This document shows, one piece after another, positions 1 through 64,000 of a stretch of DNA of 64,000 nucleotides. This DNA comes from a virus. The notes below the pieces were generated by a model. The model was not told where the DNA came from. It saw only the letters and a program-made list of their open reading frames with translations, and did not search any database. Numbering within the stretch: the first letter of the stretch is position 1; each line of letters opens with the position of its first letter. The stretch covers positions 1-64,000 of the IMG/VR virus record IMGVR_UViG_3300045995_000532. The stretch is one strand, 5' to 3'. The position numbers and the translations under genes were made by a program.

Positions 1-138
1 GCCGTTAGCGACCCCCGCGGCGGCTTGACCAAGTCTTGACTAACGGGGGGGGTGAGCTTGACCATCAAACCAGTTTAGGTCAAGGTTTGGGCAAGCTCGG
101 GTCGTAGGTAGGTTCGTGGCTGTCGCTTGACTCGCGCG

Positions 139-266
139 TGACCGACACGCGGTCTGCGCTTTACCTTGGCGCTCTGCCGGCGACGACTCGCCGTTTGCCA
201 AACCTTGACCGACACGCGGTCTGACCTTTGGATTGCCGGCGATACTCGCCGATGACCAAACGTTGA
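139..266. repeat. Imperfect tandem repeat, about 67 bp, two copies
   Basis: The 18-mer TGACCGACACGCGGTCTG occurs at 139-156 and again at 206-223. In both copies it is followed by a GCCGGCGA..ACTCGCCG palindrome-like block and a CCAAAC.TTGAC end. A third, shorter match to the first ten bases starts at 391. Spacing of one full unit suggests a tandem duplication or binding-site array. Confidence 0.6.
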
Positions 267-329
267 CGTTTCCTTGTCTCCAGCTCGTCGGGCGCGCCGA
301 TGGTTTGGCGTCGTCCAGGTCGGGCGCGC

Positions 330-358
330 CGATGTTTGGATGCGAGATCCAAACATCG
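330..358. repeat. Perfect 12-bp inverted repeat
   Basis: CGATGTTTGGAT (330-341) and ATCCAAACATCG (347-358) are exact reverse complements around a 5-base loop. No T-run follows on either strand, so an operator-like palindrome is as likely as a terminator. Confidence 0.6.
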
Positions 359-472
359 ACGGGTGGACGTCGTGACGGGGGGGGAGTGCGTGACCGACAC
401 CCGTGATCTCGAGCTGACGCGCGCGCGACCTGGAACACCGCGCAGCTCGAGCTGCGTGCTCGGGGCATGGAA

Positions 473-503
473 GGGCCCCCCTAGCAGGTCGCTAGGGGGG
501 CCC
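473..503 (-). terminator. Strong hairpin terminator after the 430-aa gene
   Basis: GGGCCCCCCTAGC (473-485) pairs perfectly over 13 bp with GCTAGGGGGGCCC (491-503) around a 5-base loop. It lies 16 bases past the stop codon of the minus-strand gene ending at 520. The palindrome would fold in either direction; no long T-tract follows. Confidence 0.75.
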
Positions 504-519
504 GATTGAGCGGCAGGGC

Positions 520-1812
520 CTACGCGGTCGCGTAGTCCCCCGGGGCCCCCTCGTAGGCCCCTGCGCGCCATGCGAGGAGGAGGGCCTGCCGCTCGGCCGA
601 GATCTCGGCACGGCGGTCGTGCAGGGCCCCCCAGACGGCCGGGACCACGGTGGGCGCGATGTCGGACGGGACCTCATCGGCCAGCGGGCTGGGCTGGCCG
701 TAGTGCAGGACGCTCGGGGACCGCTTGACCGTGGGCCCGACGGGGGACTCCGCCCGGGCCCGCTCGGCGTCCAAGTGCTCGGTCCCGCTCTGGACGTACG
801 ACCCTCCGCCGAATCCCTCGCGCGTGCCCTCGGTCGCCTGGCCCGACTTGGGCCCCCGCCTGCCCTTAGTCCCTCGGTTCGCCTTGGGTGCGGTGCGGGC
901 GGTCGTGCTCCCCGCCGGGCCCGCCGCGCTCTGGACGTTGCCCCCGGAGTCGACCGAGCGGGAGCCGTTGCCCATGATCCCCCGGAGGTCACCCGAGGAG
1001 AGGTTGCCCCGAACCGCCGAGAGCATGGACGAAGCCTCGGCGGGGGTCCCAAGGATGCTCGCCAAGTGCGCGTATCCGTCCGCCCAGACGGACGGCCGTC
1101 CGTAGCCCAGCAGCGCCGGATACCCGCGCGGGTCGTCGGTCCGGCGGGCGAGCCATCGCGGGTCGCCCGCCGTGGCGTGGGCCCACTCGGGGCCCTTGCC
1201 TGCCGCGCCGCTCGGGCCCCGCTCGGTCCCGTCAGCAGTCGTGAGGTTGTCGCCGGTCACGACGAACCCAGAGGCCCCGAGGTCGTCTCTCAGGTCGAGG
1301 TCCGCCTGGGCCCAGACCTTGAGCGCCGCGCGCACCCTGCGCCCTCGGTTCACTCGGTCGTCTCGGTCCGCAAACGGCCGGACCGAGGCCGTGGCGGGGG
1401 TGCAGGAGGCTCCCTGGTAGGTCCGGGTGGACTGGGCCAGGGTGCAGAGGTCGCCGGTCTCCGGGTCCGCCAGCACGACACGAGCCAGGGCCCCCGCCAG
1501 CACGTCCGCCGAGTGCACGGCGGGGAGCAGGGCCCCAGAGGTCTCGGTCGGGCTCGGTTCCGTCCCGTGGCGCCGGGCGTAGCGGATGGCGTCACGGCGG
1601 GCGGACCGCCCGCCGTTGATGACGAGGCCCCGGGCCTCGGTCGACATGCCGGACAGGTCCAGCCCCGAACCGATCAGGTCCATGAGAATCGTCTGCCGCG
1701 CGTCGCGCCAGTCAGCCCCCGGAATCGTGAACGCGCACCGCTGGGCGGTGCGGGTGACGTACGCCATGAGGTCAGCCCCGATGACTCCGGGGGCCTTGGT
1801 TGTTGTGCTCAC
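520..1812 (-). CDS. Hypothetical protein, 430 aa
   Basis: No family is recognised. The predicted start is GTG, with an AGGAC-like ribosome site about 7 bases upstream. The first 120 residues look folded (mixed hydrophobic and charged, with an RRDAIRYARRHG helix). Residues 270-340 are low-complexity Gly/Ser/Thr/Lys-rich and probably a disordered linker; the last 60 residues look helical again. It stands alone on the minus strand before a strong terminator and is separated from the rightward operon by GC-rich repeats. The antisense frame is also open but Arg/Gly/Pro-rich, as expected of a high-GC shadow. Confidence 0.6.
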   Translation of the reverse strand: MSTTTKAPGVIGADLMAYVTRTAQRCAFTIPGADWRDARQTILMDLIGSGLDLSGMSTEARGLVINGGRSARRDAIRYARRHGTEPSPTETSGALLPAVHSADVLAGALARVVLADPETGDLCTLAQSTRTYQGASCTPATASVRPFADRDDRVNRGRRVRAALKVWAQADLDLRDDLGASGFVVTGDNLTTADGTERGPSGAAGKGPEWAHATAGDPRWLARRTDDPRGYPALLGYGRPSVWADGYAHLASILGTPAEASSMLSAVRGNLSSGDLRGIMGNGSRSVDSGGNVQSAAGPAGSTTARTAPKANRGTKGRRGPKSGQATEGTREGFGGGSYVQSGTEHLDAERARAESPVGPTVKRSPSVLHYGQPSPLADEVPSDIAPTVVPAVWGALHDRRAEISAERQALLLAWRAGAYEGAPGDYATA

Positions 1813-1867
1813 TGTCTTTGTCCTGACTACTCGGGGCCCCCCAGCGGGGGGCCTGGCTCAACTATGG

Positions 1868-2144
1868 CGGATAGTTCGGGCCCCCGCGCGGCTTAGTTGG
1901 GTGAGCCCCGAAAGAGAGAGGGTGAAAGGCCCCCCGAAAGGGAAGAGGCCCCCGAGGCCCCCCGAGGTCCCGAGGCCCCCGAGAGGCCCCCGGATAGTTC
2001 GGGGCCCCCGAGGCTTAGTTAGTTGAGGCCCCCGAGAGGGAAGGCCCCCGAGAGGGAAGGGCCCCGAGGCCGAAAGGGCCCCCGGATAGTTCGGGGCCCC
2101 CGAGGCTTAGTTAGTTGAGGCCCCCGAGAGGGAAGGCCCCCGAG
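1868..2144. repeat. GC-rich direct repeats
   Basis: A 68-bp segment at 1985-2052 is repeated exactly at 2077-2144 (offset 92). A diverged third copy begins at 1868 with CGGATAGTTCGGG. The units mix GGCCCCCGAG runs with an AT-containing core, GGCTTAGTTAGTTGAG. The whole stretch 1813-2520 has no convincing gene; the open frames across it are Pro/Arg/Gly-rich consequences of the repeats. Such arrays can be recombination hot spots, replication-origin iterons or terminators. Confidence 0.7.
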
Positions 2145-2201
2145 GCCCCCCGAGGCCCCCTCCCCCGAAAGGGGGAAGGGGGAAGGGGGACCGACCGGCC
2201 C

Positions 2202-2290
2202 CCCTTTCCGGGCCGGAACCGTGCGTTCTTGCCCTTCCTGGGGCCCACGGTGCGATTCCGCTCCCTTTCCGGGGCGAAACGCTGCTTTTT
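2202..2290. repeat. Three degenerate ~30-bp tandem units
   Basis: Units beginning at 2202, 2232 and 2263 each start CCCTTTCC or CCCTTCCT, continue with GGG(G/C)C, and contain a .CGGTGCG. or .CGAAACGCTGC. block. Related single copies occur near 3229 and 3470, so this is an interspersed family within the leftmost 4 kb. Confidence 0.5.
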
Positions 2291-2380
2291 GGCCGCTGAC
2301 CTGCGGCTTCACCCTCCAGGCGCCGCCTGGACGGTAATCCTGGCGATGGCCATACCCACGGCCATCATCTTCCTGTCCAG

Positions 2381-2476
2381 ACTCGCCTAATCTTCTAGGC
2401 GAGTGGGGTGCGATTGTTGCACCAACAGCGGGGTCCGATTCCTCGCCTGGGTCCTATGCCGACTGAATCATCGGCA
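2381..2476. other. Three consecutive stem-loops
   Basis: Three perfect hairpins follow each other: ACTCGCCTA/TAGGCGAGT (2381-2389 with 2396-2404), GGTGC/GCACC (2407-2411 with 2419-2423) and TGCCGA/TCGGCA (2457-2462 with 2471-2476). A structured RNA leader or terminator cluster is possible. There is no anticodon arm or canonical T-arm, so this is not a tRNA. Confidence 0.45.
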
Positions 2477-2520
2477 GAGGTACGGCCACGCTTTCCGCCG
2501 TAGGTCGTATCGGGTCGAAC

Positions 2521-2634
2521 ATGGGCGACCTTAAATACCTAGTGCGGGAAAACGCCAGCAGGCCGTGCGTAGTCTGCCGCCTCTTTCGGATCAATCCGCC
2601 ACCCATTGCGGACCGAGGGCTAGAAGTGGGTTAG
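2521..2634 (+). CDS. Possible 37-aa Cys-containing peptide
   Basis: An ATG-initiated frame encodes a short peptide with a CVVC pair (residues 20-23) in a basic context. No good ribosome site is visible, and the region around it is repetitive. If real, it would be the first gene of the rightward series. The Cys pair resembles half a zinc knuckle, as in several small proteins downstream. Confidence is low. Confidence 0.3.
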   Translation: MGDLKYLVRENASRPCVVCRLFRINPPPIADRGLEVG

Positions 2635-2755
2635 GTGAAAGGGGCTACCGAAATTAGCGCCCCCGCTGGCAGGCCGGGTCATGTCTGCCACCTTCTTGCG
2701 GTGCCCCGGTGCCACGCCCTGCGATGGGCGGACATTGGCAGGGACCGCGATTTCT

Positions 2756-2777
2756 TCCGCCACCTTCCGGTGGCGGA
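2756..2777 (+). terminator. 9-bp hairpin upstream of the rightward operon
   Basis: TCCGCCACC (2756-2764) and GGTGGCGGA (2769-2777) pair perfectly around a TTCC loop. It sits 24 bases before the first well-supported plus-strand gene, so it may insulate or regulate that operon rather than end a gene. Confidence 0.45.
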
Positions 2778-2801
2778 CCGTGCAATCCGGAGGTGATCGG
2801 C

Positions 2802-3053
2802 ATGGCCATGGTCTTGACCCCCGAGAGCGAGGGCTCCCGGGTGCAGTACCACGGGAGCATCGTGGAGTGCCACGGTGGGGCTGTCGTGGAGTCGGTCTAC
2901 CCGTACTTCGACGGCGGCCTGCGCTGCTCACTGGTGACGGACAACGGCCCGGCCGACGTCCCTGCGCATCAGCGCCGGTTGGACCGCGTGCGCCCGGAGT
3001 CCATCACGGCGGAGCGTGCCCTCCAGCGCTCCGTGTGCGGGATCCCGTTCTAG
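2802..3053 (+). CDS. Hypothetical protein, 83 aa
   Basis: This is the first well-supported gene of the rightward series. GGAGGT lies 7 bases before this ATG, which decides the start against the upstream in-frame ATG at 2709. The protein has a beta-rich N-terminal half (IVECHGGAVVESVYPYF) and a basic C-terminal third. No family is recognised. Its stop codon shares a base with the GTG start of the next small gene, suggesting translational coupling. Confidence 0.6.
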   Translation: MAMVLTPESEGSRVQYHGSIVECHGGAVVESVYPYFDGGLRCSLVTDNGPADVPAHQRRLDRVRPESITAERALQRSVCGIPF

Positions 3054-3145
3054 TGGGGGTCCTGCACGCCGTGGTGAACCACTGCCTTCCGGTCGTCGCC
3101 CTGGCCTTCGTGGTCTGGTACGGGCGTGCGATCTGGACTTCCTGA
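3053..3145 (+). CDS. 30-aa single-pass membrane peptide
   Basis: The GTG start overlaps the previous stop (TAGTG). The peptide is little more than one hydrophobic segment (LPVVALAFVVW, residues 12-22) followed by basic and aromatic residues. This is typical of small phage membrane peptides that modulate host envelope proteins or lysis. Its role is unknown, and it is supported only by coupling and composition. Confidence 0.4.
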   Translation: MGVLHAVVNHCLPVVALAFVVWYGRAIWTS

Positions 3146-3238
3146 CCTTCGGGTCTTTCGGCGTTCGCGCCACCGCGGGCGGGCTCTTTATGGGCCTTCC
3201 CGTGGACCCTGCCAGTGCTGGGATTACTGCCCTTCTTC

Positions 3239-3266
3239 ATGGCTCCGTGCAACCTGGCGGAGCCAT
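3239..3266. repeat. 9-bp inverted repeat
   Basis: ATGGCTCCG (3239-3247) and CGGAGCCAT (3258-3266) are perfect complements with a 10-base loop. It begins at one of the CTTCATGG cores of this region. Confidence 0.5.
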
Positions 3267-3419
3267 GGGCCCCCGGCGCTGGGTGGAGTTCGGTCCTGAC
3301 ACACCTACGGGCCGGGCTTGCGGGCCAGAGATGGCCGGTTGCAGGTGACTCGCCGCTGATCGGTGCGGAATGTACGCCGATCCTGGGGACCGAACGGGCG
3401 AGCCTGCCCACCCCGTGAC

Positions 3420-3450
3420 GAGAGAGGAATCGGGATACAAAACCTCTCTC
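3420..3450. repeat. 8-bp inverted repeat, GAGAGAGG/CCTCTCTC
   Basis: The arms at 3420-3427 and 3443-3450 are perfect complements. The left arm matches the ribosome-site consensus of this phage, so folding would hide any ribosome site placed there. Confidence 0.45.
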
Positions 3451-3741
3451 ACCTCTTCCCTGCCCTTCCTGGGTGGGGCCGTGCGATCCCTTACCGGTGC
3501 GCTAGCCGCACCAGCCTGCGTGGGCTCTTCATGGGTTCACATGGGCACTCTGCCCGCGAAAGCTGGCACCCCCGTCTAGGGGTCGTCGTTGCCTGGTGAA
3601 CGGTGAATCTGGCCGTCCCCAGGGACAGGCAGGCTGCTGACCGCCCTCCCGCCTCGGGTGGTCACTGTTCGGAGTTCCAACGGCGGGTTAGCGCCCTTTT
3701 CATGGCGCCTCACCGCTGGCAGACCGGCACCGTTGTCTGCC

Positions 3742-3813
3742 CAAGCCTCACCGCCCGCCCGGCATCCGCTGGGTTCGTGTGCCGCTGGGTGCGACACCGG
3801 GCGGTGAGGCTTG
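3742..3813. repeat. Perfect 16-bp inverted repeat with 40-bp spacer
   Basis: CAAGCCTCACCGCCCG (3742-3757) and CGGGCGGTGAGGCTTG (3798-3813) are exact reverse complements. The right arm ends 26 bases before the ATG at 3840, so the structure would lie in the leader of that gene. Arms of this length around a 40-base spacer suggest a recombination or protein-binding site, or a large leader hairpin. Confidence 0.65.
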
Positions 3814-3839
3814 CACCTTCCAGCTCGTGGGAGCCGCGA

Positions 3840-4097
3840 ATGACCAAGGAACAGATCCGCGACTGGCTGCTGAAGTACGCCTGGTCGGGTACGCCAGAGG
3901 CCCAAGCGGAGGAGGTCGCCTGCATCATGGCGCAGGACGACTGGAAGTACATCGACGCCCAAACCGAGAAGTTGGCGGGCCAAGCGTGGGATGACGCCAT
4001 GGCTGCGGAGGCGGAGGGTTACGCCCTCTCTGCCCTGTACGAGTGCCACGGCGGGCCGCACCTTGCGACCTGCCCTGACCAATCCGTTCCCGGCTAG
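3840..4097 (+). CDS. Hypothetical protein, 85 aa, helical
   Basis: The ATG at 3840 is preceded by a GGGA ribosome site. Upstream in-frame ATGs at 3603 and 3702 run through the inverted repeat and are unlikely. The sequence is mostly helical and acidic (EAQAEEVACIMAQDDWKYID) and ends with a Cys/His-containing tail (ECHGGPHLATC). No family is recognised. Confidence 0.6.
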   Translation: MTKEQIRDWLLKYAWSGTPEAQAEEVACIMAQDDWKYIDAQTEKLAGQAWDDAMAAEAEGYALSALYECHGGPHLATCPDQSVPG

Positions 4098-4191
4098 GAG
4101 GGTCCCAACAATCTCCAGCCTCACCAGTACCGGACGGGCCGCGGCCTGCCGGGAGACAGTGGCACGTTCCTGTCGTTCTGGTGAGGATGGT

Positions 4192-4211
4192 GCCTGTCGG
4201 GACCGACAGGC
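4192..4211 (+). promoter_or_regulatory. Leader hairpin before the 30-aa gene
   Basis: GCCTGTCGG and CCGACAGGC form a compact hairpin that ends 9 bases before the AAGGAG ribosome site of the gene at 4236. It could be an intergenic terminator or a leader structure. Confidence 0.4.
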
Positions 4212-4235
4212 TCCCCTGAAAAAGGAGTCCACACC

Positions 4236-4328
4236 ATGAAGAAGTTCTCGAGCGCACGCGACGCCATCGCGGCCGAGAGCCAGCGGCGCGCGTCCAAGGC
4301 CGCCATCCTCCAGTCCCGCAAGGGCTGA
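4236..4328 (+). CDS. 30-aa basic peptide
   Basis: A strong AAGGAG site lies 10 bases before the ATG. The peptide is a Lys/Arg/Ala/Ser-rich single helix (ARDAIAAESQRRASKAAI). It ends 1 base before the next ATG, so it is part of an operon. Function is unknown. Confidence 0.5.
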   Translation: MKKFSSARDAIAAESQRRASKAAILQSRKG

Positions 4329-4329
4329 C

Positions 4330-4542
4330 ATGCGGCTGATGGCCGCCACCCGCCCGTCGTACGTCAAGACGGGCGGAAAATCGGCCTACCTCGCGTACGT
4401 CGGCGGGAAGTACGTCGGCATCGTCGCCAAGCGCGGCGAGAACTGGTACGGCACCAAGGGCGCGCGCCACGTGGCCCAGGGTGCCACCCGCGATGAGGCG
4501 GCCATCGTGTTGGCCGCCTCCGTTGAGCGGCACCGTGATTGA
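4330..4542 (+). CDS. Hypothetical protein, 70 aa
   Basis: Small beta-rich N-terminal half (SAYLAYVGGKYVGIVAKRG) followed by a helical C-terminus (RDEAAIVLAASVERHRD). This strand-strand-helix layout resembles small DNA- or RNA-binding folds, but no family is recognised. It is followed by a strong terminator. Confidence 0.6.
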   Translation: MRLMAATRPSYVKTGGKSAYLAYVGGKYVGIVAKRGENWYGTKGARHVAQGATRDEAAIVLAASVERHRD

Positions 4543-4559
4543 CCTGATCTGACAACTAC

Positions 4560-4591
4560 AAGACCCACTGGCCTTCAGGCCGGTGGGTCTT
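4560..4591 (+). terminator. Intrinsic terminator hairpin
   Basis: AAGACCCACTGGCC (4560-4573) pairs with GGCCGGTGGGTCTT (4578-4591) over 14 bp with one G-T wobble and a TTCA loop. It lies directly between the gene ending at 4542 and the one starting at 4637. Confidence 0.8.
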
Positions 4592-4636
4592 GCGTCTGCC
4601 AGAAGACAGACGGTCCCTCCGTCAAGGAGATGCACC

Positions 4637-4747
4637 ATGCGCTACTCCACCCGCAAGGCCGGCGAGACCGGCAAGGCCCAGACCCTCGCGCGGAAGTTCG
4701 TGCGCCGGGAGAAGTACGGGCCGTTCTTCCTGCGGCAGGAGGTCTAG
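4637..4747 (+). CDS. 36-aa basic protein
   Basis: An AAGGAG site 8 bases upstream supports the ATG. The product is a Lys/Arg-rich helix-forming peptide, with ARKFVRREKYGPFF at its centre. Its stop overlaps the GTG of the next gene (TAGTG). Function is unknown. Confidence 0.5.
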   Translation: MRYSTRKAGETGKAQTLARKFVRREKYGPFFLRQEV

Positions 4748-5013
4748 TGGCCCGCCACACCGAGGAAATCGCCCACGAGAATGGTGGGTCGATCTTCATG
4801 GTCACCGACCACACCACCGGCGTGCTGAGCGACGGCGGCGTTTCCCGCTGGCGTCCCTCCTGGCGGACGTTCTCGGTCACCACCTCCGACGAGCGGGAGG
4901 CGGCCACGGTGATCACCATCCGTGACCGCGGTGACATCGTGTCCGGCCAGTTCACCCTGTCCAGGGATGAGGCCATCGGGTTGATGGCTCACCTGTCGGA
5001 GGTGACTGGGTGA
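4747..5013 (+). CDS. Hypothetical protein, 88 aa
   Basis: Start GTG overlaps the preceding stop. The sequence alternates strand-like segments (SIFMVTDHTTGVL, TFSVTTSDE, TVITIRDRGDIVSGQFTL) with a final helix. It ends in SEVTG, where the codons also supply the GGAGGTG ribosome site of the next gene. No family is recognised. Confidence 0.55.
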   Translation: MARHTEEIAHENGGSIFMVTDHTTGVLSDGGVSRWRPSWRTFSVTTSDEREAATVITIRDRGDIVSGQFTLSRDEAIGLMAHLSEVTG

Positions 5014-5207
5014 AGGACCTCGAGTACACGGGCCAGGTCGTAGGCGACTACCTTCCCGTCAACGGCATCTGGTCCAAGGTCGTCGCCTTCCGCAAGACCC
5101 TCAAGGGACCGCTCCTCACCGAGCCCGACAAGTACCTCGTTTTCGTCGAACAGTCGGGCGACTTCCGGCTCGGCACGGTCCGCATCAAATCGGAGGTGAC
5201 TGGGTGA
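5010..5207 (+). CDS. Hypothetical protein, 65 aa
   Basis: GTG start overlaps the previous TGA. A beta-rich small protein that also ends SEVTG: the 18-base string TCGGAGGTGACTGGGTGA at its 3' end is identical to the end of the preceding gene. The shared end provides the ribosome site for the following gene. Function is unknown. Confidence 0.55.
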   Translation: MKDLEYTGQVVGDYLPVNGIWSKVVAFRKTLKGPLLTEPDKYLVFVEQSGDFRLGTVRIKSEVTG

Positions 5208-5290
5208 CCACACGTCCCGCCTACCGCCCGCCGTGGACGTCCGGCGCCTACGCCTACCCCGAGGCGGACACCTTCGCCGCGCTGGGATGA
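5204..5290 (+). CDS. 28-aa Pro/Tyr/Ala-rich peptide
   Basis: The GTG at 5204 is coupled to the preceding gene through the repeated GGAGGTGACTGG module, and its stop overlaps the next ATG (ATGA). Composition is unusual, with four Tyr/Trp in the first 18 residues. Supported mainly by coupling. Confidence 0.45.
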   Translation: MTTRPAYRPPWTSGAYAYPEADTFAALG

Positions 5291-5559
5291 CCCGCAGACG
5301 CAACGACGTCCTTTTCCACATGACCAACGATGGGGAAGCTGGCGACCAGAAGTGCGTGTGCTGCGGCGGAATCCTGCGGGAGCCGCCCGCCGGGGAGTCG
5401 TCGATGTTGGGCGCCGTCCCTCCCAAGCCTGATCGCTGGTCCACCTGGGACTACCAGGCCAAGACCAAACAGGTCGGCAACGGCCGCCACTACGTCTGCT
5501 CCTGGGGTGCCCTTCTGACGGCGGTCTTCAAGGCTGCCGATGAGGGGTGGCTCCGCTGA
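5287..5559 (+). CDS. Hypothetical protein, 90 aa, with CxxCC motif
   Basis: The ATG overlaps the preceding stop. A KCVCCGG motif (residues 23-29) and a later Cys (residue 70) suggest a zinc-binding knuckle. The middle is Pro-rich and the C-terminus helical. It ends a coupled run of five small genes. Confidence 0.55.
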   Translation: MTRRRNDVLFHMTNDGEAGDQKCVCCGGILREPPAGESSMLGAVPPKPDRWSTWDYQAKTKQVGNGRHYVCSWGALLTAVFKAADEGWLR

Positions 5560-5656
5560 ACTTCCCACACTGGGGAGAGTTAAAGGAGGTGTCACCGATG
5601 TAGCACGCGCAACGGAGATTTGACCTCTGAAGCGGCACGACACTCTGACTGAACAC

Positions 5657-5729
5657 CGCAGGTTCGCCTGCGAGCACCGAGACCGGCACGGAATCTGCGT
5701 GCCCTGGCCCCAGACGCCGCTCGGTGCTC
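5657..5729 (+). promoter_or_regulatory. Structured leader with nested hairpins
   Basis: A CGCAGG-TTCG-CCTGCG hairpin (5657-5672) is followed by a perfect 10-bp pair GAGCACCGAG/CTCGGTGCTC (5672-5681 with 5720-5729). The latter encloses GGCACG/CGTGCC (5685-5690 with 5698-5703). The structure lies 36 bases upstream of the gene at 5766. A complete ribosome site with an ATG-TAG minimal frame (5583-5603) precedes it, so the 206-bp gap looks like a regulated leader rather than empty spacer. Confidence 0.5.
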
Positions 5730-5765
5730 CACGTTCCCACTCCACCGTCTACAGGAAGGAGATCC

Positions 5766-6044
5766 ATGACCGTCCTCGCGTCGCCCGTCAGGGCGACCGA
5801 CACTGGTGAGGTCGGCGAACGCCGCACCCTCACCCTCCCGTACTCCGAGGTCTGCATGCACATGCGGATCGCCGGAACCACCGTCATCGGCGAGTGGACC
5901 GGCCACGGCGGCGTGCAGCTCTACGCCATGGACGGGTCCATCGTGTCCTTCCCGATCACCACCGGTGAGGCAGGTTGGGGCCACGTCGGCGCCGACCACA
6001 CCGTCACCACGTTCGACGAGAACGGCCGGTGGTCGCCGCGATGA
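5766..6044 (+). CDS. Hypothetical protein, 92 aa
   Basis: AAGGAG six bases upstream fixes this ATG. The protein is beta-rich (YSEVCMHMRIAGTTVIGEW, QLYAMDGSIVSFPI) and Gly-rich in its second half. No family is recognised. It overlaps the next gene by ATGA. Confidence 0.6.
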   Translation: MTVLASPVRATDTGEVGERRTLTLPYSEVCMHMRIAGTTVIGEWTGHGGVQLYAMDGSIVSFPITTGEAGWGHVGADHTVTTFDENGRWSPR

Positions 6045-6434
6045 CCACCGAGAAAGTCTGGCTCCGCATGGACAGCCCTGACGGGGAGTTCTCCGTGTCC
6101 GTGGCTGCGATCTTGTTCGGACAGATGGTCAAGCGCGCCCTCCCGGTCGTGAAGTTCTACCACTCCGACCTCTACCACGACGCCGTGTGGATTCACGAGA
6201 ACATCACCGGCCCCGCCGTCTTCGAGTGGGGGTGTCCGCGAATGCGGCACCGGCCTGAACATGTGCGCCGCCTACGGGTCGGACATCCGCTACCGGGTCA
6301 CGCTCACGATGGAACGGTGCACCTGGTACGCCACCTTCGAGGTCATCCCGAACGACGCGCCGCCCTTCACGTTCACACCTGCGAAGGTCCGCGACCTGGA
6401 CGACGACAAGCGACTCGTCGCGGCGCTGACCTGA
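6041..6434 (+). pseudogene. Hypothetical protein interrupted by a +1 frameshift at a G5 tract
   Basis: The ATG-initiated frame reads well to AVFEWG, then turns into Arg/His-rich shadow at the five-G run 6228-6232. Deleting one G restores a continuous frame (EWGVRECGTGLN, then MERCTWYATFEVIPND) to a TGA at 6434, giving about 130 residues. The continuous product is beta-rich and of unknown function. If the original frame were used, it would run on to 6727 through the next gene. This could be a true mutation, programmed frameshifting or a homopolymer error. Confidence 0.55.
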
Positions 6435-6466
6435 CCTTCCCCGCCACTACTACCGAAAGGAGCGCC

Positions 6467-6727
6467 ATGTCCTCCCTGGACGTGGATGACGAGGTCGACG
6501 TCGACCTGGAGTGCATCAACCGCGGTGACGACGACGACACCTGCAAGGGTGCCGTCGAGTACCGGACGCCGCTGTCGGGCACGGGGAAGCCCTTCCCGCG
6601 CTGCGACCACCACTGGGACGTCCGCCTCAAGCAGGAGGAGGGCCTCCGCCAGCGGTACCCCGAGCAGCCGCCTTCCGACTGGTCGCCGCTCGACTGCGGC
6701 GAAGTGTGGGACGAGGACGACTACTGA
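6467..6727 (+). CDS. Hypothetical acidic protein, 86 aa, possible zinc site
   Basis: GAAAGGAG lies 6 bases before this ATG. The N-terminus is very acidic (DVDDEVDVDLE). Cys15, Cys25, Cys45 and the adjacent CDHHW cluster could bind a metal. The C-terminus is again acidic. Function is unknown; acidic phage proteins of this size are often DNA mimics or protein-interaction partners. Confidence 0.6.
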   Translation: MSSLDVDDEVDVDLECINRGDDDDTCKGAVEYRTPLSGTGKPFPRCDHHWDVRLKQEEGLRQRYPEQPPSDWSPLDCGEVWDEDDY

Positions 6728-6837
6728 TGGGCGAGGACGACTGGCTCGAAGCCGCGTACGAGGACGCCAATGGTGGCGAACCCGACGACGCCCAGGACGA
6801 CAACCTGGACCTCCTCGACCACGAGGAGGACGAGTGA
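6727..6837 (+). CDS. 36-aa highly acidic peptide
   Basis: The ATG overlaps the preceding stop (TGATG). More than a third of residues are Asp or Glu (DDAQDDNLDLLDHEEDE at the end). It overlaps the following GTG by GTGA. Function is unknown. Confidence 0.5.
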   Translation: MGEDDWLEAAYEDANGGEPDDAQDDNLDLLDHEEDE

Positions 6838-6941
6838 CCGGCGATCGCGTGCCGAGCTCACCGCGCCTTCCTGCCCGAGGTCCGCTGATCGTCCCCAAGT
6901 CGTGGACGCGGCTTCCGGAGGAATGGCCGGAGGACGAGTGA
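6834..6941 (+). CDS. 35-aa Pro/Arg-rich peptide
   Basis: The coupled GTG start overlaps the previous stop. The C-terminus (LPEEWPEDE) resembles acidic peptide motifs, and the N-terminus is Pro/Arg-rich. It ends in GTGA overlap with the next gene. Evidence is coupling only. Confidence 0.4.
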   Translation: MTGDRVPSSPRLPARGPLIVPKSWTRLPEEWPEDE

Positions 6942-7033
6942 ACCGTCTCCTCCGGGCCAGCATCCCGCTTCTCTCCGTCCTGCTGTTCATCACGCTGTAT
7001 GGCCTCGCTCTCGGGGCCATCGGCCCGTCCTGA
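6938..7033 (+). CDS. 31-aa membrane peptide
   Basis: The GTG overlaps the previous stop. A basic N-terminus (MNRLLR) precedes one hydrophobic segment (IPLLSVLLFITLYGLALGAI, residues 9-28). This is a predicted single-pass, N-in membrane peptide, analogous to the one at 3053-3145. Function is unknown. Confidence 0.5.
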   Translation: MNRLLRASIPLLSVLLFITLYGLALGAIGPS

Positions 7034-7043
7034 GAGGAGATCC

Positions 7044-7238
7044 ATGACCAACGCCATCGGAAGTACGGTCCACGTCGGGGACACCATGTACCAGGTGATT
7101 GACCGGCGCTCCACCAACGGCTCAGGCCCCAAGTTCTTCGGCAAGTTCGTCTTCACGCTGGTGGACAACGTCGGCCTGACGTACACCACCTACGGCAAGC
7201 GCGTGGTCTGGAACTCGCGCCTGAAGGCGCAGTCGTGA
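7044..7238 (+). CDS. Hypothetical protein, 64 aa
   Basis: AGAGGAGATCC precedes this ATG, which decides the start. The protein is small and beta-rich (GSTVHVGDTMYQVIDRR, FVFTLVDNVGLTYTTY) with an SH3-like strand pattern. No family is recognised. GTGA overlap with the next gene. Confidence 0.6.
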   Translation: MTNAIGSTVHVGDTMYQVIDRRSTNGSGPKFFGKFVFTLVDNVGLTYTTYGKRVVWNSRLKAQS

Positions 7239-7471
7239 CCGCCGCCGAGCGTGCCCTGCTCGCCTTCGTGGACAACAACGCCTGCTCGATCAGGCAAGCG
7301 TTGCTGTCAATGGCCGAGAAGAACGAGCACGACGCCGCCGAGCTGGATGGCCAGGACGACCCCAACTTCCGCAACGTCGCCAGGGTCCTGCGCGAGTCCG
7401 GGCAGGCGTGGCGCACCATGGCCACCAAGTTCGACACCATGGTCAACGACCTCCCGGTCGCCGCCTACTAG
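7235..7471 (+). CDS. Hypothetical helical protein, 78 aa
   Basis: GTG start coupled to the preceding stop. Almost entirely helical, with amphipathic repeats (AERALLAFVDNN, IRQALLSMAEKNEHDAAEL, VARVLRESGQAWRTMATKF). A coiled-coil or helical-bundle binding protein is likely. It precedes the phosphoesterase gene. Confidence 0.6.
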   Translation: MTAAERALLAFVDNNACSIRQALLSMAEKNEHDAAELDGQDDPNFRNVARVLRESGQAWRTMATKFDTMVNDLPVAAY

Positions 7472-7502
7472 CGGCCGGGCCGCACTTCGAGAGGAGCGTC
7501 CG

Positions 7503-8069
7503 ATGAGCGTCTGGATAACCAGCGACCCCCACTGGGGACACCGGCTCGTCGCAGCCCTGCGAGGCTTCGACAACCCCGACGACCACGACGCCGCCCTTCT
7601 CGCCACCTTCCAGGCCACGGTCAAGCCCGACGATCAGGTCTGGTGGCTGGGTGACCTTGCGATGGGCAACCCGGCGAAGGCGCTCGCTCACACGGCGTCG
7701 ATCCCCGGTCATCACCACCTCATCGTGGGCAACCACGACCGGTGCAGCCCGACGTTCCGTGACTCGCACAAGCACCAGCGTGCCTACTTCGACGTGTTCA
7801 AGTCGGTGCAGGCGTTCGCCCGGCGCCGGATCGGCACGACCAACGTGCTGCTCTCGCACTACCCGTACGTCACCGACGACGGCCAGGCCGACCACGGCGA
7901 GGTCCGGTACGAGCAGTACCGCCTTCCCGACCAGGGCCAGTGGCTGCTCCACGGTCACACGCACAACGCCAACCAGCGTCTCCACGGCAAACAGATCCAC
8001 GTCGGCCTCGATGCCTGGGAGATGAAGCCGGTCAACCTCGACACCATCGCGGCGTTGATGAGCAACTAG
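7503..8069 (+). CDS. Calcineurin-like metallophosphoesterase
   Basis: All signature blocks of the family are present in order over 188 aa: SDPHWGH (DxH, residues 7-13), GDLA (GD), GNHD (GNHD), SHYP and the terminal HGHTH. These residues coordinate two metal ions for phosphoester hydrolysis. Short single-domain phage members are thought to act on nucleotides, cyclic nucleotides or nucleic acid ends; the exact substrate cannot be read from sequence. GAGAGGAG lies 6 bases before the ATG. It is flanked by coupled small genes of unknown role. Confidence 0.88.
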   Translation: MSVWITSDPHWGHRLVAALRGFDNPDDHDAALLATFQATVKPDDQVWWLGDLAMGNPAKALAHTASIPGHHHLIVGNHDRCSPTFRDSHKHQRAYFDVFKSVQAFARRRIGTTNVLLSHYPYVTDDGQADHGEVRYEQYRLPDQGQWLLHGHTHNANQRLHGKQIHVGLDAWEMKPVNLDTIAALMSN

Positions 8070-8081
8070 AGAGGGGGGCCG

Positions 8082-8261
8082 ATGTCCCGCACCTTCACCC
8101 ACCGGCCGTACAAGTTCGTGCCCGAGCGTGGCCGAATGGACTGGCCTCGGATCGTCAGGCACGCCCGGCACGACGCCAGGGTTGCGATCGTTCACGCCGA
8201 CTTCGACTCGCTCCCCACCATCGCCACCGGGCGCAACAGCGCCAAGTGGCTCGCCGACTAG
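8082..8261 (+). CDS. Hypothetical basic protein, 59 aa
   Basis: GAGAGGGGG precedes the ATG by 4 bases. The protein is rich in Arg and His (MDWPRIVRHARHDARVAIVHA), with an amphipathic central helix, and ends in NSAKWLAD. It sits directly after the phosphoesterase in the same operon. No family is recognised. Confidence 0.55.
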   Translation: MSRTFTHRPYKFVPERGRMDWPRIVRHARHDARVAIVHADFDSLPTIATGRNSAKWLAD

Positions 8262-8275
8262 AGAGGAACCTGCCC

Positions 8276-8413
8276 ATGTGGGACCTGACCGTCACGTACC
8301 CCACGGGTTACCGCAAGGTGTACCCGTGGAGGACCAAAAAGATCGCCACCGAGCGCGGGCGGTCCTTCAAGAAGCTCGGGGCCATCACGAATATCGAGCG
8401 CGCCGATGGCTGA
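8276..8413 (+). CDS. Hypothetical basic protein, 45 aa
   Basis: GAGAGGA lies 8 bases before the ATG. It is a Lys/Arg-rich small protein with two strands followed by RGRSFKKLGAITNIERADG. It overlaps the next gene by 8 bases. Possibly nucleic-acid binding; no family is recognised. Confidence 0.55.
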   Translation: MWDLTVTYPTGYRKVYPWRTKKIATERGRSFKKLGAITNIERADG

Positions 8414-8720
8414 CTACGCCTGGGTGATCGACAAGGATCACCTGGTGCACCCGGGGAGCGTGTGCCCGGACGAGGCGGGCGTCACCGGTCCGAGAAGTGC
8501 ACCGGACAACCTGCTGGCTCGGCTCACCAACGGTGAGGGCCACGCCTTTCAGATGTACGACGACGACCGCGAGCTGTACTACTCCGGGCGCCTGGTCACG
8601 ACCGGCGACATGGGCGACGAGGAGCACTGTGCCGCGCCGCTGTTCGACTTCGGCCTGCCCAATGCCGGATGCACCGAGGTGCACTGGACAGGCCACAAGG
8701 AGTGGGACTGCGAGGGATGA
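8406..8720 (+). CDS. Hypothetical protein, 104 aa, Cys/His-containing
   Basis: The ATG lies within the end of the previous gene. The N-terminal strand WVIDKDHLVHPGSVCPDE resembles phage proteins of unknown function that carry an entry about a requested substrate. Cys and His residues are spread through the sequence (C20, C75, C89, C102). It is followed by a conserved stem-loop. Confidence 0.6.
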   Translation: MADYAWVIDKDHLVHPGSVCPDEAGVTGPRSAPDNLLARLTNGEGHAFQMYDDDRELYYSGRLVTTGDMGDEEHCAAPLFDFGLPNAGCTEVHWTGHKEWDCEG

Positions 8721-8728
8721 CGCCCGCC

Positions 8729-8760
8729 GCGACGTTCTGAGCGACCCGTCAGAACGTCGC
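8729..8760 (+). terminator. Conserved 12-bp stem-loop (family copy 1)
   Basis: GCGACGTTCTGA and TCAGAACGTCGC pair perfectly around the 8-base loop GCGACCCG. Related elements occur at 27105-27130, 37936-37969 and 53467-53497. In the transcribed sense of each, the loop reads close to CCGACCCG. It is placed exactly between two genes, which suggests a terminator or RNA-processing site. Confidence 0.7.
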
Positions 8761-8781
8761 TTCAACCGAGAGGAGGACCGT

Positions 8782-9729
8782 TTGCTCACCATCACCCACA
8801 CGCACGAGGCCGGCACGCTCATCGCCGGGACCAGCCGGGGCGACGGCACGGCCGCCATCCTGAAGGCCAACGGGTGGCGTTGGGGGCGGAGCATCTCCGC
8901 CTGGTATGTCCCGATGTCGAGGGACCACCTGCCCAAGTTCCACGTCATCGAGCGCACCGAGAGTGCGCTCACGGCCGCGGGGTTCGAGGTCGAGACCGAC
9001 GTCGACCGCGCCTACCGCCCGACGGCTGAGGTTGAGGCTGGGAAGATCGAGCGACAGGCTGATCGTGTCGCAGCGCTCGACGCCAAGGCGGACCGAAAGA
9101 GCGCCACGGGCGACGCTGCATGGGCCAACGCTGAGGCCGCAACCGCTCGACTCCCCGACAACGGCCAGCCGATCTTGGTTGGCCATCACTCCGAGCGCGG
9201 CCACCGTGCCGCGCTCGCCAAAGCTGACAGTGCCATGCGCCGGTCCATCGACGCCACCGAGGACGCGACCCGCGCCCGAGCGCGCGCTGACGCTGCCACC
9301 TTCACGACTGACGCCCGCTACCGACCCATCACGGTGGCCAACCGCATCGAGACGCTGGGAGCGGAACTGCGCAAGATGGAGCGGCGCATCGTCGAACAGC
9401 GCTACGACACCGAGGTGGGCTACGTCGACGCCACCGAGGCGCAGAAGGAAGCCCGCGCGACCGCCCTTGCCCCGCACATGGCGGAGAAGCGCGACCAGAT
9501 CGCCTACTGGGTGGCGGTCCGCGCTGAACAGATCGCCGCCGGGAAAACCGGTGACTTCTCCCGAGACAGCGTGAAGAAAGGCGACGGAGTGAAGATCCGC
9601 GGCCGGTGGGTCAAGGTCGTCCGGGCCAACGCCAAGACGGTGTCCGTGACCACTGGCTACACCTGGACCGATACCGTGCCCTACGCCGAGATCCAGCAGC
9701 ACGAGCGGCCCGCCGAGGTGCCCTCGTGA
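8782..9729 (+). CDS. DUF3560-domain protein, 315 aa
   Basis: The TTG at 8782 is 5 bases after AGAGGAGG and is the only start with a ribosome site. The N-terminal 90 residues form a compact domain (HTHEAGTLIAGTSRGDG, WRWGRSISAWYVP). Residues 95-170 match the DUF3560 pattern known in phages and plasmids, with Ala/Arg/Asp-rich coiled-coil helices (VGHHSERGHRAAL). A second coiled coil follows, then an SH3-like end (GDGVKIRGRWVKVV). The molecular function of DUF3560 is unknown; DNA or plasmid maintenance is an inference from where it occurs. Confidence 0.75.
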   Translation: MLTITHTHEAGTLIAGTSRGDGTAAILKANGWRWGRSISAWYVPMSRDHLPKFHVIERTESALTAAGFEVETDVDRAYRPTAEVEAGKIERQADRVAALDAKADRKSATGDAAWANAEAATARLPDNGQPILVGHHSERGHRAALAKADSAMRRSIDATEDATRARARADAATFTTDARYRPITVANRIETLGAELRKMERRIVEQRYDTEVGYVDATEAQKEARATALAPHMAEKRDQIAYWVAVRAEQIAAGKTGDFSRDSVKKGDGVKIRGRWVKVVRANAKTVSVTTGYTWTDTVPYAEIQQHERPAEVPS

Positions 9730-9953
9730 GCACACTCACACCCGCCGCCGCGACCGAAACGGAAGCGGAAGTGATACGCGCAGCCATGATCGCGCGCCGG
9801 TCCGGTCCGGGTTGGCGTGCGAAGGGCTCTGACCTGCGTTGGTCGCCCCTTCTTGCCGGTTGGATGTGGATGTTCGAGCACGCCACCGGATGCTTCGACA
9901 ACGTGCTCATCCCCTACCTCGACAGATCGGAGAGTGATGCGAACCGTCACTGA
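9726..9953 (+). CDS. Hypothetical protein, 75 aa
   Basis: The GTG overlaps the stop of the DUF3560 gene. It has an Ala/Glu-rich N-terminal helix, then WSPLLAGWMWMFEHAT, an aromatic-rich segment. It overlaps the following gene by 17 bases. No family is recognised. Confidence 0.55.
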   Translation: MSTLTPAAATETEAEVIRAAMIARRSGPGWRAKGSDLRWSPLLAGWMWMFEHATGCFDNVLIPYLDRSESDANRH

Positions 9954-10242
9954 CTTCCGTCGCGCCGCCGTTCCCGGGTCCACCTGGGAGTGCGTGAACA
10001 ACTGGCACCCGCACGTCTCTGGGCCACGAACGATCACGATGGCCAAGAAGACCGTCCTCAGCTACAACGGAACCAGGGTCGACGGCACCGCGATCGAGAA
10101 CCGTATGGAGTTCCCAAAGGCCGACGCCTGCCGGATCGAGGGCAACACGGTGTCCTTCCTGCACTACGCCCGCATCGAGCCGTCCGGCAAGCCGGTAGGT
10201 ACCCCAGAGGTGGCCTACTCGTGGACCCTGGTGCCCGCGTGA
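9937..10242 (+). CDS. Hypothetical protein, 101 aa
   Basis: ATG preceded by CGGAGAG. A Trp-rich beta protein (GSTWECVNNWHPHV, KTVLSYNGTRVDGTAI, VAYSWTLVPA). The pattern is reminiscent of small beta-barrel domains, but no family is recognised. GTGA overlap with the next gene. Confidence 0.55.
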   Translation: MRTVTDFRRAAVPGSTWECVNNWHPHVSGPRTITMAKKTVLSYNGTRVDGTAIENRMEFPKADACRIEGNTVSFLHYARIEPSGKPVGTPEVAYSWTLVPA

Positions 10243-10361
10243 GCGACTCCTGCTCCCTTTGCGGGTCAACGACGGACATCTGGTACGAGACTCCGGGGGG
10301 TAAGCCGGCGTGCAAGAAGTGCGCCATCAAGAAGTTCCCGCCTCCCGTCGTTCCCGTCTAG
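10239..10361 (+). CDS. 40-aa zinc-ribbon peptide
   Basis: Two CxxC pairs (CSLC at residues 5-8 and CKKC at 27-30) with about 18 residues between them form a classic zinc-ribbon knuckle. GTG start overlaps the preceding stop. Such tiny ribbons often bind nucleic acid or act as adaptors; the specific role is unknown. Confidence 0.6.
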   Translation: MSDSCSLCGSTTDIWYETPGGKPACKKCAIKKFPPPVVPV

Positions 10362-10435
10362 GGCGCGTCTTCCGACCACCTGTCGGTGCCCCGTGCTACC
10401 TCTGAGGTACCCCTTCTCGTGAAAGGAGCACCACG

Positions 10436-10996
10436 ATGACCGATCCACAGACCATCCGGGTGAGCGACCCGGCGGAGTTGCTGGCGCTGATCCCGCACCA
10501 GCTCGGCTTCCAGCCCCACGAGAGCGCCGTGGCCGTGTCGCTGCGAGGACCGCGCGGACAGGTGGGGATGATCGCCCGCGTGGACCTCGACGGCTTTGCC
10601 GATCCTGAGTCTGGGCCGCAACTGGCCCGCCAGATGATGTCGCACCTCGTCTCCGACGGTGCGCACCGCGTCTTCCTGGCGCTCTACACCGACGACCCTC
10701 GCGGCGCCCTGTCTACCCTCACGGCCGCCAACATCCGCGACGCCGCGCTGCCGTTCTTCGACGACGAGGTGAAGGTGTGGGCGGTCCAGAGAGGAGGTGG
10801 GGCGCATCGCGCCAGTCGGACGGGGCGCGACGATCAACGCCTCGCGCGCCGCGGCCCGATGGGCAGATCACCGCAGCGTCGACCCGTACACCATGTCGCA
10901 CTGGCGCCTGGACGGTTTGGCCACCTGGCGAGCAGCACTCGCTGCACCGGAGATCACCGCGGCCACGGCCGGGCGACTCACCGCCGCGCTCCGTGA
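10436..10996 (+). CDS. DUF4192 protein, N-terminal part (frame broken)
   Basis: AAAGGAG precedes this ATG. The first 119 residues match the DUF4192 N-terminal half, a family widespread in actinobacteria (DPAELLALIPHQLGF, ESAVAVSLRGPRG, RVFLALYTDDP). After VWAVQRGG near 10795 the frame degenerates into Arg/His-rich shadow, and the family's C-terminal half continues in the +1 frame (entry at 10797). Residues from about 120 onward are therefore unlikely to be native. Confidence 0.65.
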   Translation: MTDPQTIRVSDPAELLALIPHQLGFQPHESAVAVSLRGPRGQVGMIARVDLDGFADPESGPQLARQMMSHLVSDGAHRVFLALYTDDPRGALSTLTAANIRDAALPFFDDEVKVWAVQRGGGAHRASRTGRDDQRLARRGPMGRSPQRRPVHHVALAPGRFGHLASSTRCTGDHRGHGRATHRRAP

Positions 10997-11402
10997 CACG
11001 GCGGTCCGCGACGCGGTGATCGTGTCCCTCGTGCCCAACCAGGGCACCGTGGCAGAGGACTCGCTGACCATGGGCGCCACCCCGAACGGCGCCATCTCCA
11101 AGGCTCTCGACACCATCATGAGCCCCACCAATGGGGTCATGATGGACCCGGAAACCGCCGACGCGGCAAAGTCGGTCCTCACGGCCGTGACCGCCCACAC
11201 CGGCGAGGCGGCGTCGACGACGCTCCTCGGCTTCCTGGCCTGGTGGCAGAACGATGGCCCCCGCGCTGGCGTGCTGATCGACCGAGCCCTGACCACCGAC
11301 CCGGACTACCGGTTCGCCCACCTCCTCAACGACTCGCTGGCCTCTGGGATGGCGCCTGGCTGGATTCGTCGTGGCATCCCCGATCTCGGGATGTCGCTTT
11401 AG
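10797..11402 (+). CDS. DUF4192 protein, C-terminal part (+1 frame)
   Basis: This frame carries the DUF4192 C-terminal signature: GFLAWWQNDGPRAGVLIDRA and DPDYRFAHLLNDSLASG. It opens with GTG inside AGAGAGGAGGTG. It is therefore either the second half of one frameshifted gene (removing one G from 10799-10802 joins the frames into about 320 aa) or a separately started split gene. The ribosome-site-like sequence is too close to the GTG to be ideal. DUF4192 function is unknown. Confidence 0.65.
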   Translation: MGRIAPVGRGATINASRAAARWADHRSVDPYTMSHWRLDGLATWRAALAAPEITAATAGRLTAALRDTAVRDAVIVSLVPNQGTVAEDSLTMGATPNGAISKALDTIMSPTNGVMMDPETADAAKSVLTAVTAHTGEAASTTLLGFLAWWQNDGPRAGVLIDRALTTDPDYRFAHLLNDSLASGMAPGWIRRGIPDLGMSL

Positions 11403-11464
11403 CAACTTCACCACATGGCCCCACCAACCGGACGGGTCATTCGTGTCTACAGACAGGAGCACAC

Positions 11465-12475
11465 ATGAGTCGCGAGACCCTCACCGACCTCAACACCAAC
11501 ACGCTGATCGGCTACACCGACAAGCGTGGCAAGGCGTGGCACTACCGGGCCGACGAGCAGGGCGGCGAGTCGAACCACTACCCGGGCGCCATCCCAGCGG
11601 CCGACGTGCGGCGGCGACTGTTCAACTGGGAGGCGGTGGAGGGTGAGATCACCGCGAACGCACTCACGCCGGACGGCGTCCTGTCCACCACCGACCCGGA
11701 CCGCAAGGCCATCATGCGGTCGGACACCGGCGCCATCCTCGGCATCTTCAAGAGGGGCTACGTTGCCCACCAGTTTGACCCGTGGCTGATCCAGAACGTC
11801 GAGAACATCCTCGACGCCGACCTGGCCATCGGGTCGGCCGGGCTCCTGTCCGGTGGCGCCAAGGCGTGGGTGCAGGTCGAGATGGTGGACACCATCACCA
11901 CCCCCTCCGGCGTCGCCTTCCGCCCCTTCCTGACGGCAGCGACCAGCATGGACGGTTCGCTCGCGTCGACCTACCTGGTCGGGGCGCAGGTGGTGGTGTG
12001 CGACAACACCCTGTCCGCCGCACTGGGAGAGAAGGTGGCGCGCGTCAAGGTGAAGCACTCCGCCAGGTCCCTGTCGAAGATCAACGACGTCCGAGACGCG
12101 CTGGGCATCGTCCACGCCGTCGCCGACGACTTCTCGGCCCAGGTGGCTGCGCTCACCGCGCAGGTGGTGACCGACCAGCAGTGGAAGGACTTCGTCAAGG
12201 CGTACACCGCCGGGACGTCGGACTCCAAGCACTCCCTGACGATCGCGGAGCGGAAGACCGGCGAGCTGTTCCAGTTGTGGAACTTCGACGAGCGGGTGGC
12301 CCCGTGGAAGGGTTCCGCGTACGGCGTCCTCGCCGCGGCGAACACCCACACCCACCACCTGGGCACGGTCCGCGGTTCGTCGCGGGCCGACCGCAACATG
12401 GAGCGGGCCATCACCAGCGGCGTCGACAAGATGGACCGCGACATCCTCGCGCTCCTGGCGACCGTGTCCGTCTGA
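11465..12475 (+). CDS. DUF932 / phage-plasmid-like protein, 336 aa
   Basis: The length and blocks match the DUF932 (TIGR03299, phage/plasmid-like) family: KRGYVAHQFDPWLIQNVENI near residue 100, FRPFLTAATSMDGSLAS, VVVCDNTLSAAL near 180, and the C-terminal WKGSAYGVLAAANTHTHH. Family members occur on phages, plasmids and integrative elements. Their biochemical role is not established, although replication-linked roles have been suggested. ACAGGAG lies 6 bases before the ATG. Composition is even and the gene appears intact. Confidence 0.85.
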   Translation: MSRETLTDLNTNTLIGYTDKRGKAWHYRADEQGGESNHYPGAIPAADVRRRLFNWEAVEGEITANALTPDGVLSTTDPDRKAIMRSDTGAILGIFKRGYVAHQFDPWLIQNVENILDADLAIGSAGLLSGGAKAWVQVEMVDTITTPSGVAFRPFLTAATSMDGSLASTYLVGAQVVVCDNTLSAALGEKVARVKVKHSARSLSKINDVRDALGIVHAVADDFSAQVAALTAQVVTDQQWKDFVKAYTAGTSDSKHSLTIAERKTGELFQLWNFDERVAPWKGSAYGVLAAANTHTHHLGTVRGSSRADRNMERAITSGVDKMDRDILALLATVSV

Positions 12476-12525
12476 CCAAGTGTCGGAGCCTCGCGGCACA
12501 CTAACCCTGAAGGAGAGGTGACCTG

Positions 12526-12696
12526 ATGATGAAGCACCCCATCTGGCGGGCGCAGCGGTGGATGTTGGACCTGCTGAACCCACCGTCGCAGACCTGGCGC
12601 GGGCGCCGCAACGACCGCAAGCGCACCCGCGGCAATCTGCTCATGGGTGGGTACGTCCTGGTCAAAGAGATGAGCACCACAGAGAGGAAACCATGA
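12526..12696 (+). CDS. Hypothetical basic protein, 56 aa
   Basis: AGGAGAGGTG lies upstream of tandem ATG codons. The protein is Arg/Trp-rich with a strongly basic centre (WRGRRNDRKRTRG), suggesting nucleic-acid or membrane contact. It overlaps the next gene (ATGA). No family is recognised. Confidence 0.55.
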   Translation: MMKHPIWRAQRWMLDLLNPPSQTWRGRRNDRKRTRGNLLMGGYVLVKEMSTTERKP

Positions 12697-12881
12697 AGGT
12701 ACGAGTGACCTGGAACGAGACGATCGAGAAGACCGCGACGGTCGACGTTCCTGACCTGAGCCTGTTCGAGGACGATCCTGACAGCGTGCTCGATTCGATC
12801 CTCGACGACTGCACCGACTCCGAGGAGGAGGAGTACGCAGTCCTCGATCGCAGCGTCATCCAGTTTCTGGTGGCCCCGTGA
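12693..12881 (+). CDS. Hypothetical acidic protein, 62 aa
   Basis: The AGAGAGGAAACC ribosome site lies within the end of the previous gene. A short strand (KVRVTWNETIEKTATVDV) is followed by a very acidic helix (FEDDPDSVLDSILDDC). It overlaps the methyltransferase gene by GTGA. Function is unknown. Confidence 0.55.
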   Translation: MKVRVTWNETIEKTATVDVPDLSLFEDDPDSVLDSILDDCTDSEEEEYAVLDRSVIQFLVAP

Positions 12882-13888
12882 CCATTCCGCCTCTCACCTA
12901 CGTGTCCACGTTCACGGGAATAGGCGGGTTCGAGCGAGGTCTCAACGCCAACAACTGGCGCAACCTGATGATGGTCGAGATCGACGCCCAGTGCCAGAAG
13001 ATCCTCGCCCGCCACTTCCCCAACGTCCCGCTGAGAGGAGACATCCATGACGTCCTCGGAACGGACTTCACCAGCCCCACGCTCATCTGCGGAGGCTTCC
13101 CTTGCACCGACACCTCCATCGCCGCCCCTCATCGTCTCGGGCTCGCTGGCGCTCGATCCGGCCTCTTCCACCAGTTCACCCGACTCCTCGGAGAGCACCT
13201 CCGACTCGTTGATTCTTCCCAACCCCGATGGGTGGTCATCGAGAATCCCGAAGGGCTTCTCACCTCTCCCCGCAAGACCGGACACGACATGTCCGCCGTC
13301 GTCGGTGGTCTGGAAGACCTCGGGTATGGGTGGGCCTACCGGGTCGTGGACGGGCGATACCTCGGCACAACCCAACGACGGCGTCGAGTCATCGTGGTCG
13401 GACATGCTGGAGGTGACCCCCGACCCGCATGGGCCGTTCTGGGTGACTACCGCGCAGGCAGTCAAGTTGCTGCCCCGGATCGCCTCGGCCGGCTCGCGCC
13501 GGGACCCCGCCCTGTACCAGATCCTGCTGGACCAAGCGGGGCAGTGATCTGGCGCAAGTCGGCCAGAGCTCGCGCGTCCCTCGACAAGGGCGGTTACGAG
13601 ACGTGGGTGCCGTCAGAGTTCGGCAACACCCTCACCGGCTATGACGGCGGCGGTCCGCTCCGTCAGACCCACCTGATCGCCCAGCACGGTCGCCTGCGGA
13701 CACTCACGCTCACTGAGTGGGCCAGGTTGCAGGGATTCCCTGACGATTGGCTCGACGGGATGCCTCCGTCGGCCCAGTACACCGCTCTCGGCAACGCCAT
13801 CCACACTGGCACGTCCTCTTGGTTCGCACGCAACCTGACCGCCGTGCACAACGCCGTCCCCTACCTACCAGACCTTGCATCCGCCTGA
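12878..13888 (+). CDS. C5-cytosine DNA methyltransferase
   Basis: Canonical C5 methylase motifs appear in order over 336 aa: motif I FTGIGGFERG (12-21, S-adenosylmethionine binding), motif IV GGFPC with catalytic Cys76, motif VI ENPE (Glu122), motif VIII QRRRRVIVVG, and motifs IX-X (LTEWARLQGFP, GNAIHTGT). It would methylate cytosine C5 within a short DNA site set by the region near residues 190-260. No restriction endonuclease is adjacent, so an orphan protective methylase is likely. A second gene is nested in its +1 frame (13047-13547), which may explain the biased Pro/Arg composition of residues 180-225. Confidence 0.9.
   Translation: MTIPPLTYVSTFTGIGGFERGLNANNWRNLMMVEIDAQCQKILARHFPNVPLRGDIHDVLGTDFTSPTLICGGFPCTDTSIAAPHRLGLAGARSGLFHQFTRLLGEHLRLVDSSQPRWVVIENPEGLLTSPRKTGHDMSAVVGGLEDLGYGWAYRVVDGRYLGTTQRRRRVIVVGHAGGDPRPAWAVLGDYRAGSQVAAPDRLGRLAPGPRPVPDPAGPSGAVIWRKSARARASLDKGGYETWVPSEFGNTLTGYDGGGPLRQTHLIAQHGRLRTLTLTEWARLQGFPDDWLDGMPPSAQYTALGNAIHTGTSSWFARNLTAVHNAVPYLPDLASA
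13047..13547 (+). CDS. Overlapping gene nested in the methyltransferase
   Basis: This ATG is preceded by TGAGAGGAGACATCC, the same ribosome site and spacing used by clear genes here. The frame stays open for 166 aa. The first 75 residues are Ser/Thr/Pro-rich. The remainder looks like folded protein (TSGMGGPTGSWTGDTSAQPN; then FWVTTAQAVKLLPRIASAGS), and resembles the short S-P-K-A-x-x-G-I-L-R-R-A-type helical segment seen beside many phage C5 methylases. It would be translated independently within the methylase mRNA. Homology is recalled from family patterns, not searched. Confidence 0.55.
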   Translation: MTSSERTSPAPRSSAEASLAPTPPSPPLIVSGSLALDPASSTSSPDSSESTSDSLILPNPDGWSSRIPKGFSPLPARPDTTCPPSSVVWKTSGMGGPTGSWTGDTSAQPNDGVESSWSDMLEVTPDPHGPFWVTTAQAVKLLPRIASAGSRRDPALYQILLDQAGQ

Positions 13889-13898
13889 AAGGAGAAAC

Positions 13899-14204
13899 AT
13901 GACTCTCACAACATCGCACGTGTTCGATCCGCTCAAGGACGCGCTGTGCGACCTGGCTCAGGTGTTCGGCGATGGCATGACCGCCGACATGGTCGGTGGT
14001 CACTTCACCTGTTCGGAGGCGAACAAGATCGCTGGCGTGCTGAAGCTGTCCGGGCACACCGACGCCGCCGTCACCTGGCTCCAGGGTCACGCGATGGGGG
14101 ACGACGACCCGGACGATGACCATCGCGACCTCGCGGATCTCAAGCTCGGGCAGACTCCGGAAACCCTGGCCGCCGCCATCAAGTACGTCGCCGACGAAAT
14201 CTAG
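13899..14204 (+). CDS. Hypothetical protein, 101 aa
   Basis: GAAAGGAGAAAC precedes the ATG. The protein is helical, with FTCSEANKIAGVLKLSGHTD, an acidic patch (GDDDPDDDHRD) and a final helix. The Cys/His residues do not form a clear zinc site. It lies directly downstream of the methylase but shows no methylation-related motif. Confidence 0.6.
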   Translation: MTLTTSHVFDPLKDALCDLAQVFGDGMTADMVGGHFTCSEANKIAGVLKLSGHTDAAVTWLQGHAMGDDDPDDDHRDLADLKLGQTPETLAAAIKYVADEI

Positions 14205-14215
14205 GGAGGACTGCC

Positions 14216-14533
14216 GTGGAGTTCATCATTCAGGTGGAAGGTTCGAGTGCTGCACGCGAGGAGATCACCGGTCTCATCGACGAGGCGCTGTCCGGCCTGC
14301 TCGAAGCGGTCGACGCCGCGAACGTAAGTGTGGTCGAGCGTGACCACACTTACGTGCTGATGACCGGAGATGCCGTCAACGGGCTGGAGTTCATCGGCCC
14401 GTTCCCGTCGTATGACGACGCCGGCACGTACGGGGACCGTCACGTCCGCGACACCTGGGTGGTCACCCGCCTGGAATCTCCGAACCCCATCTACCTCGAC
14501 AACGACAGCTACCTCGACAACGAGGAGAGTTGA
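14216..14533 (+). CDS. Hypothetical protein, 105 aa
   Basis: GGGAGGA lies 6 bases before the GTG. N-terminal ferredoxin-like strand-helix pattern (MEFIIQVEGSSAAREEITGL), then VLMTGDAVNGLEFIGPFPSY and an acidic tail. Its stop overlaps the next ATG. No family is recognised. Confidence 0.6.
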   Translation: MEFIIQVEGSSAAREEITGLIDEALSGLLEAVDAANVSVVERDHTYVLMTGDAVNGLEFIGPFPSYDDAGTYGDRHVRDTWVVTRLESPNPIYLDNDSYLDNEES

Positions 14534-15072
14534 TGTCGACGCTCGACGAACGCCCGCCCGCCCCGCCGCTGAGCGGAGATGAGCTGCGCGATGTCGCACT
14601 CGCCACATTCAAGGCACTGATCGTCGACAACCCGGCCGCTGCGTTCGCCCTCTACCGGGAGGAGTTCGAGCCCCTCGTGAAGTCAGCTGACTACGCCCAT
14701 CTGATCGTCGACGACAAGCACAGCATGTGTGACGGCTGCGGGGAGGATATTGAGCGCGTCGACGGGAATGAGTGGGAGCACACCGCTAAAGCAAGCCCGA
14801 ATCCGGGTATGGATCGGTGGGGTTGCGCCGACGCTATATTCGGAGAGGACTCCGCCCCGATTCTGCTGGACCCGTACACCTTCGAGCCCACGACTGTCCG
14901 CGTCATCGACGTGGCCGAACGCTGGACTGACGAGGACGAGGACGGGCGCGGCAAGGACGCAATCTTCGTCGGTTACGACAGAGGGGCCGACTTCGAGGGG
15001 TTCGTCTACGTGTCCGTTGCGTCCGAGAAGCCGGTGAGCCTGCCTGCCGGATGGTCCGAGAACACCTACTGA
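14533..15072 (+). CDS. Hypothetical protein, 179 aa
   Basis: The ATG overlaps the preceding TGA. An N-terminal helical region is followed by CDGCGEDIERVDGNEWEHT (residues 62-80), a zinc-knuckle-like CxxC with a later Cys, and an acidic beta-rich C-terminal half. It is probably a cytoplasmic accessory protein; no family is recognised. Confidence 0.6.
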   Translation: MSTLDERPPAPPLSGDELRDVALATFKALIVDNPAAAFALYREEFEPLVKSADYAHLIVDDKHSMCDGCGEDIERVDGNEWEHTAKASPNPGMDRWGCADAIFGEDSAPILLDPYTFEPTTVRVIDVAERWTDEDEDGRGKDAIFVGYDRGADFEGFVYVSVASEKPVSLPAGWSENTY

Positions 15073-15091
15073 GAACGAAGGGGAGGGGCTG

Positions 15092-15487
15092 ATGACGAAC
15101 ACCGGCACGAGGATCGAGTCCTACCTGGACGGGGTGGAGATCACCACCTGGGTGGCTTCCGGCCCGGACACCCTGGACGACGGGGCGAAGGTGGTCCAGA
15201 TCGACACGAACGGTGACGTCGGCCGCGTGCGGGTGAACATCAACGAGTCGCCCGTCTGGGACAACGACCCGGAGATGGAAGATGGTCCTGTCGCCCAGAT
15301 CCGCAAGCTCCTGGCCGCACACGTTCCGTGGCTCGACAGCCCGGAGCGCGCCGTGTTCGCCACCCGCGGCGATCGCCCGGAGGACGACGACGTCTACAAC
15401 ATGGAGAAGGCGCTCTACTCCGACCGGACGGACCGCCTGGTCGACGCCATCAACGCCGTGCTGGCAGGAACGGAGGTGGGCGCGTGA
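15092..15487 (+). CDS. Hypothetical protein, 131 aa
   Basis: GGGGAGGGG precedes the ATG. Beta-rich N-terminal half (RIESYLDGVEITTWVAS, VGRVRVNINESPVWD) and helical C-terminus (RLVDAINAVLAGTEV). GTGA overlap with the next gene. No family is recognised. Confidence 0.6.
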   Translation: MTNTGTRIESYLDGVEITTWVASGPDTLDDGAKVVQIDTNGDVGRVRVNINESPVWDNDPEMEDGPVAQIRKLLAAHVPWLDSPERAVFATRGDRPEDDDVYNMEKALYSDRTDRLVDAINAVLAGTEVGA

Positions 15488-15828
15488 GTAACTGGCCAGC
15501 GGACCACGACGTTACCCCGTGTCGCCGCGACGGGGACCACCACCTGACCCAGCGCCACACTGCGGCCGAGTGCCCCACGGAGACACCCGCCCCAGTGGCG
15601 TTCGCCCCCGGTGTCCGCGAGCACTACATCACCGCGTTGGACGAGTTCACGGGGCCCATCGCGGCGCCCTTCTTGGCCCCGGGCACGGCGTGTGACGCCG
15701 CCCTGGCCCGTGACCTGCTCGGGCTCGATCTGGACGACTGGCCGGCTGCGCGGGAGTTCGTCCAGCGCATGCTCGACCAGCTCAACATCCAACTCCCAGA
15801 AATGGAGGACGCGCGTGACCGTTCTTGA
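15484..15828 (+). CDS. Hypothetical protein, 114 aa
   Basis: Coupled GTG start. N-terminal Cys/His stretch (CRRDGDHHLTQRHTAAEC) could bind a metal; the rest is helical (AREFVQRMLDQLNIQLPEM). It overlaps the next gene by 14 bases. Function is unknown. Confidence 0.55.
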   Translation: MSNWPADHDVTPCRRDGDHHLTQRHTAAECPTETPAPVAFAPGVREHYITALDEFTGPIAAPFLAPGTACDAALARDLLGLDLDDWPAAREFVQRMLDQLNIQLPEMEDARDRS

Positions 15829-16066
15829 AAGCGTCCATCTGCACGCCCACTTCATCCCCTTCGCCGCCATGACGGCGGGGGAGCAGGCCGCGCACCTCGT
15901 GGCCGTTCACGGCATCTCCGCCGACCGCGGCCGGGAGGACTTCGAGTACCTCGTCAGCCGAGGCGGCGAGGACTACACGAAGTCGGACATCCGACGCCAG
16001 CGGGCCTGGCACCGCCGCGAGAAGGCGGTCGAGAAGAAGATCCTCCGGCAGATCAGGTCCACCTGA
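15815..16066 (+). CDS. Hypothetical basic helical protein, 83 aa
   Basis: The GTG at 15815 follows GGAGGAC. The central segment TAGEQAAHLVAVHGIS resembles a short helix-turn-helix-like half, and the C-terminus is strongly basic (RRQRAWHRREKAVEKKILRQ). DNA binding is possible but not demonstrated. Confidence 0.55.
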   Translation: MTVLESVHLHAHFIPFAAMTAGEQAAHLVAVHGISADRGREDFEYLVSRGGEDYTKSDIRRQRAWHRREKAVEKKILRQIRST

Positions 16067-16067
16067 C

Positions 16068-16262
16068 ATGCCCGAGTTCAAGATCGTCTACCGGCGCTTT
16101 CCGCAGATCGTCCAGTGGACGGTCTGCCACGCCGACCCGGCCGAGCCCTGGACTCCGCGCTGCACAAACGGTGCAGAGAGCAACATGCGGAAGGCGAGGA
16201 AGGCCGCCGAGCACGCGCTCCGCATGGCCAATCGAACACCCATTGAGAAGGAGGATGAATGA
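16068..16262 (+). CDS. Hypothetical protein, 64 aa
   Basis: The ATG follows the previous stop by one base. N-terminal strands (FKIVYRRFPQIVQWTVCH) and a basic C-terminal helix. It overlaps the sliding-clamp ATG (ATGA), so it is co-expressed with the clamp gene. Confidence 0.55.
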   Translation: MPEFKIVYRRFPQIVQWTVCHADPAEPWTPRCTNGAESNMRKARKAAEHALRMANRTPIEKEDE

Positions 16263-17425
16263 CCGCAACCACCGAAGAGAAGGTTGTCACCAGCCTGGCC
16301 GCTGCCGTCGGCAAGGAGGAGTTCGAGGCGGCGCTGACGTTCGTCAAGCAGTCCGTTCCGAACCGTCCGCCGGTGCCCGTCCTCGCGTGCGTGGAGCTGG
16401 TCGCTGCGGGTGACACGTTGCGCATCAGCACCTTCGACTACGAGCTGAGCGCCGTCACCACCATTGAGGCCCGCAACGCTGCGGAGGGCACCGTTCTGGT
16501 GGGCCACGACATCCTCCTGAAGGCGGTGAAGTCGCTGGCCAAGCGGTCCACGGTGACCCTCACCCAGGTGGGGTCGAAACTGGTGGTGACCGACGGGCGC
16601 CGCTCGTTCACGCTGCTCATCCCGTGGGGGGAGAACTGCCCGACGCTGCCGGCCATGCCCGAGATCATCGGGTCCATCGACGGAGCCTCGCTCACCCAGG
16701 CGCTGGCCCAGGTCGTGATCGCGGCGAGCCGGGACGACACCTTGCCGTTGCTGACCACCGTTCGGATGGAGTTCGAGGGGGACAAGATCACCCTCCTCGC
16801 CACCGACCGCTACCGTCTGGTCGTGCGCGAGCTCACCTGGCACCCCGCCGCGCCGGACATCTCTGCTGTCGCACTGGTCAGGGCACGGACCCTCACTGGC
16901 TTCGTCAAGTCCCTGAAGGGTTCCGCCCAGATCAACATCGCCCTCGCGACGGGCACCCACGTCGATCGGATCGGCTTCGAGGCCGGGGGCAGGCGCAAGA
17001 CCTCGCTGCTGGTGGACGGGGACTACCCCGCCGTCCGGCGACTGTTCCCGGACGAGACGCCGATCCATGCCGTGGTGGCCACCCGCGAACTGTCCGACGC
17101 CGTCAAGAGCGTCGCCCTCTGCGCGGAGCGCAACACACCGGTCCGGCTGTCGTTCACTGCCGGTTGGGTGATGTTGGACGCCGGTCAGGGTGACGACGCG
17201 CAGGCATCCGAGACGCTCGACGCGACCCTGGTGGGCGACGACATCTCTGTCGCCTTCAACCCCCAGTTCCTGCTGGACGGTCTCGGCGTGCTCGGCACGC
17301 CGTTCGTGCGGCTGTCGTTCACACACCCGAACAAGCCCGTCGAGTTCACGGCGCAGACCACCCTCGACGGCGATGACGTCAAGGACTACCGGTACCTGCT
17401 CGTTCCCATCCGGTTCGCGTCCTGA
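16259..17425 (+). CDS. dnaN: DNA polymerase III beta-type sliding clamp
   Basis: The 388-aa length and threefold repeat fit bacterial beta clamps. Recognisable blocks are LACVELVAAGDTLRISTFDY in domain 1, LLTTVRMEFEGDKITLLATD RYRLVVRE in domain 2 (the classic A-T-D-x-Y-R-L core), and VAFNPQFLLDGL plus the C-terminal YRYLLVPIRF in domain 3. The clamp would encircle DNA as a dimer and tether polymerase, ligase and repair proteins. A phage-encoded bacterial-type clamp is uncommon; it may displace or replace the host DnaN. AGAAGGAGG is its ribosome site. It appears intact. Confidence 0.9.
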   Translation: MTATTEEKVVTSLAAAVGKEEFEAALTFVKQSVPNRPPVPVLACVELVAAGDTLRISTFDYELSAVTTIEARNAAEGTVLVGHDILLKAVKSLAKRSTVTLTQVGSKLVVTDGRRSFTLLIPWGENCPTLPAMPEIIGSIDGASLTQALAQVVIAASRDDTLPLLTTVRMEFEGDKITLLATDRYRLVVRELTWHPAAPDISAVALVRARTLTGFVKSLKGSAQINIALATGTHVDRIGFEAGGRRKTSLLVDGDYPAVRRLFPDETPIHAVVATRELSDAVKSVALCAERNTPVRLSFTAGWVMLDAGQGDDAQASETLDATLVGDDISVAFNPQFLLDGLGVLGTPFVRLSFTHPNKPVEFTAQTTLDGDDVKDYRYLLVPIRFAS

Positions 17426-17444
17426 ATCAAGGAAAGGAGAAGTC

Positions 17445-17879
17445 GTGCTCAGCATTGACGAACTGACCGAGCTGGCCGAAACGCAGCGGGTCACATACGA
17501 GCTCAACCGGGAGACGATGGCCGTCACGGTCATGCAACTCCTGGCTGCTCACGCGTTGAAGGTCGCACCCCTCGCCGTTCACCTGCACCTGGAGTCGTCG
17601 GATCAGGGGGAGTACATGGTTGTCGGCGGGTTGTTCAACGCCGCCGATCTCGAACTGGCCACCGACCCCGACCCGGAGTCAGCCGAGCATTGGGGGACAC
17701 CGACGCGGTGGTCGCGCCACGTCGAGGACGCTGAACTCGACTCCATCCTCTCCTTCCTCGACTGGCACGGGTGGGGCTGGGAGCAGTTCATCGACGAGGA
17801 CGACCCTGCCACCGACATGAAGCGTGGCTACGCATCGCTCGACCTGGGTCTCATCGTCGCGTCCGCGCAGATCACCTGA
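17445..17879 (+). CDS. Hypothetical protein, 144 aa
   Basis: GGAAAGGAG lies before the GTG. N-terminal helices (SIDELTELAETQRVTYELN), a beta-rich middle (LAVHLHLESSDQGEYMVV) and an acidic Trp-rich end. It is followed by a terminator, so it closes the clamp operon. No family is recognised. Confidence 0.6.
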   Translation: MLSIDELTELAETQRVTYELNRETMAVTVMQLLAAHALKVAPLAVHLHLESSDQGEYMVVGGLFNAADLELATDPDPESAEHWGTPTRWSRHVEDAELDSILSFLDWHGWGWEQFIDEDDPATDMKRGYASLDLGLIVASAQIT

Positions 17880-17905
17880 CCGCGCCTGATCGTTCCGCTT
17901 ACCTG

Positions 17906-17930
17906 AAGGCCCCGCAGAGTGCGGGGCCTT
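17906..17930 (+). terminator. Rho-independent terminator
   Basis: AAGGCCCCGC (17906-17915) and GCGGGGCCTT (17921-17930) pair over 10 bp around AGAGT and run into TTTCTC. It separates the clamp operon from the Ku-like gene. Confidence 0.85.
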
Positions 17931-17949
17931 TCTCATGGAAAGGAGCAAC

Positions 17950-18864
17950 ATGAACGCAATTGCGAAGGGTGTTTCCCTGAACTTGGGGGGTCTGCTCATC
18001 TCGTCCGTGACGGTGAACTCCGCGCTCGAGCCGAAGGTGGCGTCCGGGAACGTCCGGGTGTGCGACGCCGGCCACCCGCCCACCCAGGTGCGGGCACCGA
18101 ACGTGTGCAGCGAGTGCGCCCGGATCCACGACTCGTTCGGTGAGGTGCCCTTCCAGCAACTCAAGATCGCGCGGCCAATCGACGGCGGTCTGGTGGTGCT
18201 GGAGAAGGACGAGCTGGCGGAGGCGAAGGTGGACGCCGAGGCGTTCAAGAAGGACGCGCAGGTGACTGCGCACCCAGCCGAGCAGGTCACCATGCTTACC
18301 AGCACCGGCGACAAGATGTACTTCCTCTCGCCGGACGTCGACGCCAAGACCAAGCGGCCGAGCACCGCAAACGCGAACGCCTACTCGGCGCTCCAGTCCC
18401 TCGTGGCCAACCACCCGGAACTCGCGTTCATGACCAGGTGGACTCCGAGAACCGCGATGGCGCAGTTCCAGTTGGTCGCGTACGAGGGCGTGCTGGTCCT
18501 CCAGGAGCGCGTGGAGGGTTCCAACATCCGGGTGGCCCCTGTCCTGGACCTCGAGTCGTCGGAGGCGATCAACGGGGTGGCTGAGCAGATCCTCCTGATG
18601 CCGGGCCTGCCGAGCTCGGTCACGGACTACGACCCGGTGAAGTACCGGGACACGTCGGAGGAGCGCATCGCGGAACTCATCGCGAGCAAGGATGTCGTGC
18701 CCACAGGTTCGCTAGCCTCGGTCACCTCGATCAAGGCAGGCTCGGACGACCTCCTCACCCGACTCACCGCGCAACTCGCCGCGGCCACCGCCGGGCAGCC
18801 GAAGGTGGCTGCGAAGCGGGCGCCGGCGAAGAAGAAGGCGACCGCCCTTCAGAAGGTGTCGTAA
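17950..18864 (+). CDS. ku: Ku-like DNA end-binding protein
   Basis: The 304-aa product follows the layout of bacterial and phage Ku: an N-terminal strand block (KGVSLNLGGLLISSVTVNSA), a CxxC-type element (CSECARIHDSF near residue 57), and a GLVVLEKDELAEAKVDAEAF segment equivalent to the Y-V-x-L-x-x-E-E-L block. These are followed by MYFLSPD, then AYSALQSL..LAFMTRW and the LVLQERVEGS ring region, and a Lys/Ala/Pro-rich C-terminal tail. Ku homodimers thread onto DNA ends and recruit ligase for non-homologous end joining; mycobacteriophages Omega and Corndog carry Ku. An ATP-dependent ligase lies 4.8 kb downstream. It has its own ribosome site after a terminator. Confidence 0.72.
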   Translation: MNAIAKGVSLNLGGLLISSVTVNSALEPKVASGNVRVCDAGHPPTQVRAPNVCSECARIHDSFGEVPFQQLKIARPIDGGLVVLEKDELAEAKVDAEAFKKDAQVTAHPAEQVTMLTSTGDKMYFLSPDVDAKTKRPSTANANAYSALQSLVANHPELAFMTRWTPRTAMAQFQLVAYEGVLVLQERVEGSNIRVAPVLDLESSEAINGVAEQILLMPGLPSSVTDYDPVKYRDTSEERIAELIASKDVVPTGSLASVTSIKAGSDDLLTRLTAQLAAATAGQPKVAAKRAPAKKKATALQKVS

Positions 18865-18887
18865 CCCCAACCGGGAAAGGCAAGCGC

Positions 18888-19043
18888 ATGGGCATGACAG
18901 ATGAAGACGCGGTCCTCCACGCCGCGGTAGCCGCTACTCTTGACGGAGCAAAGAATATTCTCGCGGATCTTCGTTGGAGTGCGGATCGGTTGGTGACTAA
19001 CTGCTTCGACGAACGAGGTCTGGTTGAAACAGATCACTCGTGA
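18888..19043 (+). CDS. 51-aa helical protein
   Basis: GGGAAAGG lies upstream of this ATG, with an alternative ATG two codons later. It is an acidic single long helix (DAVLHAAVAATLDGAKNILA). Codon third positions are more AT-rich than in its neighbours, as they are in the next gene. It overlaps the next gene by 20 bases. Confidence 0.5.
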   Translation: MGMTDEDAVLHAAVAATLDGAKNILADLRWSADRLVTNCFDERGLVETDHS

Positions 19044-19167
19044 AGAATGTGTCGCCAGCTTCAAGGCTGACGGTCTTGACCCGTCTGGTGCTTACAGCTA
19101 CATTACAGAATGCTGTGATGAAAATGATCCATGCAAGAAGCACAAAGAGATGGATGTGAACCGATAG
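19024..19167 (+). CDS. 47-aa Cys-rich protein, TTG start
   Basis: GAGGT lies before the TTG. Four Cys (ECV, ECCDENDPC) and an HKEM segment near the C-terminus suggest a small metal site. Codon use is clearly more AT-rich than the surroundings, hinting at separate acquisition. Its stop abuts the next ATG. Confidence 0.45.
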   Translation: MKQITREECVASFKADGLDPSGAYSYITECCDENDPCKKHKEMDVNR

Positions 19168-19566
19168 ATGAAGGTCGTCCAGGTCACCCTCGTGAGCGGT
19201 GAGGTTGTCCGCGGGGATACCGCCAAAGTCACCGAGGAGGGGACGTTTGTGATCCGGAGCGGCGGCTCGCACGTCGTCCAGATCGTCGACCCGATCGAGA
19301 CGATCGAGGAGATCGACGTGCCGGACGACGACGCGCGACGAGCAAGGATTGCGGCACGGGAGCGCGCGGCAGAAGAGATGGACGCTGCGGCCGAGCATCA
19401 CTGCCGTCGCTGCCACCGCGGCGTCGAGCACATCCCTGGTGTCGGGTGGGTCGACGTCGTCTCCGGTGACGACGGTGGGACGTACGACATCTGCCCGGAG
19501 GCGGGGAGGTTGAGTAATGGCGAGGAAGACTGGGAGCAGCAGCACGAGGTTGCTCACCCCCGCTGA
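19168..19566 (+). CDS. Hypothetical protein, 132 aa, CxxC
   Basis: The ATG directly follows the previous stop. Beta-rich N-terminus (KVVQVTLVSGEVVRGDTAKV) like a small barrel, an acidic helix, then HHCRRCHRGVEHIPGVGWVD, a zinc-knuckle-like element. No family is recognised. Confidence 0.6.
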   Translation: MKVVQVTLVSGEVVRGDTAKVTEEGTFVIRSGGSHVVQIVDPIETIEEIDVPDDDARRARIAARERAAEEMDAAAEHHCRRCHRGVEHIPGVGWVDVVSGDDGGTYDICPEAGRLSNGEEDWEQQHEVAHPR

Positions 19567-19747
19567 GTACGCGGCGACGTACCACCTCTGGCAGACGCGC
19601 AAGACCCGTCGGCGTGAGGTTGAAGACCTGCTCGAGCCGTCCATGATTCACGTGTTGGCTGAGCGGGTTCGCCAGGAAGCGGAGCGCAGGTACTGCGACT
19701 CCGAGACAACGATCGACGGTCATCGGAGAGGAGACGGGCATGGATGA
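19517..19747 (+). CDS. Hypothetical basic protein, 76 aa
   Basis: GGGGAGG precedes the ATG. Central helix-turn-helix-like stretch (LTPAEYAATYHLWQTRKTRR) and a helical end. The 50-base overlap with the preceding gene is longer than usual here, so one of the two ends may differ from the annotation. Confidence 0.5.
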   Translation: MARKTGSSSTRLLTPAEYAATYHLWQTRKTRRREVEDLLEPSMIHVLAERVRQEAERRYCDSETTIDGHRRGDGHG

Positions 19748-20153
19748 GGGTGGCGTGAAGACGATCGACATGGATCGCATCGTGGAGCTCGTCGTCGCAC
19801 ACGGCGTGACCGCGTTCGTTGACCAGACCGGCGGTGGGACGGCCACCATCTACGCAGGGCTGACCCACGCCGATGCCGCCGGTGATCTTCGCTACGCCGC
19901 GTGCGCTGGTCCGGGCGAGTACGGCTGGGGCGCCCGGCCGTCCACCGCCATCGTGGAGGAGTTCTACGTCGGACTGGACGACGACGGAGAGTCCGACGCG
20001 GTCGACGTCAATGACGTCGGTGCCCACGACGAGGCGGCCATCGCGGACCTGATCATCCACCAGGCCATCCGCCTGAGCGACACACCGGTGCCCCTCTCGT
20101 TCGACGAGATCGAGCAGCTCGGGTTCGACGCGACAGGGCGGTCGTCACGGTGA
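19740..20153 (+). CDS. Hypothetical protein, 137 aa
   Basis: AGAGGAGACGGGC precedes the ATG. N-terminal helix-strand (DMDRIVELVVAHGVTAFVDQ), a Gly-rich region (TGGGTATIYAGLTH, CAGPGEYGWG) and an acidic C-terminus. No family is recognised; the gene appears intact. Confidence 0.6.
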   Translation: MDEGGVKTIDMDRIVELVVAHGVTAFVDQTGGGTATIYAGLTHADAAGDLRYAACAGPGEYGWGARPSTAIVEEFYVGLDDDGESDAVDVNDVGAHDEAAIADLIIHQAIRLSDTPVPLSFDEIEQLGFDATGRSSR

Positions 20154-20398
20154 TCGCCCCTGAGATCGCTGGACCTCGCGAATGCTGGTGGTGCACCTGC
20201 GGATGCACGGTCATGGTCGGCAGCACGAACATGCGCGGTGTCATCCACGCGGATTTGATCCCGCCCCTCTGCCCGCTCTGCCGAGTCAGCGGCCGCACCG
20301 CGGTCATGCGACCCGGGCGCGTCGCCGTGCAGAGTGTCGTACAGTCGGATACAGTTGTCTCCAACAGCAGTTCATCGAAGAAAGGAACACCACGGTGA
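20150..20398 (+). CDS. Hypothetical zinc-binding protein, 82 aa
   Basis: Coupled GTG start. CWWCTCGC (residues 12-19) and CPLC (residues 41-44) form two close Cys pairs typical of a zinc ribbon. The C-terminal 20 residues are Ser/Lys-rich and disordered. Nucleic-acid or adaptor function is possible. Confidence 0.55.
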   Translation: MIAPEIAGPRECWWCTCGCTVMVGSTNMRGVIHADLIPPLCPLCRVSGRTAVMRPGRVAVQSVVQSDTVVSNSSSSKKGTPR

Positions 20399-21276
20399 CC
20401 GACAGCCGGCATGGCCAGACCGACATCCTCGACGTCCCCGCCGAGTATTACGGGGACTTCTACGACGACTACGATCACGACGCAATCAGGGCCGAGCACC
20501 TGGTTCTGATCCAGAAGATGCTCCCCGCCGGCGTCACCCTCCTCGGCAACGGTGAGGTCATCGTCGACCTCAACGTGGTCACCGAGCCGATCTCGATCGA
20601 CTGGCGAGAGATCGGCGAGCTGACGACCGACGAGTTCACCGAGATCGTCAAGCGGCACGACCTCTGGGCCGCCCTCGCCGTCGCCCTGAAGGCGTCGTAC
20701 GCGGAGCAGTTCGACGTCGGCGACGACCGCCCGGTCGCCCGGTTCACCTGCGGATTCCAGGTCATCGACTGGGGCAATGGGGCCTGTGGACCGGTCGAGG
20801 ACCCGGCAGTCGCGACGCTGGACGGCGAGCACACGGTCAGCATCGTTCTCGACGGCCGCGAGTTCGCCCCGGGGGACGTCTGGGATCTGGTCGACGAGGC
20901 GTCCGCCAAGCTCGCGGACTACGGCGTCACGCTCGACTCCAACGGGTGCGGGAGCGACGACCAGCTCCCGACAGAAGTCAGTTCCGGCGAGATTGTTGCC
21001 GGTCAGGCGGCGTCGGTTGCGTACCCCTGGATCGTCGTCGCCGCGACCGTCACCACCGTCCCCGACAACCTGGTTCACGACGAGCTGGGCGGCACCCGCG
21101 GCGTCATCAACCGTGGCACCGCCGAGATCGACGTCGTACGCCTGCCGTACAGCGAGGACAAGGCCGAGTGGGAGCGGCTCGCGGACGCTGCGCTTGCCGA
21201 GTCCGGCTGGGCCCGCACCGGCGCGTGGGTCGAGGACGGCGACTCACTCAGCGCTCAGGTGGAGCAGACCCTGTGA
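20395..21276 (+). CDS. Hypothetical protein, 293 aa
   Basis: GAAAGGA precedes the GTG start. The product is acidic throughout, with a helical N-terminus (AEYYGDFYDDYDHDAIRAEH) and mixed alpha-beta body. A C-terminal half resembles a strand-rich domain (VSIVLDGREFAPGDVWDLVD). No catalytic motif is visible and no family is recognised. It lies at the head of a four-gene coupled run that includes the ParB-like protein. Confidence 0.6.
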   Translation: MTDSRHGQTDILDVPAEYYGDFYDDYDHDAIRAEHLVLIQKMLPAGVTLLGNGEVIVDLNVVTEPISIDWREIGELTTDEFTEIVKRHDLWAALAVALKASYAEQFDVGDDRPVARFTCGFQVIDWGNGACGPVEDPAVATLDGEHTVSIVLDGREFAPGDVWDLVDEASAKLADYGVTLDSNGCGSDDQLPTEVSSGEIVAGQAASVAYPWIVVAATVTTVPDNLVHDELGGTRGVINRGTAEIDVVRLPYSEDKAEWERLADAALAESGWARTGAWVEDGDSLSAQVEQTL

Positions 21277-21707
21277 TCACCGTCGACTACGAAGGCGAGT
21301 ACGGCAACCTCGACCACATCACGCGCAACCAGACCGGTCACGTCCCCACCGCCGCCATCGCCAGCCTACTCGGAGTCAGGGGCGAGCAGCCCGGTCAGCA
21401 CCGCAACCGGCAAGGTGGCGAACGCTGGGAGGACTTCAAGCGGGACGTCGTCAAGTCCGGCTTCCGGCCCATCTTCATCACCGTCGACTTCCGTCAACAG
21501 CCGCGCATCAGCGAAGGCAACCACCGGCGCGACGCCGCTGTCGAACTGGGCATGACAGAGGTGCCGGTGGAGGTCCGCTACTTCGGTCACGCCGAGCGCC
21601 TGTTGTCCCTCAGTGACGAAGGTGAATGGGTTCCGTTGCCGTTCGCGCAGAACGGCCAGCCGTGGGACATCCCGCCAATCGAACGAGAAGAAGGAATCCA
21701 CCTGTGA
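21273..21707 (+). CDS. ParB-like nuclease-fold protein, 144 aa
   Basis: Residues 85-110 (RISEGNHRRDAAVELGMTEV) match the ParB/Srx-fold signature of the form I-x-E-G-N-H-R-x-x-A-A-x-x-L-G, followed by the PVEVRYF strand. Stand-alone domains of this type in phages act as nucleases, methylase-linked proteins or CTP-binding switches. There is no helix-turn-helix, so it is not a complete partition ParB. GTG start coupled to the preceding gene. Confidence 0.65.
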   Translation: MITVDYEGEYGNLDHITRNQTGHVPTAAIASLLGVRGEQPGQHRNRQGGERWEDFKRDVVKSGFRPIFITVDFRQQPRISEGNHRRDAAVELGMTEVPVEVRYFGHAERLLSLSDEGEWVPLPFAQNGQPWDIPPIEREEGIHL

Positions 21708-22330
21708 CCACCACTCTGAAAACCGTCCGTGCCGCCCTCACCGACCTCGGAGAGGAGCGCGAGGACATCACCGCCGTCGCCTACGACGACACCGAACAGC
21801 CCGGCTGGTCGGGGAACGAGTCGGAGGCGCGGATCTTCCTGACCCGACGCACGAGGGACACCTGCATCGAGTGCGGTCAACCCCTCCCTGCCGGCCGGCC
21901 CGGACCTGTCACCTGGTTCAGCCAGGGCCAGGGCCAGGGAACCCACAACCACGAGCACGGGTGTGGGGTCTGGAACCTGCCCGAGGAGGTCCAGCTGCTG
22001 GTCGAGCACGACGACCTGTACAAGCTGGACGACCTGCTCGCCGGCCTGGTCGACCGTCTCGACACCAAGGTGACGACGCAGCAGAGGGAGAGCGACGCGA
22101 CCGGCGTTCGCGTCGACCTCATCAAGGAACTGCGCACGTTCCTCCGATCCCACGAGGGTGACGACGAGGAAGACATCCTCCCGACCGGCTCAGACGTCGA
22201 GCCGGGTGTCTACCGCGAGGGCGGGCGGTGGGTCGCGTGGAACTTCGACCCCCGCGACGAGACCGAGACGATCACCGTCACCGAGGACGACCTCCCCCAG
22301 AAGAAGACCATGCAGATCGAACAGGACTGA
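21704..22330 (+). CDS. Hypothetical protein, 208 aa, CxxC
   Basis: Coupled GTG start. Contains CIECGQPLPAG (residues 53-63) and a nearby HNHEHGCG cluster (residues 80-87) that could complete a zinc site. A helical linker and an acidic strand-rich C-terminus follow. No family is recognised. Confidence 0.6.
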   Translation: MTTTLKTVRAALTDLGEEREDITAVAYDDTEQPGWSGNESEARIFLTRRTRDTCIECGQPLPAGRPGPVTWFSQGQGQGTHNHEHGCGVWNLPEEVQLLVEHDDLYKLDDLLAGLVDRLDTKVTTQQRESDATGVRVDLIKELRTFLRSHEGDDEEDILPTGSDVEPGVYREGGRWVAWNFDPRDETETITVTEDDLPQKKTMQIEQD

Positions 22331-22338
22331 GGAACATC

Positions 22339-22809
22339 GTGGCTGAGGACAACCGGTTGCAGTTTCGTGTCGACCCGGACATGAAGGCGTGGCTCGCGGA
22401 CCGTACGTCCCGGACCATGAACTTCGGTTCCCCTGACCTTCGAGCGTTGGCCGAGCTGAGGATGTGGCGCGGACACCTGGCCCTGGAGCTCCGTCAGCAG
22501 CGCTGGACGCTGGCTGAGATCGGGTGCATCGCGGACATCCTCAACGGGACGATCTTCAACGACGTGATCGGCACCGCGGCACTGTTCGCCGAGATCGCGG
22601 ACGCCGTCGACCTCGACCCTGACATCTGGGGCAAGAAGTGGGAGATCGACGAGAAGGAACTGGTCTCCAAGGTTGGCCGACTTGGCCCGACAGCAGCTCA
22701 CGCATTGACCGACGCCGTCTCTCGATGGTGGGCGACCCAGTCGGATCACACCATTGAGGGCTGGGAGCGGGTCGGGGTCCGGATCGCAGCAGAGAGGGGA
22801 GAGTCATGA
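22339..22809 (+). CDS. Hypothetical helical protein, 156 aa
   Basis: The GTG follows the previous stop by 8 bases. The N-terminal segment (LQFRVDPDMKAWLADRTSRT) resembles a ribbon-helix-helix start, and the body is helical (LALELRQQRWTLAEIGCIAD). A regulatory DNA-binding role is possible but unproven. Confidence 0.6.
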   Translation: MAEDNRLQFRVDPDMKAWLADRTSRTMNFGSPDLRALAELRMWRGHLALELRQQRWTLAEIGCIADILNGTIFNDVIGTAALFAEIADAVDLDPDIWGKKWEIDEKELVSKVGRLGPTAAHALTDAVSRWWATQSDHTIEGWERVGVRIAAERGES

Positions 22810-23069
22810 GCACCACGACGGCGAAGTACACCGGCACCGAGAATGGTGTCTGGTCCAGCGCGGCGGGTGGCTTCATCATGGATGGCATCTACACCGCGAC
22901 CGGCGCTGACGAGGAGGTCAAGCGACTGATCGTCGCAGGTGAGGACCCGGGCGACCTCGAGGTCGTGCCCTTCTGCTCCGAGCACCGCGACGCCGAGCAG
23001 CCCGAGGATGGCTGTGAACTGTGCGACGAGGACGAGGACGAAGACGAAGACGACGAGGAGACGTCGTGA
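22806..23069 (+). CDS. Hypothetical acidic protein, 87 aa
   Basis: GAGAGGGGAG precedes the ATG. A small N-terminal domain ends in CSEHRDAEQPEDGCELC (residues 59-75), a probable zinc knuckle, and then a run of Asp/Glu to the C-terminus. Function is unknown. Confidence 0.6.
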   Translation: MSTTTAKYTGTENGVWSSAAGGFIMDGIYTATGADEEVKRLIVAGEDPGDLEVVPFCSEHRDAEQPEDGCELCDEDEDEDEDDEETS

Positions 23070-23260
23070 GCACGCGCCCAAAGGTGAGCGACGTCGTCAC
23101 CTACCGCGCGTTCGGTGAGGTGGTGCGCCAGATCACAGTCACGGGCGTCTACGACAACATCCAGAACGGTCAACCAGGTTTCTACGGAGTGGACGCCGAC
23201 GGCGAGGAACGTTGGGGATACGACAGGCAAATCGTCCGCAACGACGGACCCCCGTCGTGA
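23066..23260 (+). CDS. Hypothetical protein, 64 aa
   Basis: Coupled GTG. A beta-strand pattern (SDVVTYRAFGEVVRQITVTG, GFYGVDADGEERWGY) resembles the small protein at 7044-7238. No family is recognised. Confidence 0.55.
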   Translation: MSTRPKVSDVVTYRAFGEVVRQITVTGVYDNIQNGQPGFYGVDADGEERWGYDRQIVRNDGPPS

Positions 23261-23364
23261 GCCGATTCCGCGACCACCGCCCGCGGCTTGACGCGACCGT
23301 GTGCCGCACGACCCTGCCGGGTGTGAGCGCCTCTACCACTCGACTCGACACTGGAGCCGGGTGA
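23257..23364 (+). CDS. Possible 35-aa peptide
   Basis: A GTG coupled to the preceding stop opens a short Arg/Thr-rich frame. Support is only the GTGA overlap. The following 70 bases hold overlapping short frames, including a CCECC-containing one without a start codon. This may be a decayed gene. Confidence 0.25.
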   Translation: MSRFRDHRPRLDATVCRTTLPGVSASTTRLDTGAG

Positions 23365-23401
23365 CTGCTGCGAGTGCTGCGGTGGTGACGTCTCCGAAAG
23401 A

Positions 23402-23417
23402 TTAGTGCCCGCTATAC
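23402..23417 (+). promoter_or_regulatory. Putative promoter/operator 16-mer, copy 1
   Basis: TTAGTGCCCGCTATAC lies 20 bases upstream of the gene at 23438. The same 16-mer occurs on the minus strand at 31612-31627, upstream of the methyltransferase gene starting at 31565. CTATAC resembles a -10 box. A shared regulator or promoter is inferred. Confidence 0.4.
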
Positions 23418-23437
23418 GACGACCAACGAGAGGCAAG

Positions 23438-23596
23438 ATGATGACGCTCACGGAACTTCGCCAGATGCTCGACACGATTGAAGCTCCGCACGGGGCAGGG
23501 GTGCTAGTGCTGTGCGGGGGCGACACATTCGACCTCACCTCGGTGACCCCCGAGGTGGACGCAGATGGCGGCACGGTATGGCTCGTGACCAACTGA
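23438..23596 (+). CDS. Hypothetical protein, 52 aa
   Basis: CGAGAGGCAAG precedes tandem ATG codons. Helix (LTELRQMLDTIEAP) followed by strands (GVLVLCGGDTFDLTSV, TVWLVTN). No family is recognised. It lies between the 16-mer motif and the ligase gene. Confidence 0.55.
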   Translation: MMTLTELRQMLDTIEAPHGAGVLVLCGGDTFDLTSVTPEVDADGGTVWLVTN

Positions 23597-23641
23597 CCAA
23601 CACCGTTTAGCGCCTGCTAACGACTATCAGAGAGGAGAACG

Positions 23642-24544
23642 ATGGAGCTGATGATCGAACCGATGCTGGCAGTGCCCAGCAGCGGGGCCAGCAACCGCCG
23701 GCCGATCCGGCTGGATGAACTGGCTGCCCGAGGTGATTGGGTGGCCTCCGAGAAGATTGACGGCATACGCGGCATCCTCTACTCGGACGGCCGCGTTTCT
23801 CGTCTCTTCAACCGGAAGGGTCGAGAGATCACGGAGCGGTTCCCTGAGGTCGCACGGTTGCGACTCCCGGAGGTGGTCCTCGATGGTGAGATCGTCGCGA
23901 AAGATCGCATGTTCCAGACCGTGGCGACCCGGGACAAGCAGACGACAGGGTTCGAGCACGCAGCACGAGCGAACCCTTGCATGCTCATCGCGTTCGACAT
24001 CCTGTCCAAGGGCGGCCAGTTGCTGACGAGTCTCCCACTGCACCAGCGCACCCAGCTGATGCGTGAGGTTGTTGGCCGGCGTCGCAACCTTCGACCCGTC
24101 AAGCAGTCGACGGACCTCATGAGGCTCTGGCGTCAGATCGCGGCCGCGGGCGGTGAGGGCGTGATCGCGAAGCAGCGGTCGTCCCTCTACCTCCCCGGTG
24201 AGCGCTCCGGGTCGTGGGTCAAGTTCAAGACCCTCCAGCGCATCACTGCGATCGCCGGCAGTTACAACGTCGGCGAGAACCGAGAGTTCGGCGCGATGAA
24301 CCTGTCCTTGCTCGACGGCATCAAGGAGGTAAAGATCGGCCGGGTTGGCACCGGCTGGACTGTGGCCCAGCAGAAGGACCTGAAGGCCCGGATGGATGCC
24401 GGCGAGATCCTACTGGTGGAGATCGAGGCCCTCAACCGGACCCCCGACAATGCACTACGGTTCCCTGTATTCCTGCACGAAAGGACTGATCTCGACTTTT
24501 CGGCGGCCACCGCCGACCAACTCAAGTTACTTCCCGTCTACTGA
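23642..24544 (+). CDS. ATP-dependent DNA ligase
   Basis: Nucleotidyltransferase motifs are all present in 300 aa: motif I EKIDGIR with adenylated Lys38, motif III-like VVLDGEI (Glu83), motif IIIa LIAFDIL (114-120), motif IV EGVIAK (172-177), motif V SWVKFK (191-196), then an OB-fold C-terminus. It seals DNA nicks through a ligase-AMP intermediate. It is most like the minimal LigD/phage-type ligases, with no extra nuclease or polymerase domain. GAGAGGAG precedes the ATG. Near a Ku-like gene it could form a compact end-joining pair; ordinary lagging-strand sealing is the alternative. Confidence 0.92.
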   Translation: MELMIEPMLAVPSSGASNRRPIRLDELAARGDWVASEKIDGIRGILYSDGRVSRLFNRKGREITERFPEVARLRLPEVVLDGEIVAKDRMFQTVATRDKQTTGFEHAARANPCMLIAFDILSKGGQLLTSLPLHQRTQLMREVVGRRRNLRPVKQSTDLMRLWRQIAAAGGEGVIAKQRSSLYLPGERSGSWVKFKTLQRITAIAGSYNVGENREFGAMNLSLLDGIKEVKIGRVGTGWTVAQQKDLKARMDAGEILLVEIEALNRTPDNALRFPVFLHERTDLDFSAATADQLKLLPVY

Positions 24545-24560
24545 TCAGGAGGAAGAAGCA

Positions 24561-24887
24561 ATGGCACAATACGTCGCAATCGCTGGACGGTGGCCGGAGG
24601 GTCCACTTGACATGCTCGCCGGTGGACCGGACCGAGCCACCACGCGCCAGATGGCGCTCAACCTGCTCGACAAGTTCCCGTTGCCCGACGAGGGGGAACT
24701 CAGGCTTCTCCAGGTGCTCGAGACGCCGGCCGAGGTGTGGCACGCGGACGTCACCTACAACCGCAACGAAGCCGCGCACCCGACGTCGTCGTGCAGCGAC
24801 TGTGGGCACGCGAGTGACTGCGCAACCCACAACGACCCAGCGATGCCCTCGGGCGCCTGCACCTGCAAGGCGAGTGAGGGCATGTAG
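24561..24887 (+). CDS. Hypothetical Cys-rich protein, 108 aa
   Basis: CAGGAGGAAG lies before the ATG, directly after the ligase. The N-terminal 60 residues are helical. Residues 77-104 carry CSDCGHASDCATH..CTC, probably a zinc-binding tail. No family is recognised. Confidence 0.6.
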   Translation: MAQYVAIAGRWPEGPLDMLAGGPDRATTRQMALNLLDKFPLPDEGELRLLQVLETPAEVWHADVTYNRNEAAHPTSSCSDCGHASDCATHNDPAMPSGACTCKASEGM

Positions 24888-24949
24888 CGGATATACCCCC
24901 GGACCTGTGTCTTTAGTAGGTGTGTCCATCAGGAGGAAGGAGCACGGAC

Positions 24950-25114
24950 ATGAGTGATGAGGTCAGGCAGGCGCTGGCCCAGGAGCGGCACGACGCTGAG
25001 CTGGAAGCGGCCGACGACGTCAGTGGGGAGACCTTCGATCCGTCGGAGGACAACGTCTTCGACGAGGACGCCCAGTACGAGCGGCAGCGGGAGGTGAGGA
25101 AGTGGGGGCAGTGA
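24950..25114 (+). CDS. Hypothetical acidic protein, 54 aa
   Basis: AGGAGGAAGGAG precedes the ATG. Fully helical, Glu/Asp-rich with a basic end (YERQREVRKWGQ). Its TGA overlaps the GTG of the next, frame-broken gene. Confidence 0.55.
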   Translation: MSDEVRQALAQERHDAELEAADDVSGETFDPSEDNVFDEDAQYERQREVRKWGQ

Positions 25115-25271
25115 AGAGGTCGACGATGCCCTCGTCATCCACCTGGTCGACCCCACGTCGGACGGACCAGCGCAGTCGGACATCTTCTGGGACCTGTGGG
25201 ACCTGCCTGACACGATCCCCGGTGTTCGGATCTACCACCACAACCACCTCTTGACGAGGAGCGCGACATGA
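25111..25271 (+). pseudogene. Small protein gene with an apparent -1 frameshift
   Basis: A coupled GTG at 25111 opens MKR and then leaves the coding frame. The -1 frame from 25119 reads well (VDDALVIHLVDPTSDG, SDIFWDLWDLPDTIPG) to a TGA overlapping the next ATG, but has no start codon of its own. One missing base in the GG at 25118-25119 would give a roughly 54-aa intact protein. Function is unknown. Confidence 0.5.
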
Positions 25272-25768
25272 AGCCGTCCGCCTACGAAGCCGTCCAGGAC
25301 GTGCTGGACGCCTCCTCGATGCTCACCCTGGCACTATCCAACGTCACCCCCGGCACGCGTCTCACAGCGCTGGCGGAGCTGCTTGACGGGGTGCAGCAGA
25401 AACTGTCCCGGGTCAACGCGCTCCTCACGATGTATCCGGACCTCACGCTCGAGTTCACCCCCGGTGAGCAGTTCACCGCCGGTGAGTCCAGCGAGATCGC
25501 AGCCTTGGCGGAGGCTGCGATGTTCTCCATCCCTGACCGGCTCGACGGTCTCCTGGTGGCCAACGCCAAGGACGGCCGAGTGATCAGCAGCGAGATCGCG
25601 GCCGCCCTTCACGAGCGTCCGGTCACCTTCGTCTGGGACGCCGCGGCTCGGCGAGGAACGGTCGACATCCGACCGCTCCTGTACTCACTTCTCGACCAGA
25701 TCGACCCGCACGGTGAAGACGCCCCAGGTTTCTGGGGGGACAACGACGACGACAAAGAGGAGGACTAA
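25268..25768 (+). CDS. Hypothetical protein, 166 aa
   Basis: The ATG follows GAGGAGCGCGAC. N-terminal helical hairpin (YEAVQDVLDASSMLTLALSN), then two helices and a strand near residue 120 (ERPVTFVWDAAARRGTVDIR). It ends acidic, and its stop abuts the RuvB-like ATG. It is likely co-translated with that ATPase; no family is recognised. Confidence 0.6.
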   Translation: MKPSAYEAVQDVLDASSMLTLALSNVTPGTRLTALAELLDGVQQKLSRVNALLTMYPDLTLEFTPGEQFTAGESSEIAALAEAAMFSIPDRLDGLLVANAKDGRVISSEIAAALHERPVTFVWDAAARRGTVDIRPLLYSLLDQIDPHGEDAPGFWGDNDDDKEED

Positions 25769-26809
25769 ATGCCCATGCCGAGGGAGGTACTCGCTCGCAG
25801 GATCCAAGCGATGCCCGGCGCCAAAACCGGTGACCGGCTCTTCGAGGGCACCACATACCCGCGCAACTGGGATGAGTACGTTGGCCAGAAGTTGGCCGTG
25901 GAGCACATCAAGGGCTCGTGCGTGGCAGCGAAGATCCGCGGCGAGCGACTCGGCCACGTGCTGATCGCAAGTGGTGCACACGGGATCGGCAAGACCGCAG
26001 TCGCGAAGCTGATCGCCCAAGAGATGGGCGTCGGGCTGCTCGAGGTCCAGGGTGCGATGAACCTCCGTGAGGGGCTGCGCGTCTTCGCGTCCATGGCTGA
26101 CGGTGACATCCTGTTCTGGGACGAGATCCACCTAGCCGTGGTCGGCGGCAAAAGCAGGGCGGAGTGGCTCCTGCCGGTGATGACGGAGGGGCACATCGTG
26201 ACCCCCACGGGCGCTGTGATGATCCCTGACGTCACGATCATCGGCGCCACGACGGACGCTCAGAAGCTCCCGCAGACGATGCTGTCCCGCTTCCTGATCA
26301 ACCCGGTGCTCGTCCCGTACACCGACGCGCAGGCACAGGCGATCGCGAAGGTGTCCGCCGGCAAGATCTTCACCCACCCGTCGCTGGATCTGCCGAATGA
26401 CTGGGTGCTGCGAGTCATTGCGAGGGCCGCCAACAACAACCCGCGCGCGATCGCCAAGCTGCTCAGCACGCTGCGTGACTCCGCCCTGGCGGGCTTGTGC
26501 TTGCGGACACCCAACGGTGGGTACTCGCTGGACACGATGTTCCGGTGGGCCGGCGTCACTGCTGACGGGCTCGACACCCTCGCCCAGGACTACCTGATCG
26601 TGCTGTCCACCCAGCTGAACGGCAAGGCCGGCAAGGACGCCATCGCGTCAGCACTGGGGGAGCCGACTCTGCCCCGGTACACCGAGCAGCTGCTCAAGGA
26701 CAAGGGGTTCCTGACGGGCACCTCCAGCGGTCAGGAACTCACTGGTGAGGGTGCTGCTCGCGCCCTCCAACTCACGCTCGCCAGGATCGCGCAGGAAGAG
26801 GAGAAATGA
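25769..26809 (+). CDS. ruvB: RuvB-like Holliday-junction AAA+ ATPase
   Basis: The order and spacing of motifs match RuvB: PRNWDEYVGQ at the N-terminus, Walker A GAHGIGKTA (69-77), Walker B ILFWDEIH (114-121), sensor 1 GATTD (160-164), arginine-finger-like SRF (Arg174) and a winged-helix C-terminus. RuvB hexamers drive branch migration of Holliday junctions. The 346-aa length is normal. No RuvA is seen, so loading may use a host or unrelated partner. A RuvC-like resolvase is encoded on the other strand at 39834-40388. Phage RuvB is uncommon. Confidence 0.85.
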   Translation: MPMPREVLARRIQAMPGAKTGDRLFEGTTYPRNWDEYVGQKLAVEHIKGSCVAAKIRGERLGHVLIASGAHGIGKTAVAKLIAQEMGVGLLEVQGAMNLREGLRVFASMADGDILFWDEIHLAVVGGKSRAEWLLPVMTEGHIVTPTGAVMIPDVTIIGATTDAQKLPQTMLSRFLINPVLVPYTDAQAQAIAKVSAGKIFTHPSLDLPNDWVLRVIARAANNNPRAIAKLLSTLRDSALAGLCLRTPNGGYSLDTMFRWAGVTADGLDTLAQDYLIVLSTQLNGKAGKDAIASALGEPTLPRYTEQLLKDKGFLTGTSSGQELTGEGAARALQLTLARIAQEEEK

Positions 26810-27108
26810 CCAATCACATGTTCACACTGCACCAGGCGGGCGCCAACCCGAGGATGACGCAGGTGAACTTCCCGAACGTGACCTTCAAAAAGGTCACCAT
26901 CACCCGCCCGCCCCGCAAGGCTGAGGTAGACACCATTCGGAGAAGCAGGATCCCCGAGAGTTCCGCGCATCCCTACGAGCCGGACGGGGTTCGTAGCCCG
27001 CTGCATACCGACCCGATGTGCCGCGCTTGCAGTCAGCCCAAGAGCCACTACCTCCACACCATCTCGGACCTGACCTTCCATGCAGGGGACATCCTGCGCG
27101 CAGCGTGA
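26806..27108 (+). CDS. Hypothetical protein, 100 aa, CxxC
   Basis: ATG overlaps the RuvB-like stop (ATGA). N-terminal strands (VNFPNVTFKKVTITRPP), a basic linker, then CRACSQPKSHYLH (residues 73-85), a zinc-knuckle-like end. Co-translated with the ATPase. Function is unknown. Confidence 0.6.
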   Translation: MTNHMFTLHQAGANPRMTQVNFPNVTFKKVTITRPPRKAEVDTIRRSRIPESSAHPYEPDGVRSPLHTDPMCRACSQPKSHYLHTISDLTFHAGDILRAA

Positions 27109-27130
27109 CGTTCTGACCGATACGTCAGAC
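27105..27130 (+). terminator. Conserved stem-loop (family copy 2)
   Basis: TGACGTTCTGACCGATACGTCAGACC matches the element at 8729-8760, with the right arm degenerated. The core TCTGAC/GTCAGA (27112-27117 with 27124-27129) still pairs. It begins within the preceding stop codon and is followed by GTCTTTTCC, as expected of a terminator. Confidence 0.55.
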
Positions 27131-27180
27131 CGGCGGGGTCCTCTTGGGCTCCGTCTTTTCCATGCCTAAAGGGACGTTAA

Positions 27181-28200
27181 ATGAGTGAACTCGGCAAGTA
27201 TCTTGAAACCACCGGCAAGTTGCCGGCGGATACCGTCCTGGGTGACCTCACCATCACCACCGTCACAGAGGGGGCATACGTGAGAGAGGATGTCGTGGGA
27301 CTGTTCGAGGATCTGGACCTGGACCCATCGTTCATCCCGCCGACGTCGACCGCCATCGACGCGTTCAACAAGGCGACTCGCCGCAAAGATCTGCAGTACG
27401 AGATGCCGAACGGTTCGATCGGATTCATCCAGGTAGACCAGGTCACCTCACCAAACCCGGCTGAGATGGTCGGGCGAATGCTGACCCGCCGGGAAATGGT
27501 TCGGTCCAAGTCGATCCTCGACTTCTCGAAGGTGGGCGAGATCCACTTGTACCGCGGCCCCCGCCGAAGCGGACCCACCAGGCGGGTCGACGACACAGGC
27601 GCCCGGCTCCTGATCTCACTGGCAAGCAACGACCCAGAACTCAAGATCAGCCCGGCAGAGAAGCACACGATCACACAGTTCGCGTACGGGATCCAGCAGG
27701 ACTACGAACGCTACTTCTCCACCCTGGATGGCAACGCGATGCGCAAGCTCTTCCGCTGCTACCAGCGGCGCCGGCTCGCGGCGACGAAGATCAAGGACTC
27801 GTTGTACTTCATTCCCGTGCAGTTCTCGGGTGAACTCGCCCGGCTCAAGGAGGCTGCTGACAACATCTCTGGATGTACGTTGGACCTAGTGCCGCTGGTC
27901 GATATGGTTGCCCAGAGGGATCACGTCATCAGGACCTTCCAAGCAGAGACGGAGGAGACGATGCGCGCTCTGGTCGTCGAACTTCAGGAGGCTCGATCGA
28001 AGGGGCGCGTCTCCGTGACCATCCTCAGCCGGCTCCGTCAGCAGTTCGACGACCTGATGGGCCGCGTAGACACCTACACCGACGCACTCGGTGAGGCATC
28101 GATCCGACCAAGCAGCACAGCCGACGTGGTCAAAGCTGCATTGGCAGCATTGTCGAGTGACTTCATCAACACCAACAGAAAGGATCACGAATGGCTATGA
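27181..28200 (+). CDS. Hypothetical protein, 339 aa
   Basis: The ATG at 27181 follows a spaced AAAGGGA. N-terminal domain with YVREDVVGLFEDLDLDPSFI and FNKATRR, a basic middle (KYLYRG-like HLYRGPRRSGPTRR), and a long C-terminal coiled coil (residues 215-310). The layout resembles phage proteins of about 300 aa with an unknown N-terminal domain and coiled-coil tail that occur next to DNA-processing genes. No enzymatic motif is seen. It overlaps the next gene by 10 bases. Confidence 0.6.
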   Translation: MSELGKYLETTGKLPADTVLGDLTITTVTEGAYVREDVVGLFEDLDLDPSFIPPTSTAIDAFNKATRRKDLQYEMPNGSIGFIQVDQVTSPNPAEMVGRMLTRREMVRSKSILDFSKVGEIHLYRGPRRSGPTRRVDDTGARLLISLASNDPELKISPAEKHTITQFAYGIQQDYERYFSTLDGNAMRKLFRCYQRRRLAATKIKDSLYFIPVQFSGELARLKEAADNISGCTLDLVPLVDMVAQRDHVIRTFQAETEETMRALVVELQEARSKGRVSVTILSRLRQQFDDLMGRVDTYTDALGEASIRPSSTADVVKAALAALSSDFINTNRKDHEWL

Positions 28201-28694
28201 ACGACACCAAGCCGCAGACGACCCGGGGCCTGAACATCTTCCGCGACGCCACCAGGGACGCCGAGCGGGTTGCGCTCCAGGTCCGCGTCATGAACGGGAA
28301 GGTCCTCGAACCGATCGACATCTCGCTCCTGCATGGCGTCATCCAACGTCACCTGGCCTCCCTACTTAGAGTGATCAACGTCGAACTGCACACCGGCGAC
28401 GTCTTCGACCTGGACATCGAGCCGATGACCCCACCGACAAGGCCGCGCATCGAGGTCGAGGTCGGCATGAACGAGGACGTCATCGACGGACTCGAGGAGG
28501 AGGGCTTCTTCGACAAGTTCGAGCCGGGGGAGGAGCGGTCTCGTGCGCTCCACGCCATCGCCTGCATGGACGAACTCATCTTCAGCGCCCAGTTCATCGA
28601 GCACGACGGCGGCCGGGACCTCTGGCTGGCGAACGGCCTGGAAGACGTCGTCATGAAGGCACTACTCATCATGGCCGGCAAGCCGCTGGACTAA
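28191..28694 (+). CDS. Hypothetical protein, 167 aa
   Basis: GAAAGGA precedes this ATG. Helix and strand rich (NIFRDATRDAERVALQVRVM), an acidic middle, and a helical C-terminus. Coupled to the 339-aa protein. No family is recognised. Confidence 0.6.
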   Translation: MAMNDTKPQTTRGLNIFRDATRDAERVALQVRVMNGKVLEPIDISLLHGVIQRHLASLLRVINVELHTGDVFDLDIEPMTPPTRPRIEVEVGMNEDVIDGLEEEGFFDKFEPGEERSRALHAIACMDELIFSAQFIEHDGGRDLWLANGLEDVVMKALLIMAGKPLD

Positions 28695-28767
28695 GGTTCG
28701 ACATCGACCACGGATTCCGAGTAACGTCAGTAACTCAACTTCTAGCACAACCCGAGGAGAGTTTTCA

Positions 28768-29115
28768 ATGGCGCAGCGAGTCATCACCACCCTGGTCGAC
28801 GACGTCGACGGTGGCGCGGCCGTCGAGACGGTCCACTTCGCTCTCGACGGTGCGACCTACACGATCGATCTCAGCGAACAGAACGCAGCCAAGCTGCGCG
28901 ACGCGCTGATCCCGTACCTCACGAACGGGAGCCGGCAGGGCCGCTCCACCACGACCGCGGCGCGCGCACCGAAGGCCGGGGGCGATCGGCGAGACAAGGC
29001 CCAGACGCAGGCCATCCGAGACTGGGCCAACGCGAACGGCCACCAGGTCAGTGCCCGCGGACGACTCGCGCAGGGCGTCGTCGACGCGTACGAGGCTGCG
29101 CACGCCGTAGTGTGA
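28768..29115 (+). CDS. lsr2: Lsr2-like nucleoid-associated silencer
   Basis: The 115-aa product has Lsr2 architecture. The N-terminal oligomerisation strands are QRVITTLVDDVDGG and VHFALDGATYTIDLSEQNAA; then a basic linker; then the C-terminal DNA-binding helix pair IRDWANANGHQVSARGRL with the RGR tripeptide that inserts in the AT-rich minor groove. Actinobacterial Lsr2 silences foreign AT-rich DNA. Phage copies may control phage genes or interfere with host silencing. It has its own leader with GAGGAGAG, and a strong terminator after it, so it is probably a single-gene unit. Confidence 0.9.
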   Translation: MAQRVITTLVDDVDGGAAVETVHFALDGATYTIDLSEQNAAKLRDALIPYLTNGSRQGRSTTTAARAPKAGGDRRDKAQTQAIRDWANANGHQVSARGRLAQGVVDAYEAAHAVV

Positions 29116-29116
29116 C

Positions 29117-29170
29117 GACAGGAGAACCGGACCGGCAAGCGCCCCCCCGCGCCCGGTCCGGTTCTCTGTC
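29117..29170 (+). terminator. Strong bidirectional hairpin
   Basis: GAGAACCGGACCGG (29122-29135) pairs perfectly over 14 bp with CCGGTCCGGTTCTC (29153-29166), extended by GACA/TGTC. It lies directly after the Lsr2-like gene. Confidence 0.85.
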
Positions 29171-29185
29171 CCCCGTGTAGGACCC

Positions 29186-29222
29186 TTGACAGAGCCCACC
29201 CGTGTACGACAGTCTGTATACA
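29186..29222 (+). promoter_or_regulatory. Promoter-operator of the MazEF-like pair
   Basis: A consensus -35 box TTGACA (29186-29191) stands 30 bases before the antitoxin ATG. The palindrome TGTATACA (29215-29222) overlaps the ATG itself, and an outer GTGTAC (29203-29208) adds half-site symmetry. Such palindromes at the start of RHH antitoxin genes usually mediate autorepression. The transcript may have little or no leader. Confidence 0.5.
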
Positions 29223-29461
29223 TGACAACGACGACCACGGCTACCGAGGTCTGGCAAGCTCGCATCGAGCACGCGCTCGCCGACCAGCTACGCGCAGACG
29301 CCGAAGTCCTAGGCCTCAACAGCCGCACGGAGATCGTGAAAGCGGCACTCCAGGACCTGCATCGGCGCGCAGTCGAGGAACGCATGGCCCAGTCCTTTGA
29401 TGACTTCTACCACGGCGAAGAGCCACCGCCACCGATCGGCGTCATCCCAGCTGAGGCCTGA
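29222..29461 (+). CDS. RHH antitoxin (MazE-like)
   Basis: A 79-aa protein with a ribbon-helix-helix core: a short strand (EVWQARIEHAL), then LADQLRADAEVLGLNSRTEI and VKAALQDLHRRA helices. An acidic Pro-rich tail is typical of toxin-binding ends. It lies 4 bases upstream of a MazF/PemK-like gene, the usual order for such pairs. As an antitoxin it would bind the toxin and repress its own promoter. Confidence 0.75.
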   Translation: MTTTTTATEVWQARIEHALADQLRADAEVLGLNSRTEIVKAALQDLHRRAVEERMAQSFDDFYHGEEPPPPIGVIPAEA

Positions 29462-29465
29462 GACG

Positions 29466-29780
29466 GTGTTTCGCGGCGAAGTATGGGATGTCCGGTTCCC
29501 TGTCTTCGGGGAGCATCCTGCGGTGATCTTGAGCGTCAATGCGTACAATCAACGACTCGGACATGTCGTCGTTGTCCCGATTACAGGAACACTGGGCCCG
29601 GTGATGTCACACGTCACACTCACTCTTGATTCTGGCCTCACCAAGTACGACGAGTCATACGCCGATATCACCACATTGCAGTCGATCGCAAAAGGCCGGC
29701 TACTACGTCGCCGCGGCCTGCTTGCCAGACCTGAACTAGCTCACATCGAAGCAACGATTCGCATCTACCTCGGCGTGTGA
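29466..29780 (+). CDS. MazF/PemK-like toxin
   Basis: The GTG at 29466 gives a 104-aa product beginning FRGEVWDVRFPVFGEHPAVI, the G-E-(V/I)-W-x-V and H-P-A-V-I-L blocks of the MazF/PemK/CcdB fold, followed by the strand VVVVPITGT. Family members are ribosome-independent or -dependent mRNA endonucleases. An upstream in-frame ATG at 29397 lies inside the antitoxin gene and is unlikely. It differs from the RelE-type pair at 37994-38532, so the element has two independent addiction modules. Confidence 0.8.
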   Translation: MFRGEVWDVRFPVFGEHPAVILSVNAYNQRLGHVVVVPITGTLGPVMSHVTLTLDSGLTKYDESYADITTLQSIAKGRLLRRRGLLARPELAHIEATIRIYLGV

Positions 29781-29879
29781 CGAGATTGTAGGCCAGCAGC
29801 CTAGTGAGTGCTTAGCCCTTGCCGACGGCAGACCCTGGCGACGGCTTGAGCGAGACGGGTGACTGGTGATCTCAGGGGT

Positions 29880-29908
29880 GCGCGTACCGCATCAGATGCG
29901 ATACGCGC
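29880..29908. terminator. 12-bp interrupted stem-loop
   Basis: GCGCGTA-CGCAT (29880-29886, 29888-29892) pairs with ATGCG-TACGCGC (29896-29900, 29902-29908) around CAG with one A/C mismatch. It lies 100 bases past the toxin stop and before the next plus-strand promoter-like stretch (TTGTCA, CATAAT near 29916-29925). Confidence 0.55.
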
Positions 29909-29962
29909 TACTCGAGTTGTCATAATATCCATTATCGGCGTACGTCAGGGAGGAGCTCGGCC

Positions 29963-30118
29963 GTGAGCAAGCATCCGCCGCTGCCCAATCTGCCGTTCTC
30001 CCGTGCCATGCAGGCGCTACGCATGTCCTCCGCCACCGACCGTCATGCGGATGGACGAACCCGACGCGCACGCACCCGCGCCGCGGCGAAGGTCCGCGCA
30101 GTGCGCGACCAGCAGTAG
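29963..30118 (+). CDS. 51-aa basic protein
   Basis: GGGAGGAG lies 8 bases before the GTG. An unstructured N-terminus (HPPLPNLPFSRAMQAL) is followed by an Arg/Ala-rich helix (RTRRARTRAAAKVRAV) likely to contact nucleic acid. No family is recognised. Confidence 0.55.
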   Translation: MSKHPPLPNLPFSRAMQALRMSSATDRHADGRTRRARTRAAAKVRAVRDQQ

Positions 30119-30128
30119 CATAACCAGG

Positions 30129-30431
30129 GTGATCTACCGCCACCCTGAGTTGATCTGTCCCGTCTGTGGCTACAAGCAAGATGCGACAGCATTCGCCGGA
30201 GCCACAGACCTGGACAACCATATGCCGCCCGGCAACGACGACCGAGCGATCTGCCTAGCGTGCACGAGCGTCAACATCTTCACCCTAGGCGGCGCCGCAC
30301 TACGCCTGCCAACCGCTGACGAGCGCGCCGAGTTTGCCCTGAATCCGGTGATTCAGCGGGCTGTCCAGGCCATGATTAGCGCCCGAGATAGATCAAGCTC
30401 CTGGCCTAGCGCAACCAACCAGACTCGCTGA
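30129..30431 (+). CDS. Zinc-ribbon protein, 100 aa
   Basis: CPVCGYKQDAT (residues 10-20) and CLAC (residues 49-52) are two zinc-binding pairs about 36 residues apart. The GTG start has only a weak ribosome site. The gene converges with, and overlaps by 26 bases, the minus-strand HNH gene. It marks the end of the rightward block. Confidence 0.55.
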   Translation: MIYRHPELICPVCGYKQDATAFAGATDLDNHMPPGNDDRAICLACTSVNIFTLGGAALRLPTADERAEFALNPVIQRAVQAMISARDRSSSWPSATNQTR

Positions 30432-30777
30432 GCAGCGTCCTGCCGTACTGGAAGTGCACCACCGCCACCTGCGCCGGGTCCTCCCAGGAAGCCACCCTAT
30501 AGCCGTTCTCCGTGGCCCATGGGATGTCATGCTCAGCCCGACCGTGACATCCTGAGACACCATCTCCGTCTAGCAGAATGAGGTTCACCGCTGCGTTCGC
30601 GGCCGGATCCTTCGTCCCCCCAGCACCCCTTGCGACTCTGTGCTGAAGTGAATACTGACGCCAGGGCTCAAAACTCTCCGGGTCCACCACGGCCATCCCG
30701 CAGGCCACACAACAGCCCCCGTCGCGAGCTATCACAGCATGACGCTGAGTACGGGTCGGGCCGGTGTTTCGTGCCAT
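30406..30777 (-). CDS. HNH endonuclease-like protein
   Basis: A CCVACG motif (zinc half) is followed by LQHRVARGAGGTKDPAAN and NLILLDGDGVSGCHGRAEHD. This is the H-R-x-x-R-G-x-G-G and G-C-H pattern of compact HNH nucleases that nick or cut DNA. The ATG at 30777 is chosen over the GTG at 30798; neither has a good ribosome site. As a free-standing gene it may be a homing-type nuclease or a packaging/repair accessory. Confidence 0.75.
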   Translation of the reverse strand: MARNTGPTRTQRHAVIARDGGCCVACGMAVVDPESFEPWRQYSLQHRVARGAGGTKDPAANAAVNLILLDGDGVSGCHGRAEHDIPWATENGYRVASWEDPAQVAVVHFQYGRTLLSESGWLR

Positions 30778-30878
30778 GTACGGGGCATCGACGCCCACCA
30801 GGAGGCGAGTTTTGCGTCACCCTACACAGTGAAGTGGAGCGCAGAACTCGCAGGTAACCAGGCGCTATGCGCTGTTGG

Positions 30879-31565
30879 TCAGGCCACGTCGACGACGTCG
30901 AGCAGCCCTTGGTCGAGTCGCTTGGCGATGGCCTCGCAGTAGCTCTCGTCGATCTCGACGCCGAGCCAGGTGTTGCCCGTGGCGAGGGCAGCTACCGCCG
31001 ACGCGCCCGACCCGGCAAAGGGGTCGACCACGAGGCCGGTGGGGATGCGTCGGAGAATGTGCTCCCAGAGCGCCGGGGGCTTCTCGTAGGGGTGCACCCG
31101 CTTCGACGGCGGGTTGACCGTGATGACGTTCGGGATCGCAGCCCGGTCGACCACGTCCGGCTGGCCGTTGGAGGCGATGAGGATGGGGTCCCATGCGGTG
31201 CGGAACATGCCGCCCGTGCCCACCGTCGTGCGTGTCCACGCCACGCAGGTCGTCAGGCGCAGCCCTGTGAGGGTCACGAGGTAGGAGACGTCGGGGACCC
31301 AGCGCCAGTCGCTCAACAGGGCGGCGATCCCGCCGGGGCGCAGCACGCGGCGGGCGTGCGCGGCACTCTCAGACAGGAGTCGCATCGGTGCGCCCGACGT
31401 CCCCGCTGCTCCGTCGTCGCGTCCACGGATCGCGTTGGGGACCATCGAGTATGGCGGGTCAAGGATGAACGCCGACGCCGACCCGGCGGCGAGCGTCGGC
31501 AGAACGTCGAGAGCGTCACCCAGGTAGAGGGTCACCTTGTCGTTGGAGTAGTACGGCGTCGTCAT
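30879..31565 (-). CDS. DNA methyltransferase, DPPY class (N6-adenine/N4-cytosine)
   Basis: The motif order is beta-class: catalytic DPPY (36-39) first, a small target-recognition region, HPYEKPPALW, then the S-adenosylmethionine-binding FAGSG near residue 190, all in 228 aa. DPPY favours N6-adenine. No restriction gene is adjacent. The clean ATG overlaps no neighbour, and a putative promoter 16-mer lies 47 bases upstream. It is one of four DNA methyltransferases in the window. Confidence 0.9.
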   Translation of the reverse strand: MTTPYYSNDKVTLYLGDALDVLPTLAAGSASAFILDPPYSMVPNAIRGRDDGAAGTSGAPMRLLSESAAHARRVLRPGGIAALLSDWRWVPDVSYLVTLTGLRLTTCVAWTRTTVGTGGMFRTAWDPILIASNGQPDVVDRAAIPNVITVNPPSKRVHPYEKPPALWEHILRRIPTGLVVDPFAGSGASAVAALATGNTWLGVEIDESYCEAIAKRLDQGLLDVVDVA

Positions 31566-31611
31566 GGCTTTCCTTCGCTGGGGATGGTCCGGGTCGCTTC
31601 CGGGGAACGCG

Positions 31612-31627
31612 GTATAGCGGGCACTAA
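31612..31627 (-). promoter_or_regulatory. Putative promoter/operator 16-mer, copy 2
   Basis: On the minus strand this reads TTAGTGCCCGCTATAC, identical to 23402-23417. It spans the stop codon of the upstream minus-strand gene and precedes the methyltransferase by 47 bases. Confidence 0.4.
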
Positions 31628-31998
31628 GCGGTGGCCGCGCGAGCTGTTGGGCAGGGACAGGGGACGGCGCACAGGATGCAAATGTTGGTGACCTTCGAGG
31701 CTGGATGGTGCAGCGCGAGCACCGCGTTGATCCGCTCCTCAGCGGGCGGCCAGGTCTCCGTCGCGTCGTCGTCTTCGCCCCAGCCCGTCCAGTCGTTGAG
31801 ACTCGCGCGGGCAGCGGTCTGCATCGCGGCGGGCAAGCTCCATGCGCGCACCGTGAGCGTGATTGGGCGTTCGCCCATCCAGTCAGCGTCGTGGTGGTGC
31901 GCCTCGCCCACTATCGCGTAACTGCTGCGCGAGCGGACCGAGATGGCGAAAGTGTGGCCGTCATCGGGGTCGCCCGCGGCGTCGGACTGGGTGGTCAT
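31624..31998 (-). CDS. Hypothetical protein, 124 aa
   Basis: GAAGGAG precedes the ATG at 31998. Beta-rich N-terminus (GHTFAISVRSRSSYAIV), a Trp-rich acidic middle, and CILCAVPCPC near the C-terminus, a probable metal-binding tail. ATGA overlap with the upstream gene. No family is recognised. Confidence 0.6.
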   Translation of the reverse strand: MTTQSDAAGDPDDGHTFAISVRSRSSYAIVGEAHHHDADWMGERPITLTVRAWSLPAAMQTAARASLNDWTGWGEDDDATETWPPAEERINAVLALHHPASKVTNICILCAVPCPCPTARAATA

Positions 31999-32375
31999 TG
32001 TGCTCTCCTTCGTCGTGCGAGCTGGGGAATCGAGATCAGGACTCGGCGGAGGCAGGAGGCCACTCCCGTCCACGGGATAGCGATCACTTGCGGCCTGTTC
32101 AGCGTGATCAACTCATCCTGATGGCAAGAGATGCAGATATCCTCAACCACGCCCGGCTCGATCTGATGCAACTCAGCGCGCGGCGTGTACTTGAAACACA
32201 ACTGGCACATCACGCGGCCGTCGGTGAGGCGAGTGATGTCCACCCTCCCTCCTACTCGCACCCACTCCGCGAGAGGCGGTCCTACGTAGACGCCCGGCTC
32301 GCGATCATGTGGGCACGCGGCGAATAACTCCTCGAACACGCGCTTACGCTCAGCACGACTCTTGCGAGTGCTCAT
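31995..32375 (-). CDS. Hypothetical zinc-finger protein, 126 aa
   Basis: The ATG at 32375 begins a basic N-terminus (STRKSRAERKRVFEELFA). CQLC (residues 57-60) and CISC (residues 81-84) form a zinc ribbon, and the C-terminus is Arg-rich. DNA or RNA binding is likely; no family is recognised. Confidence 0.6.
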   Translation of the reverse strand: MSTRKSRAERKRVFEELFAACPHDREPGVYVGPPLAEWVRVGGRVDITRLTDGRVMCQLCFKYTPRAELHQIEPGVVEDICISCHQDELITLNRPQVIAIPWTGVASCLRRVLISIPQLARRRRAQ

Positions 32376-32599
32376 ACGAGAGTGACCCACCGGAGTACGA
32401 CTTTCCGCATCTCGTCGTAGGTCCATCCGCCTCTCGCCTCGCGCAGGAAAGCCGCCCGCTCGGCGACTCCTTCGTCGCGCTCCAAGGAGTGTTCGACAAG
32501 GAAGGCGAGGGTTGAGGAACTCCCGCCGGCACGAATCTCCCTCACCTCGATCTTCGGGAACTTCGGCCCCGTCGTCGCCGACTGGTCAAGAGTAGTCAT
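32372..32599 (-). CDS. Hypothetical protein, 75 aa
   Basis: A distant GAGGAG precedes the ATG. A strand-rich start (PKFPKIEVREIRAGG) and a helical end (DEGVAERAAFLREARGGWTY). It overlaps the following gene by ATGA. Function is unknown. Confidence 0.55.
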   Translation of the reverse strand: MTTLDQSATTGPKFPKIEVREIRAGGSSSTLAFLVEHSLERDEGVAERAAFLREARGGWTYDEMRKVVLRWVTLV

Positions 32600-32651
32600 G
32601 AGAAGGTGCTCCTCGTCTCGATCTCCGGTATGCACGCTGGGTCAGACAGGT

Positions 32652-33266
32652 TCATTCAGATGCGCGTCCAGTGCCCGTCTTTGCCTTCTTTGAGTTCTCC
32701 GCCTCAGCAAGCCTCGCCTGGTGTGCACGCTGAAACTGCATCCACGCGTTCGCCAGCGATCGATTATCGCTGGGCGTCCTCGGCAACGTCGTGATCGGCG
32801 CGCCGTCGCGCGTGAGGACCTTCGTGTGCCGCGTCGTGGACGACAGGTGATAGCCGAGAGCCTGGATGCGGCGGTGCATCTCTGTCATCGTCGGCGGGAT
32901 TGACGAACCGTGACCGCCGCCGGCCGAGGCACTCCTCATCGAGCGCCCCTCCCCCGGTGTCTCGAGCCTGACGAACAGGATCATCGGCTCCTTGGGTTCG
33001 CGGTAACCCACGACCACCTCGATGTCGCCCCGGCGCAGCCGCTTGATCGGGTAACCCTCTGTCGCGGAGCGCGGATCCGGCGACGTCGACGTCGGGAACC
33101 GGGCCGCAGCCTCGATGATCGCCCGGTCCATCCCGGTGTCATCGACGAAATCCTCTGCGTCCTGGTGCCACGTCAACGTCTCGACCTGGCCGGGGTCTGC
33201 GCGCTCGACCCTCAGGCGGTCATAGTGCCTGGCCGGCCGCCGTTCAACCTTCCTCCGGGGACTCAC
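32652..33266 (-). CDS. Hypothetical protein, 204 aa, toxin-like two-part layout
   Basis: Residues 33-100 (HQDAEDFVDDTGMDRAIIEA; then RGDIEVVVGYREPKEPMILF) resemble a small strand-rich domain found in phage and plasmid proteins. Residues 125-180 (MTEMHRRIQALGYHLSS; then HTKVLTRDGAPITTLPRTPS) follow the HicA/dsRBD-like pattern of G-(Y/F)-x-x-x-(S/R), then H, then a small strand pair. It is coupled to the gene upstream. The HicA resemblance is weak inference. Confidence 0.5.
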   Translation of the reverse strand: MSPRRKVERRPARHYDRLRVERADPGQVETLTWHQDAEDFVDDTGMDRAIIEAAARFPTSTSPDPRSATEGYPIKRLRRGDIEVVVGYREPKEPMILFVRLETPGEGRSMRSASAGGGHGSSIPPTMTEMHRRIQALGYHLSSTTRHTKVLTRDGAPITTLPRTPSDNRSLANAWMQFQRAHQARLAEAENSKKAKTGTGRASE

Positions 33267-33607
33267 TTGGGCAGCTCGTCATAGTGCTGACCGGAAATTG
33301 CACCCTGGGCGCGACGGATGAGCACGCACATCCGATCGGCATGGTTCCGCGCTTGTGTGAGTAGGTCGATCGCAACAGACACCGCCACGGCCGGATCGCT
33401 ACCGTCATCCTCGCCGACGGCGTACATTTCCAAGGATCGCTCAAGTCCCTCGCCGAGCTCACGCAGCGCCTGGTCGAGCCCGAGGTTGCCGAGGTTGCCG
33501 AGGATCGAGTACACGATTGGTGCCGGGTGGGCCGCCGTGATGGCCGCGTGGTTGATCGCGCGGATCGCTTCGTAGGCATCCTTCGAGTGCGCAACGATGT
33601 CGCTCAT
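33263..33607 (-). CDS. Hypothetical helical protein, 114 aa
   Basis: Entirely helical, with conserved-looking AYEAIRAINHAAITAAHP and a long amphipathic helix (AVAVSVAIDLLTQARNHADR). It lies between the toxin-like gene and the partition block, with stop/start overlaps on both sides. If the downstream gene is a toxin, this could be its partner; no family is recognised. Confidence 0.55.
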   Translation of the reverse strand: MSDIVAHSKDAYEAIRAINHAAITAAHPAPIVYSILGNLGNLGLDQALRELGEGLERSLEMYAVGEDDGSDPAVAVSVAIDLLTQARNHADRMCVLIRRAQGAISGQHYDELPK

Positions 33608-33843
33608 GAAGTCGCCTCATCCTTCATCTGCGCTGCCACAGCTTCCGTGAGCAAGACCTGGAGGCAACCGCAGTCCTCGCCGGCGTCGTGGTGGAAGCCA
33701 ATGCACCGGTCATCCGCGCACCCGCACTTGTCACCGCCCCAGACACCATCCGCCCAGCCGAGCGCTCGTGCGTAGGCAGCCATTGAGATGCCGGCATGGT
33801 CGAGTTGCTGGCGAGCATCCTGGTTCAGTCGGATAGTGCTCAT
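33604..33843 (-). CDS. Hypothetical Cys/His-rich protein, 79 aa
   Basis: An N-terminal helix-turn-helix-like segment (ARQQLDHAGISMAAYARAL) precedes a Cys/His cluster (CGCADDRC, HHDAGEDCGC). Overlaps at both ends place it in the partition operon. Possibly a small DNA-binding regulator. Confidence 0.55.
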   Translation of the reverse strand: MSTIRLNQDARQQLDHAGISMAAYARALGWADGVWGGDKCGCADDRCIGFHHDAGEDCGCLQVLLTEAVAAQMKDEATS

Positions 33844-34364
33844 GCGTCTCCGCTCCCCTGCTTGATCCCCTGCTTGACGGCCACGCGCAACGCCGCGATT
33901 ACGCCGGCCGTGCGCGTCACCCTCGACGCCTCTCCCCCAACCTTCACGATCATCTCGTCGAGCACGGCCAGCTCCGGCGCACGGAACCGAAGCGTCAACG
34001 GAGCGACGTTCCCGGCCACTGCCTTCCGGCCTCGTGGTGCCCGCGCGCCGATCTGCAACGCGTGCGTCAGCTCAGCCACGGCCTCGTCCTGGTAGTCCTC
34101 GCATGTCCACGCCACTACCTGGGCATAGGACGGCTGAGCCTCGACGCCGAAGATCATCCTCCGCAGCTCGTCGTACAGCGGCTGCGGGATCCGGACCGCG
34201 ACGATCGTCAGCCCATCGACGGCCACCACGGGCCGCCCGCCACGGCCCCGCGACGGACGCTGCGGCGGCGCCTTCTTCTTGAACACCAGGTTGGTCGGCG
34301 GCGGGAGGAGGTCGTCAGTCTCGTCCTCCAGTCGCGACGGAACGAACGCTGGGCGACGATTCAC
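33840..34364 (-). CDS. Probable partition partner of ParA, 174 aa
   Basis: The GTG start overlaps the ParA stop, the usual coupling of parA to its centromere-binding partner. The N-terminal 50 residues are basic and disordered (KKKAPPQRPSRGRGGRP). Residues 55-90 (VAVRIPQPLYDELRRMIFGV) resemble a ribbon-helix-helix strand and helix, and a second such element (LTLRFRAPELAVLDEMIVKV) follows at 130-165. This tandem RHH-like layout fits type Ib-like partition proteins. The assignment rests on position and pattern. Confidence 0.6.
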   Translation of the reverse strand: MNRRPAFVPSRLEDETDDLLPPPTNLVFKKKAPPQRPSRGRGGRPVVAVDGLTIVAVRIPQPLYDELRRMIFGVEAQPSYAQVVAWTCEDYQDEAVAELTHALQIGARAPRGRKAVAGNVAPLTLRFRAPELAVLDEMIVKVGGEASRVTRTAGVIAALRVAVKQGIKQGSGDA

Positions 34365-35296
34365 AGCGACACCTTCTCTCCACGTCCCTCGTAGACGGCC
34401 AACCGTGCCAGAACCTCTCTCGTCAAGTCCTGGTAGTCGTTCGCGAGACCAGACGGGTCCCGGGTCCAGAGCTGCTGCTCCTGCTTCTCCCCTGCCGCCA
34501 GGCGCTTGAGCCGGCCCTTCTTCTGCAAGTCCGATTCAACCACCAGCTCGTTGGGCATCATGTGCTGCTGGCGCAGATCGATCGACGAAGCCTTGTCGGT
34601 CCGCACGATGCTGCGGAACGCCGTCACTCCGGATCCTTCGAGCAGAATGGAGAGGTTCTCCAGAGCCTTCCCGTTTCGGCGCGTCGCCCGCGGGTTCACG
34701 TTGAACAGGACGATCCCCAGCAGATCGATGCGTGCGCCACGCTTCCGTGCACGCAGCCAGCGGCCCGCCAGCAACTCGACGCCGTCGAACGATGCCTCGT
34801 CGTCGCAGCACGGCACGATCAGGTATCGCGACACCTCCAGGAGCACGTCGAGCAGCGGCGCATCCCCCGGGCCGGAGTCGATCAGCACCAGGGCGTAACC
34901 CTCGCGGTCGCACAAGTCGCCAAGGGTCGTAGCGAAGTTCTCGGCGATGTTGATGCCTGTCTGGCCGGCGGTCGCGACCATGGATGCCATCGCGGCCAGT
35001 AGCGGGCCGCCGGGTACGACGTCGAGACCAGGACGCACATCACGAACTGGATCGAGCGCCTCGCCATACTGCAGGGCCATTGCGAGCGACTTGCCCTTGT
35101 CCCCCGGTACGCCGAGGTCGTTGCGCGACACGTTCCCCTGCTGGTCCGCGTCGATCACCAGGACTCGACGCCCGGGTCTGCAGGTCATGCCCGCCAGGGC
35201 GGCCACGATCGAGCTCTTGCCCACGCCGCCCTTCTGGTTCGCGAGAAGGATGACACGCGCAAGCGAGCCCTCCGCCTGCTTCGCTGTACGGCTCAT
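34361..35296 (-). CDS. parA: ParA-type partition ATPase
   Basis: A deviant Walker A motif QKGGVGKS (21-28, with the signature Lys23), Walker A' DADQQGN (50-56), and LVLIDSGPG as Walker B identify a ParA/Soj ATPase of 311 aa. Such proteins bind DNA non-specifically with ATP and move plasmid copies apart. The ATG at 35296 is chosen (GGTGGG upstream); the frame extends 59 codons further with Arg-rich shadow. Together with the RHH-like partner and the primase/initiator upstream, it indicates plasmid-style maintenance. An alternative role is chromosome-like phage DNA positioning. Confidence 0.9.
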   Translation of the reverse strand: MSRTAKQAEGSLARVILLANQKGGVGKSSIVAALAGMTCRPGRRVLVIDADQQGNVSRNDLGVPGDKGKSLAMALQYGEALDPVRDVRPGLDVVPGGPLLAAMASMVATAGQTGINIAENFATTLGDLCDREGYALVLIDSGPGDAPLLDVLLEVSRYLIVPCCDDEASFDGVELLAGRWLRARKRGARIDLLGIVLFNVNPRATRRNGKALENLSILLEGSGVTAFRSIVRTDKASSIDLRQQHMMPNELVVESDLQKKGRLKRLAAGEKQEQQLWTRDPSGLANDYQDLTREVLARLAVYEGRGEKVSL

Positions 35297-35609
35297 CGAT
35301 TGACCCACCATCTCTCGTAACGATCTGCGCGGCTGGCCTCTCACTCTATTGCGTCGAACGTTGGTCGATGTAGCGACACGCCGTAGCAGCGCTGCCCGCT
35401 CCGCCATCGCGTACGCCATACATCCGCCCCGCTTCCGCGTACTACACCCACCAAGACTGCCCGGTTGCGGCACGCCATAGACGGGGCAACTCTCGCGCTG
35501 TCTATCGCTCTTCCCGCCTGACTGCGGCGCGCACCCTGTGCCGTCCTGTTCTCTATCGTGTTGTGGTCGATAGTGTGGTCTATATAGCGGTTAGTACACC
35601 GGGAATCCA
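35297..35609. promoter_or_regulatory. 313-bp intergenic region: candidate partition site and promoter
   Basis: No gene is evident. It contains CTATCG/CGATAG (35553-35558 with 35568-35573), another CTATCG at 35501-35506, and CTATATAGCGG at 35580-35590, reminiscent of the 16-mer at 31612. Lying between the initiator and parA, repeats here are good candidates for parS or an autoregulatory operator. ATTGCGTCGAACGTTGG near 35346 adds a partly palindromic GAACGTT. Confidence 0.5.
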
Positions 35610-37469
35610 TCACGCCGCAGCCAGTGCCCAGGCCATCCCGGCGGGGGAGGCGTCGTCAGGCGGCCACCAGTAGTCCTCGTCAGGCGGGGAGGACTCCGGC
35701 TCGTGCCGGGCCAACCACGTGCGCCACGCCCGGCGGTCAGCTGCGTACGCACGCAACTGGATGTCGATCTCGTCGAGCACGCCCAGCAGCTCTGCGGCCG
35801 CGGCGAGCCGGCCGGGCCGGGCCACCAGCCCGGCGGAGGACCGGTCGACGAGGCCGTAGGCGGCCATCGTGTCGATCGCGGCCGCCACGGCGGTCCGCGA
35901 GATGCCCGTGGCCGGCACGAGCGTGGTGATCGTCTTCGCCCGGCCCGCCTCGAGCGCCTCGAACACCAGCGCCGCCACGTGTCCCATTACTCGGAACACC
36001 GGCCGCAGCGCGTAGGCCTTGCCCCGGTCCCACCGCAGATCAGGCAGCATCTCCTGCGCGCTGGGCGGGATCCTCAGCTCGTACAGGTCCGCGCGCTCAC
36101 CCCGGCCCGGCTCGACCAGATCCACCCAGCCATCAGGATCAGCGGCCAGCTTGCGCAGTTCACGCAGCACGGCCGCCACCGTGGAGTAGTGGGCGCCGAC
36201 GGCGACCGCGATGTTCCTGACACCGAACTCCACCCGGCGAGAACCCGTCTTGCTGGCAGCCTCACCGAGCGCCCTCAGCACGAACCGGGGGAGGTGGCCT
36301 CGTCTCCCGGAGAAGCGATGCTGCTCGACAGTACGGAGTGCGGTTCGCCAGGTTCGGATGTACTCATGCTCAGCCTGCGTCCCACCCCACCGGTGTGACT
36401 TAGATTCGCTTGTGTGGGATTTGCGATCATGGGTATCCCCGCTGCTCAGGGCGGCTTTCTCTCGATGTGAGGCGATGAACGCCTGTGCTCGACGCCAGTC
36501 GCGCTCCAGGGAGGCGCTCCGCTGGTGGGTGCCGTATCGGGCGTACATGCCCGCCAGACCCGGCCAGCGCCCGTCGGCCAGGCGTACGCCGACATCGGAC
36601 AGGGACCACCCAGCCCGCGCAGCGCCAGCAATGACGGCTTGGCGAGCTTCGGAGGCCGACGGGTAGCGGGCGTGGTCGTAGACACCGGACTCCGCGATCA
36701 CCCGCACCCGGGAACCGAGCTGGCGTCTAAGGCCGGACGGGGTCTCCGGCTCAAGGTCGACCGGTACTAGCCGTTCGCGCCATGCCGCGATCTCTGTAGA
36801 CAGGCCCTCGCGGATCTTGTCGAGCACGGCCATGCCGTTCCGCCTGTGCACCATGTCGTAAGCCAGGGCCGAGGACATGGTCAGCTCCTGGAACCCACCC
36901 GACTTGTGCTTCGCCCCAGGAGGCCTGATGCAACCCGTCTTCAATGACCGGTGCGGCCCGGCGTCGAGTGTCGGGTAGATGGCGGCGAGAGCTTCAACGA
37001 TCTCTCGCGCCTGCTCGTAGGGCATCCGGTCGGCGAGAGGCAGGTAGATATGCCGACCGCCGGTGGGGGAGATGTCTGTGATGACTCGTGCACCCATGCT
37101 GGTCAGCCACGTGACCAGGCGCTTCTCGTCGGCGTCCACTGCGTCCCGGCCGGCACGATCTGCATCAACGGGTACACCGCCCGAGTACGTCATGCGGCGG
37201 TTGCTGCCGACGTCCAGGTCGAAGAACAGGGTCCGGCAGCAGCCGTCGTTGCCGTACGTCCTGATGGCCGCAGGCTGGGAGGGGAGCCGGTCCGTCAAGG
37301 GCCGTTCATCTCTGGACCGGTACTCAATTTCGCCCCGTGAGCACTTGACGCCGATCCGCACACGTGGTTGGCCAGCGAGGTGCGGAGCGAACGCTGGCCA
37401 GGCCTCCCGAGGCGTCAGGGCGTCGAGATGTCCAGAATCACCCGGCGTGTCGTAGGCAGGGTGTTGCAT
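35610..37469 (-). CDS. Archaeo-eukaryotic-type primase / plasmid replication initiator
   Basis: The N-terminal 300 residues show the AEP primase catalytic triad: FFDLDVG (Asp84, Asp86), SPTGGRHIY (His140) and the PPGAKHKSGG loop near 185. The C-terminal half has winged-helix segments (ARNIAVAVGAHYSTVAAVL, FGVRNIAV, TGISRTAVAAAIDTM). This primase-plus-HTH plan is typical of replication initiators of actinobacterial plasmids and phage-plasmids. A separate T7 gp4-like primase-helicase exists at 45740, so this one is more likely the origin-specific initiator. The 619-aa ATG start has a weak ribosome site. Confidence 0.82.
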   Translation of the reverse strand: MQHPAYDTPGDSGHLDALTPREAWPAFAPHLAGQPRVRIGVKCSRGEIEYRSRDERPLTDRLPSQPAAIRTYGNDGCCRTLFFDLDVGSNRRMTYSGGVPVDADRAGRDAVDADEKRLVTWLTSMGARVITDISPTGGRHIYLPLADRMPYEQAREIVEALAAIYPTLDAGPHRSLKTGCIRPPGAKHKSGGFQELTMSSALAYDMVHRRNGMAVLDKIREGLSTEIAAWRERLVPVDLEPETPSGLRRQLGSRVRVIAESGVYDHARYPSASEARQAVIAGAARAGWSLSDVGVRLADGRWPGLAGMYARYGTHQRSASLERDWRRAQAFIASHREKAALSSGDTHDRKSHTSESKSHRWGGTQAEHEYIRTWRTALRTVEQHRFSGRRGHLPRFVLRALGEAASKTGSRRVEFGVRNIAVAVGAHYSTVAAVLRELRKLAADPDGWVDLVEPGRGERADLYELRIPPSAQEMLPDLRWDRGKAYALRPVFRVMGHVAALVFEALEAGRAKTITTLVPATGISRTAVAAAIDTMAAYGLVDRSSAGLVARPGRLAAAAELLGVLDEIDIQLRAYAADRRAWRTWLARHEPESSPPDEDYWWPPDDASPAGMAWALAAA

Positions 37470-37635
37470 CTGAAGCTCGGTGACGGTTATGTTGAGTCCG
37501 ATCGATAAGGGAGCACACCGAAGGGTGTGTCTGATCGAGGCTCTTCACTCAGTCCGCGCCGGCAAGCTCAGGAGAGGGAAGAACCTCAAACACTTGGATG
37601 AAGGCCCGTCTCGCGAGAGGCGGGCCTTCGTATGT
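37470..37635 (-). promoter_or_regulatory. Leader of the initiator gene with hairpin and repeat
   Basis: CACACC-GAAG-GGTGTG (37514-37529) is flanked by two GATCGA hexamers, near 37500 and 37533. An antisense-RNA or operator-type copy-control element would fit this position. The downstream end is the separate terminator at 37600-37629. Confidence 0.45.
37600..37629 (-). terminator. 13-bp hairpin terminator
   Basis: GAAGGCCCGTCTC (37600-37612) pairs with GAGGCGGGCCTTC (37617-37629) around GCGA with one G-T wobble. It directly follows the stop of the minus-strand gene ending at 37636. Confidence 0.8.
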
Positions 37636-37854
37636 CTAGGCGGAGGCCTCCTCGCGGGCGCGGACCGGAGCGCGAACGTCCGCCACCTCTGCGGACACCC
37701 CCTCGTGCTCGGCCAGGATGGACGCGACGTAGTCACTGAGGTACTGGTAGCCCTCACGTACGGCGCTAGCCCGGACGGCGGCCCCAAGGGGCACCGATGT
37801 ACGGATCAGCAGCGCGTCCCGCTGCCCCTTGTACGGCCGTCCCAGCTTCGCCAT
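37636..37854 (-). CDS. CopG-like small DNA-binding protein, 72 aa
   Basis: From the ATG at 37854 the product starts MAKLGRPYKGQRDALLIRT, then SVPLGAAVRASAVREGYQYL and SDYVASILAEHEG: the strand-helix-helix spacing of ribbon-helix-helix repressors. Located just upstream of the initiator gene on the same strand, it is a good candidate copy-number or initiator repressor. Confidence 0.65.
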   Translation of the reverse strand: MAKLGRPYKGQRDALLIRTSVPLGAAVRASAVREGYQYLSDYVASILAEHEGVSAEVADVRAPVRAREEASA

Positions 37855-37935
37855 GGGTCCACCTAAGCCCACCTCGATACCGAAAAGCGCAAAAGTCGCG
37901 GCGTGTCGCGGACGAGTTCACCCGGTACAGACGAC

Positions 37936-37969
37936 TGCGACGCTCTGACGGGTCGGCCAGAGCGTCGCA
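37936..37969 (-). terminator. Conserved 12-bp stem-loop (family copy 3)
   Basis: TGCGACGCTCTG and CAGAGCGTCGCA pair perfectly around ACGGGTCGGC. Arms and loop match the elements at 8729 and 53467. A compensating change in the stem (C/G for T/A) keeps it paired. It lies between the RelE-type toxin gene and the CopG-like gene. Confidence 0.7.
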
Positions 37970-37993
37970 GCGGGCCAGGCGTCCCGTCTGAGG

Positions 37994-38257
37994 TCACGGA
38001 CGATAGACATCCACCCGGTGCCCGATGCGGAGGATCGCCACCGTCTGGGTTGCCTCGTCGATCTCGTAGACGATCCGGTATGGCCCCCGACGTGCACCGA
38101 AGGAGCCGAGCAGCTCACCTCTGAGCGGCTTACCCACTCGCCGCGGCTCCAAGGCCAGCGGGCCGTAGATGAACTCGATGACCGCCGGGATGACCCGAGG
38201 CGGCACGGAGCGCAGGCTGCGGCTGGCAGTAGCGGTGACCACCACCTGATAGGTCAC
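37994..38257 (-). CDS. RelE/ParE-type toxin
   Basis: An 87-aa protein of the RelE/ParE fold: YQVVVTATASRSLRSVPPRV at the N-terminus, PRRVGKPLRGELLGSFGARR in the middle, and YRIVYEIDEATQTVAILRIG followed by HR at the end. RelE members cut mRNA on the ribosome; ParE members poison gyrase. The GTG start overlaps the antitoxin stop (GTGA), the standard order. Confidence 0.88.
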   Translation of the reverse strand: MTYQVVVTATASRSLRSVPPRVIPAVIEFIYGPLALEPRRVGKPLRGELLGSFGARRGPYRIVYEIDEATQTVAILRIGHRVDVYRP

Positions 38258-38532
38258 TGCTTCGGCACGCCGAACTCGGTGCGGATCTGCTCTTCCGTGA
38301 ACACGTGCCCGGCAGCGACGTCGGCCCTGGCTTCAGCAAGATCCTCGTAGATGTGGGGCACTGACTGCCAGTGGAGGGTCTCCTGGATCGACTCCCACTC
38401 GTCGGCGCCAATCAGGACGGCCGCAGGCACGCCGTTCTTCGTGATCGTGATCTCCTCATGCGTGGTCATGGCGGAGTCGACCAGCTCGTTGAGCCTGTCC
38501 TTGACCTTCGATATCGGCAGCATCGTCGTCAT
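38254..38532 (-). CDS. Phd/YefM-type antitoxin
   Basis: MTTMLPISKVKDRLNELVDS and ITITKNGVPAAVLIGADEWE are the classic Phd/YefM N-terminal fold (S-x-(V/A)-K-x-x-L and I-T-(R/K)-x-G-x-x-x-A-V-L). Its disordered C-terminus would mask the toxin. The start may be 38532 or the ATG three codons later. It probably represses the operon. Confidence 0.88.
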   Translation of the reverse strand: MTTMLPISKVKDRLNELVDSAMTTHEEITITKNGVPAAVLIGADEWESIQETLHWQSVPHIYEDLAEARADVAAGHVFTEEQIRTEFGVPKQ

Positions 38533-38598
38533 CGAACGAGCATAGGCCTGAATTACGGCCTTGCAAAAGGTACTGGACTGATCGACCCCGCCTGGCTG

Positions 38599-39060
38599 CT
38601 ACCTCGTGTCCCCGGACCCCTTGAGGACGTTCCGGTTCCTCCGATCCCAGAGCTTCGCGAGGTTGGCCTCCGCGATGTTAGCCAAGGGGTAGTCGATCTC
38701 AGCGGCCACCCGCGCCACGTACCAGAGGAGGTCACCGAGCTCCGCGGCGATCTCCTGCCGCTTCGCCGGGGTGATCGCACCCCCGTCATCCCGGAGGATC
38801 TTCTTGACCTTGCCCTGCACCTCGCCGGCCTCACCCAACCCCAAGGTCGCGTAGGTGAGCGCGTTGAGCGAGCCCGTGCCGGCCTCCGGGTAGATGGCCG
38901 TACAGTCCGTAGCGTTCTGGTAGTGGTTGAAGCCAACCGTCATGATTCCCCCCTGCTGTGCCTCGTGAAGGTCGGCGGGCTCGTCGATCTTCATCAAGCA
39001 GTCCTGGCAGACCCAGTACTGCCCGTCTTCGTTGCCGCACTCGCAGCAGGTGTCGCTCAC
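38599..39060 (-). CDS. MazG-like nucleotide pyrophosphohydrolase with Cys-rich N-terminus
   Basis: Residues 40-153 form a MazG-type all-alpha pyrophosphohydrolase: ALTYATLGLGEAGEVQGKVK with the Gly-Glu-x-x-E metal-binding pattern and AELGDLLWYVARVAAE (E-L-x-D). Such enzymes hydrolyse nucleoside triphosphates, and phage copies may cleanse damaged dNTPs or lower ppGpp. The first 39 residues carry CCECG..CQDC, a zinc ribbon not typical of MazG. A strong ribosome site precedes the internal ATG at 38943, so a MazG-only form may also be made. Confidence 0.85.
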   Translation of the reverse strand: MSDTCCECGNEDGQYWVCQDCLMKIDEPADLHEAQQGGIMTVGFNHYQNATDCTAIYPEAGTGSLNALTYATLGLGEAGEVQGKVKKILRDDGGAITPAKRQEIAAELGDLLWYVARVAAEIDYPLANIAEANLAKLWDRRNRNVLKGSGDTR

Positions 39061-39248
39061 AGCGCCACCACCGGCGGGCGGATCGCACGCTTCACGCTGT
39101 ACGCGGCGAGCACCTGCGCCATGCTCGTCTCAAGCAGGGCATCGATGTCCACCATCGGATCTTGACCGACCACGGTCCAGTGCGTTTCCTGCACCACGGT
39201 GACGTCCCCCAGGGGGCTCTCCACTGAGATTCGCACGTTGGTGGCCAT
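39057..39248 (-). CDS. Hypothetical protein, 63 aa
   Basis: The ATG at 39248 overlaps the previous stop. Beta-rich (TNVRISVESPLGDVTVVQET) with a short helix. GTGA overlap with the MazG gene. No family is recognised. Confidence 0.55.
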   Translation of the reverse strand: MATNVRISVESPLGDVTVVQETHWTVVGQDPMVDIDALLETSMAQVLAAYSVKRAIRPPVVAL

Positions 39249-39499
39249 CACTCCTCCGCCGTCTCGTCGGCCGCGGGCTGCCTCAGGTAGTTGTGCGCCA
39301 ACTCCCAGGCGAAGTCGCGTAGCTGGATGACCAGTTCTTGCGCGGCGGTGCCGAACTCTTCGTGCGCGAACGCCACGTAGAAGGTGTGTCCTCGGTCGAG
39401 GAACATGCGCTCGTCGGAGGCGTACCTGGCCGTCAGCTCCACGCCCTCCTCATGGACGGTCATCCCGACCACGTGTGTGCCGTCCAGTTCCTCATCCAT
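39248..39499 (-). CDS. Hypothetical acidic protein, 83 aa
   Basis: Alpha-beta, with ELTARYASDERMFLDRGHTF, an aromatic strand and a C-terminal helix. TGATG coupling on both sides, between WhiB-like and MazG genes. Function is unknown. Confidence 0.55.
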   Translation of the reverse strand: MDEELDGTHVVGMTVHEEGVELTARYASDERMFLDRGHTFYVAFAHEEFGTAAQELVIQLRDFAWELAHNYLRQPAADETAEE

Positions 39500-39852
39500 C
39501 AGGCCACCCCTTCAAAGGCCTTGTGGTGCACAGTCCGGGAGACGGTCACCTGAAGTTGCGCCATCGCTGCAGGGTCACGCCGCAGCCGGCGCAGCGCGCC
39601 TGGCATGAGACCGCCCCAGACACCTTCCGCGCGCACGTTCAGTGCCCCTTCCAGCCGGCACTCGAGCAACACCGGGCACTGGCCCGACTCGGACGTGCCC
39701 TGGCAGCCGCGGGCCGCCAGGGCCTGCTGGGCGCTGTGCGGGCTGGTCCACATGTCCGGGTCGACCTTCGCGCACACCACGCCGCCGCGGGGGATGAAGA
39801 CCCACTCCCAGACGGGATCCACCGCCCGCCGGCCTATTCCGCCGTAGACCAT
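39499..39852 (-). CDS. whiB: WhiB-family iron-sulphur transcription factor
   Basis: The order of Cys and the G-V-W-G-G turn identify WhiB: DMWTSPHSAQQALAARGCQG, then QCPVLLECR (C-x-x-x-x-x-C) and GVWGGLMPGALRRLR. One Cys near residue 27 can serve as the fourth cluster ligand. WhiB proteins hold a [4Fe-4S] cluster and act with the major sigma factor, and several mycobacteriophages encode one that alters host septation or superinfection. The 117-aa ATG start overlaps the RuvC gene by 19 bases. Confidence 0.85.
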   Translation of the reverse strand: MVYGGIGRRAVDPVWEWVFIPRGGVVCAKVDPDMWTSPHSAQQALAARGCQGTSESGQCPVLLECRLEGALNVRAEGVWGGLMPGALRRLRRDPAAMAQLQVTVSRTVHHKAFEGVA

Positions 39853-40388
39853 TCGACAGCCTCCATAGCTTTGAGATTTAGCTCGGGCAAGTGGTGCTCA
39901 AGTGGGGAGCCGTAGTGGCGAGCACCCATGGCGGCGATGATCAACGAGTCGGCGATGTCGTTACCGGTGACCTCCACCAGGTCTCGGTACCGGTTGATAA
40001 CCGCGGCCAGCACGATGTCCTTGTCGGCCTGACCCTTCCCGGTCGCGTACTTCATCCTTTGGCTCGGAGTGATCACGTAGTAGGGGAGCTCCAGTTGGTA
40101 CAGGCGCTGGGTGATGGCCCACCAGAGGCCAGCCACCTGATGCACCGAGGCGCCCTTGGAGCCGTACGAGGGGCCCTCGATGCCAACCCGGAGATGGTTA
40201 TACGGGCACCGCGCCGCCATGTCGGTGATGGCCGTCAGGATCTCGTCGATGCGGTCGTGCTCCTGGATACGGGTGCGCGCCTTGATTGCCCTCGGCTTGA
40301 CCCGTCGAGTGTGCAGCACCACTCCCTCGGCCACCATCGATAGCCCTGTGGACGTTAAAGAAGGATCTATTCCTAATACGGCGATCAT
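39834..40388 (-). CDS. ruvC: RuvC-like Holliday-junction resolvase
   Basis: From the ATG at 40388 the protein starts MIAVLGIDPSLTSTGLSMV (catalytic Asp8), continues with RVGIEGPSYGSKG (second acidic residue), a central AGLWWAITQRLYQLELPYYV and ITPSQRMKYATGKGQADKD, and ends with TGNDIADSLIIAAM (D-x-x-D). This is the full RNase-H-fold RuvC set in 184 aa. It would cut four-way junctions made in replication and recombination, possibly with the RuvB-like ATPase encoded on the other strand. Confidence 0.9.
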   Translation of the reverse strand: MIAVLGIDPSLTSTGLSMVAEGVVLHTRRVKPRAIKARTRIQEHDRIDEILTAITDMAARCPYNHLRVGIEGPSYGSKGASVHQVAGLWWAITQRLYQLELPYYVITPSQRMKYATGKGQADKDIVLAAVINRYRDLVEVTGNDIADSLIIAAMGARHYGSPLEHHLPELNLKAMEAVEWSTAE

Positions 40389-40392
40389 GGCT

Positions 40393-40731
40393 TTAAGCGC
40401 GCAATACGCCGTCATCGTCTTCGTCCGTGGGATCCCACGGCGCCGGATCGGCGGTGAGCACCTTGAGGAGATGCGTCCTGATCAGCTGGCCGTCCTTGTC
40501 GACCGCATGGTTCACGCCCGTGACGCGGGTCTCTACGATCAGGCGCACCCGGTCGTCGGTGTGCAGGACCAGCCCGTTCGTCTCGTCTAGGCTGGTCAGG
40601 CCGGTGATCTTCGTGGACGTGCCATCCACGACCCGGCCCTCAAACGTCAGCGTCTCGTTGTCGACTACCTTCAAAGTCTTCTCAGTGGATTTCACGTCTT
40701 CGACGTCCGAGAACGGGTTCGCTACAGTCAT
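40393..40731 (-). CDS. Hypothetical protein, 112 aa
   Basis: GAGGAGAAGTGAC lies before the ATG at 40731; further upstream starts are shadow. Beta-rich body (LKVVDNETLTFEGRVVDGTS, RVRLIVETRVTGV) and an acidic C-terminal tail (DPTDEDDDG), the shape of an OB-fold or SSB-associated protein. No family is recognised. Confidence 0.6.
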   Translation of the reverse strand: MTVANPFSDVEDVKSTEKTLKVVDNETLTFEGRVVDGTSTKITGLTSLDETNGLVLHTDDRVRLIVETRVTGVNHAVDKDGQLIRTHLLKVLTADPAPWDPTDEDDDGVLRA

Positions 40732-40732
40732 G

Positions 40733-41083
40733 TCACTTCTCCTCGATCGGAACACTGGGTTGGTAGGGAATGGTTCGGCTGCAGGTGCCACAGATCCACC
40801 AGGTCGCCTGGCCGGCGAGTTTGTAGAGCTGACGTTCAGCCTTGGATGCTTTACGACTTGTCGCGGGGCAGCACGTGACGGGGAGCTTGTTTTCGTTCCA
40901 CAGGGCGCGTGGGCGGCCCATCTGGCAGGAACTGCACACCTGATCCGTCGCGGGGGCGTCGCAGGCGTCTTCGTATCGCTGGTAGCACGCGGAGCATTGA
41001 TGTGCGTGCGGGCGGCCCGTAAGGTTCGCCCCCACCCCGCCTGAAAAGGTCGCAAGCTTCGGTTTCCAGATCGCCCTGGCCAT
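40733..41083 (-). CDS. Hypothetical multi-Cys zinc protein, 116 aa
   Basis: Four CxxC elements (CSAC, CSSC, CCP and CGTC) and a basic helix point to paired zinc ribbons. The 70 bases upstream encode, in another frame, MRGRSCSRCGYLDGMWCRRW directly after the previous stop (ATGA overlap). This could be a separate small Cys peptide or the N-terminus of this gene lost by a frameshift. Confidence 0.6.
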   Translation of the reverse strand: MARAIWKPKLATFSGGVGANLTGRPHAHQCSACYQRYEDACDAPATDQVCSSCQMGRPRALWNENKLPVTCCPATSRKASKAERQLYKLAGQATWWICGTCSRTIPYQPSVPIEEK

Positions 41084-41152
41084 CTACAGACTCCCCCCAC
41101 CGGCGGCACCACATGCCGTCCAGATACCCACATCGGCTGCACGAGCGGCCCC

Positions 41153-41578
41153 TCATAGGTGCAAGTTCCACGCTGCCCACTCCTCGTAGATCTCGATCCG
41201 TGCCGGCCCTGCCGCACGGATCAACCGGTCCAGCCACACAGAGTCCGTCTTATCTCCTTCAATCGCGATCGCGTCGGCGATGGCCGTCTCGAGGTTCTGG
41301 GCCTTGTCGGCCTGGTCTTCGCCGCGCTTCCACCGGCGTGCTGGATCAATCAGTTTGTACAGGTCCCACGCATGCTTGACGACCTGCCCGGTTGTTCGCG
41401 CGTACTCGATGGCGAGGAGGAGATCCGCGACGTCGACGCCGCGCTTCTCCCGGGTGCGGCGAATCTTGCTGATCCCGAGCGCCCGAGCTTCATACCAGGG
41501 CTGCACGCCGTCGAAGTCGGCGACGCCGAAGAAACGGTGAAGGTCGTCGAAGATCTTGCTGTCCGCTGGGACGGTCAC
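41153..41578 (-). CDS. Hypothetical helical protein, 141 aa
   Basis: The GTG at 41578 overlaps the upstream stop. The motifs FDDLHRFFGVADFDGVQPWY and REKRGVDVADLLLAIEYART resemble a phage DNA-binding or primase-linked helical domain, with long helices downstream. No family is recognised. Confidence 0.6.
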   Translation of the reverse strand: MTVPADSKIFDDLHRFFGVADFDGVQPWYEARALGISKIRRTREKRGVDVADLLLAIEYARTTGQVVKHAWDLYKLIDPARRWKRGEDQADKAQNLETAIADAIAIEGDKTDSVWLDRLIRAAGPARIEIYEEWAAWNLHL

Positions 41579-41733
41579 CGTTCGACCAGGTGCACCTCGT
41601 CGGCGACGCCCTGCAGGCACTGGTGTGCGAGTGCCCACGCCTTGAGGATCGGCCCGAACGGGGAATCTTTACGCTGCCCGCAACGGGTGCATGTGACCGA
41701 CACGTCGGTCCATGTGAACAGATCAGTTGGCAT
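41575..41733 (-). CDS. 52-aa zinc-knuckle protein
   Basis: A short product with CTRCGQRKDSPFG and a terminal helix carrying His and Cys (ALAHQCLQG), typical of a small zinc knuckle. It overlaps neighbours on both sides. The ATG at 41733 is chosen. Confidence 0.55.
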   Translation of the reverse strand: MPTDLFTWTDVSVTCTRCGQRKDSPFGPILKAWALAHQCLQGVADEVHLVER

Positions 41734-42001
41734 CGGTGATCCCGACGACGATGTCAATCACGGCGGTGGCGGCCGCCGCGGACTCGGGGGAGGAGAAGTA
41801 CCCGTAGACCTCCACCACGCCGGCCTGGACGGAGTAGATCGCGACGCGCTCCTTGGTGGGGACCAGTCCGATCTGGAAGGAGAGCGGTCCGCGGCCCCAA
41901 CCGTGCCCCTCGTAGGAACGATCTGCCGGGACGAAGTCGAACCCGTCCTGCGGGATGTCAGAGTGCCGCTTGGCGATCTCGTCGTAGTCGCGGTCGGTCA
42001 C
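41723..42001 (-). CDS. Hypothetical protein, 92 aa
   Basis: AAGGAGCTCCC precedes the GTG. Alpha-beta layout with FQIGLVPTKERVAIYSVQAG and a hydrophobic C-terminal strand/helix (AAATAVIDIVVGITDAN). No family is recognised. Confidence 0.6.
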   Translation of the reverse strand: MTDRDYDEIAKRHSDIPQDGFDFVPADRSYEGHGWGRGPLSFQIGLVPTKERVAIYSVQAGVVEVYGYFSSPESAAAATAVIDIVVGITDAN

Positions 42002-42252
42002 GGGAGCTCCTTCAGGTGCACATCAATGATGTCAAGGTCGATGAAGTTGCGGCGGGCGCCGCTCTGGCGTCGTGCGGTATCCAGTTCGTCGACGACGAGC
42101 ATCGCTGCAGGTCCGTCCTCGAGGAACCGGCGGATCGCGTAGCCGTTCGCAACCATGTCACTACCGCCCAGCCACTCAGTCAGAGCAGCGTCGTCAACGT
42201 AAAGATCTACGGTTGTCGCCGATGTCTCCTGATATGTGACACTCACCTTCAT
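41998..42252 (-). CDS. Hypothetical protein, 84 aa
   Basis: GAAGGAG before the ATG. A strand pair (KVSVTYQETSATTVDLYVDD) and helices, similar in plan to the small protein at 12693-12881 (KVRVTWNETIEKTATVDVPD). The two may be distant paralogues on opposite strands. Function is unknown. Confidence 0.6.
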   Translation of the reverse strand: MKVSVTYQETSATTVDLYVDDAALTEWLGGSDMVANGYAIRRFLEDGPAAMLVVDELDTARRQSGARRNFIDLDIIDVHLKELP

Positions 42253-42398
42253 GACTTCTCCTTCAGGACAAGAGTTGCTTCCTGGCCCAGCCGGATGCCA
42301 TCCTTGACGTGCTTGATGGGGACCATCAGCTCCACGATCAGGTGCGTGTCCTTGTAAGGACGCACGGCAGTGACATGGGTCCGGATCTCGGTGCTCAC
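42249..42398 (-). CDS. Hypothetical protein, 49 aa
   Basis: The GTG at 42398 follows GAGGAAGTCCT. Short beta-rich protein (HVTAVRPYKDTHLIVELMVP) that could be an OB-like fragment. GTGA and ATGA overlaps with both neighbours. Confidence 0.55.
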   Translation of the reverse strand: MSTEIRTHVTAVRPYKDTHLIVELMVPIKHVKDGIRLGQEATLVLKEKS

Positions 42399-42604
42399 AG
42401 GACTTCCTCGATCTCTAGGTGGCCGTGCTCGGTACGGGATATGTCCCACTCACCCATGAGGGGCGCCTCACTGGGTCCGGTGATGAAGTCGACGTTGCCG
42501 GGCATGATCTCCCATGCCATGTCCTCTGCCTCCTCGACATCTGCGGCATTAACCTCCAGCACTGCGGAGATCGTATTCTGGACGTAAATCTGGTACCGCG
42601 GCAT
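42395..42604 (-). CDS. Hypothetical protein, 69 aa
   Basis: The ATG at 42604 follows GGAGGGATC and overlaps the methyltransferase stop. Strand-helix-strand plan (YQIYVQNTISAVLEVNAADV). No family is recognised. Confidence 0.55.
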   Translation of the reverse strand: MPRYQIYVQNTISAVLEVNAADVEEAEDMAWEIMPGNVDFITGPSEAPLMGEWDISRTEHGHLEIEEVL

Positions 42605-43656
42605 CAGAGATCCCTCCATTCGGTTGCGTAGCTTCTTCCGGGCATGGCCAGGCCGCGGGCGGCATAGATGACGTGCTCAGCAAGCAGGGGCGGTATTGCA
42701 TCGCCGGCAGACTGGTGCTGGCGCTGCTTCGTGCCGATCCACGGGTATCCAGGCGGGAACGTCTGCAACGCGGCCGCCTCCTCGATACTCACTCGGATGC
42801 CGTCGCTGCGAGACTTGATGATGGAGATGTTGTGCCGGCTGGCATTGACTCCCGGCATAGCGATGTACTCCCGGCCGATCACCACAGGGGAGGGTCGTCC
42901 TGCGGGCCAGGTGGGGTCGTAGACGACTCCGGATGGCGCGTAGATCCGTGGCGCCACCTCGGCCGCGAGAGCCTCCCCTGTACCCCAGCCGAGAGCTTCA
43001 GCCATACTCACCCAGCGGGGCAGCCCGACGTCGACGAGGTCGGGGTGGTGCATGTGGAAGCGCGAGTGTGACGGCTGGGGCATCCCGATGCGCCACTCCC
43101 GGTTGGCGATCAGGATGGCGCGGCGCCTGGTCTGCGGGACCCCGTATGCCTCCGCGTTGAGGATGGCGGTCTCCACCCAGTACCCGAGACGGCGCAGCAC
43201 CACGGCGTAGGCCTCCCAGATGGGCAGCACGGAGGGGACCTGCTCCATGGCGATCCACGTCGGGTGGGTCTCAACGATGATGCGCAACGGCTCCAGCACC
43301 AGCGCGGAGGACTCGTCTACCTCGACGCCCAGCCGCTCGAGTGCCGCCGGCGGCAGGTAACCCTCCGCGACCAGGTATACGGCCTTGATCAGGTCGTTGC
43401 GGGCAGCCAAGCCGGCGCCGTCACCCATTCGAGAGAACGTGGTGCACGGCGGTGAGGCGACCATGCCCACGTACTCGTCCGGAGCGGCATCGAAAGCACG
43501 CACATCCATGAGCGTGCGGTGATGCCCGGCCGCCTGAGCGGTGGCGAACGCATCCGGGTCCCACTCGATGCCATGCTCGGCGAAACCCATGCGCGCGAGC
43601 GCTATCGACCAACCCCCGCTTCCAGCGCACAAATCCAAGACGACGCCATTGATCAC
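42604..43656 (-). CDS. C5-cytosine DNA methyltransferase, second copy
   Basis: Motif I LCAGSGGWS (9-17), motif IV ASPPCTTFS with catalytic Cys71, motif VI-like AMEQVPS, motif VIII QTRRRAILIAN and a C-terminal AGDAIPPLLA motif X are all present in 350 aa. It differs strongly from the first C5 enzyme: it uses SPPC rather than GFPC and has a longer recognition region (residues 200-290). The two probably have different DNA targets. The GTG start is coupled to the upstream gene. Confidence 0.9.
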   Translation of the reverse strand: MINGVVLDLCAGSGGWSIALARMGFAEHGIEWDPDAFATAQAAGHHRTLMDVRAFDAAPDEYVGMVASPPCTTFSRMGDGAGLAARNDLIKAVYLVAEGYLPPAALERLGVEVDESSALVLEPLRIIVETHPTWIAMEQVPSVLPIWEAYAVVLRRLGYWVETAILNAEAYGVPQTRRRAILIANREWRIGMPQPSHSRFHMHHPDLVDVGLPRWVSMAEALGWGTGEALAAEVAPRIYAPSGVVYDPTWPAGRPSPVVIGREYIAMPGVNASRHNISIIKSRSDGIRVSIEEAAALQTFPPGYPWIGTKQRQHQSAGDAIPPLLAEHVIYAARGLAMPGRSYATEWRDL

Positions 43657-44246
43657 AGGGCATCCCAGTCGACCGCGGTGGACTTCTCGATCTGGGGGAG
43701 TCCAGCACCACCGGACAGCTCGGTGAGTTCACCTGCGGCCCACGCACGAAGGACATTGGTCCGGCCATCCTTCGTCAGCCGCACCTGGAAGCCGGTGGGC
43801 TGACCGGCGGGGCGGAATACGATACCCGGCACCACCTCGCCAGTCCCCGGGTCGACCATCACCTGCGCACCGTCATCCCAGACGAGACGCTTCAGCAGGG
43901 CCGCCTTCGCTGCCGGCCAGAACTCGACGAAGCGCATCTCCTCCTGCGCCGGGACGACAACCTCGCGGACCGTGGCCGGGCTGGATACCTTCGCCCAGTC
44001 CAAGAGCGCACCTTCGTCCTCGATCTCGTAGGACTCCGCCGGCTGGACGAGCCCGATGGTCCCAACCTTGCCGACCTTGGGCAGCAGCACGTCGAACGTC
44101 TTGATGCCCTCCTCCGCCCAACGGTCGAAGAGCAGCTGCTCGTGCTCGTTGCGCTCGGATTTGAGTGCGGTGATGAACGCGTCAGAGATGGTCTTGAACA
44201 GGGCGATACGCAGGTTCCGCTCGCGCAGATTCAGTTTCTTGGCCAT
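43653..44246 (-). CDS. Hypothetical protein, 197 aa
   Basis: Helical N-terminus (NLRIALFKTISDAFITALKS), an alpha-beta middle, and a C-terminal winged-helix-like segment (PTGFQVRLTKDGRTNVLRAW). It lies between two methyltransferases in a coupled run, so it could belong to a modification system. No family is recognised. Confidence 0.6.
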   Translation of the reverse strand: MAKKLNLRERNLRIALFKTISDAFITALKSERNEHEQLLFDRWAEEGIKTFDVLLPKVGKVGTIGLVQPAESYEIEDEGALLDWAKVSSPATVREVVVPAQEEMRFVEFWPAAKAALLKRLVWDDGAQVMVDPGTGEVVPGIVFRPAGQPTGFQVRLTKDGRTNVLRAWAAGELTELSGGAGLPQIEKSTAVDWDAL

Positions 44247-44458
44247 CAGAAGACGCCGTCTTCGACTACAGGGACCCAGCCAGCAGGCTGAATCAAGATC
44301 CCGCGCACGGCGAGCTGCTCAAGTTCATGGGCCGCCATGTCCATCGAGTCCTCATAGATCTCACCGCAGAAGCACTCGCCGTACTCCTCGGTGTCAGCGT
44401 AACCGTGGCTCCTGAGCACACTCCAGGCTGCAGCCCAAATCCGTTCAACGTCAGCCAT
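44246..44458 (-). CDS. Hypothetical protein, 70 aa
   Basis: The ATG at 44458 overlaps the methyltransferase stop (TGATG). Helical, with ECFCGEIYEDSMDMAAHELE, a CxC plus acidic/His cluster that may bind metal. Function is unknown. Confidence 0.55.
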   Translation of the reverse strand: MADVERIWAAAWSVLRSHGYADTEEYGECFCGEIYEDSMDMAAHELEQLAVRGILIQPAGWVPVVEDGVF

Positions 44459-45405
44459 CAGAGGTCGTCCCATTCGGTCGAGGTGTGCTTGAGCCTGGTT
44501 CGCAGCGACAGGTCCAGGTACTCGGGGTTCAAGTCGATGCCGACATACTCGCGCCCGTTCCTGATGGCCGCGAGTCCCGTGGTGCCTGATCCGCTGAACG
44601 GGTCGAGCACGAGGCCACCCGGTTTGCAGCCGGCCAGGATGCACCGCTCCGGGAGCTCAGGCGGAAACGTGGCGAAGTGCGCCTGACGGGACCGTTCGGA
44701 ACTGATCGACCACACATCGCCGGGGTTCTTGCCGAGCGGGTTCGCGGTGTAGTGGGTCGTGCGGCCGACGTGCGGGACCCTGATGGCATCCAGGTTGAAG
44801 TGGTAGCGGGGGCTTTTCGCGAAGAAGAACACGTGCTCGTAGCGTGTGCTGAGTCGGTCCTGGATGGACTCTGGGATGGCGTTCGGGCGCTCCCAGATGA
44901 TCGCGTTCCGTAAGACCCAGGTGTCGTTCTGCAAGGCGAAGGCGACGCGCCAGGGGAGCCCCATGAGGTTCTTTTTCGGTGGCGCACCCTGCTTGATCAC
45001 CCCGGTCTTGCTGGCGATGTCCGGGTAGCGGTCGTCGTGGACGGGCGTCATGATTGGCCCGTTCACTGCGCGCTGGGTTCCCCGTTCCTTCTTGCGTCCT
45101 TGATTCCCCCACGAGCCGCTGAACGAATCCCCGATGTTGATCCAGAGGGTCCCATCGTCAGCGAGAACGCGTCGCACCTCAGCGAAGATGTCCCGGAGGA
45201 CCTGGACGTACTCATCCAGGGAGGACTCGGCACCGACCTGGCCGGGGATCCCATAGTTGCGGAGCCCGAGATAAGGCGGGCTGGTCACGCAACAGTCCAC
45301 CGACGTGTCTGCCATCGTGCGGAGCACCTCAAGCGCGTCCCCATGCCACAGGGTCACACCCGCGCGCTGGTGGTGGATGCGCGGCGCCGCGATCGTCGCC
45401 ATCAT
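44458..45405 (-). CDS. DNA methyltransferase, SPPY class (N4-cytosine/N6-adenine)
   Basis: AAGGAG precedes this ATG. TSPPYLGLRNYG (41-52) is the catalytic motif IV, and its S-P-P-Y form is typical of N4-cytosine enzymes. A long recognition region (residues 100-235) is followed by motif I DPFSGSGTTG (268-277): the beta-class order. The 315-aa length is typical. No restriction gene neighbours it. Together with three other methylases it suggests broad protection of phage DNA. Confidence 0.9.
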   Translation of the reverse strand: MMATIAAPRIHHQRAGVTLWHGDALEVLRTMADTSVDCCVTSPPYLGLRNYGIPGQVGAESSLDEYVQVLRDIFAEVRRVLADDGTLWINIGDSFSGSWGNQGRKKERGTQRAVNGPIMTPVHDDRYPDIASKTGVIKQGAPPKKNLMGLPWRVAFALQNDTWVLRNAIIWERPNAIPESIQDRLSTRYEHVFFFAKSPRYHFNLDAIRVPHVGRTTHYTANPLGKNPGDVWSISSERSRQAHFATFPPELPERCILAGCKPGGLVLDPFSGSGTTGLAAIRNGREYVGIDLNPEYLDLSLRTRLKHTSTEWDDL

Positions 45406-45743
45406 CCGAGCTCCTTGGCGAACGGTGGCTGCTCGCCGACGGCCGCGATGTACCCGTCGTAGGCGACATCGAAGGCCTCGCTCGTCCACGGCTCCGGCAG
45501 GGTCCCCAGCGCCACCTGGAGGCCCCGCTGCCAGCGTGCATACCGGCGGTGTTCGGGACTGAAGATGTAGCGGCACAACCACCAGGGGGCCACCACGACG
45601 CACACAGCCCGGTACAGCGGGTCGCCGTCGTCGTCGGTGCGTGATGTCCACGGCCACGGGATGACGACGGTGTGACGGAACCACTCATCGGAGCCGAGCG
45701 AAGGCCACCTGGCGCACCACTGCGAGTAGAACCAGATGATCAT
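45402..45743 (-). CDS. Hypothetical Trp-rich protein, 113 aa
   Basis: MIIWFYSQWCARWPSLGSDE and VVIPWPW are unusually Trp-rich, and a hydrophobic segment (YRAVCVVVAPWWLCRYIF) could be membrane-associated. It lies between the primase-helicase and a methylase with overlaps on both sides. Function is unknown. Confidence 0.55.
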   Translation of the reverse strand: MIIWFYSQWCARWPSLGSDEWFRHTVVIPWPWTSRTDDDGDPLYRAVCVVVAPWWLCRYIFSPEHRRYARWQRGLQVALGTLPEPWTSEAFDVAYDGYIAAVGEQPPFAKELG

Positions 45744-47683
45744 CGGGTGAGCTCCTCAGTGGTAAACGGAAGTTCGTCCTGGAGCCGCACCAGCGCGGTC
45801 TGGCGGTCCCGGTTGTAGATGGACTCGTAGGAGTCACCGCGGTTGAATGCGCTGTTCTCCATGTCGACACGGTTGGTGTTGCGCCGATCGGACGGATCCA
45901 CGATCGCGAGCGACGCGTGCGACATCGACAGGGAGGCGACCCGCCCCTTGTTGCCGTGCCGGCTCTTGAGGATCTTCACCTTCAGTTCCGAGTGCACCGC
46001 GCCGGCCAGGGAAGCATCGGCGATCGCATTGGCCTCCCATGGCCGGTAGATCCCGAACAGGAAGTCGGCGGTCTCCTCCACGGCGCCGGCATCGCGAGCA
46101 TCGTCCTCGCTGATCGGCTCACCAGGTTTCGCGGACCGGTTCACCTGGGAGGGCACGATGATGGCAACCTCGTGCTCCTTAGCTAGCCGCTTGAGGTCCA
46201 TGATCGCGTTGGTGACACGCTCGTACTGGTCCTTGCCGCGTTGGGCCCTGGCGTAGTAGCCGAGGTAGTCCACGAAGACCAGCTGGGCGACCTCGCCGGT
46301 CTCCTCCGCGAACTCGTCCATGAGGGCGCCGAACTCGCTCGAGGACACCATGTTCTCGTCAACAAGCCGCAAGAGCGGGAAAAGATTCTCCAGTTCCGTA
46401 TCGCTCATTGCCGGGTGGAAGAACCGGGCGATGCGCCGCAGCCGGTTCCACGTCTCCGCCACGGTCAACTCAAGAGTGATGAACAAGCAGGGGAGATTTC
46501 GGTTGTAATAGGCGATACATGCCAGTATGACCGATTTGCCCACCCCTGTTCTGGCAAGCGGGACAGTTACGGACCCGGGGCGCAGGCCTGGCTTCAGCAG
46601 TGCATCGAGGGTGGGCCAGCCGAGCTTGATGCCTGGCTTGGATGACTCCAGTTCGCGCAGTTTCCACGCGGACTCACCCACGGAGTAGACACGCTTGTCG
46701 CGCATGTCCGCTTCAGCGAGCTGGGCCATGATGTCGGCCCAGCCATGGTTCTGCCCGGGGGCCAACCAGTCCGACCAGTCCTTGACGTCGGGAACCTCCA
46801 CGACGCGCGCCTTGGCCCCCAGGACGTCCCGTAGCTTCAGGGCGGCCCGCTTCCCGGTGTCGTCGTTGTCGAGGCCGATGTAGACCCTCTTGGCGTTCTC
46901 GAAGTAGCGCGCGAAACCCTTCTGTCCGTCCGGCCATGCCTCAGCGCCGGCAAGCCCGACCACGCGGATCTTGCGGGCACGTACATCCGGCGAAGCGGAT
47001 AGACATTGCTGGCAAATAAGACAATCCATCTCGCCCTCTGTGATGAGGACGAACTCTGCGCCGCGCAGGGCATCGGCGTTATACAGACGGACGTTCTCGC
47101 CAGGCGTGGTGACGTACTTCCCGAGCGGGTCCTTGCCGCGCAGCTGGACGACCTGCTGGCTGGACAGGTACGGGATGACGATCTTCCCAGAGAGGAACTC
47201 CCAACCCTTCTCGTTCAACAGCCCGGTCTCGCGGACCTCAGCCCGGGTGTACCCGCCAGGAACTCCAACACCATCCAAGCCGTCGATCAGGCTGACGCCG
47301 CGGGGGTGGTAGCCGAACCGCGCCTTGGCGATCGTGTCGTCGGAGAGGCCGCGGTGGCGCAGGTAGTCGAGCATCGGGGTGTTACCAGCCAAGGCAGCGA
47401 CGGCGGCCGTGAGATAGAGCTCGTTGATCTCTAGTCGGCGGGACGGCTTGAACGCGGGGGCCGACTCCTTGACTTCATCGCCGAAGTGCTCAAGCAGTGT
47501 CCGATATCCACCGGATTGTCCGCATATCTTGCAATCGAATCCACCAGACTCAGAGTTGATGTAGAGCTTGCCCTTACGGTGGGACTCCCCGCAAAAGAAA
47601 CACTGGAGGGTCAACTCCTTGCCGCTGGTCCGGTAGACCTCCAGGCCCTTGGTCTTGAGGTAGGTCTCGATGTCTTCGGTCAT
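45740..47683 (-). CDS. Replicative primase-helicase, T7 gp4-like
   Basis: A 647-aa fusion. The zinc-binding primase domain has Cys28/Cys31, His35 and Cys51/Cys54. The TOPRIM core is ITEGEMD (214-220, Glu216) and GLDNDD (270-275). The RecA-like helicase has Walker A RTGVGKS (378-384), Walker B LVFVDYLGY, and a C-terminal Arg-finger-like KSRHGNKGR. It would unwind the fork 5'-3' and prime the lagging strand. The ATG at 47683 is chosen over 47770 because GAGAGGAGG precedes it. A large hairpin lies in its leader. Confidence 0.92.
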   Translation of the reverse strand: MTEDIETYLKTKGLEVYRTSGKELTLQCFFCGESHRKGKLYINSESGGFDCKICGQSGGYRTLLEHFGDEVKESAPAFKPSRRLEINELYLTAAVAALAGNTPMLDYLRHRGLSDDTIAKARFGYHPRGVSLIDGLDGVGVPGGYTRAEVRETGLLNEKGWEFLSGKIVIPYLSSQQVVQLRGKDPLGKYVTTPGENVRLYNADALRGAEFVLITEGEMDCLICQQCLSASPDVRARKIRVVGLAGAEAWPDGQKGFARYFENAKRVYIGLDNDDTGKRAALKLRDVLGAKARVVEVPDVKDWSDWLAPGQNHGWADIMAQLAEADMRDKRVYSVGESAWKLRELESSKPGIKLGWPTLDALLKPGLRPGSVTVPLARTGVGKSVILACIAYYNRNLPCLFITLELTVAETWNRLRRIARFFHPAMSDTELENLFPLLRLVDENMVSSSEFGALMDEFAEETGEVAQLVFVDYLGYYARAQRGKDQYERVTNAIMDLKRLAKEHEVAIIVPSQVNRSAKPGEPISEDDARDAGAVEETADFLFGIYRPWEANAIADASLAGAVHSELKVKILKSRHGNKGRVASLSMSHASLAIVDPSDRRNTNRVDMENSAFNRGDSYESIYNRDRQTALVRLQDELPFTTEELTR

Positions 47684-47714
47684 ACTGAACGACCTCCTCT
47701 CGTGGGTGGGCGGG

Positions 47715-47753
47715 AGATCCGGCAGACAAGCAGCACACTTGCCTGCCGGATCT
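47715..47753 (-). promoter_or_regulatory. Long leader hairpin before the primase-helicase
   Basis: AGATCCGGCAG-CAAG (47715-47725, 47727-47730) pairs with CTTG-CTGCCGGATCT (47738-47741, 47743-47753) with one mismatch. On the minus strand it lies 32 bases upstream of the ATG, just before the GAGAGGAGG ribosome site. Attenuation or translation control is possible. Confidence 0.6.
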
Positions 47754-47878
47754 GATCTGAGGGACGCCATGGTGGGTCGTTTACAGACGAGCGTTTCGGG
47801 CTTTCACCTAGCGCTGCCGTCCCGACCTAGCCGGGGATCACGCCCGTCCGGGCGACTAGTACAAACTCGGACATATCA

Positions 47879-48379
47879 TCAGAAAGGAGGCTCCGAGTCG
47901 TTCGCCCACGGGTCAGCAGAGTCGTTCGCGTCCGCAGCGGTCGCGCGGGCGTCAACGATCGTGCAGTAGTAGCCGAGCGTGCCGTCCTTCTTCTTCTGCG
48001 GTGCCTGATGTGCAACAAGCACCTCGCAGACAAGCCCTTCAACGAGGTCGGTGTCGACGTCCTGGCCGACCTCCACCGGAGCGCCCTGCAGCGACTCGTA
48101 CAGCACCTTCGCCACCGAGTCGGCCCGGGTGGACACCTTCGCGTCGGAGTCGACGTTGATGGTGTCCCCGGAACTGTCGCCGGCGGTGATCTTGAAGTTC
48201 CAGCGCCACTTGTCGAACGTCGCCTTCTGTCCCACACGGGCCGTGCCGTTCTTCACCGCGGCGTGATGGGCCTTGTACTCGAACTCGACCTTTGTCTCCA
48301 CCACGGACTCCAGGCGGGCGCGGAGCCAGCCCTCCTCGAAGTGGTATTCGGACTCTTCAACGACTGTTGCCTTGGCCAT
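47879..48379 (-). CDS. SSB-like protein, 166 aa
   Basis: A strand-rich body (VETKVEFEYKAHHAAVKNGT, RWNFKITAGDSSGDTINVDS) and an acidic tip ending DSEPPF, the characteristic C-terminal tail of SSB proteins that recruits partners. It lies between the Sak4-like ATPase and the primase-helicase, as SSB genes do in phage recombination modules. Direct OB-fold motif recognition is weak, so the assignment rests on the tail and context. Confidence 0.6.
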   Translation of the reverse strand: MAKATVVEESEYHFEEGWLRARLESVVETKVEFEYKAHHAAVKNGTARVGQKATFDKWRWNFKITAGDSSGDTINVDSDAKVSTRADSVAKVLYESLQGAPVEVGQDVDTDLVEGLVCEVLVAHQAPQKKKDGTLGYYCTIVDARATAADANDSADPWANDSEPPF

Positions 48380-48411
48380 GCGTTCCTCTTCCTACGTGCG
48401 TGATCGAACGG

Positions 48412-49620
48412 TCAGCTGAGCGCCTTCTTGCGGGCGGTCACCGCGCCGGTGTGCTCGTCGTGCCAGTCGGCCTTGTCCTTGTGAGCGATGTAGAAGTCCT
48501 TCAGTCCTTCAGGACCATCGATCGCCGTGATGGCCTTGATCCGCTCGAGGTAGTCGATCTCGTCGCTGGCGACCACCCCGCCGAGCTCTTCGGTCGTCAA
48601 CGCGATCGCCTCGTAGTGAGCCAGTTCCCCCTCAGAGACAACCGGCTCGGCCGCGACAGCGGTGATGGCATCCTCTGCAGCGACCTGGGCGGCGATCGCA
48701 GCCTTCGGATCCTCCTTCTTCACGGCAGCCTTCTTGGCCGCCTTGCGCGGAACCTTCGTGGCGTCCGGCTCTACCGCACCACCCTTGATGTCCGGGCCGG
48801 CGACGTCGGCAGCAACCTGGTCAGCAGGGGTCTGTTCGGTCACTACAGTGGCCTGGCCGTACTTCGCAGCCTGACCTGCCAGAGCGTCGGTGATCTGAGT
48901 GAAGTCGCTGGACTTGAACTCCACTGACGTCTCATCCAGCAGGCCCGCGGGGGAGCGCAGGATCGGGAACTTCGGTGACGCACGCCAGGAGATCTTGCGG
49001 ACAACCTTGCGCGAAGCCTGGGCCTTGGCCTTCTCGGCATCGCTCGCGTTATCGTCAACGCCGATGCCCCAGTCGGTGTGGATCCACCCAATGAAGGGAA
49101 ACTCCTTGGGCAGGTCGATCTTCGTGCCGCCAATCAGGTCAGGCTCGTACTCCTGAGAGTCAAACTTGTCCTTGAGGTGCACGTTGACGATGACGTGCAA
49201 CGGCAGTCGCTGGAGCTTGTCGAGGATGGTGGACATCGACGCCTTCAGGTCGCCCCACGCCTTAAAGCCATCCATGGACGTCATGCCATCACGGCGCATG
49301 ATGCCGTTGGCCACGTGAGCGGACAGGACGGAGAAGGTGTCCACCACGACCGTCTGGTACGGGAAACTCGGCCGCTGGGCCTGCAGGGCCAGGTAGTCGA
49401 GGGCCTCGTTGGCGGCCTTCTCGGAGGGGATCTCGATGTACGGCGTGCCGGTGATCGCCAGCGATGCGGCACCACCACGGTCGGCCATCAGGAAGATGGG
49501 CGCGGGTGCCTGCGCGGCGAAGGGGGTCTTGCCAGACCCAGGCTGGCCAAACAGGAGGATTCGGTAGCGGTCCTGTCCGTCCAAGAACTGACTGAACGAG
49601 GCCGTCTTAATCGTTATCGG
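48412..49620 (-). CDS. Sak4-like RecA-fold ATPase
   Basis: Walker A GQPGSGKT (26-33) and Walker B TVVVDTF near 92 begin a RecA-like fold with no second ATPase repeat. The rest is helical, and a Lys/Ala/Glu-rich linker (residues 270-310) precedes a helical C-terminus. Phage Sak4 proteins anneal or exchange single strands with an SSB partner, which is the adjacent gene here. The ATG at 49620 has AAGGGA upstream. The long Ala/Lys/Asp tail is unusual for the family. Confidence 0.8.
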   Translation of the reverse strand, partial: PITIKTASFSQFLDGQDRYRILLFGQPGSGKTPFAAQAPAPIFLMADRGGAASLAITGTPYIEIPSEKAANEALDYLALQAQRPSFPYQTVVVDTFSVLSAHVANGIMRRDGMTSMDGFKAWGDLKASMSTILDKLQRLPLHVIVNVHLKDKFDSQEYEPDLIGGTKIDLPKEFPFIGWIHTDWGIGVDDNASDAEKAKAQASRKVVRKISWRASPKFPILRSPAGLLDETSVEFKSSDFTQITDALAGQAAKYGQATVVTEQTPADQVAADVAGPDIKGGAVEPDATKVPRKAAKKAAVKKEDPKAAIAAQVAAEDAITAVAAEPVVSEGELAHYEAIALTTEELGGVVASDEIDYLERIKAITAIDGPEGLKDFYIAHKDKADWHDEHTGAVTARKKALS

Positions 49621-50503
49621 CATCGAGTTTCCCTTCGATTGATGTGCGCATGAGATAATCGACTGCATTTAGTAGGAAATCGGCACTATCTCGAAACCCG
49701 CCCAGCGCCCTGTTACACGCTCCGCAGAGCAGGCCCCGCACGTACCCGGAAGTGTGGTCGTGGTCGATTGAAAGACGGCGGTCGTCCTCAACTCCAGAGC
49801 AGATGGCGCAGACACCATTTTGGTCGGCGAGCAGCACATTGTATTCATCAGGGGTTATGTTGTATAACGCCATGATGTAGTTTGACCGAATCTGATCGCG
49901 CAGGTCCGGATCATCGCGATACTTCTCACGTCGCTTCTTCCGTCGGTCCGATGCCCATTCCGGGTCAATTCGTGACTTGTGGGCTTTCCAATCCGCGTGC
50001 TGAGCCCTCATGTAGTCTCCGTAGTCACGGTCGGCTACCCTGCGCTTAGTCCGAAAACAGGAGACGCACAGTTCCGTCGCGCTTGAGTATTGTCGACGCT
50101 CCGGGTGGCATGTCGAAGCAATCAGACTTACGCGCACCTTGGCCAGATCCCCTGGCACGTGACTTTCTTGACCGTATGCTCTTCGTGGGCGGCCGTGAGT
50201 TCTTCGATACTCCGCGCCTATGGCGCGCTGCCGAAGAACAAAGTCAGGATCCTGTCGGCGCCTCGCCCTGTAGCAAGGCTGACATAACCCCTCGCCAGTA
50301 ACCTTGGCGCGCTCAGGGTGGCAAGTTGCCCGGGGTGACGTCTTCCGGCGAGCTCGCTCAAGTTCAGCGAAGACCGGATCGTCACGCCGGCGCCTAGCTA
50401 CATAACACGACTGACATAGCCCGTCACCAGTAACCCTCGCCCGCAGCGGGTGGCATGTCGCGCGAGGAGGAGACGACCTTGCGACATCAAGCTTCGCTGT
50501 CAT
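49607..50503 (-). CDS. Endonuclease VII-like HNH nuclease with zinc repeats
   Basis: The C-terminal part carries the recombination endonuclease VII signature: GVCAICSGVEDDRRLSIDHD and then TSGYVRGLLCGACNRALGGF. The N-terminal 140 residues contain three repeats of a TCHP..(A/R)..T..(G)LC.(S/P)CY.ARRR module, each a likely zinc knuckle with a basic helix. A fourth copy sits in the neighbouring gene. Endo VII resolves branched DNA. The ATG at 50503 is coupled to the upstream stop (TGATG). Confidence 0.82.
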   Translation of the reverse strand: MTAKLDVARSSPPRATCHPLRARVTGDGLCQSCYVARRRRDDPVFAELERARRKTSPRATCHPERAKVTGEGLCQPCYRARRRQDPDFVLRQRAIGAEYRRTHGRPRRAYGQESHVPGDLAKVRVSLIASTCHPERRQYSSATELCVSCFRTKRRVADRDYGDYMRAQHADWKAHKSRIDPEWASDRRKKRREKYRDDPDLRDQIRSNYIMALYNITPDEYNVLLADQNGVCAICSGVEDDRRLSIDHDHTSGYVRGLLCGACNRALGGFRDSADFLLNAVDYLMRTSIEGKLDADND

Positions 50504-50718
50504 GCGATGTCTCCGTTGGTTGCCTTGGGATACTTCTTCCGCGGGTGCGTCTTCCGGTACTCGAGCACCCATGCCGCCTGGTAGGCCCGCATCTGCTGCG
50601 CATACACGGGGTCATCCCGGCGCCGGCGGGCGTTGTAGCAGGACGGGCACAGTCCGTCCCGCGTCACCTGCGCTCGTGACGGATGGCAGGTCGCCCTGGG
50701 GGCGTTCGCTCTAGCCAT
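50500..50718 (-). CDS. 72-aa single zinc-knuckle protein
   Basis: Contains one ATCHPSRAQVTRDGLCPSC module (residues 9-27) followed by YNARRRRDDPVYAQQMRAY, closely matching the repeats of the adjacent endonuclease. It probably arose by module duplication or by splitting of the nuclease gene. It may bind DNA and help target the nuclease. Confidence 0.65.
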   Translation of the reverse strand: MARANAPRATCHPSRAQVTRDGLCPSCYNARRRRDDPVYAQQMRAYQAAWVLEYRKTHPRKKYPKATNGDIA

Positions 50719-50724
50719 GGGTAT

Positions 50725-50973
50725 TTACGGCTCCTTTTCGATAACCCCGATGCGCCGCAGATCGGCAACAAGATTCAGATGAGCCCGATGGTCCGATGGG
50801 CCGAAGTGAGTTCCCACCGTGCCGTTGCCGTCCTCGCCGTAAATGACGACCCCGCACTTGGTCTTACGCATCCGAACTCCACAGTCGAGAAGCCCCTTCA
50901 GGAGTTCCTTCGATTGCTCAGGCAGGCCCGACCGGGCGATCAGTCGGCTCAGGTCCGGCCTAGGCGGGGGCAT
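50725..50973 (-). CDS. Hypothetical protein, 82 aa
   Basis: The ATG at 50973 follows GTGAGCCAG and overlaps the DUF4406 gene. Helical start (LSRLIARSGLPEQSKELLKG) then VVIYGEDGNGTVGTHFGPSD and a C-terminal helix. No family is recognised. Confidence 0.55.
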   Translation of the reverse strand: MPPPRPDLSRLIARSGLPEQSKELLKGLLDCGVRMRKTKCGVVIYGEDGNGTVGTHFGPSDHRAHLNLVADLRRIGVIEKEP

Positions 50974-51706
50974 CTGGCTCACTGATCCGGTCAATCTCGT
51001 CGACGAGGCAGGCGATAGCCTTCTCGAGGTCATGCACGCTGGCTGCATGCCACAGGTAAGTCAGCGCGTTCCCGCAGTTGAAGTTCCAGTGCCGGGCGAT
51101 CTGGACGCACTCCACACCAGGACCGCCCGTCCACTGGGATCCGCTGGGGCCCATCACGTCCGCCACCGCAAGCGCCAGGCGCGCCTCGTCGTCTGCGACC
51201 TGAGCCGTGTAAGCCGAAGCGTCCGCCTCGGCCCACGCGTCCGATTCGTTGCGAGCTTGCAGTGCGCTGGTCACACGGCTCACCGGTGTGTCCGCGACAG
51301 CGCGGATGAGCTCCCTGGTATTGAGCAGCACCTGTGCAGTCATAAGCTGGTTGACTGCGCGGAAATCATCGAGGTAGCCGGCCTGAAGCCCAAGCGCGGC
51401 GGCCACGCTCAGTTCGGCGACCGATCGAGCGTCATCCTCCCAGCCGGGCAGCAGGCATATGGCCTCCGCATGGGCAGCGATCCAGGCCACATCCTCACCG
51501 AGCGACTCGCGTGCACTAAAGCGATGCGTGCCGTCGGCGAGTTCCTCGAAGGACACCCCTTCGGGCAGGATTCCGCGATCCAAGTCCCGCTCGACAGGCT
51601 CGAACACGTCATGCCCCCAGTCGCAGAGCACACTGAAAGCCGTCGTGGATGCAGGGAAGTTGAACCGGGGGACACCGACCATGGGGCCGGAGATGAAGAT
51701 CCTCAT
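50960..51706 (-). CDS. DUF4406 - DUF3310 fusion protein
   Basis: The N-terminal half begins MRIFISGPMVGVPRFNFPAS, the DUF4406 start (a nucleoside 2-deoxyribosyltransferase-like fold), with the catalytic-type CLLPGWEDDARSVAELSVAA block. The C-terminal segment from about residue 200 (GVECVQIARHWNFNCGNALT; then YLWHAASVHDLEKAIACLVD) follows the DUF3310 pattern of phages. Both families are linked to nucleotide metabolism, but activity is not shown. The 248-aa length fits a two-domain fusion. Confidence 0.75.
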   Translation of the reverse strand: MRIFISGPMVGVPRFNFPASTTAFSVLCDWGHDVFEPVERDLDRGILPEGVSFEELADGTHRFSARESLGEDVAWIAAHAEAICLLPGWEDDARSVAELSVAAALGLQAGYLDDFRAVNQLMTAQVLLNTRELIRAVADTPVSRVTSALQARNESDAWAEADASAYTAQVADDEARLALAVADVMGPSGSQWTGGPGVECVQIARHWNFNCGNALTYLWHAASVHDLEKAIACLVDEIDRISEPDAPA

Positions 51707-52626
51707 CAGTCGTCAACACCTTCCTGGAAGTCGGGCAGTGGGGCCTGGCCGCAGACGTCCCGCCAGGCGCAGAAGTTGCACTTCTTGGTGTCCGTCGTCA
51801 TGGGATGCACGCCGGCGCGCTGAGCGCGGATGTACTCACGGATGTGCACCATGAGGCGGCGGTAGTGAGCCTCAGTGCGCTGACCGGTGTTGTGGGCCTT
51901 GAACTCGCCGTTGCGGATCGCCAGCCACCTGCCGGCACGTCCCATCGGCGGATGATCTTCGGGGGTTCCGCCCCACATACTCAGCCCCTTGGACTCGACA
52001 CGGTCCATAAGGTCGTAGAACGACGGCATGGCCAGGAAGTCCGTCCAGAACGCATCTTGCAAGGACGCGTAGGAGTAGACGGTCCATTGGTTCGCGTATT
52101 GGAGATGGTCAGGCCGAAGGCCCGTTTTTAGGTCATCTACTGAGAGGTACGGAATGCCATAGTTGAAGCGAATCCCGAGGCGGTCCACGGTGCCGTGCAA
52201 GGTGTGGTCTTCGCCGTCGATCCTCAGTGGCACGTTGAAGGTGTGCTCGACGCCGAGCAGGACGAACTTGTCGTGACGGATCCACTCCGCGGCCGCCTTG
52301 ATACCCGCCCTGCCCTGAGCAAGATCCAAGGCCCAGGTGTGCCCGCGCACCCACTCGTTGGGGAACCCTTCACTGATCTCTGCGGCGTGCTCAGGGGACC
52401 AGTAGTGCTCGAAGGTCGCCAAGGCCACCTTCTCAGCGTCCTCGCGGCCCTCATGGTGAAGCTGCTGGAAGATCTGCATGGCGTAGTGGATGTGGGTGCC
52501 GAGGATCGTCGCCGACAACCTGGCCGGCTCGATGCCGTTGGCGCGGCCGAGGATGTCATAGTGCTGGCGCGCCGCACAATACGAGAAGGACGACAGTGAA
52601 CTCTGGCGGATGAGGATTCGACTCAC
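51706..52626 (-). CDS. PD-(D/E)XK nuclease, Cas4/RecB-like
   Basis: The GTG at 52626 gives 306 aa: SYCAARQHYDILGRANG (N-terminal Cys), then GVEHTFNVPLRIDGEDHTLH, HGTVDRLGIRF and SVDDLKTGLRP (the D-x-K catalytic pair), YANQWTVYSYA, and C-terminal KCNFCAWRDVCG. One N-terminal and three C-terminal Cys suggest the iron-sulphur cluster of Cas4/AddB-type nucleases. Together with Sak4 and SSB it forms a recombination module. Confidence 0.85.
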   Translation of the reverse strand: MSRILIRQSSLSSFSYCAARQHYDILGRANGIEPARLSATILGTHIHYAMQIFQQLHHEGREDAEKVALATFEHYWSPEHAAEISEGFPNEWVRGHTWALDLAQGRAGIKAAAEWIRHDKFVLLGVEHTFNVPLRIDGEDHTLHGTVDRLGIRFNYGIPYLSVDDLKTGLRPDHLQYANQWTVYSYASLQDAFWTDFLAMPSFYDLMDRVESKGLSMWGGTPEDHPPMGRAGRWLAIRNGEFKAHNTGQRTEAHYRRLMVHIREYIRAQRAGVHPMTTDTKKCNFCAWRDVCGQAPLPDFQEGVDD

Positions 52627-52985
52627 GCCCCCCCGGTGGCATGCGCATTGCGCTTGCGCAGGCAAACCTCGACGGAATCGGGGATGACGTCCTGCCTGCT
52701 GGTTTCACCGGCCATCGCATGCAGTTCGCACGGCCGACGGCCCCACCAACCGTGGTTGCGGCAGCTCGGGTCATCACCCTCCTGATGAGCACAGGAACAG
52801 CACCAGCAGTTGGTGCGCTGCACCATGGACCACGACGTCGTAGTGAGGTGTCGTTGCTCGATGACACCGTCATCCCAGCGCACCTCGTCCCACTCCATGA
52901 CCCCGGTCGCGGCGTCGTAGTGGTAGGCGGTGCGCTGGGATGGCTGGGGGTTGATGTTCGCCTTGTTGTAGGCGATGACGTTCAC
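52623..52985 (-). CDS. Hypothetical Cys/His-rich protein, 120 aa
   Basis: From the GTG at 52985. Contains CWCCSCAHQEGDDPSCRNHG and CELHAM, possible metal ligands, and an N-terminal beta segment (AYHYDAATGVMEWDEVRWDD). It overlaps the nuclease gene, so a role in DNA processing is possible. Confidence 0.55.
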   Translation of the reverse strand: MNVIAYNKANINPQPSQRTAYHYDAATGVMEWDEVRWDDGVIEQRHLTTTSWSMVQRTNCWCCSCAHQEGDDPSCRNHGWWGRRPCELHAMAGETSRQDVIPDSVEVCLRKRNAHATGGA

Positions 52986-53272
52986 CACTCCACCCTGGAC
53001 AGCAGAACGTGCCAGCCCGCGCACAGCGGATGCCTGCAGGTGGGGAACCTGTCCTTGTGGTCGACGTCACGATGCCACTGGGTGAGGACGGCCTCGAACT
53101 CGACAAATGGGGAGAAATCCGCGGGCTCCACCACGGTGGACAGGCGGTCCTCGAGGATGTCCATCGCCGTGTTGATCGCGCCGGCGCCGATGGGGTTCGA
53201 CGGGTACTGCTCAGCGAGGAACTCGGCCAGGCGTGAAACCTGAGACTCGAGCGTCTCGTGGGTGGTGGGCAT
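52982..53272 (-). CDS. Hypothetical protein, 96 aa
   Basis: AAGGAGACGG precedes the ATG at 53272. Helical N-terminus (QVSRLAEFLAEQYPSNPIGA; then AINTAMDILEDRLS), then CRHPLCAGWHVLL at the C-terminus with a Cys/His pair. It is the first gene of the leftward DNA-metabolism operon. Function is unknown. Confidence 0.6.
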   Translation of the reverse strand: MPTTHETLESQVSRLAEFLAEQYPSNPIGAGAINTAMDILEDRLSTVVEPADFSPFVEFEAVLTQWHRDVDHKDRFPTCRHPLCAGWHVLLSRVEW

Positions 53273-53640
53273 CCGTCTCCTTCCATGGGTACAAAAAGAG
53301 GGCGGCACCCACACCGCGGCCGAGGCCGTTCGTTGGATGCCGCCCTTGGCTCTTCAGCTCTGGGGGCCGTGGGAACCTCGTGGTTCGCCGCCGGCGACCT
53401 ACTGCTCAGGTCGTGATGAAGTTGTGGTCTGTACCGTAGCTCCCGCCTCCGACGCTCTTCGGCCGCGACGTTCTGACGGGTCGGTCAGGGCGCCGTCTGG
53501 TCATAGCGGACGAACCACTCTGCGCGACCGGCCACAACGTCTCACCCGGTCACCACTATTCCCTCCGCCTGCCTTCAGGGTCATCTTGTGGGGAGACACC
53601 GCATCGCAGGGGTGACAGGAACGAACAGGAGCTGGTTGAC
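53273..53640. promoter_or_regulatory. 368-bp divergent intergenic region
   Basis: No gene is evident. It contains AGGGCGGCA/TGCCGCCCT (53299-53307 with 53338-53346) around a 30-base loop, and the fourth copy of the conserved stem-loop family (53467-53497). It separates the leftward DNA-metabolism operon (starting 53272) from two rightward genes, so it should hold divergent promoters. Confidence 0.55.
53467..53497 (-). terminator. Conserved stem-loop, diverged (family copy 4)
   Basis: GACGTTCTGA, loop CGGGTCGG, then TCAGGGCGCCGTC: the loop is identical to copy 3, but the right arm has two mismatches. It lies in the divergent region, in the sense orientation shared by the other copies when read on the minus strand. 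Confidence 0.5.
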
Positions 53641-53886
53641 GTGGTGGGCACCAACGAAAACCCGGTCAAGTCGGACAATTCAGCCGAGCGTGAGATCAAC
53701 TCACTCGGCGTCGCACTCCTCGGGAATGCCGAAACCGCGAACTTGCGGCGCATCTCGATGTTCAACCTCCGGGCTGGCATCGAGGCTATCCGCGGATCGT
53801 ACGGCGGCCAGCTCGTCATCGTGGCCCCGCACAAGCCGGGGGATCCGATCGAGTTCATCTACGACGGCATGGCGACCCGCCGATAA
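53641..53886 (+). CDS. Hypothetical protein, 81 aa, plus strand
   Basis: CAGGAGC lies 9 bases before the GTG. Helix and strand content (INSLGVALLGNAETANLRRI; then GGQLVIVAPHKPGDPIEFIY). It is one of two plus-strand genes isolated between minus-strand blocks, suggesting a separately controlled unit. No family is recognised. Confidence 0.55.
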   Translation: MVGTNENPVKSDNSAEREINSLGVALLGNAETANLRRISMFNLRAGIEAIRGSYGGQLVIVAPHKPGDPIEFIYDGMATRR

Positions 53887-53888
53887 CC

Positions 53889-54170
53889 ATGAGGATCTCC
53901 TTGATCGCCGACCTCGACGACGGCACACGTGAGTACGCCACCACGGTGACCTACTGGGATCTGAGCCGCAACGAGCTCGGTCAGTTCGCCGCCATGCTCG
54001 CCGTGCGCCTCGCCGATGAGCTGCTCATCCCGCACACAGACCATGACAGCGCGAAGGCCATGACTTGGGAGTCACGGCCTTGGCACTGCGTCACCTCTGA
54101 CAGTGGATGCACTCACAGTTCTACCAGCGCAGACGACCCTGTCAAGCCGAACGGGCCCCACCCGACTTGA
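53889..54170 (+). CDS. Hypothetical protein, 93 aa, plus strand
   Basis: The ATG lies 2 bases after the previous stop. The first 55 residues look folded (ISLIADLDDGTREYATTVTY; then LGQFAAMLAVRLADELLI); the last 35 are polar and may be disordered. It converges with the tail-protein gene 54142-54396. Confidence 0.5.
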   Translation: MRISLIADLDDGTREYATTVTYWDLSRNELGQFAAMLAVRLADELLIPHTDHDSAKAMTWESRPWHCVTSDSGCTHSSTSADDPVKPNGPHPT

Positions 54171-54396
54171 TGAACCCCACCGGCGCCGTGTCGGGGTCAA
54201 CCTCCCACGCGATGCCCGCCAGGACGGCCCCCTCGAACGTGGCGTAGCACCAGAACCGGCCGATCGCCCGGAGGTCATCCACGGGCACCTCCACGAGGCG
54301 GAACAGGTACTGGGGGCGCACCTGCACCTGGTAACCGGCCGCGGTCTTCACGATCCACCCACCAGAGATCTTGACCAGCTCGGGGGGAAGAATCAT
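54142..54396 (-). CDS. Hypothetical protein at the end of the tail block, 84 aa
   Basis: The ATG at 54396 overlaps the upstream stop. Beta-rich (ISGGWIVKTAAGYQVQVRPQ, YLFRLVEVPVDDL), compatible with a small tail-associated or accessory virion protein. It is the last gene of the tail transcript. Confidence 0.55.
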   Translation of the reverse strand: MILPPELVKISGGWIVKTAAGYQVQVRPQYLFRLVEVPVDDLRAIGRFWCYATFEGAVLAGIAWEVDPDTAPVGFIKSGGARSA

Positions 54397-54782
54397 ACGA
54401 AATATCCCTGGTTCGTCGTCGAGCCCTGTCCGCCGAACGTGGTGTACGCCAAGACGCAGTCCGTCACGAAGACGAAGCATCCACTACCGGTCATCAGGTT
54501 GAACCATCCCTCGTTACCAGTGAGACCCGCCGCCTCTGCGCTGTTGAACCGGACCGCGGTCTTCAGCGTGTGAATCCCGGCGACATTGGGGAGCACCAAG
54601 AGTTCCGACTCCCCATACGCCCACCCGAAGCACCGTCCGGTGAAGATCCCGATCGTCACGGCGTCGATCACCTGTCCAGGATCGAACGTGTTGCCCTTCG
54701 TGCTGCTTGTCTCGACTCGGATCGTCAGATCAAAGACGAGGCCCGCCTTCGGGTCGAAAGGGGGAAGCGAAAGGCGAATCAT
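54393..54782 (-). CDS. Tail-associated protein, paralogue 2, 129 aa
   Basis: Strand-rich, starting LPPFDPKAGLVFDLTIRVET and ending SGCFVFVTDCVLAYTTFGGQ then NQGYF. It aligns by eye over its whole length with the gene at 55834-56214: the shared blocks are FDPK, GWA, GLTG(N/G)EGWF, VFVTDC and NQGYF. It is probably a small beta-sandwich virion protein; the exact place in the tail is unknown. Confidence 0.7.
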   Translation of the reverse strand: MIRLSLPPFDPKAGLVFDLTIRVETSSTKGNTFDPGQVIDAVTIGIFTGRCFGWAYGESELLVLPNVAGIHTLKTAVRFNSAEAAGLTGNEGWFNLMTGSGCFVFVTDCVLAYTTFGGQGSTTNQGYFV

Positions 54783-55837
54783 CCCAGCCCTCCGACGCCT
54801 ACGCGCTCAACAAACCTGTAGCGCGAAGGCAGAACCTCGATCGTACAAGTAATCTTCTTAACAGTAGCCGTCTGGTAGATGGTCGTATCGTTCGTAACCT
54901 CTCCAATCTGTTGATTCTGCCCAGTATAGATTTCGCTGCCGACAACCGCCAATGTGATCGGCCAATGATCTGTAGAGAATGTCGATGTCACCCATCCTGT
55001 ATCTTGCCCGACGTGACCCCCCGCAAGTTCACCGCCCAAGGCCTGTGCCCGGACGATGCCAGACCTGAACAATGCGCTCGATTGCGGGTGATGGGCATCG
55101 GCTTCGCTTGTGTTGCGCATATAGGGCAGCGATGGTAGCTCGACCAGGTAGGCAAGGTCCGGCTCCGCGAGCGGCACAATGCCTGCATAGTTGTAAGCAT
55201 CGGAGTTCGCTTCCCATTCGACCGTAACACTGACTGGCGAAAGGTTAGTTCCGTATCCGTTTCCCTCGTATTCGACGTCGCAGCCATCGGGGCGCGTCGT
55301 CGGGCCAATGGCATAAACGCCAGCCGCGTCTAGGCTTTCACTTCCAAACTGGAAGTACGAGACCTGCCCTGAACTCGTAAAGAGCGTAGGAGAACCGTCG
55401 GGTTGCCACGTATAGGCCCCAAAGTGGCTTGCGGTCCGGAGTGGCCCGCCATCCCATTGCGTCGGGATTCGCCCCGATTCATCCATAGAGAGAAAATTGA
55501 AGCCGCGGGCCGTGATGTCCTCGAAGGAGGCAAGCCCTAACGAATTGGCCGGAACATATCCCTCCCACCAGAACATGCGGAATCTCCCTGACAAGTATGA
55601 CGCTGTCACGGGTGGTGGCTGCACCCAGGGCGAACCACTCGTCAGTGCTATACCCCTGGACTCATCCGCACCCAACGCGCTGTAGGGCCAGGAGCCAACT
55701 TCGTATGGACCGTCCGCTGCACGGCTCGTGGGGGCTGCCCCGTCCACGTCGTGGAGGCCATCCTTGAACGGGTAGGCGAGGTTCAGGACGTGCGGGCCCT
55801 TGACGGACTGGAGGATCGACGGGCGGTACCTGGTCAC
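54779..55837 (-). CDS. Tail protein, 352 aa (extended cassette member)
   Basis: From the GTG at 55837 the product begins YRPSILQSVKGPHVLNLAYP and FKDG, matching the 72-aa protein at 56211-56429. It then continues with a Trp/Tyr/Gly/Ser-rich beta body (RFRMFWWEGYVPANSLGLAS; HFGAYTWQPDGSPTLFTSSG). Composition suggests a receptor-binding or tail-fibre-like virion protein. It is coupled to both neighbours by overlaps. Confidence 0.7.
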   Translation of the reverse strand: MTRYRPSILQSVKGPHVLNLAYPFKDGLHDVDGAAPTSRAADGPYEVGSWPYSALGADESRGIALTSGSPWVQPPPVTASYLSGRFRMFWWEGYVPANSLGLASFEDITARGFNFLSMDESGRIPTQWDGGPLRTASHFGAYTWQPDGSPTLFTSSGQVSYFQFGSESLDAAGVYAIGPTTRPDGCDVEYEGNGYGTNLSPVSVTVEWEANSDAYNYAGIVPLAEPDLAYLVELPSLPYMRNTSEADAHHPQSSALFRSGIVRAQALGGELAGGHVGQDTGWVTSTFSTDHWPITLAVVGSEIYTGQNQQIGEVTNDTTIYQTATVKKITCTIEVLPSRYRFVERVGVGGLG

Positions 55838-56214
55838 GAGAAGTACCCCTGGTTCACGGGAGCTCCCTGCGCACTGGCGGGCGCATAGGTCACGATGCAG
55901 TCGGTGACGAACACATAGGTGCTCGCGAGTGCAGTGAGGCGAAACCACCCCTCCCCGCCCGTCAGGCCGACGGACTCGGGAAGGGTGAACCGCGCCTGGG
56001 TCCGGAAGGAGAAACCGCCGGACTCAGGCGCAATGACGGCGTCCACGCTGGCGATGGCCCAGCCAACGAAGTCCCCGGCCCAGAGTTCGACGTTGAACGC
56101 GTTGAAGGCGCCGCCTGGTTGGACGCCCGCCGACCCACCGACCCGGGCGAAGCACACGAAGTCGAAGGCGAGCGGCTGCTTCGGGTCGAAACTCGGCAAT
56201 AGAGCCTTAATCAT
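55834..56214 (-). CDS. Tail-associated protein, paralogue 1, 126 aa
   Basis: Begins LPSFDPKQPLAFDFVCFARV and ends STYVFVTDCIVTYAPASAQG, then NQGYF. Paralogue of 54393-54782, in the same order relative to a YRP..PFKDG partner. A duplicated virion component is inferred. Confidence 0.7.
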   Translation of the reverse strand: MIKALLPSFDPKQPLAFDFVCFARVGGSAGVQPGGAFNAFNVELWAGDFVGWAIASVDAVIAPESGGFSFRTQARFTLPESVGLTGGEGWFRLTALASTYVFVTDCIVTYAPASAQGAPVNQGYFS

Positions 56215-56429
56215 GAGTTTTGCGGCTCGGAATAGAAAGTGACGAAGACGCCCGACCGAGGGTCGTCGCTGAAAGGGCGATATGCCCAGTCGGCAGGAGT
56301 GTAGGCGCCGTACTGAGCCTGGGTCACAGGTCCGTAGCCGGAATTATTTCCGTCCTTGAACGGCACTGCCACGGTGATGTTCTTGGCGTCGGCGATGGAC
56401 TGCTCAACCGCGGGGCGGTAGGTCGCCAT
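56211..56429 (-). CDS. Tail-associated protein, 72 aa
   Basis: The ATG at 56429 starts YRPAVEQSIADAKNITVAVP, then FKDG, identical in plan to the first 70 residues of the 352-aa protein at 54779. It is therefore the short member of a duplicated two-gene cassette. Its ATG overlaps the stop of the 32-aa gene upstream. Confidence 0.65.
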   Translation of the reverse strand: MATYRPAVEQSIADAKNITVAVPFKDGNNSGYGPVTQAQYGAYTPADWAYRPFSDDPRSGVFVTFYSEPQNS

Positions 56430-56527
56430 CAGGGCACGAGTTCGCTCGGGATGGATGCGCCCAACCCGTTTACCGCCAGCACCTGGATGGCAGTGGCGCC
56501 CACAACTGGGACCGTGTACGCGCTCAT
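56429..56527 (-). CDS. 32-aa Fn3-like end fragment
   Basis: The ATG overlaps the stop of the tail protein at 56524 (ATGA), and its own stop overlaps the next ATG. The sequence VPVVGATAIQVLAVNGLGAS then IPSELVP matches the last strand of a fibronectin type III domain and repeats the end of the preceding protein (VAARVVAVNTLGESVPADFT). It looks like a detached duplicated Fn3 strand. Confidence 0.55.
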   Translation of the reverse strand: MSAYTVPVVGATAIQVLAVNGLGASIPSELVP

Positions 56528-57438
56528 GCGAGCGTGAAGTCCGCGGGAACGGACTCCCCGAGCGTGTTGACGGCGACGACACGGGCGGCCACCAGCCCGG
56601 CCGGAACTGTTGCCGACGTCTCGCCGGCGGGAACCTTGTACTCAACCACCGCGCCTGCTGTGTCCAAGGTGGTGACAACGTAGCCGGTGATCGCTGATCC
56701 ACCATTCGCGGGCGATCCCCACGAGCACAACCGCGGAGCGCCCAGGGTTCGGACACGCAAGAATACGGTTGCGCCACTTCCCCCTGGAGTGAGGTTGGCA
56801 AACATGTCAGCCGAGTTGACCGCGGTGGTTACTGTGCCGGTGTCTGCCCGGAAATAGCCGCGGTTTCCGGTGGCGTGCGAATGTTCTAGAACAGGAACGT
56901 CCGCAGTCGTGCATTGCACCATCGAAATATCATCTCCGATACGCGCGTCAGTCCACACAGAAGCATCATTCGCAGACGAAGAGATCGCAATGACAAAGTC
57001 GCCCAACGCCGCCTGCAACCCGGGAGTGGCATACCAGTAGGTGTTGACTCCGGCCGATTCGGCACTCAGCCCCAAGATCGCCCCCCACGGCGCGGCGGTT
57101 CGATAAGCGGCAATTATGAACGCGAAGGGACCGCCGGTGGCGGCCGACAAGGGTTGGCTAATCGCAGTTTCCGACGCCGTAGCGATCTTCCACCAAATCT
57201 CTGCGCCGGCTGGCCCTACACCGGCGCCATAAGTTCCCCCGCCACCGCTGATGCTAGCCCCCTGAGTGAAACCGCAGGCAGCAAAGGCGGATGACACTGC
57301 AACCGGTCGGCCCCACGCCATCGCGACGAGTAGATCACCGGCCTGCCACCCCGCCGGCAACGCGATGTCGAGGGTACCAGTCGGCCCATCGGACCAGCAG
57401 GGAGTTCCTGCGCTGACTAGCGTGATCGCAGCGGGCAT
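56524..57438 (-). CDS. Tail protein with C-terminal Fn3 domain, 304 aa
   Basis: Gly/Ala/Ser-rich beta-sandwich N-terminal 220 residues (GWQAGDLLVAMAWGRPVAVS; FAACGFTQGASISGGGG), typical of virion surface proteins. Residues 230-304 (PRLCSWGSPANGGSAITGYV; VEYKVPAGETSATVPAGLVA) are a fibronectin type III domain, which often decorates tails. ATG start at 57438. Confidence 0.78.
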   Translation of the reverse strand: MPAAITLVSAGTPCWSDGPTGTLDIALPAGWQAGDLLVAMAWGRPVAVSSAFAACGFTQGASISGGGGTYGAGVGPAGAEIWWKIATASETAISQPLSAATGGPFAFIIAAYRTAAPWGAILGLSAESAGVNTYWYATPGLQAALGDFVIAISSSANDASVWTDARIGDDISMVQCTTADVPVLEHSHATGNRGYFRADTGTVTTAVNSADMFANLTPGGSGATVFLRVRTLGAPRLCSWGSPANGGSAITGYVVTTLDTAGAVVEYKVPAGETSATVPAGLVAARVVAVNTLGESVPADFTLA

Positions 57439-57439
57439 A

Positions 57440-58612
57440 TCAAACCACCGTCAGGTTGATGGGGGCCGCAGGTGGGCCAGGGAAGAGTGTCGGCGTGGTC
57501 GCCAACGAGCCGTCATCTTGGACGTGGACGGCGAACCGTGATCCGTTCGGGCTGGTCAGGATCGTCGTAGCCGGCGCGCCACCGCCAAGTTCGACCCATA
57601 CGCCAGACCGCTTGGCGTGAAGCACTGAACCGACGATGAGTGGGTAGCTCTCCGGGTAACCTGCTGGATCCGGCAAGGACAGCGCGGTGTCGAGCGTGAA
57701 CGACATGAAGCGCATATTCATGTCGGAGCTCATCGGCTTTCCGGTCACTGCCGGCATACCGGTGTCGCGCCAAGTACGCACCAGAGGCGTGGCCAGGTCC
57801 CATTCAGACGTTCGCTCGACAACCTCATGCACAAGGCTCGCCGAGGAGTAGATCCCTGGATACACGGTGCGGTACAGCCGCCACGACCGTGCCGCGGTCA
57901 GATCAATGGCGGCCGAAAGTGTGACGTTGACGGCATAGGACCGGATGCCGGTGTTCACCTGCGGAGGAGAGTTGCCGGGATCAGAACTGCACGGGTCAGC
58001 GGGGACAGTACCCAGGTCGGTGTAGGTGGTCGTCGGAGAGTTGACGATCGCGATCCTGGTGTACCCGGGCTCCGTGGTGCCCATGCGCCAGATCCGAAAG
58101 GAATCAGCAGCCCCATACGCGGGCAGGTCGAGGACGACCTTCGTGTCGCCAGCCTGCAACCCGATGACGACCGCGGGCCCGAGCGGCGTCTCCTCGGTGC
58201 CCTTGATGGCCGTCAGCCCGTAGTAGTAGATGCCCGGCGTGAGCGTACCGGTTCCTTGGCCGCTGGACAAGCCGGGCATACCTGGAGAGACAAGAAGTGC
58301 AGGTGTGACGAGCTCGGCCTCAGCACTGGCTACCGACTCGTTGCCGAACTCGTCCACAACTGCGTACCGGTAGAAGTACGAGAACCCGCCCTGCATGACG
58401 CCTGCCCCCAGCAGCAAGCCGGTAGTAGGCGCTGGATCCGTCGCCCCGGTATCCGCCCGAACCCTGTAGTGATGGTCGTGAGCTTCTACTGCGGCGAGAA
58501 GCCGGTCCAAAGTCAACCTGTCTAGGCCGGTGAACTTCTGCCCGTCCTCGTTGATGGTTCCCGGGACAGATCCGCCAAAGTGCGACAATTTGAAACGCGG
58601 GGTCAGGCCCAT
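57440..58612 (-). CDS. Minor tail protein, 390 aa
   Basis: Beta-rich Fn3-like repeats (YFYRYAVVDEFGNESVASAE; IYYYGLTAIKGTEETPLGPA; YTRIAIVNSPTTTYTDLGTV) follow an N-terminal helical segment (DRLTLDRLLAAVEAHDHHYR) of the type seen in distal tail proteins. The C-terminus (ILTSPNGSRFAVHVQDDGSL) is conserved-looking in many phage minor tail proteins. A tail-tip or fibre component is likely. Confidence 0.78.
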   Translation of the reverse strand: MGLTPRFKLSHFGGSVPGTINEDGQKFTGLDRLTLDRLLAAVEAHDHHYRVRADTGATDPAPTTGLLLGAGVMQGGFSYFYRYAVVDEFGNESVASAEAELVTPALLVSPGMPGLSSGQGTGTLTPGIYYYGLTAIKGTEETPLGPAVVIGLQAGDTKVVLDLPAYGAADSFRIWRMGTTEPGYTRIAIVNSPTTTYTDLGTVPADPCSSDPGNSPPQVNTGIRSYAVNVTLSAAIDLTAARSWRLYRTVYPGIYSSASLVHEVVERTSEWDLATPLVRTWRDTGMPAVTGKPMSSDMNMRFMSFTLDTALSLPDPAGYPESYPLIVGSVLHAKRSGVWVELGGGAPATTILTSPNGSRFAVHVQDDGSLATTPTLFPGPPAAPINLTVV

Positions 58613-59058
58613 CAGAGTCCTCCAAAACCAGTTGGTCGAGTTTCAAGAACCTGAGCATCCGTCGAGACTTCCTGGCCCAAGTCTTTATATGCGATGCCCG
58701 CGAAGATGAAATGATGTTGTAGGACTGCCCCGATCGAGCCAGACTTGACGCCAATATAGACGTAGGCGCCGATGTAGTTCCCCTTAGGGTTGCGGTGCCA
58801 CTGCCAGACGCCTGTGTTGCAGTCGGGGATCCACCCGCTGCTCGAGTCGTAGTCGGTTCTGATCGCGGTGCTTGTCGCGATCGCGGGCGGCGCCATGAAC
58901 GCGACCTCGAACATAATCGGCTCAGCGATTCGCACCGAGGTCGTGCCCTTTGTGTCGATGGTGTGCGTCGAAAAGGCCAGCCGTGCGGAGTTCTGCTGCT
59001 GGGCCGCTCGAGCAGCGTTGCCGGACTCCTGGGCGACGATCAGGTCGAAGAACCCCAT
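58612..59058 (-). CDS. Minor tail protein, 148 aa
   Basis: The ATG at 59058 overlaps the hub-protein stop. Helical N-terminus (FFDLIVAQESGNAARAAQQQ) and a beta-rich remainder (TSVRIAEPIMFEVAFMAPPA; GNYIGAYVYIGVKSGSIGAV). Position directly after the hub suggests a tail-tip component. Confidence 0.65.
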   Translation of the reverse strand: MGFFDLIVAQESGNAARAAQQQNSARLAFSTHTIDTKGTTSVRIAEPIMFEVAFMAPPAIATSTAIRTDYDSSSGWIPDCNTGVWQWHRNPKGNYIGAYVYIGVKSGSIGAVLQHHFIFAGIAYKDLGQEVSTDAQVLETRPTGFGGL

Positions 59059-61337
59059 CAGGGCGTCTCCCCCAGTCCGCCACGGGACCACTCGGGGCCG
59101 CCCTGAAGAGTGTCGACGTAAGCGATCGTCGTGGAGTTCAACGTAGCCTTGTCCATCGCCCATTTTCCGTCGGGGTCGTCACCGAGCCAGTATGTGGCCA
59201 ACGTGTACTCCCAGTTGCCGCTCGACAGGTCGTTGTTGCTGCTGATGCCCTTGACGTAGTGGACGAACCCTTCCGAGGTGGTGCGCTCGAAGACCTGGAT
59301 CTGGTCGTCGATCTGGATCCCTGGGAACGCAGAGATGATGACCCGGTCTTGGCGGTACGTGAAGAGTTGGCGGACGGCGATCAGGTCGGCCATCACGCGC
59401 GCCTCGCCGATGTTCGCCAGGTGCTGGTCGGTCCATCCGGAGATGCGCCGCATGCCGGTCGGGTTGGGGTTGTAGCCGCCGACCATTGCCCCCAGCTTCC
59501 CCACCTCGTTGGCAACAAAGATCCCCTCACGAACGTTGCGCGACTGGATCGAAGCGTCCAGACCAAGAAGCACCTGGCGCTCGTCGATAGTGAACAAGCG
59601 GTTCGTACGGCCCGGGTTGGGTGCCATTCCGCCGATCCAATTGCCCTTCGACCAAATATTCGGCATGCGCCATTGAGCCGCGCCGGTCTCGTCAATGAAG
59701 AATATAAACCCCACCATATCAGCCACGTAGCGAATCGTGTCAGCAAGACTTTTCTTATCAAAGTTCGCCGCGGTCATCTGCTCCGGAGGTGCCGTTCCTG
59801 TCTGTAGAAAATCACCCCAGACGCGACCCGGGACAACAGCACCCAGCACATCGGTATCCGGGCAAGCCGGAGCGAGAAGGTGCCGGCTTCCGTCGCTGTG
59901 CAACTGATAGGAGTCCGACGGCCAGTAAAGCCCTGCCCACGCGCAGCAGAGCTTCACTATGTCCGTAAAATCCAGGATCATGCCGGGGTTCGACCCTGCC
60001 GGCCCCGGCGTAAGGTTGACCTGGGAAATGTCGGTAACAACATTGGAGCGATTGACCGGGCCCCACGCGGCAACCTCACGGATCCCCGCACGGTACTTCT
60101 GCCCCGGCAATCCGAAGTCCTGCAAGTTGCCGAGCCATAAACGGACCAACTGAACCTCGGCGATCGGACCAATCTCGATGACATGCTCTCCCTCACCGCC
60201 CAAGCCGCCCACCGACGCCACGTATGGAACTCCGACTTCATACCGGCCACGACCGTCCCGCTCGTAGGGCATCCGCGCCCCCCCCACCCAGGCCCCGCCC
60301 ACCTTCACGGAGATGTACGCGTTGTAGCCGGAGCCAACAGTCCAGAAGCGAACCTGCGAGACGGTGCCGGAGACTGCGAAGTCGACGTACTCGTACGCGG
60401 AGCGATACCCCGACGACGCGTTGCCGACGCTGAGCCAATAGCTTGCTGGGTTGTTATCGAACGCCTCCGCCAACGCATGCCCATAGACCCTGGCCCCCAC
60501 GTACGCACTCTCCGGCCACAGATCATCACCGCTGCCGACCGCGGACGCGGCCAGGCGTTCGGTGTTGTTCGTTGTCACGGTCCGCTGAGTCTGGGTGGTG
60601 ATCTTCTCCGACCAGTCACGGAACGTCGTCGGGTAGAAGTCGTCCGGGACGACGGGCAGGAAACTCATCTGATCCATGAGGAGTCGCCCCGTATCGCGAC
60701 AGGTGCACGACAACGTGCCATCAGCGGAAAGCTTGACCTCATCGATCATCCAGACCCCGGTCAATGTCAGGTGCGGATCAACCTCAGGTGCCACGCTGGC
60801 GTCAAACCCGTAGCCTTCAAATGTGCGTAAAATGTTGTCCGGCATCAGCATATTCACCCACTCGTTCGGGGTATGCCCCCAACGTGCGGAGAACTTCGCC
60901 GTGCCGCGGCCCGCCGTAAAATATCCGGGACGGTCCAGGTCCATGTTTTGTGGCTTCTGGCCCAGCGGCAGCGGCGAGGTGTTGTAGAACTCGATGGTGG
61001 CCGACGCGACGTCGGTGTCAGTGGAGCGTGACCAGGAGATGCTGGCGACGTTGGGGAGCTCCTTCGGCGCATCCTCAGCCGTAAACAAGAAGTCGGCGTA
61101 CGTGTTAGTGATGGGCTCACCGTGGGTGGGGTCAATCCCTGACGGGTACGGGTTGAACGACGGTACGTCGCCGCCGAAGATGGCCGGCACCCGGCGGAAC
61201 GTCGACTGCATCGCGAACGTGTCCAGACGCATCTTCGGGTGCTGCACGGTGACCCGCCCGAACGGGCGCCGCTTGCTCCCCGTATAGTCCCCCGAGCGCC
61301 AGATCTTCTCCATGTCGTCCGGCAGGTTGCCCCTCAC
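59058..61337 (-). CDS. Tail hub / minor tail protein with discoidin-like insert, 759 aa
   Basis: The GTG at 61337 overlaps the upstream stop. The N-terminal third (SISWSRSTDTDVASATIEFY) and the C-terminal segment (QDRVIISAFPGIQIDDQIQV; VKGISSNNDLSSGNWEYTLA) match phage tail hub proteins of the T4 gp27/lambda GpL-like lineage. Residues about 330-500 (AFDNNPASYWLSVG; VDFAVSGTVSQVRFWTVGSG) resemble a galactose-binding discoidin fold, likely binding host-surface sugar. Confidence 0.78.
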   Translation of the reverse strand: MRGNLPDDMEKIWRSGDYTGSKRRPFGRVTVQHPKMRLDTFAMQSTFRRVPAIFGGDVPSFNPYPSGIDPTHGEPITNTYADFLFTAEDAPKELPNVASISWSRSTDTDVASATIEFYNTSPLPLGQKPQNMDLDRPGYFTAGRGTAKFSARWGHTPNEWVNMLMPDNILRTFEGYGFDASVAPEVDPHLTLTGVWMIDEVKLSADGTLSCTCRDTGRLLMDQMSFLPVVPDDFYPTTFRDWSEKITTQTQRTVTTNNTERLAASAVGSGDDLWPESAYVGARVYGHALAEAFDNNPASYWLSVGNASSGYRSAYEYVDFAVSGTVSQVRFWTVGSGYNAYISVKVGGAWVGGARMPYERDGRGRYEVGVPYVASVGGLGGEGEHVIEIGPIAEVQLVRLWLGNLQDFGLPGQKYRAGIREVAAWGPVNRSNVVTDISQVNLTPGPAGSNPGMILDFTDIVKLCCAWAGLYWPSDSYQLHSDGSRHLLAPACPDTDVLGAVVPGRVWGDFLQTGTAPPEQMTAANFDKKSLADTIRYVADMVGFIFFIDETGAAQWRMPNIWSKGNWIGGMAPNPGRTNRLFTIDERQVLLGLDASIQSRNVREGIFVANEVGKLGAMVGGYNPNPTGMRRISGWTDQHLANIGEARVMADLIAVRQLFTYRQDRVIISAFPGIQIDDQIQVFERTTSEGFVHYVKGISSNNDLSSGNWEYTLATYWLGDDPDGKWAMDKATLNSTTIAYVDTLQGGPEWSRGGLGETP

Positions 61338-61768
61338 GGCGTCGGCCCCCCGTCGCCGACAGTTGCACTGGACACCGAGATGACGATGGCCGTGATGGTG
61401 TACGTGTGATACCAGTAGCGACCCACGCGCATCTTGTCCCCCGGATCCGGTTTGAACTCCTGCAGCACAAGAATGAGCCGACGCCCGAAATGGTCCCAGA
61501 GGAACAGCCTGCCTTGGCGGTCGTAGACCCAAGACCGCAACGCCTCATAATGGGCAGCATCCTTGATGGCCCCCGTGAACGACCAGCTGGACGGCTGGCG
61601 CATCCCCTCCCACATGAGCACCTGCCCGTCGACGGCCGTCGTGCCCTTGGAGGTGATCGTGCGGATCGGGAACGGCGACGTCATGGCGTGCGGGTTCCAC
61701 GCGAACGTGTACGTGCCGGCCGGCGTCGGATCACTAGGATCCTGGAACTTCCAGCGGAGGACGCCCAT
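61334..61768 (-). CDS. Distal tail (Dit-like) protein, 144 aa
   Basis: The 144-aa product is beta-rich with aromatic strands (TYTFAWNPHAMTSPFPIRTI; SSWSFTGAIKDAAHYEALRS; WVYDRQGRLFLWDHFGRRLI) and lies between the tape measure and hub genes, where distal tail proteins map. The ATG at 61768 overlaps the tape measure stop. It would connect the tail tube to the tip. Confidence 0.7.
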   Translation of the reverse strand: MGVLRWKFQDPSDPTPAGTYTFAWNPHAMTSPFPIRTITSKGTTAVDGQVLMWEGMRQPSSWSFTGAIKDAAHYEALRSWVYDRQGRLFLWDHFGRRLILVLQEFKPDPGDKMRVGRYWYHTYTITAIVISVSSATVGDGGPTP

Positions 61769-64000
61769 CAGATCTTCCTTCCGGTGGAGGCCATGACGAC
61801 CTGCGCGCCAGCCCCGAGATACGTCTTCAGGTACTCGACCACCTGCTCGAGCGGGGCGCCGTTGATGTTCACCACGTTGTTCGAGTTGGAGTAGTCACCC
61901 ACCTGGGTGGGCGCGCCCGACTGCATGGCACGGCGCACCTCGTAAATGGTGGGCAGCTTGATGTCCCCGATGTTGAACTGCCCCTGCAGCGCGTCGCCCG
62001 CCGACTTCAGCAGCTTGTCAACCTGGTCGAGATCTTCCTGCTGCTGGCGGGTCTTCACGGCGATTGCCGCCAGCCGGTCATGCTCGCTCTGCAGGTAGCC
62101 GATGTACGCCGTGTGGGTGATCCGACCCAGGTCTTCAGCGGTCTGCAGGTCGGAGATGCGCTGGCTGAACGCCGCCTGCTCTGCCGATGCCTGCGTGTGC
62201 TTCAAGTCCAGGGAGTCCTGGCTGAGTGTGTCGACACCCTGCCCAGATGCCCGATCTGCAGCGAGCTGGTCCTGGGCCTTCTTGACATCGTTGATCGCCT
62301 GCGCCACTGGGTCAGTGATGTCCGACCCCAGCTGGCGGAGCCGGTCTACCTGGTCGCGTTCCTGCTGAGCGAACTCAGCCTTCGCCTCCACCAGCGCAGT
62401 CGACGCGTTCCAGTAGTCCTCAGTGCCCACCCTCGTCAGACCCAGATTCCGCGTCGCAATCTCGATACCAACCTTGGCCTTGTCGATGCCGGACCGGTCG
62501 CCGGCGATCGAGTGGCTGTCGACCGAGTTGGCGATCCCAACCACATTTGCGGCCTGCTGAAGGTTCAGTTGCGTGATCTGGTCCCGATACTGGCCCGCCT
62601 GCGCATCCCCCGCCGGCAACTGAGCCATCAAGTTTTGCGTGTTGGCGATCTCCTGGGCTGTCCGGGCGAGCTTGTCGCGAGGGTCAATGTTGGCCATCCG
62701 GTTGGCATTTTGCCCGGCGATGACGGCGCTTACGTACGCGTACTGAGCGTCCGTGACCGCCTTCTGTCCTGCCGAAAAAGCGGCCGTATCCTTCGTGAGC
62801 ACCGTCAGTGCGAGCTTGGCGTTATCTAGTGAGGCGGCCGCCATGCCAATCGAGTCGCCAGGGTTGATGTTCTTCAGGTTATTGTTCTGCTGCCGGCTCA
62901 GCGACTCCATCTTGTCGCTGTAGTCCTTCGTGTTCTGAGCTTGCTGGGTAGCCATCTCCCCGGCGGCAAGTTGGGAGTTCAGTGCGGCAACCCGGTCCGC
63001 CGCAGATTGTTCGATCGCGGCCTGCGCGGCTGCCGCTTTTTTATATGGGCGAGAATCGTTGTCGTTTAACTTCCCTTTTGGCCACGGATTTTGCGCCAAT
63101 TGAGCCTCAGTGTCTGAGGAGATCTTCGCCATACCTTCACTGCGAATGTTAGCTTGCTGCGTTCTTTCTGCATCGAGAACAGACTGGTCAATTGCGTTCG
63201 CGCCGTGGATGTTGTCTGGAGTCAGATAAGACTTCTGCATGCCTGCAGCCGCCTGTAGATCGGTTACATTTGCATTGTACACGGCTACCTGCCCGGCGGT
63301 AACCTGGGCACCCGCGTGAGTCAGAATCCTTGCATCCTTCTCAGTCACGTAAGGGTGACTTTTGATGATCTTAGTCGCCTTGTCTTGCGCTTCTTGTAGG
63401 CCTTTAAGACCTACTGCTGCGCCCTGCGACTTACTGCCCGTATCAGCCTCAACTCCAGCTGCGGCTGCCGCTGCCTGGGTCGCCAACCCGTCAAAGATTA
63501 TCGCTGCGTCGAGCTTTTGAGGACTGTATGTTTTCAACATCTCAGTGATCTTTTCCCCGACGAGCGAGTTTAGTTTTGCTTTTCCCTCCGGCGTCAGGCC
63601 AGGCGCCGCTTTATCTGCTACGTCCTGCGACGTCGCAATAAGCGTATTCAGCTCATCCGGGGTAATGACGTTATCTGCAAGAACAGACTGAAGGCGTGAT
63701 GAAATATTTCTTTGAATTGCGTCAGATACTGCTTTGCTCTGATCTGCGCTCAATAGCGTTGCGTCAGAGTTGCCTTGAGCTTCCGCTGCCATCTTCACAG
63801 TCTTATACTGATCAGCCCCAGGAGGCGGGCCAGCAGGATCAACCTGCCCATTCGGAAGATACCTAGTGGCAGCAAGAGGATCGGGCGTGACGTTACTCGC
63901 GAAGAATCCGGCCGTATCGCCAATTGCAGAAAGTGTTGCAGAACCGATGTCAAGAACCAGTTGATCTCGCTGCGCAGGTGAAACGACAGCGACGGCATTC
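61768..64000 (-). CDS. Probable tail tape measure protein, C-terminal part
   Basis: The frame is open to the right edge of the window; the GTG at 63798 is internal, because in-frame codons continue to 64000 without a stop. About 743 residues are visible, dominated by Ala/Gln/Lys coiled-coil heptads (DADKAAPGLTPEGKAKL; QAAAAQAAIEQSAADRVAAL). Tape measure proteins set siphovirus tail length and are ejected with DNA. Its position before Dit and hub genes supports this. The N-terminus and true start lie outside. Confidence 0.75.
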   Translation of the reverse strand, partial: NAVAVVSPAQRDQLVLDIGSATLSAIGDTAGFFASNVTPDPLAATRYLPNGQVDPAGPPPGADQYKTVKMAAEAQGNSDATLLSADQSKAVSDAIQRNISSRLQSVLADNVITPDELNTLIATSQDVADKAAPGLTPEGKAKLNSLVGEKITEMLKTYSPQKLDAAIIFDGLATQAAAAAAGVEADTGSKSQGAAVGLKGLQEAQDKATKIIKSHPYVTEKDARILTHAGAQVTAGQVAVYNANVTDLQAAAGMQKSYLTPDNIHGANAIDQSVLDAERTQQANIRSEGMAKISSDTEAQLAQNPWPKGKLNDNDSRPYKKAAAAQAAIEQSAADRVAALNSQLAAGEMATQQAQNTKDYSDKMESLSRQQNNNLKNINPGDSIGMAAASLDNAKLALTVLTKDTAAFSAGQKAVTDAQYAYVSAVIAGQNANRMANIDPRDKLARTAQEIANTQNLMAQLPAGDAQAGQYRDQITQLNLQQAANVVGIANSVDSHSIAGDRSGIDKAKVGIEIATRNLGLTRVGTEDYWNASTALVEAKAEFAQQERDQVDRLRQLGSDITDPVAQAINDVKKAQDQLAADRASGQGVDTLSQDSLDLKHTQASAEQAAFSQRISDLQTAEDLGRITHTAYIGYLQSEHDRLAAIAVKTRQQQEDLDQVDKLLKSAGDALQGQFNIGDIKLPTIYEVRRAMQSGAPTQVGDYSNSNNVVNINGAPLEQVVEYLKTYLGAGAQVVMASTGRKI

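Follow-up and report, generated by a model that had tools for sequence, protein, structure and literature searches.

Can a phage join DNA ends with a Ku protein and a ligase that are both its own? What is known of NHEJ in viruses comes mostly from mycobacteriophages, and their Ku is thought to use the LigD of the host. For example, the genomes of Omega and Corndog, which have 4-nt cos ends, are circularised via Ku (PMC3706429, PMC4351075) with use of host LigD (PMC7719229). The stretch of DNA analysed here (the window, 64,000 nt) comprises bases 1-64000 of an IMG/VR record of 102,678 bp that lacks end repeats; the GC content is 64%. An earlier note on this DNA had described a 304-aa Ku-like protein with a basic tail and a complete minimal ligase 4.8 kb downstream, and both descriptions hold. 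The features of the locus are as follows.

16259..17425, plus strand: DNA polymerase III beta-clamp homologue directly 5' of Ku (PF02767/PF02768/PF00712)
17908..17928, plus strand: perfect G+C-rich hairpin GGCCCCGC-AGAGT-GCGGGGCC, then TTTCTC, directly 5' of the Ku start (read in the sequence)
17950..18864, plus strand: predicted Ku-family DNA-end-binding protein, 304 aa, with core, conserved minimal C-terminal region (DDLLTRLTAQL) and basic tail
18865..23641, plus strand: about ten small ORFs of no clear function between Ku and the ligase; accessory, outside the pair
23642..24544, plus strand: predicted stand-alone minimal ATP-dependent DNA ligase, 300 aa, resembling the LigD ligase domain, without PolDom or PE
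25769..26809, plus strand: RuvB-like AAA+ ATPase (RuvB_N 8.2e-19; PHROG clamp-loader 2.5e-17)
27181..28200, plus strand: DUF6744 protein (PF20529 2.5e-13), conserved neighbour in the same block

The Ku ORF has a Shine-Dalgarno-like AAAGGAG immediately 5' of its ATG, the ligase ORF has AGAGGAG 5' of its own, and in both the GC content by codon position is of the coding type. When searched alone, the 304-aa protein matches PHROG_4873 ('Ku-like DNA end binding') over residues 20-304 (2.9e-8) and the NCBIfam model Ku_bact (TIGR02772; 7e-7, 29 bits), and its match to Pfam Ku (PF02735; E=0.0076, 16.6 bits) lies under the cut-off of 25 bits. It is the lowest-scoring member of a divergent family formed by the window phage and five relatives. 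The Ku proteins of all five relatives are above the Pfam cut-off (27.8-46.6 bits) and match TIGR02772 over nearly the full model length (1e-20 to 2.4e-24). Since neither the window protein nor its relatives (68-81 bits) reach the curated TIGR02772 cut-off of 150 bits, the protein is assigned to divergent Ku and not to the TIGR02772 equivalog.

Further matches extend to known Ku proteins. A four-member Ku profile finds M. tuberculosis Ku in the PDB (4.5e-14), in a match that spans the core and reaches the C-terminal region, and an HMM built from this family matches the Ku of phage Firecracker at 3.2e-21. One relative's Ku matches the Ku of cluster O mycobacteriophages, and that of another matches plasmid proteins annotated as Ku, with E-values as low as 4e-11. 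With the window Ku alone as the query, tblastn against isolate phages gave no match, and a relative's Ku was needed. All six phages retain the minimal C-terminal region (DLL/DLM..L.A). The tail is basic in five of them, with 9 K/R vs 2 D/E among the last 45 residues in the window protein, and absent from one relative (G003). Homology well beyond chance thus confirms the product of 17950-18864 as a divergent Ku at the level of sequence.

The earlier note had made its assignment depend on a predicted Ku fold, and such a fold was predicted. AlphaFold2 with four Ku sequences gave an unusable model (pLDDT 36), and a rerun with 19 viral Ku sequences gave pLDDT 81 and pTM 0.68. All top Foldseek matches of this model in the PDB are Ku, led by those of B. 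subtilis, M. tuberculosis and human (best E 3.5e-10), and among viral models phage Dylan Ku is matched at 4.9e-13. The TM-scores are modest (0.36-0.48), so the placement of domains in the model is not to be trusted. The prediction supports a Ku fold in the window protein, although not independently of the sequence evidence because the alignment held Ku homologues.

The ligase matches PF01068 at 1.9e-28 and the OB domain PF04679 at 1.2e-6. All nucleotidyl-transferase motifs sought were found: I (K38xDGxR, as KIDGIR), III (LDGE), IV (EG..K, as EGVIAK) and V (W192xKFK, as WVKFK). The same four motifs are present in the ligases of all six phages. Among NCBI models the best is TIGR02779 (NHEJ_ligase_lig; 148.5 bits, under the curated cut-off of 227.75), followed by LigD models at 129.7 and 120.4 bits, vs 89 bits for the best non-LigD family. 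LigD_Prim-Pol (PF21686) and LigD_N (PF13298) had no match up to E=10 in the window genome and three relatives (G000-G003). Because of the score below the cut-off and the lack of matches to PolDom and PE domains, the protein is regarded as LigD-ligase-like and not as LigD. Its motifs and domain matches confirm a predicted complete minimal ATP-dependent ligase that is nearest to the LigD ligase domain.

The two genes also occur together outside the window. The Ku profile and the ligase profile were searched separately against 2.9 million viral contigs, and the close relatives found by each were the same five contigs. The search with the ligase also gave 17 distant ligases, and the Ku HMM found no Ku at any of their loci. 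Both genes are present in all six phages, with the ligase downstream of Ku on the same strand. The gap between them is 4.78 kb in the window phage and about 1.0, 1.0, 0.6, 0.3 kb and -1 bp in the relatives. In one of these (L010) the Ku stop and the ligase start share one base (TGATG), which resembles translationally coupled operons. The earlier note had placed the pair in the same block. This is true of their shared direction, but the interval 18865..23641 that separates them in the window found no match in any of the genomes of the four long relatives (G001-G004).

Compared with the window phage, these four relatives have identities of 47-53% in Ku and 52-61% in the ligase, and structural genes are common to the phages at roughly 30-70%. 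In the Ku and ligase trees each family forms one clade with 100/100 support on a long stem. The six phages are one lineage of shared descent, so the linkage represents retention within it and not repeated independent association.

The best explanation is that Ku and the ligase probably form a two-component unit, encoded by the phage, that joins ends in the manner of bacterial NHEJ. Ku, by homology probably a homodimeric ring, would load onto double-strand DNA ends, then protect and bridge them. The minimal LigD-type ligase of the phage itself, brought in or stimulated by Ku, would then seal the bridged ends. One possible substrate is the injected linear genome, whose short cohesive or blunt termini would be joined into a circle; another is clean breaks, for example those left by host restriction. 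With no polymerase or nuclease domain, the unit would be expected to act mostly on ends that already fit together.

Recruitment of a ligase without PolDom has a precedent: in M. tuberculosis both Ku and its core bind directly to the ligase domain of LigD (PMC9638933), and NHEJ ligases without PolDom are known from Streptomyces (PMC5124664). In B. subtilis and P. aeruginosa the minimal Ku C-terminus is enough to interact with LigD, and in M. tuberculosis it is enough to stimulate ligation (PMC9638933). That this LigD-associated region is kept in all six phages is consistent with joint action. The earlier note had drawn co-function from proximity only; linkage in six of six phages despite turnover of the intervening genes, together with the one-base overlap in L010, gives it better support. 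Several points weigh against a joint unit. Co-occurrence within one lineage is not independent, and both could be core genes separately. In addition, the genes are 4.8 kb apart in the window phage, many phages have a lone ATP ligase and no Ku, and G000-G003 appear to lack a PolDom or PE domain.

The main alternative purpose is repair of breaks after restriction. Here the pair would mend breaks (from host restriction, CRISPR or replication collapse) and not circularise the genome. Since Ku and the ligase would still act jointly here, the likelihood of this reading overlaps that of the two-component unit; as the chief purpose it is somewhat doubtful. The same biochemistry would serve, and the window phage also encodes a Sak4-like annealing protein, an exonuclease, RuvC and endonuclease VII. 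Several DNA methyltransferases are encoded as well, which suggests that the phage may be under restriction pressure. However, the recombination genes could already mend breaks when several genome copies exist, and circularisation of short-cos genomes is the sole experimentally supported role of phage Ku in the literature cited. The assemblies of two relatives have end overlaps of 48 and 123 bp, which point to neither cos nor headful packaging.

For the pair itself the main alternative is a replicative ligase unrelated to Ku. As in Omega and Corndog, Ku would work with the LigD of the host, and the small ligase would separately seal replication nicks like that of T4 or T7. Lone ATP ligases are common in phages (PMC7824862), mycobacteriophages as a rule have Ku but no ligase, and the window genome has replication genes of its own (primase-helicase, clamp) that would suit a replicative ligase. 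This division of roles is nevertheless unlikely given the score of 148.5 bits with LigD ligase models vs at most 89 for non-LigD families, and the position of the ligase near Ku in every one of the six phages, overlapping it in one.

It is quite improbable that Ku chiefly shields linear ends from host exonucleases, with joining as a secondary role. Mu Gam, a Ku relative, is described as protecting phage ends (PMC1378119), but the conserved linkage to the ligase and the retained C-terminal region, which in bacterial Ku is associated with ligation (PMC9638933), speak for joining. A chance resemblance to Ku, to which the window protein's own Pfam score of 16.6 bits and the modest TM-scores (0.36-0.48) might point, is already refuted at the sequence level by relatives above the Pfam cut-off with TIGR02772 matches to 2.4e-24, the PDB profile match (4.5e-14) and the family HMM match to Firecracker Ku (3.2e-21).

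The proposed two-component unit shares features with several known systems. The Ku of cluster O (Corndog, Firecracker, Dylan) and cluster J (Omega, Thibault) mycobacteriophages (PHROG_4873) is likewise stand-alone, lies in an actinophage replication/repair region and is homologous over its full length. The window family differs in being about 26% identical to Firecracker Ku, in forming a separate clade and in having a LigD-type ligase near Ku, which no J/O phage tested has. The PF01068 ATP ligase is absent from the five cluster J/O phages tested, in agreement with the earlier note, which had stated that known phage Ku relies on the host ligase. Bacterial Ku + LigD NHEJ (M. tuberculosis, B. subtilis) likewise links Ku to an ATP-dependent NHEJ-type ligase and conserves the minimal Ku C-terminus. 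By comparison, the present pair is phage-borne, its ligase consists of the nucleotidyl-transferase and OB domains only, without PolDom/PE, and both proteins are long-stemmed. Plasmid-borne Ku + LigD pairs are found in Caballeronia and Tsukamurella. In Streptomyces, Ku also occurs alongside stand-alone LigC/LigD ligases without PolDom (PMC5124664), but that system is chromosomal, with scattered genes and separate PolDom genes. Rhizobium/Sinorhizobium and SPbeta-group phages similarly have stand-alone LigD-like ATP ligases, some annotated as NHEJ type; these are about 25-31% identical, and within the phage collection searched no Ku was found in their genomes.

Across 50,697 phage records, all Ku matches but one are in Mycobacterium phages, and a second query gave the same result. 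The sole exception is a 5.5-kb fecal fragment. The 49 matches to the window ligase in the phage collection include none in Mycobacterium phages. In a PF01068 search of 22 Ku-bearing records an ATP ligase was found in 8, namely the six family members and two unrelated contigs, G009 and G012. G009 is probably a phage because it has tail-fibre-like and RNase H genes, and this is less certain for G012. Streptomyces phage BillNye is listed with a Ku (PMC11936186); it was searched for Ku and the ligase, with no match to either. A literature search, incomplete in coverage, found no description of a phage with both Ku and a LigD-like ligase. Phage Ku and phage LigD-like ligases are each already known.

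With the pair present in six phages, the group may join ends without a host ligase. A wider reading is that this is an actinophage lineage with self-contained NHEJ, in which Ku and its own ligase are a core pair that would circularise or repair phage DNA and need neither host Ku nor host LigD; if real, this would release the phages from dependence on NHEJ-positive hosts. It is put forward tentatively, as nearly but not quite an even prospect. With Ku and a LigD-type ligase kept together and no polymerase or nuclease, such a lineage would offer a minimal end-joining system that occurs naturally. The pair makes it possible to test the sufficiency of Ku and ligase alone, the recruitment of a ligase without PolDom, and circularisation as the driver. 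As a compact two-gene tool, it could also provide end joining in laboratory bacteria without NHEJ.

An IS21-type element in the record finds its best plasmid DNA matches mostly in actinobacteria (Kocuria 74.5%, Rhodococcus, Mycolicibacterium), which hints at an actinobacterial host. Two scans of genome collections found no prophage relatives that would place the host. The terL piece in the window mostly matches helicases and records of homing-endonuclease type, probably because of an intein. The intein-free terL of a relative has a single good match, Caudovirales GX15bay.

Around the pair, conservation is uneven. The RuvB-like ATPase downstream of the ligase is kept in all four relatives covering the region (G001-G004; 47-59% identity), and the DUF6744 protein is 32-40% identical in the same four. 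The relatives carry a MoxR gene near the pair, and the four whose contigs extend far enough also carry a VWA gene; no match to either was found in the window phage. Conversely, the beta-clamp homologue has no match in G001-G004. A clamp near Ku is also found in cluster O Ku phages (Firecracker gp84), whereas the relatives of the window phage are without one. The hairpin at 17908..17928 is a possible terminator of the preceding gene; it is not among the calls of the terminator scan, and the promoter/terminator scan performed at chance level. An AEP-primase-looking protein (35610-37469) was considered as a member of the pair and dropped, being absent from the three relatives tested. In PADLOC neither Ku nor the ligase matched a defence system, and the only match was a weak one of the RuvB-like ATPase to DolB (1.8e-4).

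Genes for Ku and a stand-alone ATP ligase also lie near each other in two additional, unrelated viral contigs (L047 and L044).

L047:9995-12238, Ku and stand-alone ATP ligase, close together
L044:9992-14905, Ku and stand-alone ATP ligase, close together
L001:13365-15982, paired MoxR AAA (bpMoxR) and VWA genes of a relative, located downstream of its ligase

The bpMoxR-VWA pair is found at the equivalent position in the relatives' loci L005, L006 and L009; a match to it was not found in the window phage. In L047 a different MoxR/CobS-CobT-like pair lies immediately upstream of Ku and ligase, and L045 and L046 each contain a MoxR-like gene near Ku.

The window phage also carries the following genes.

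Window 35610-37469, minus, primase-like protein, 619 aa
Window 34361-35473, minus, ParA-like partition protein (PHROG_164, 2.1e-35)
Full-record (genome) 82791-86702 (L002/L003), minus, large terminase, 1303 aa

The 619-aa protein has DLD and SPTGGRHIYLPL motifs, as in archaeo-eukaryotic primases, and could be a primase-polymerase. A similar motif also occurs in the LigD PolDom. No Pfam family scored above cut-off, and no counterpart was found in three relatives examined. The ParA-like protein, unmatched in the relatives' genomes G001-G004, possibly points to a plasmid-like prophage state. The terminase carries a long insert directly after the Walker A 'TGK'; the 542-aa large terminase of relative G003 lacks this insert. 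The insert resembles sequences inside phage helicases and is probably an intein.

Four window genes encode DNA methyltransferases (cytosine-5 and N6/N4 types), which suggests restriction pressure.

Window 12878-13888, DNA methyltransferase
Window 30879-31565, DNA methyltransferase
Window 42604-43656, DNA methyltransferase
Window 44458-45684, DNA methyltransferase

The virus record also contains an insertion element.

L003:8400-10687 (genome 91900-94187), IS21-like istA/istB element

Its closest plasmid copies are mostly actinobacterial, an affinity that may be a clue to the host.
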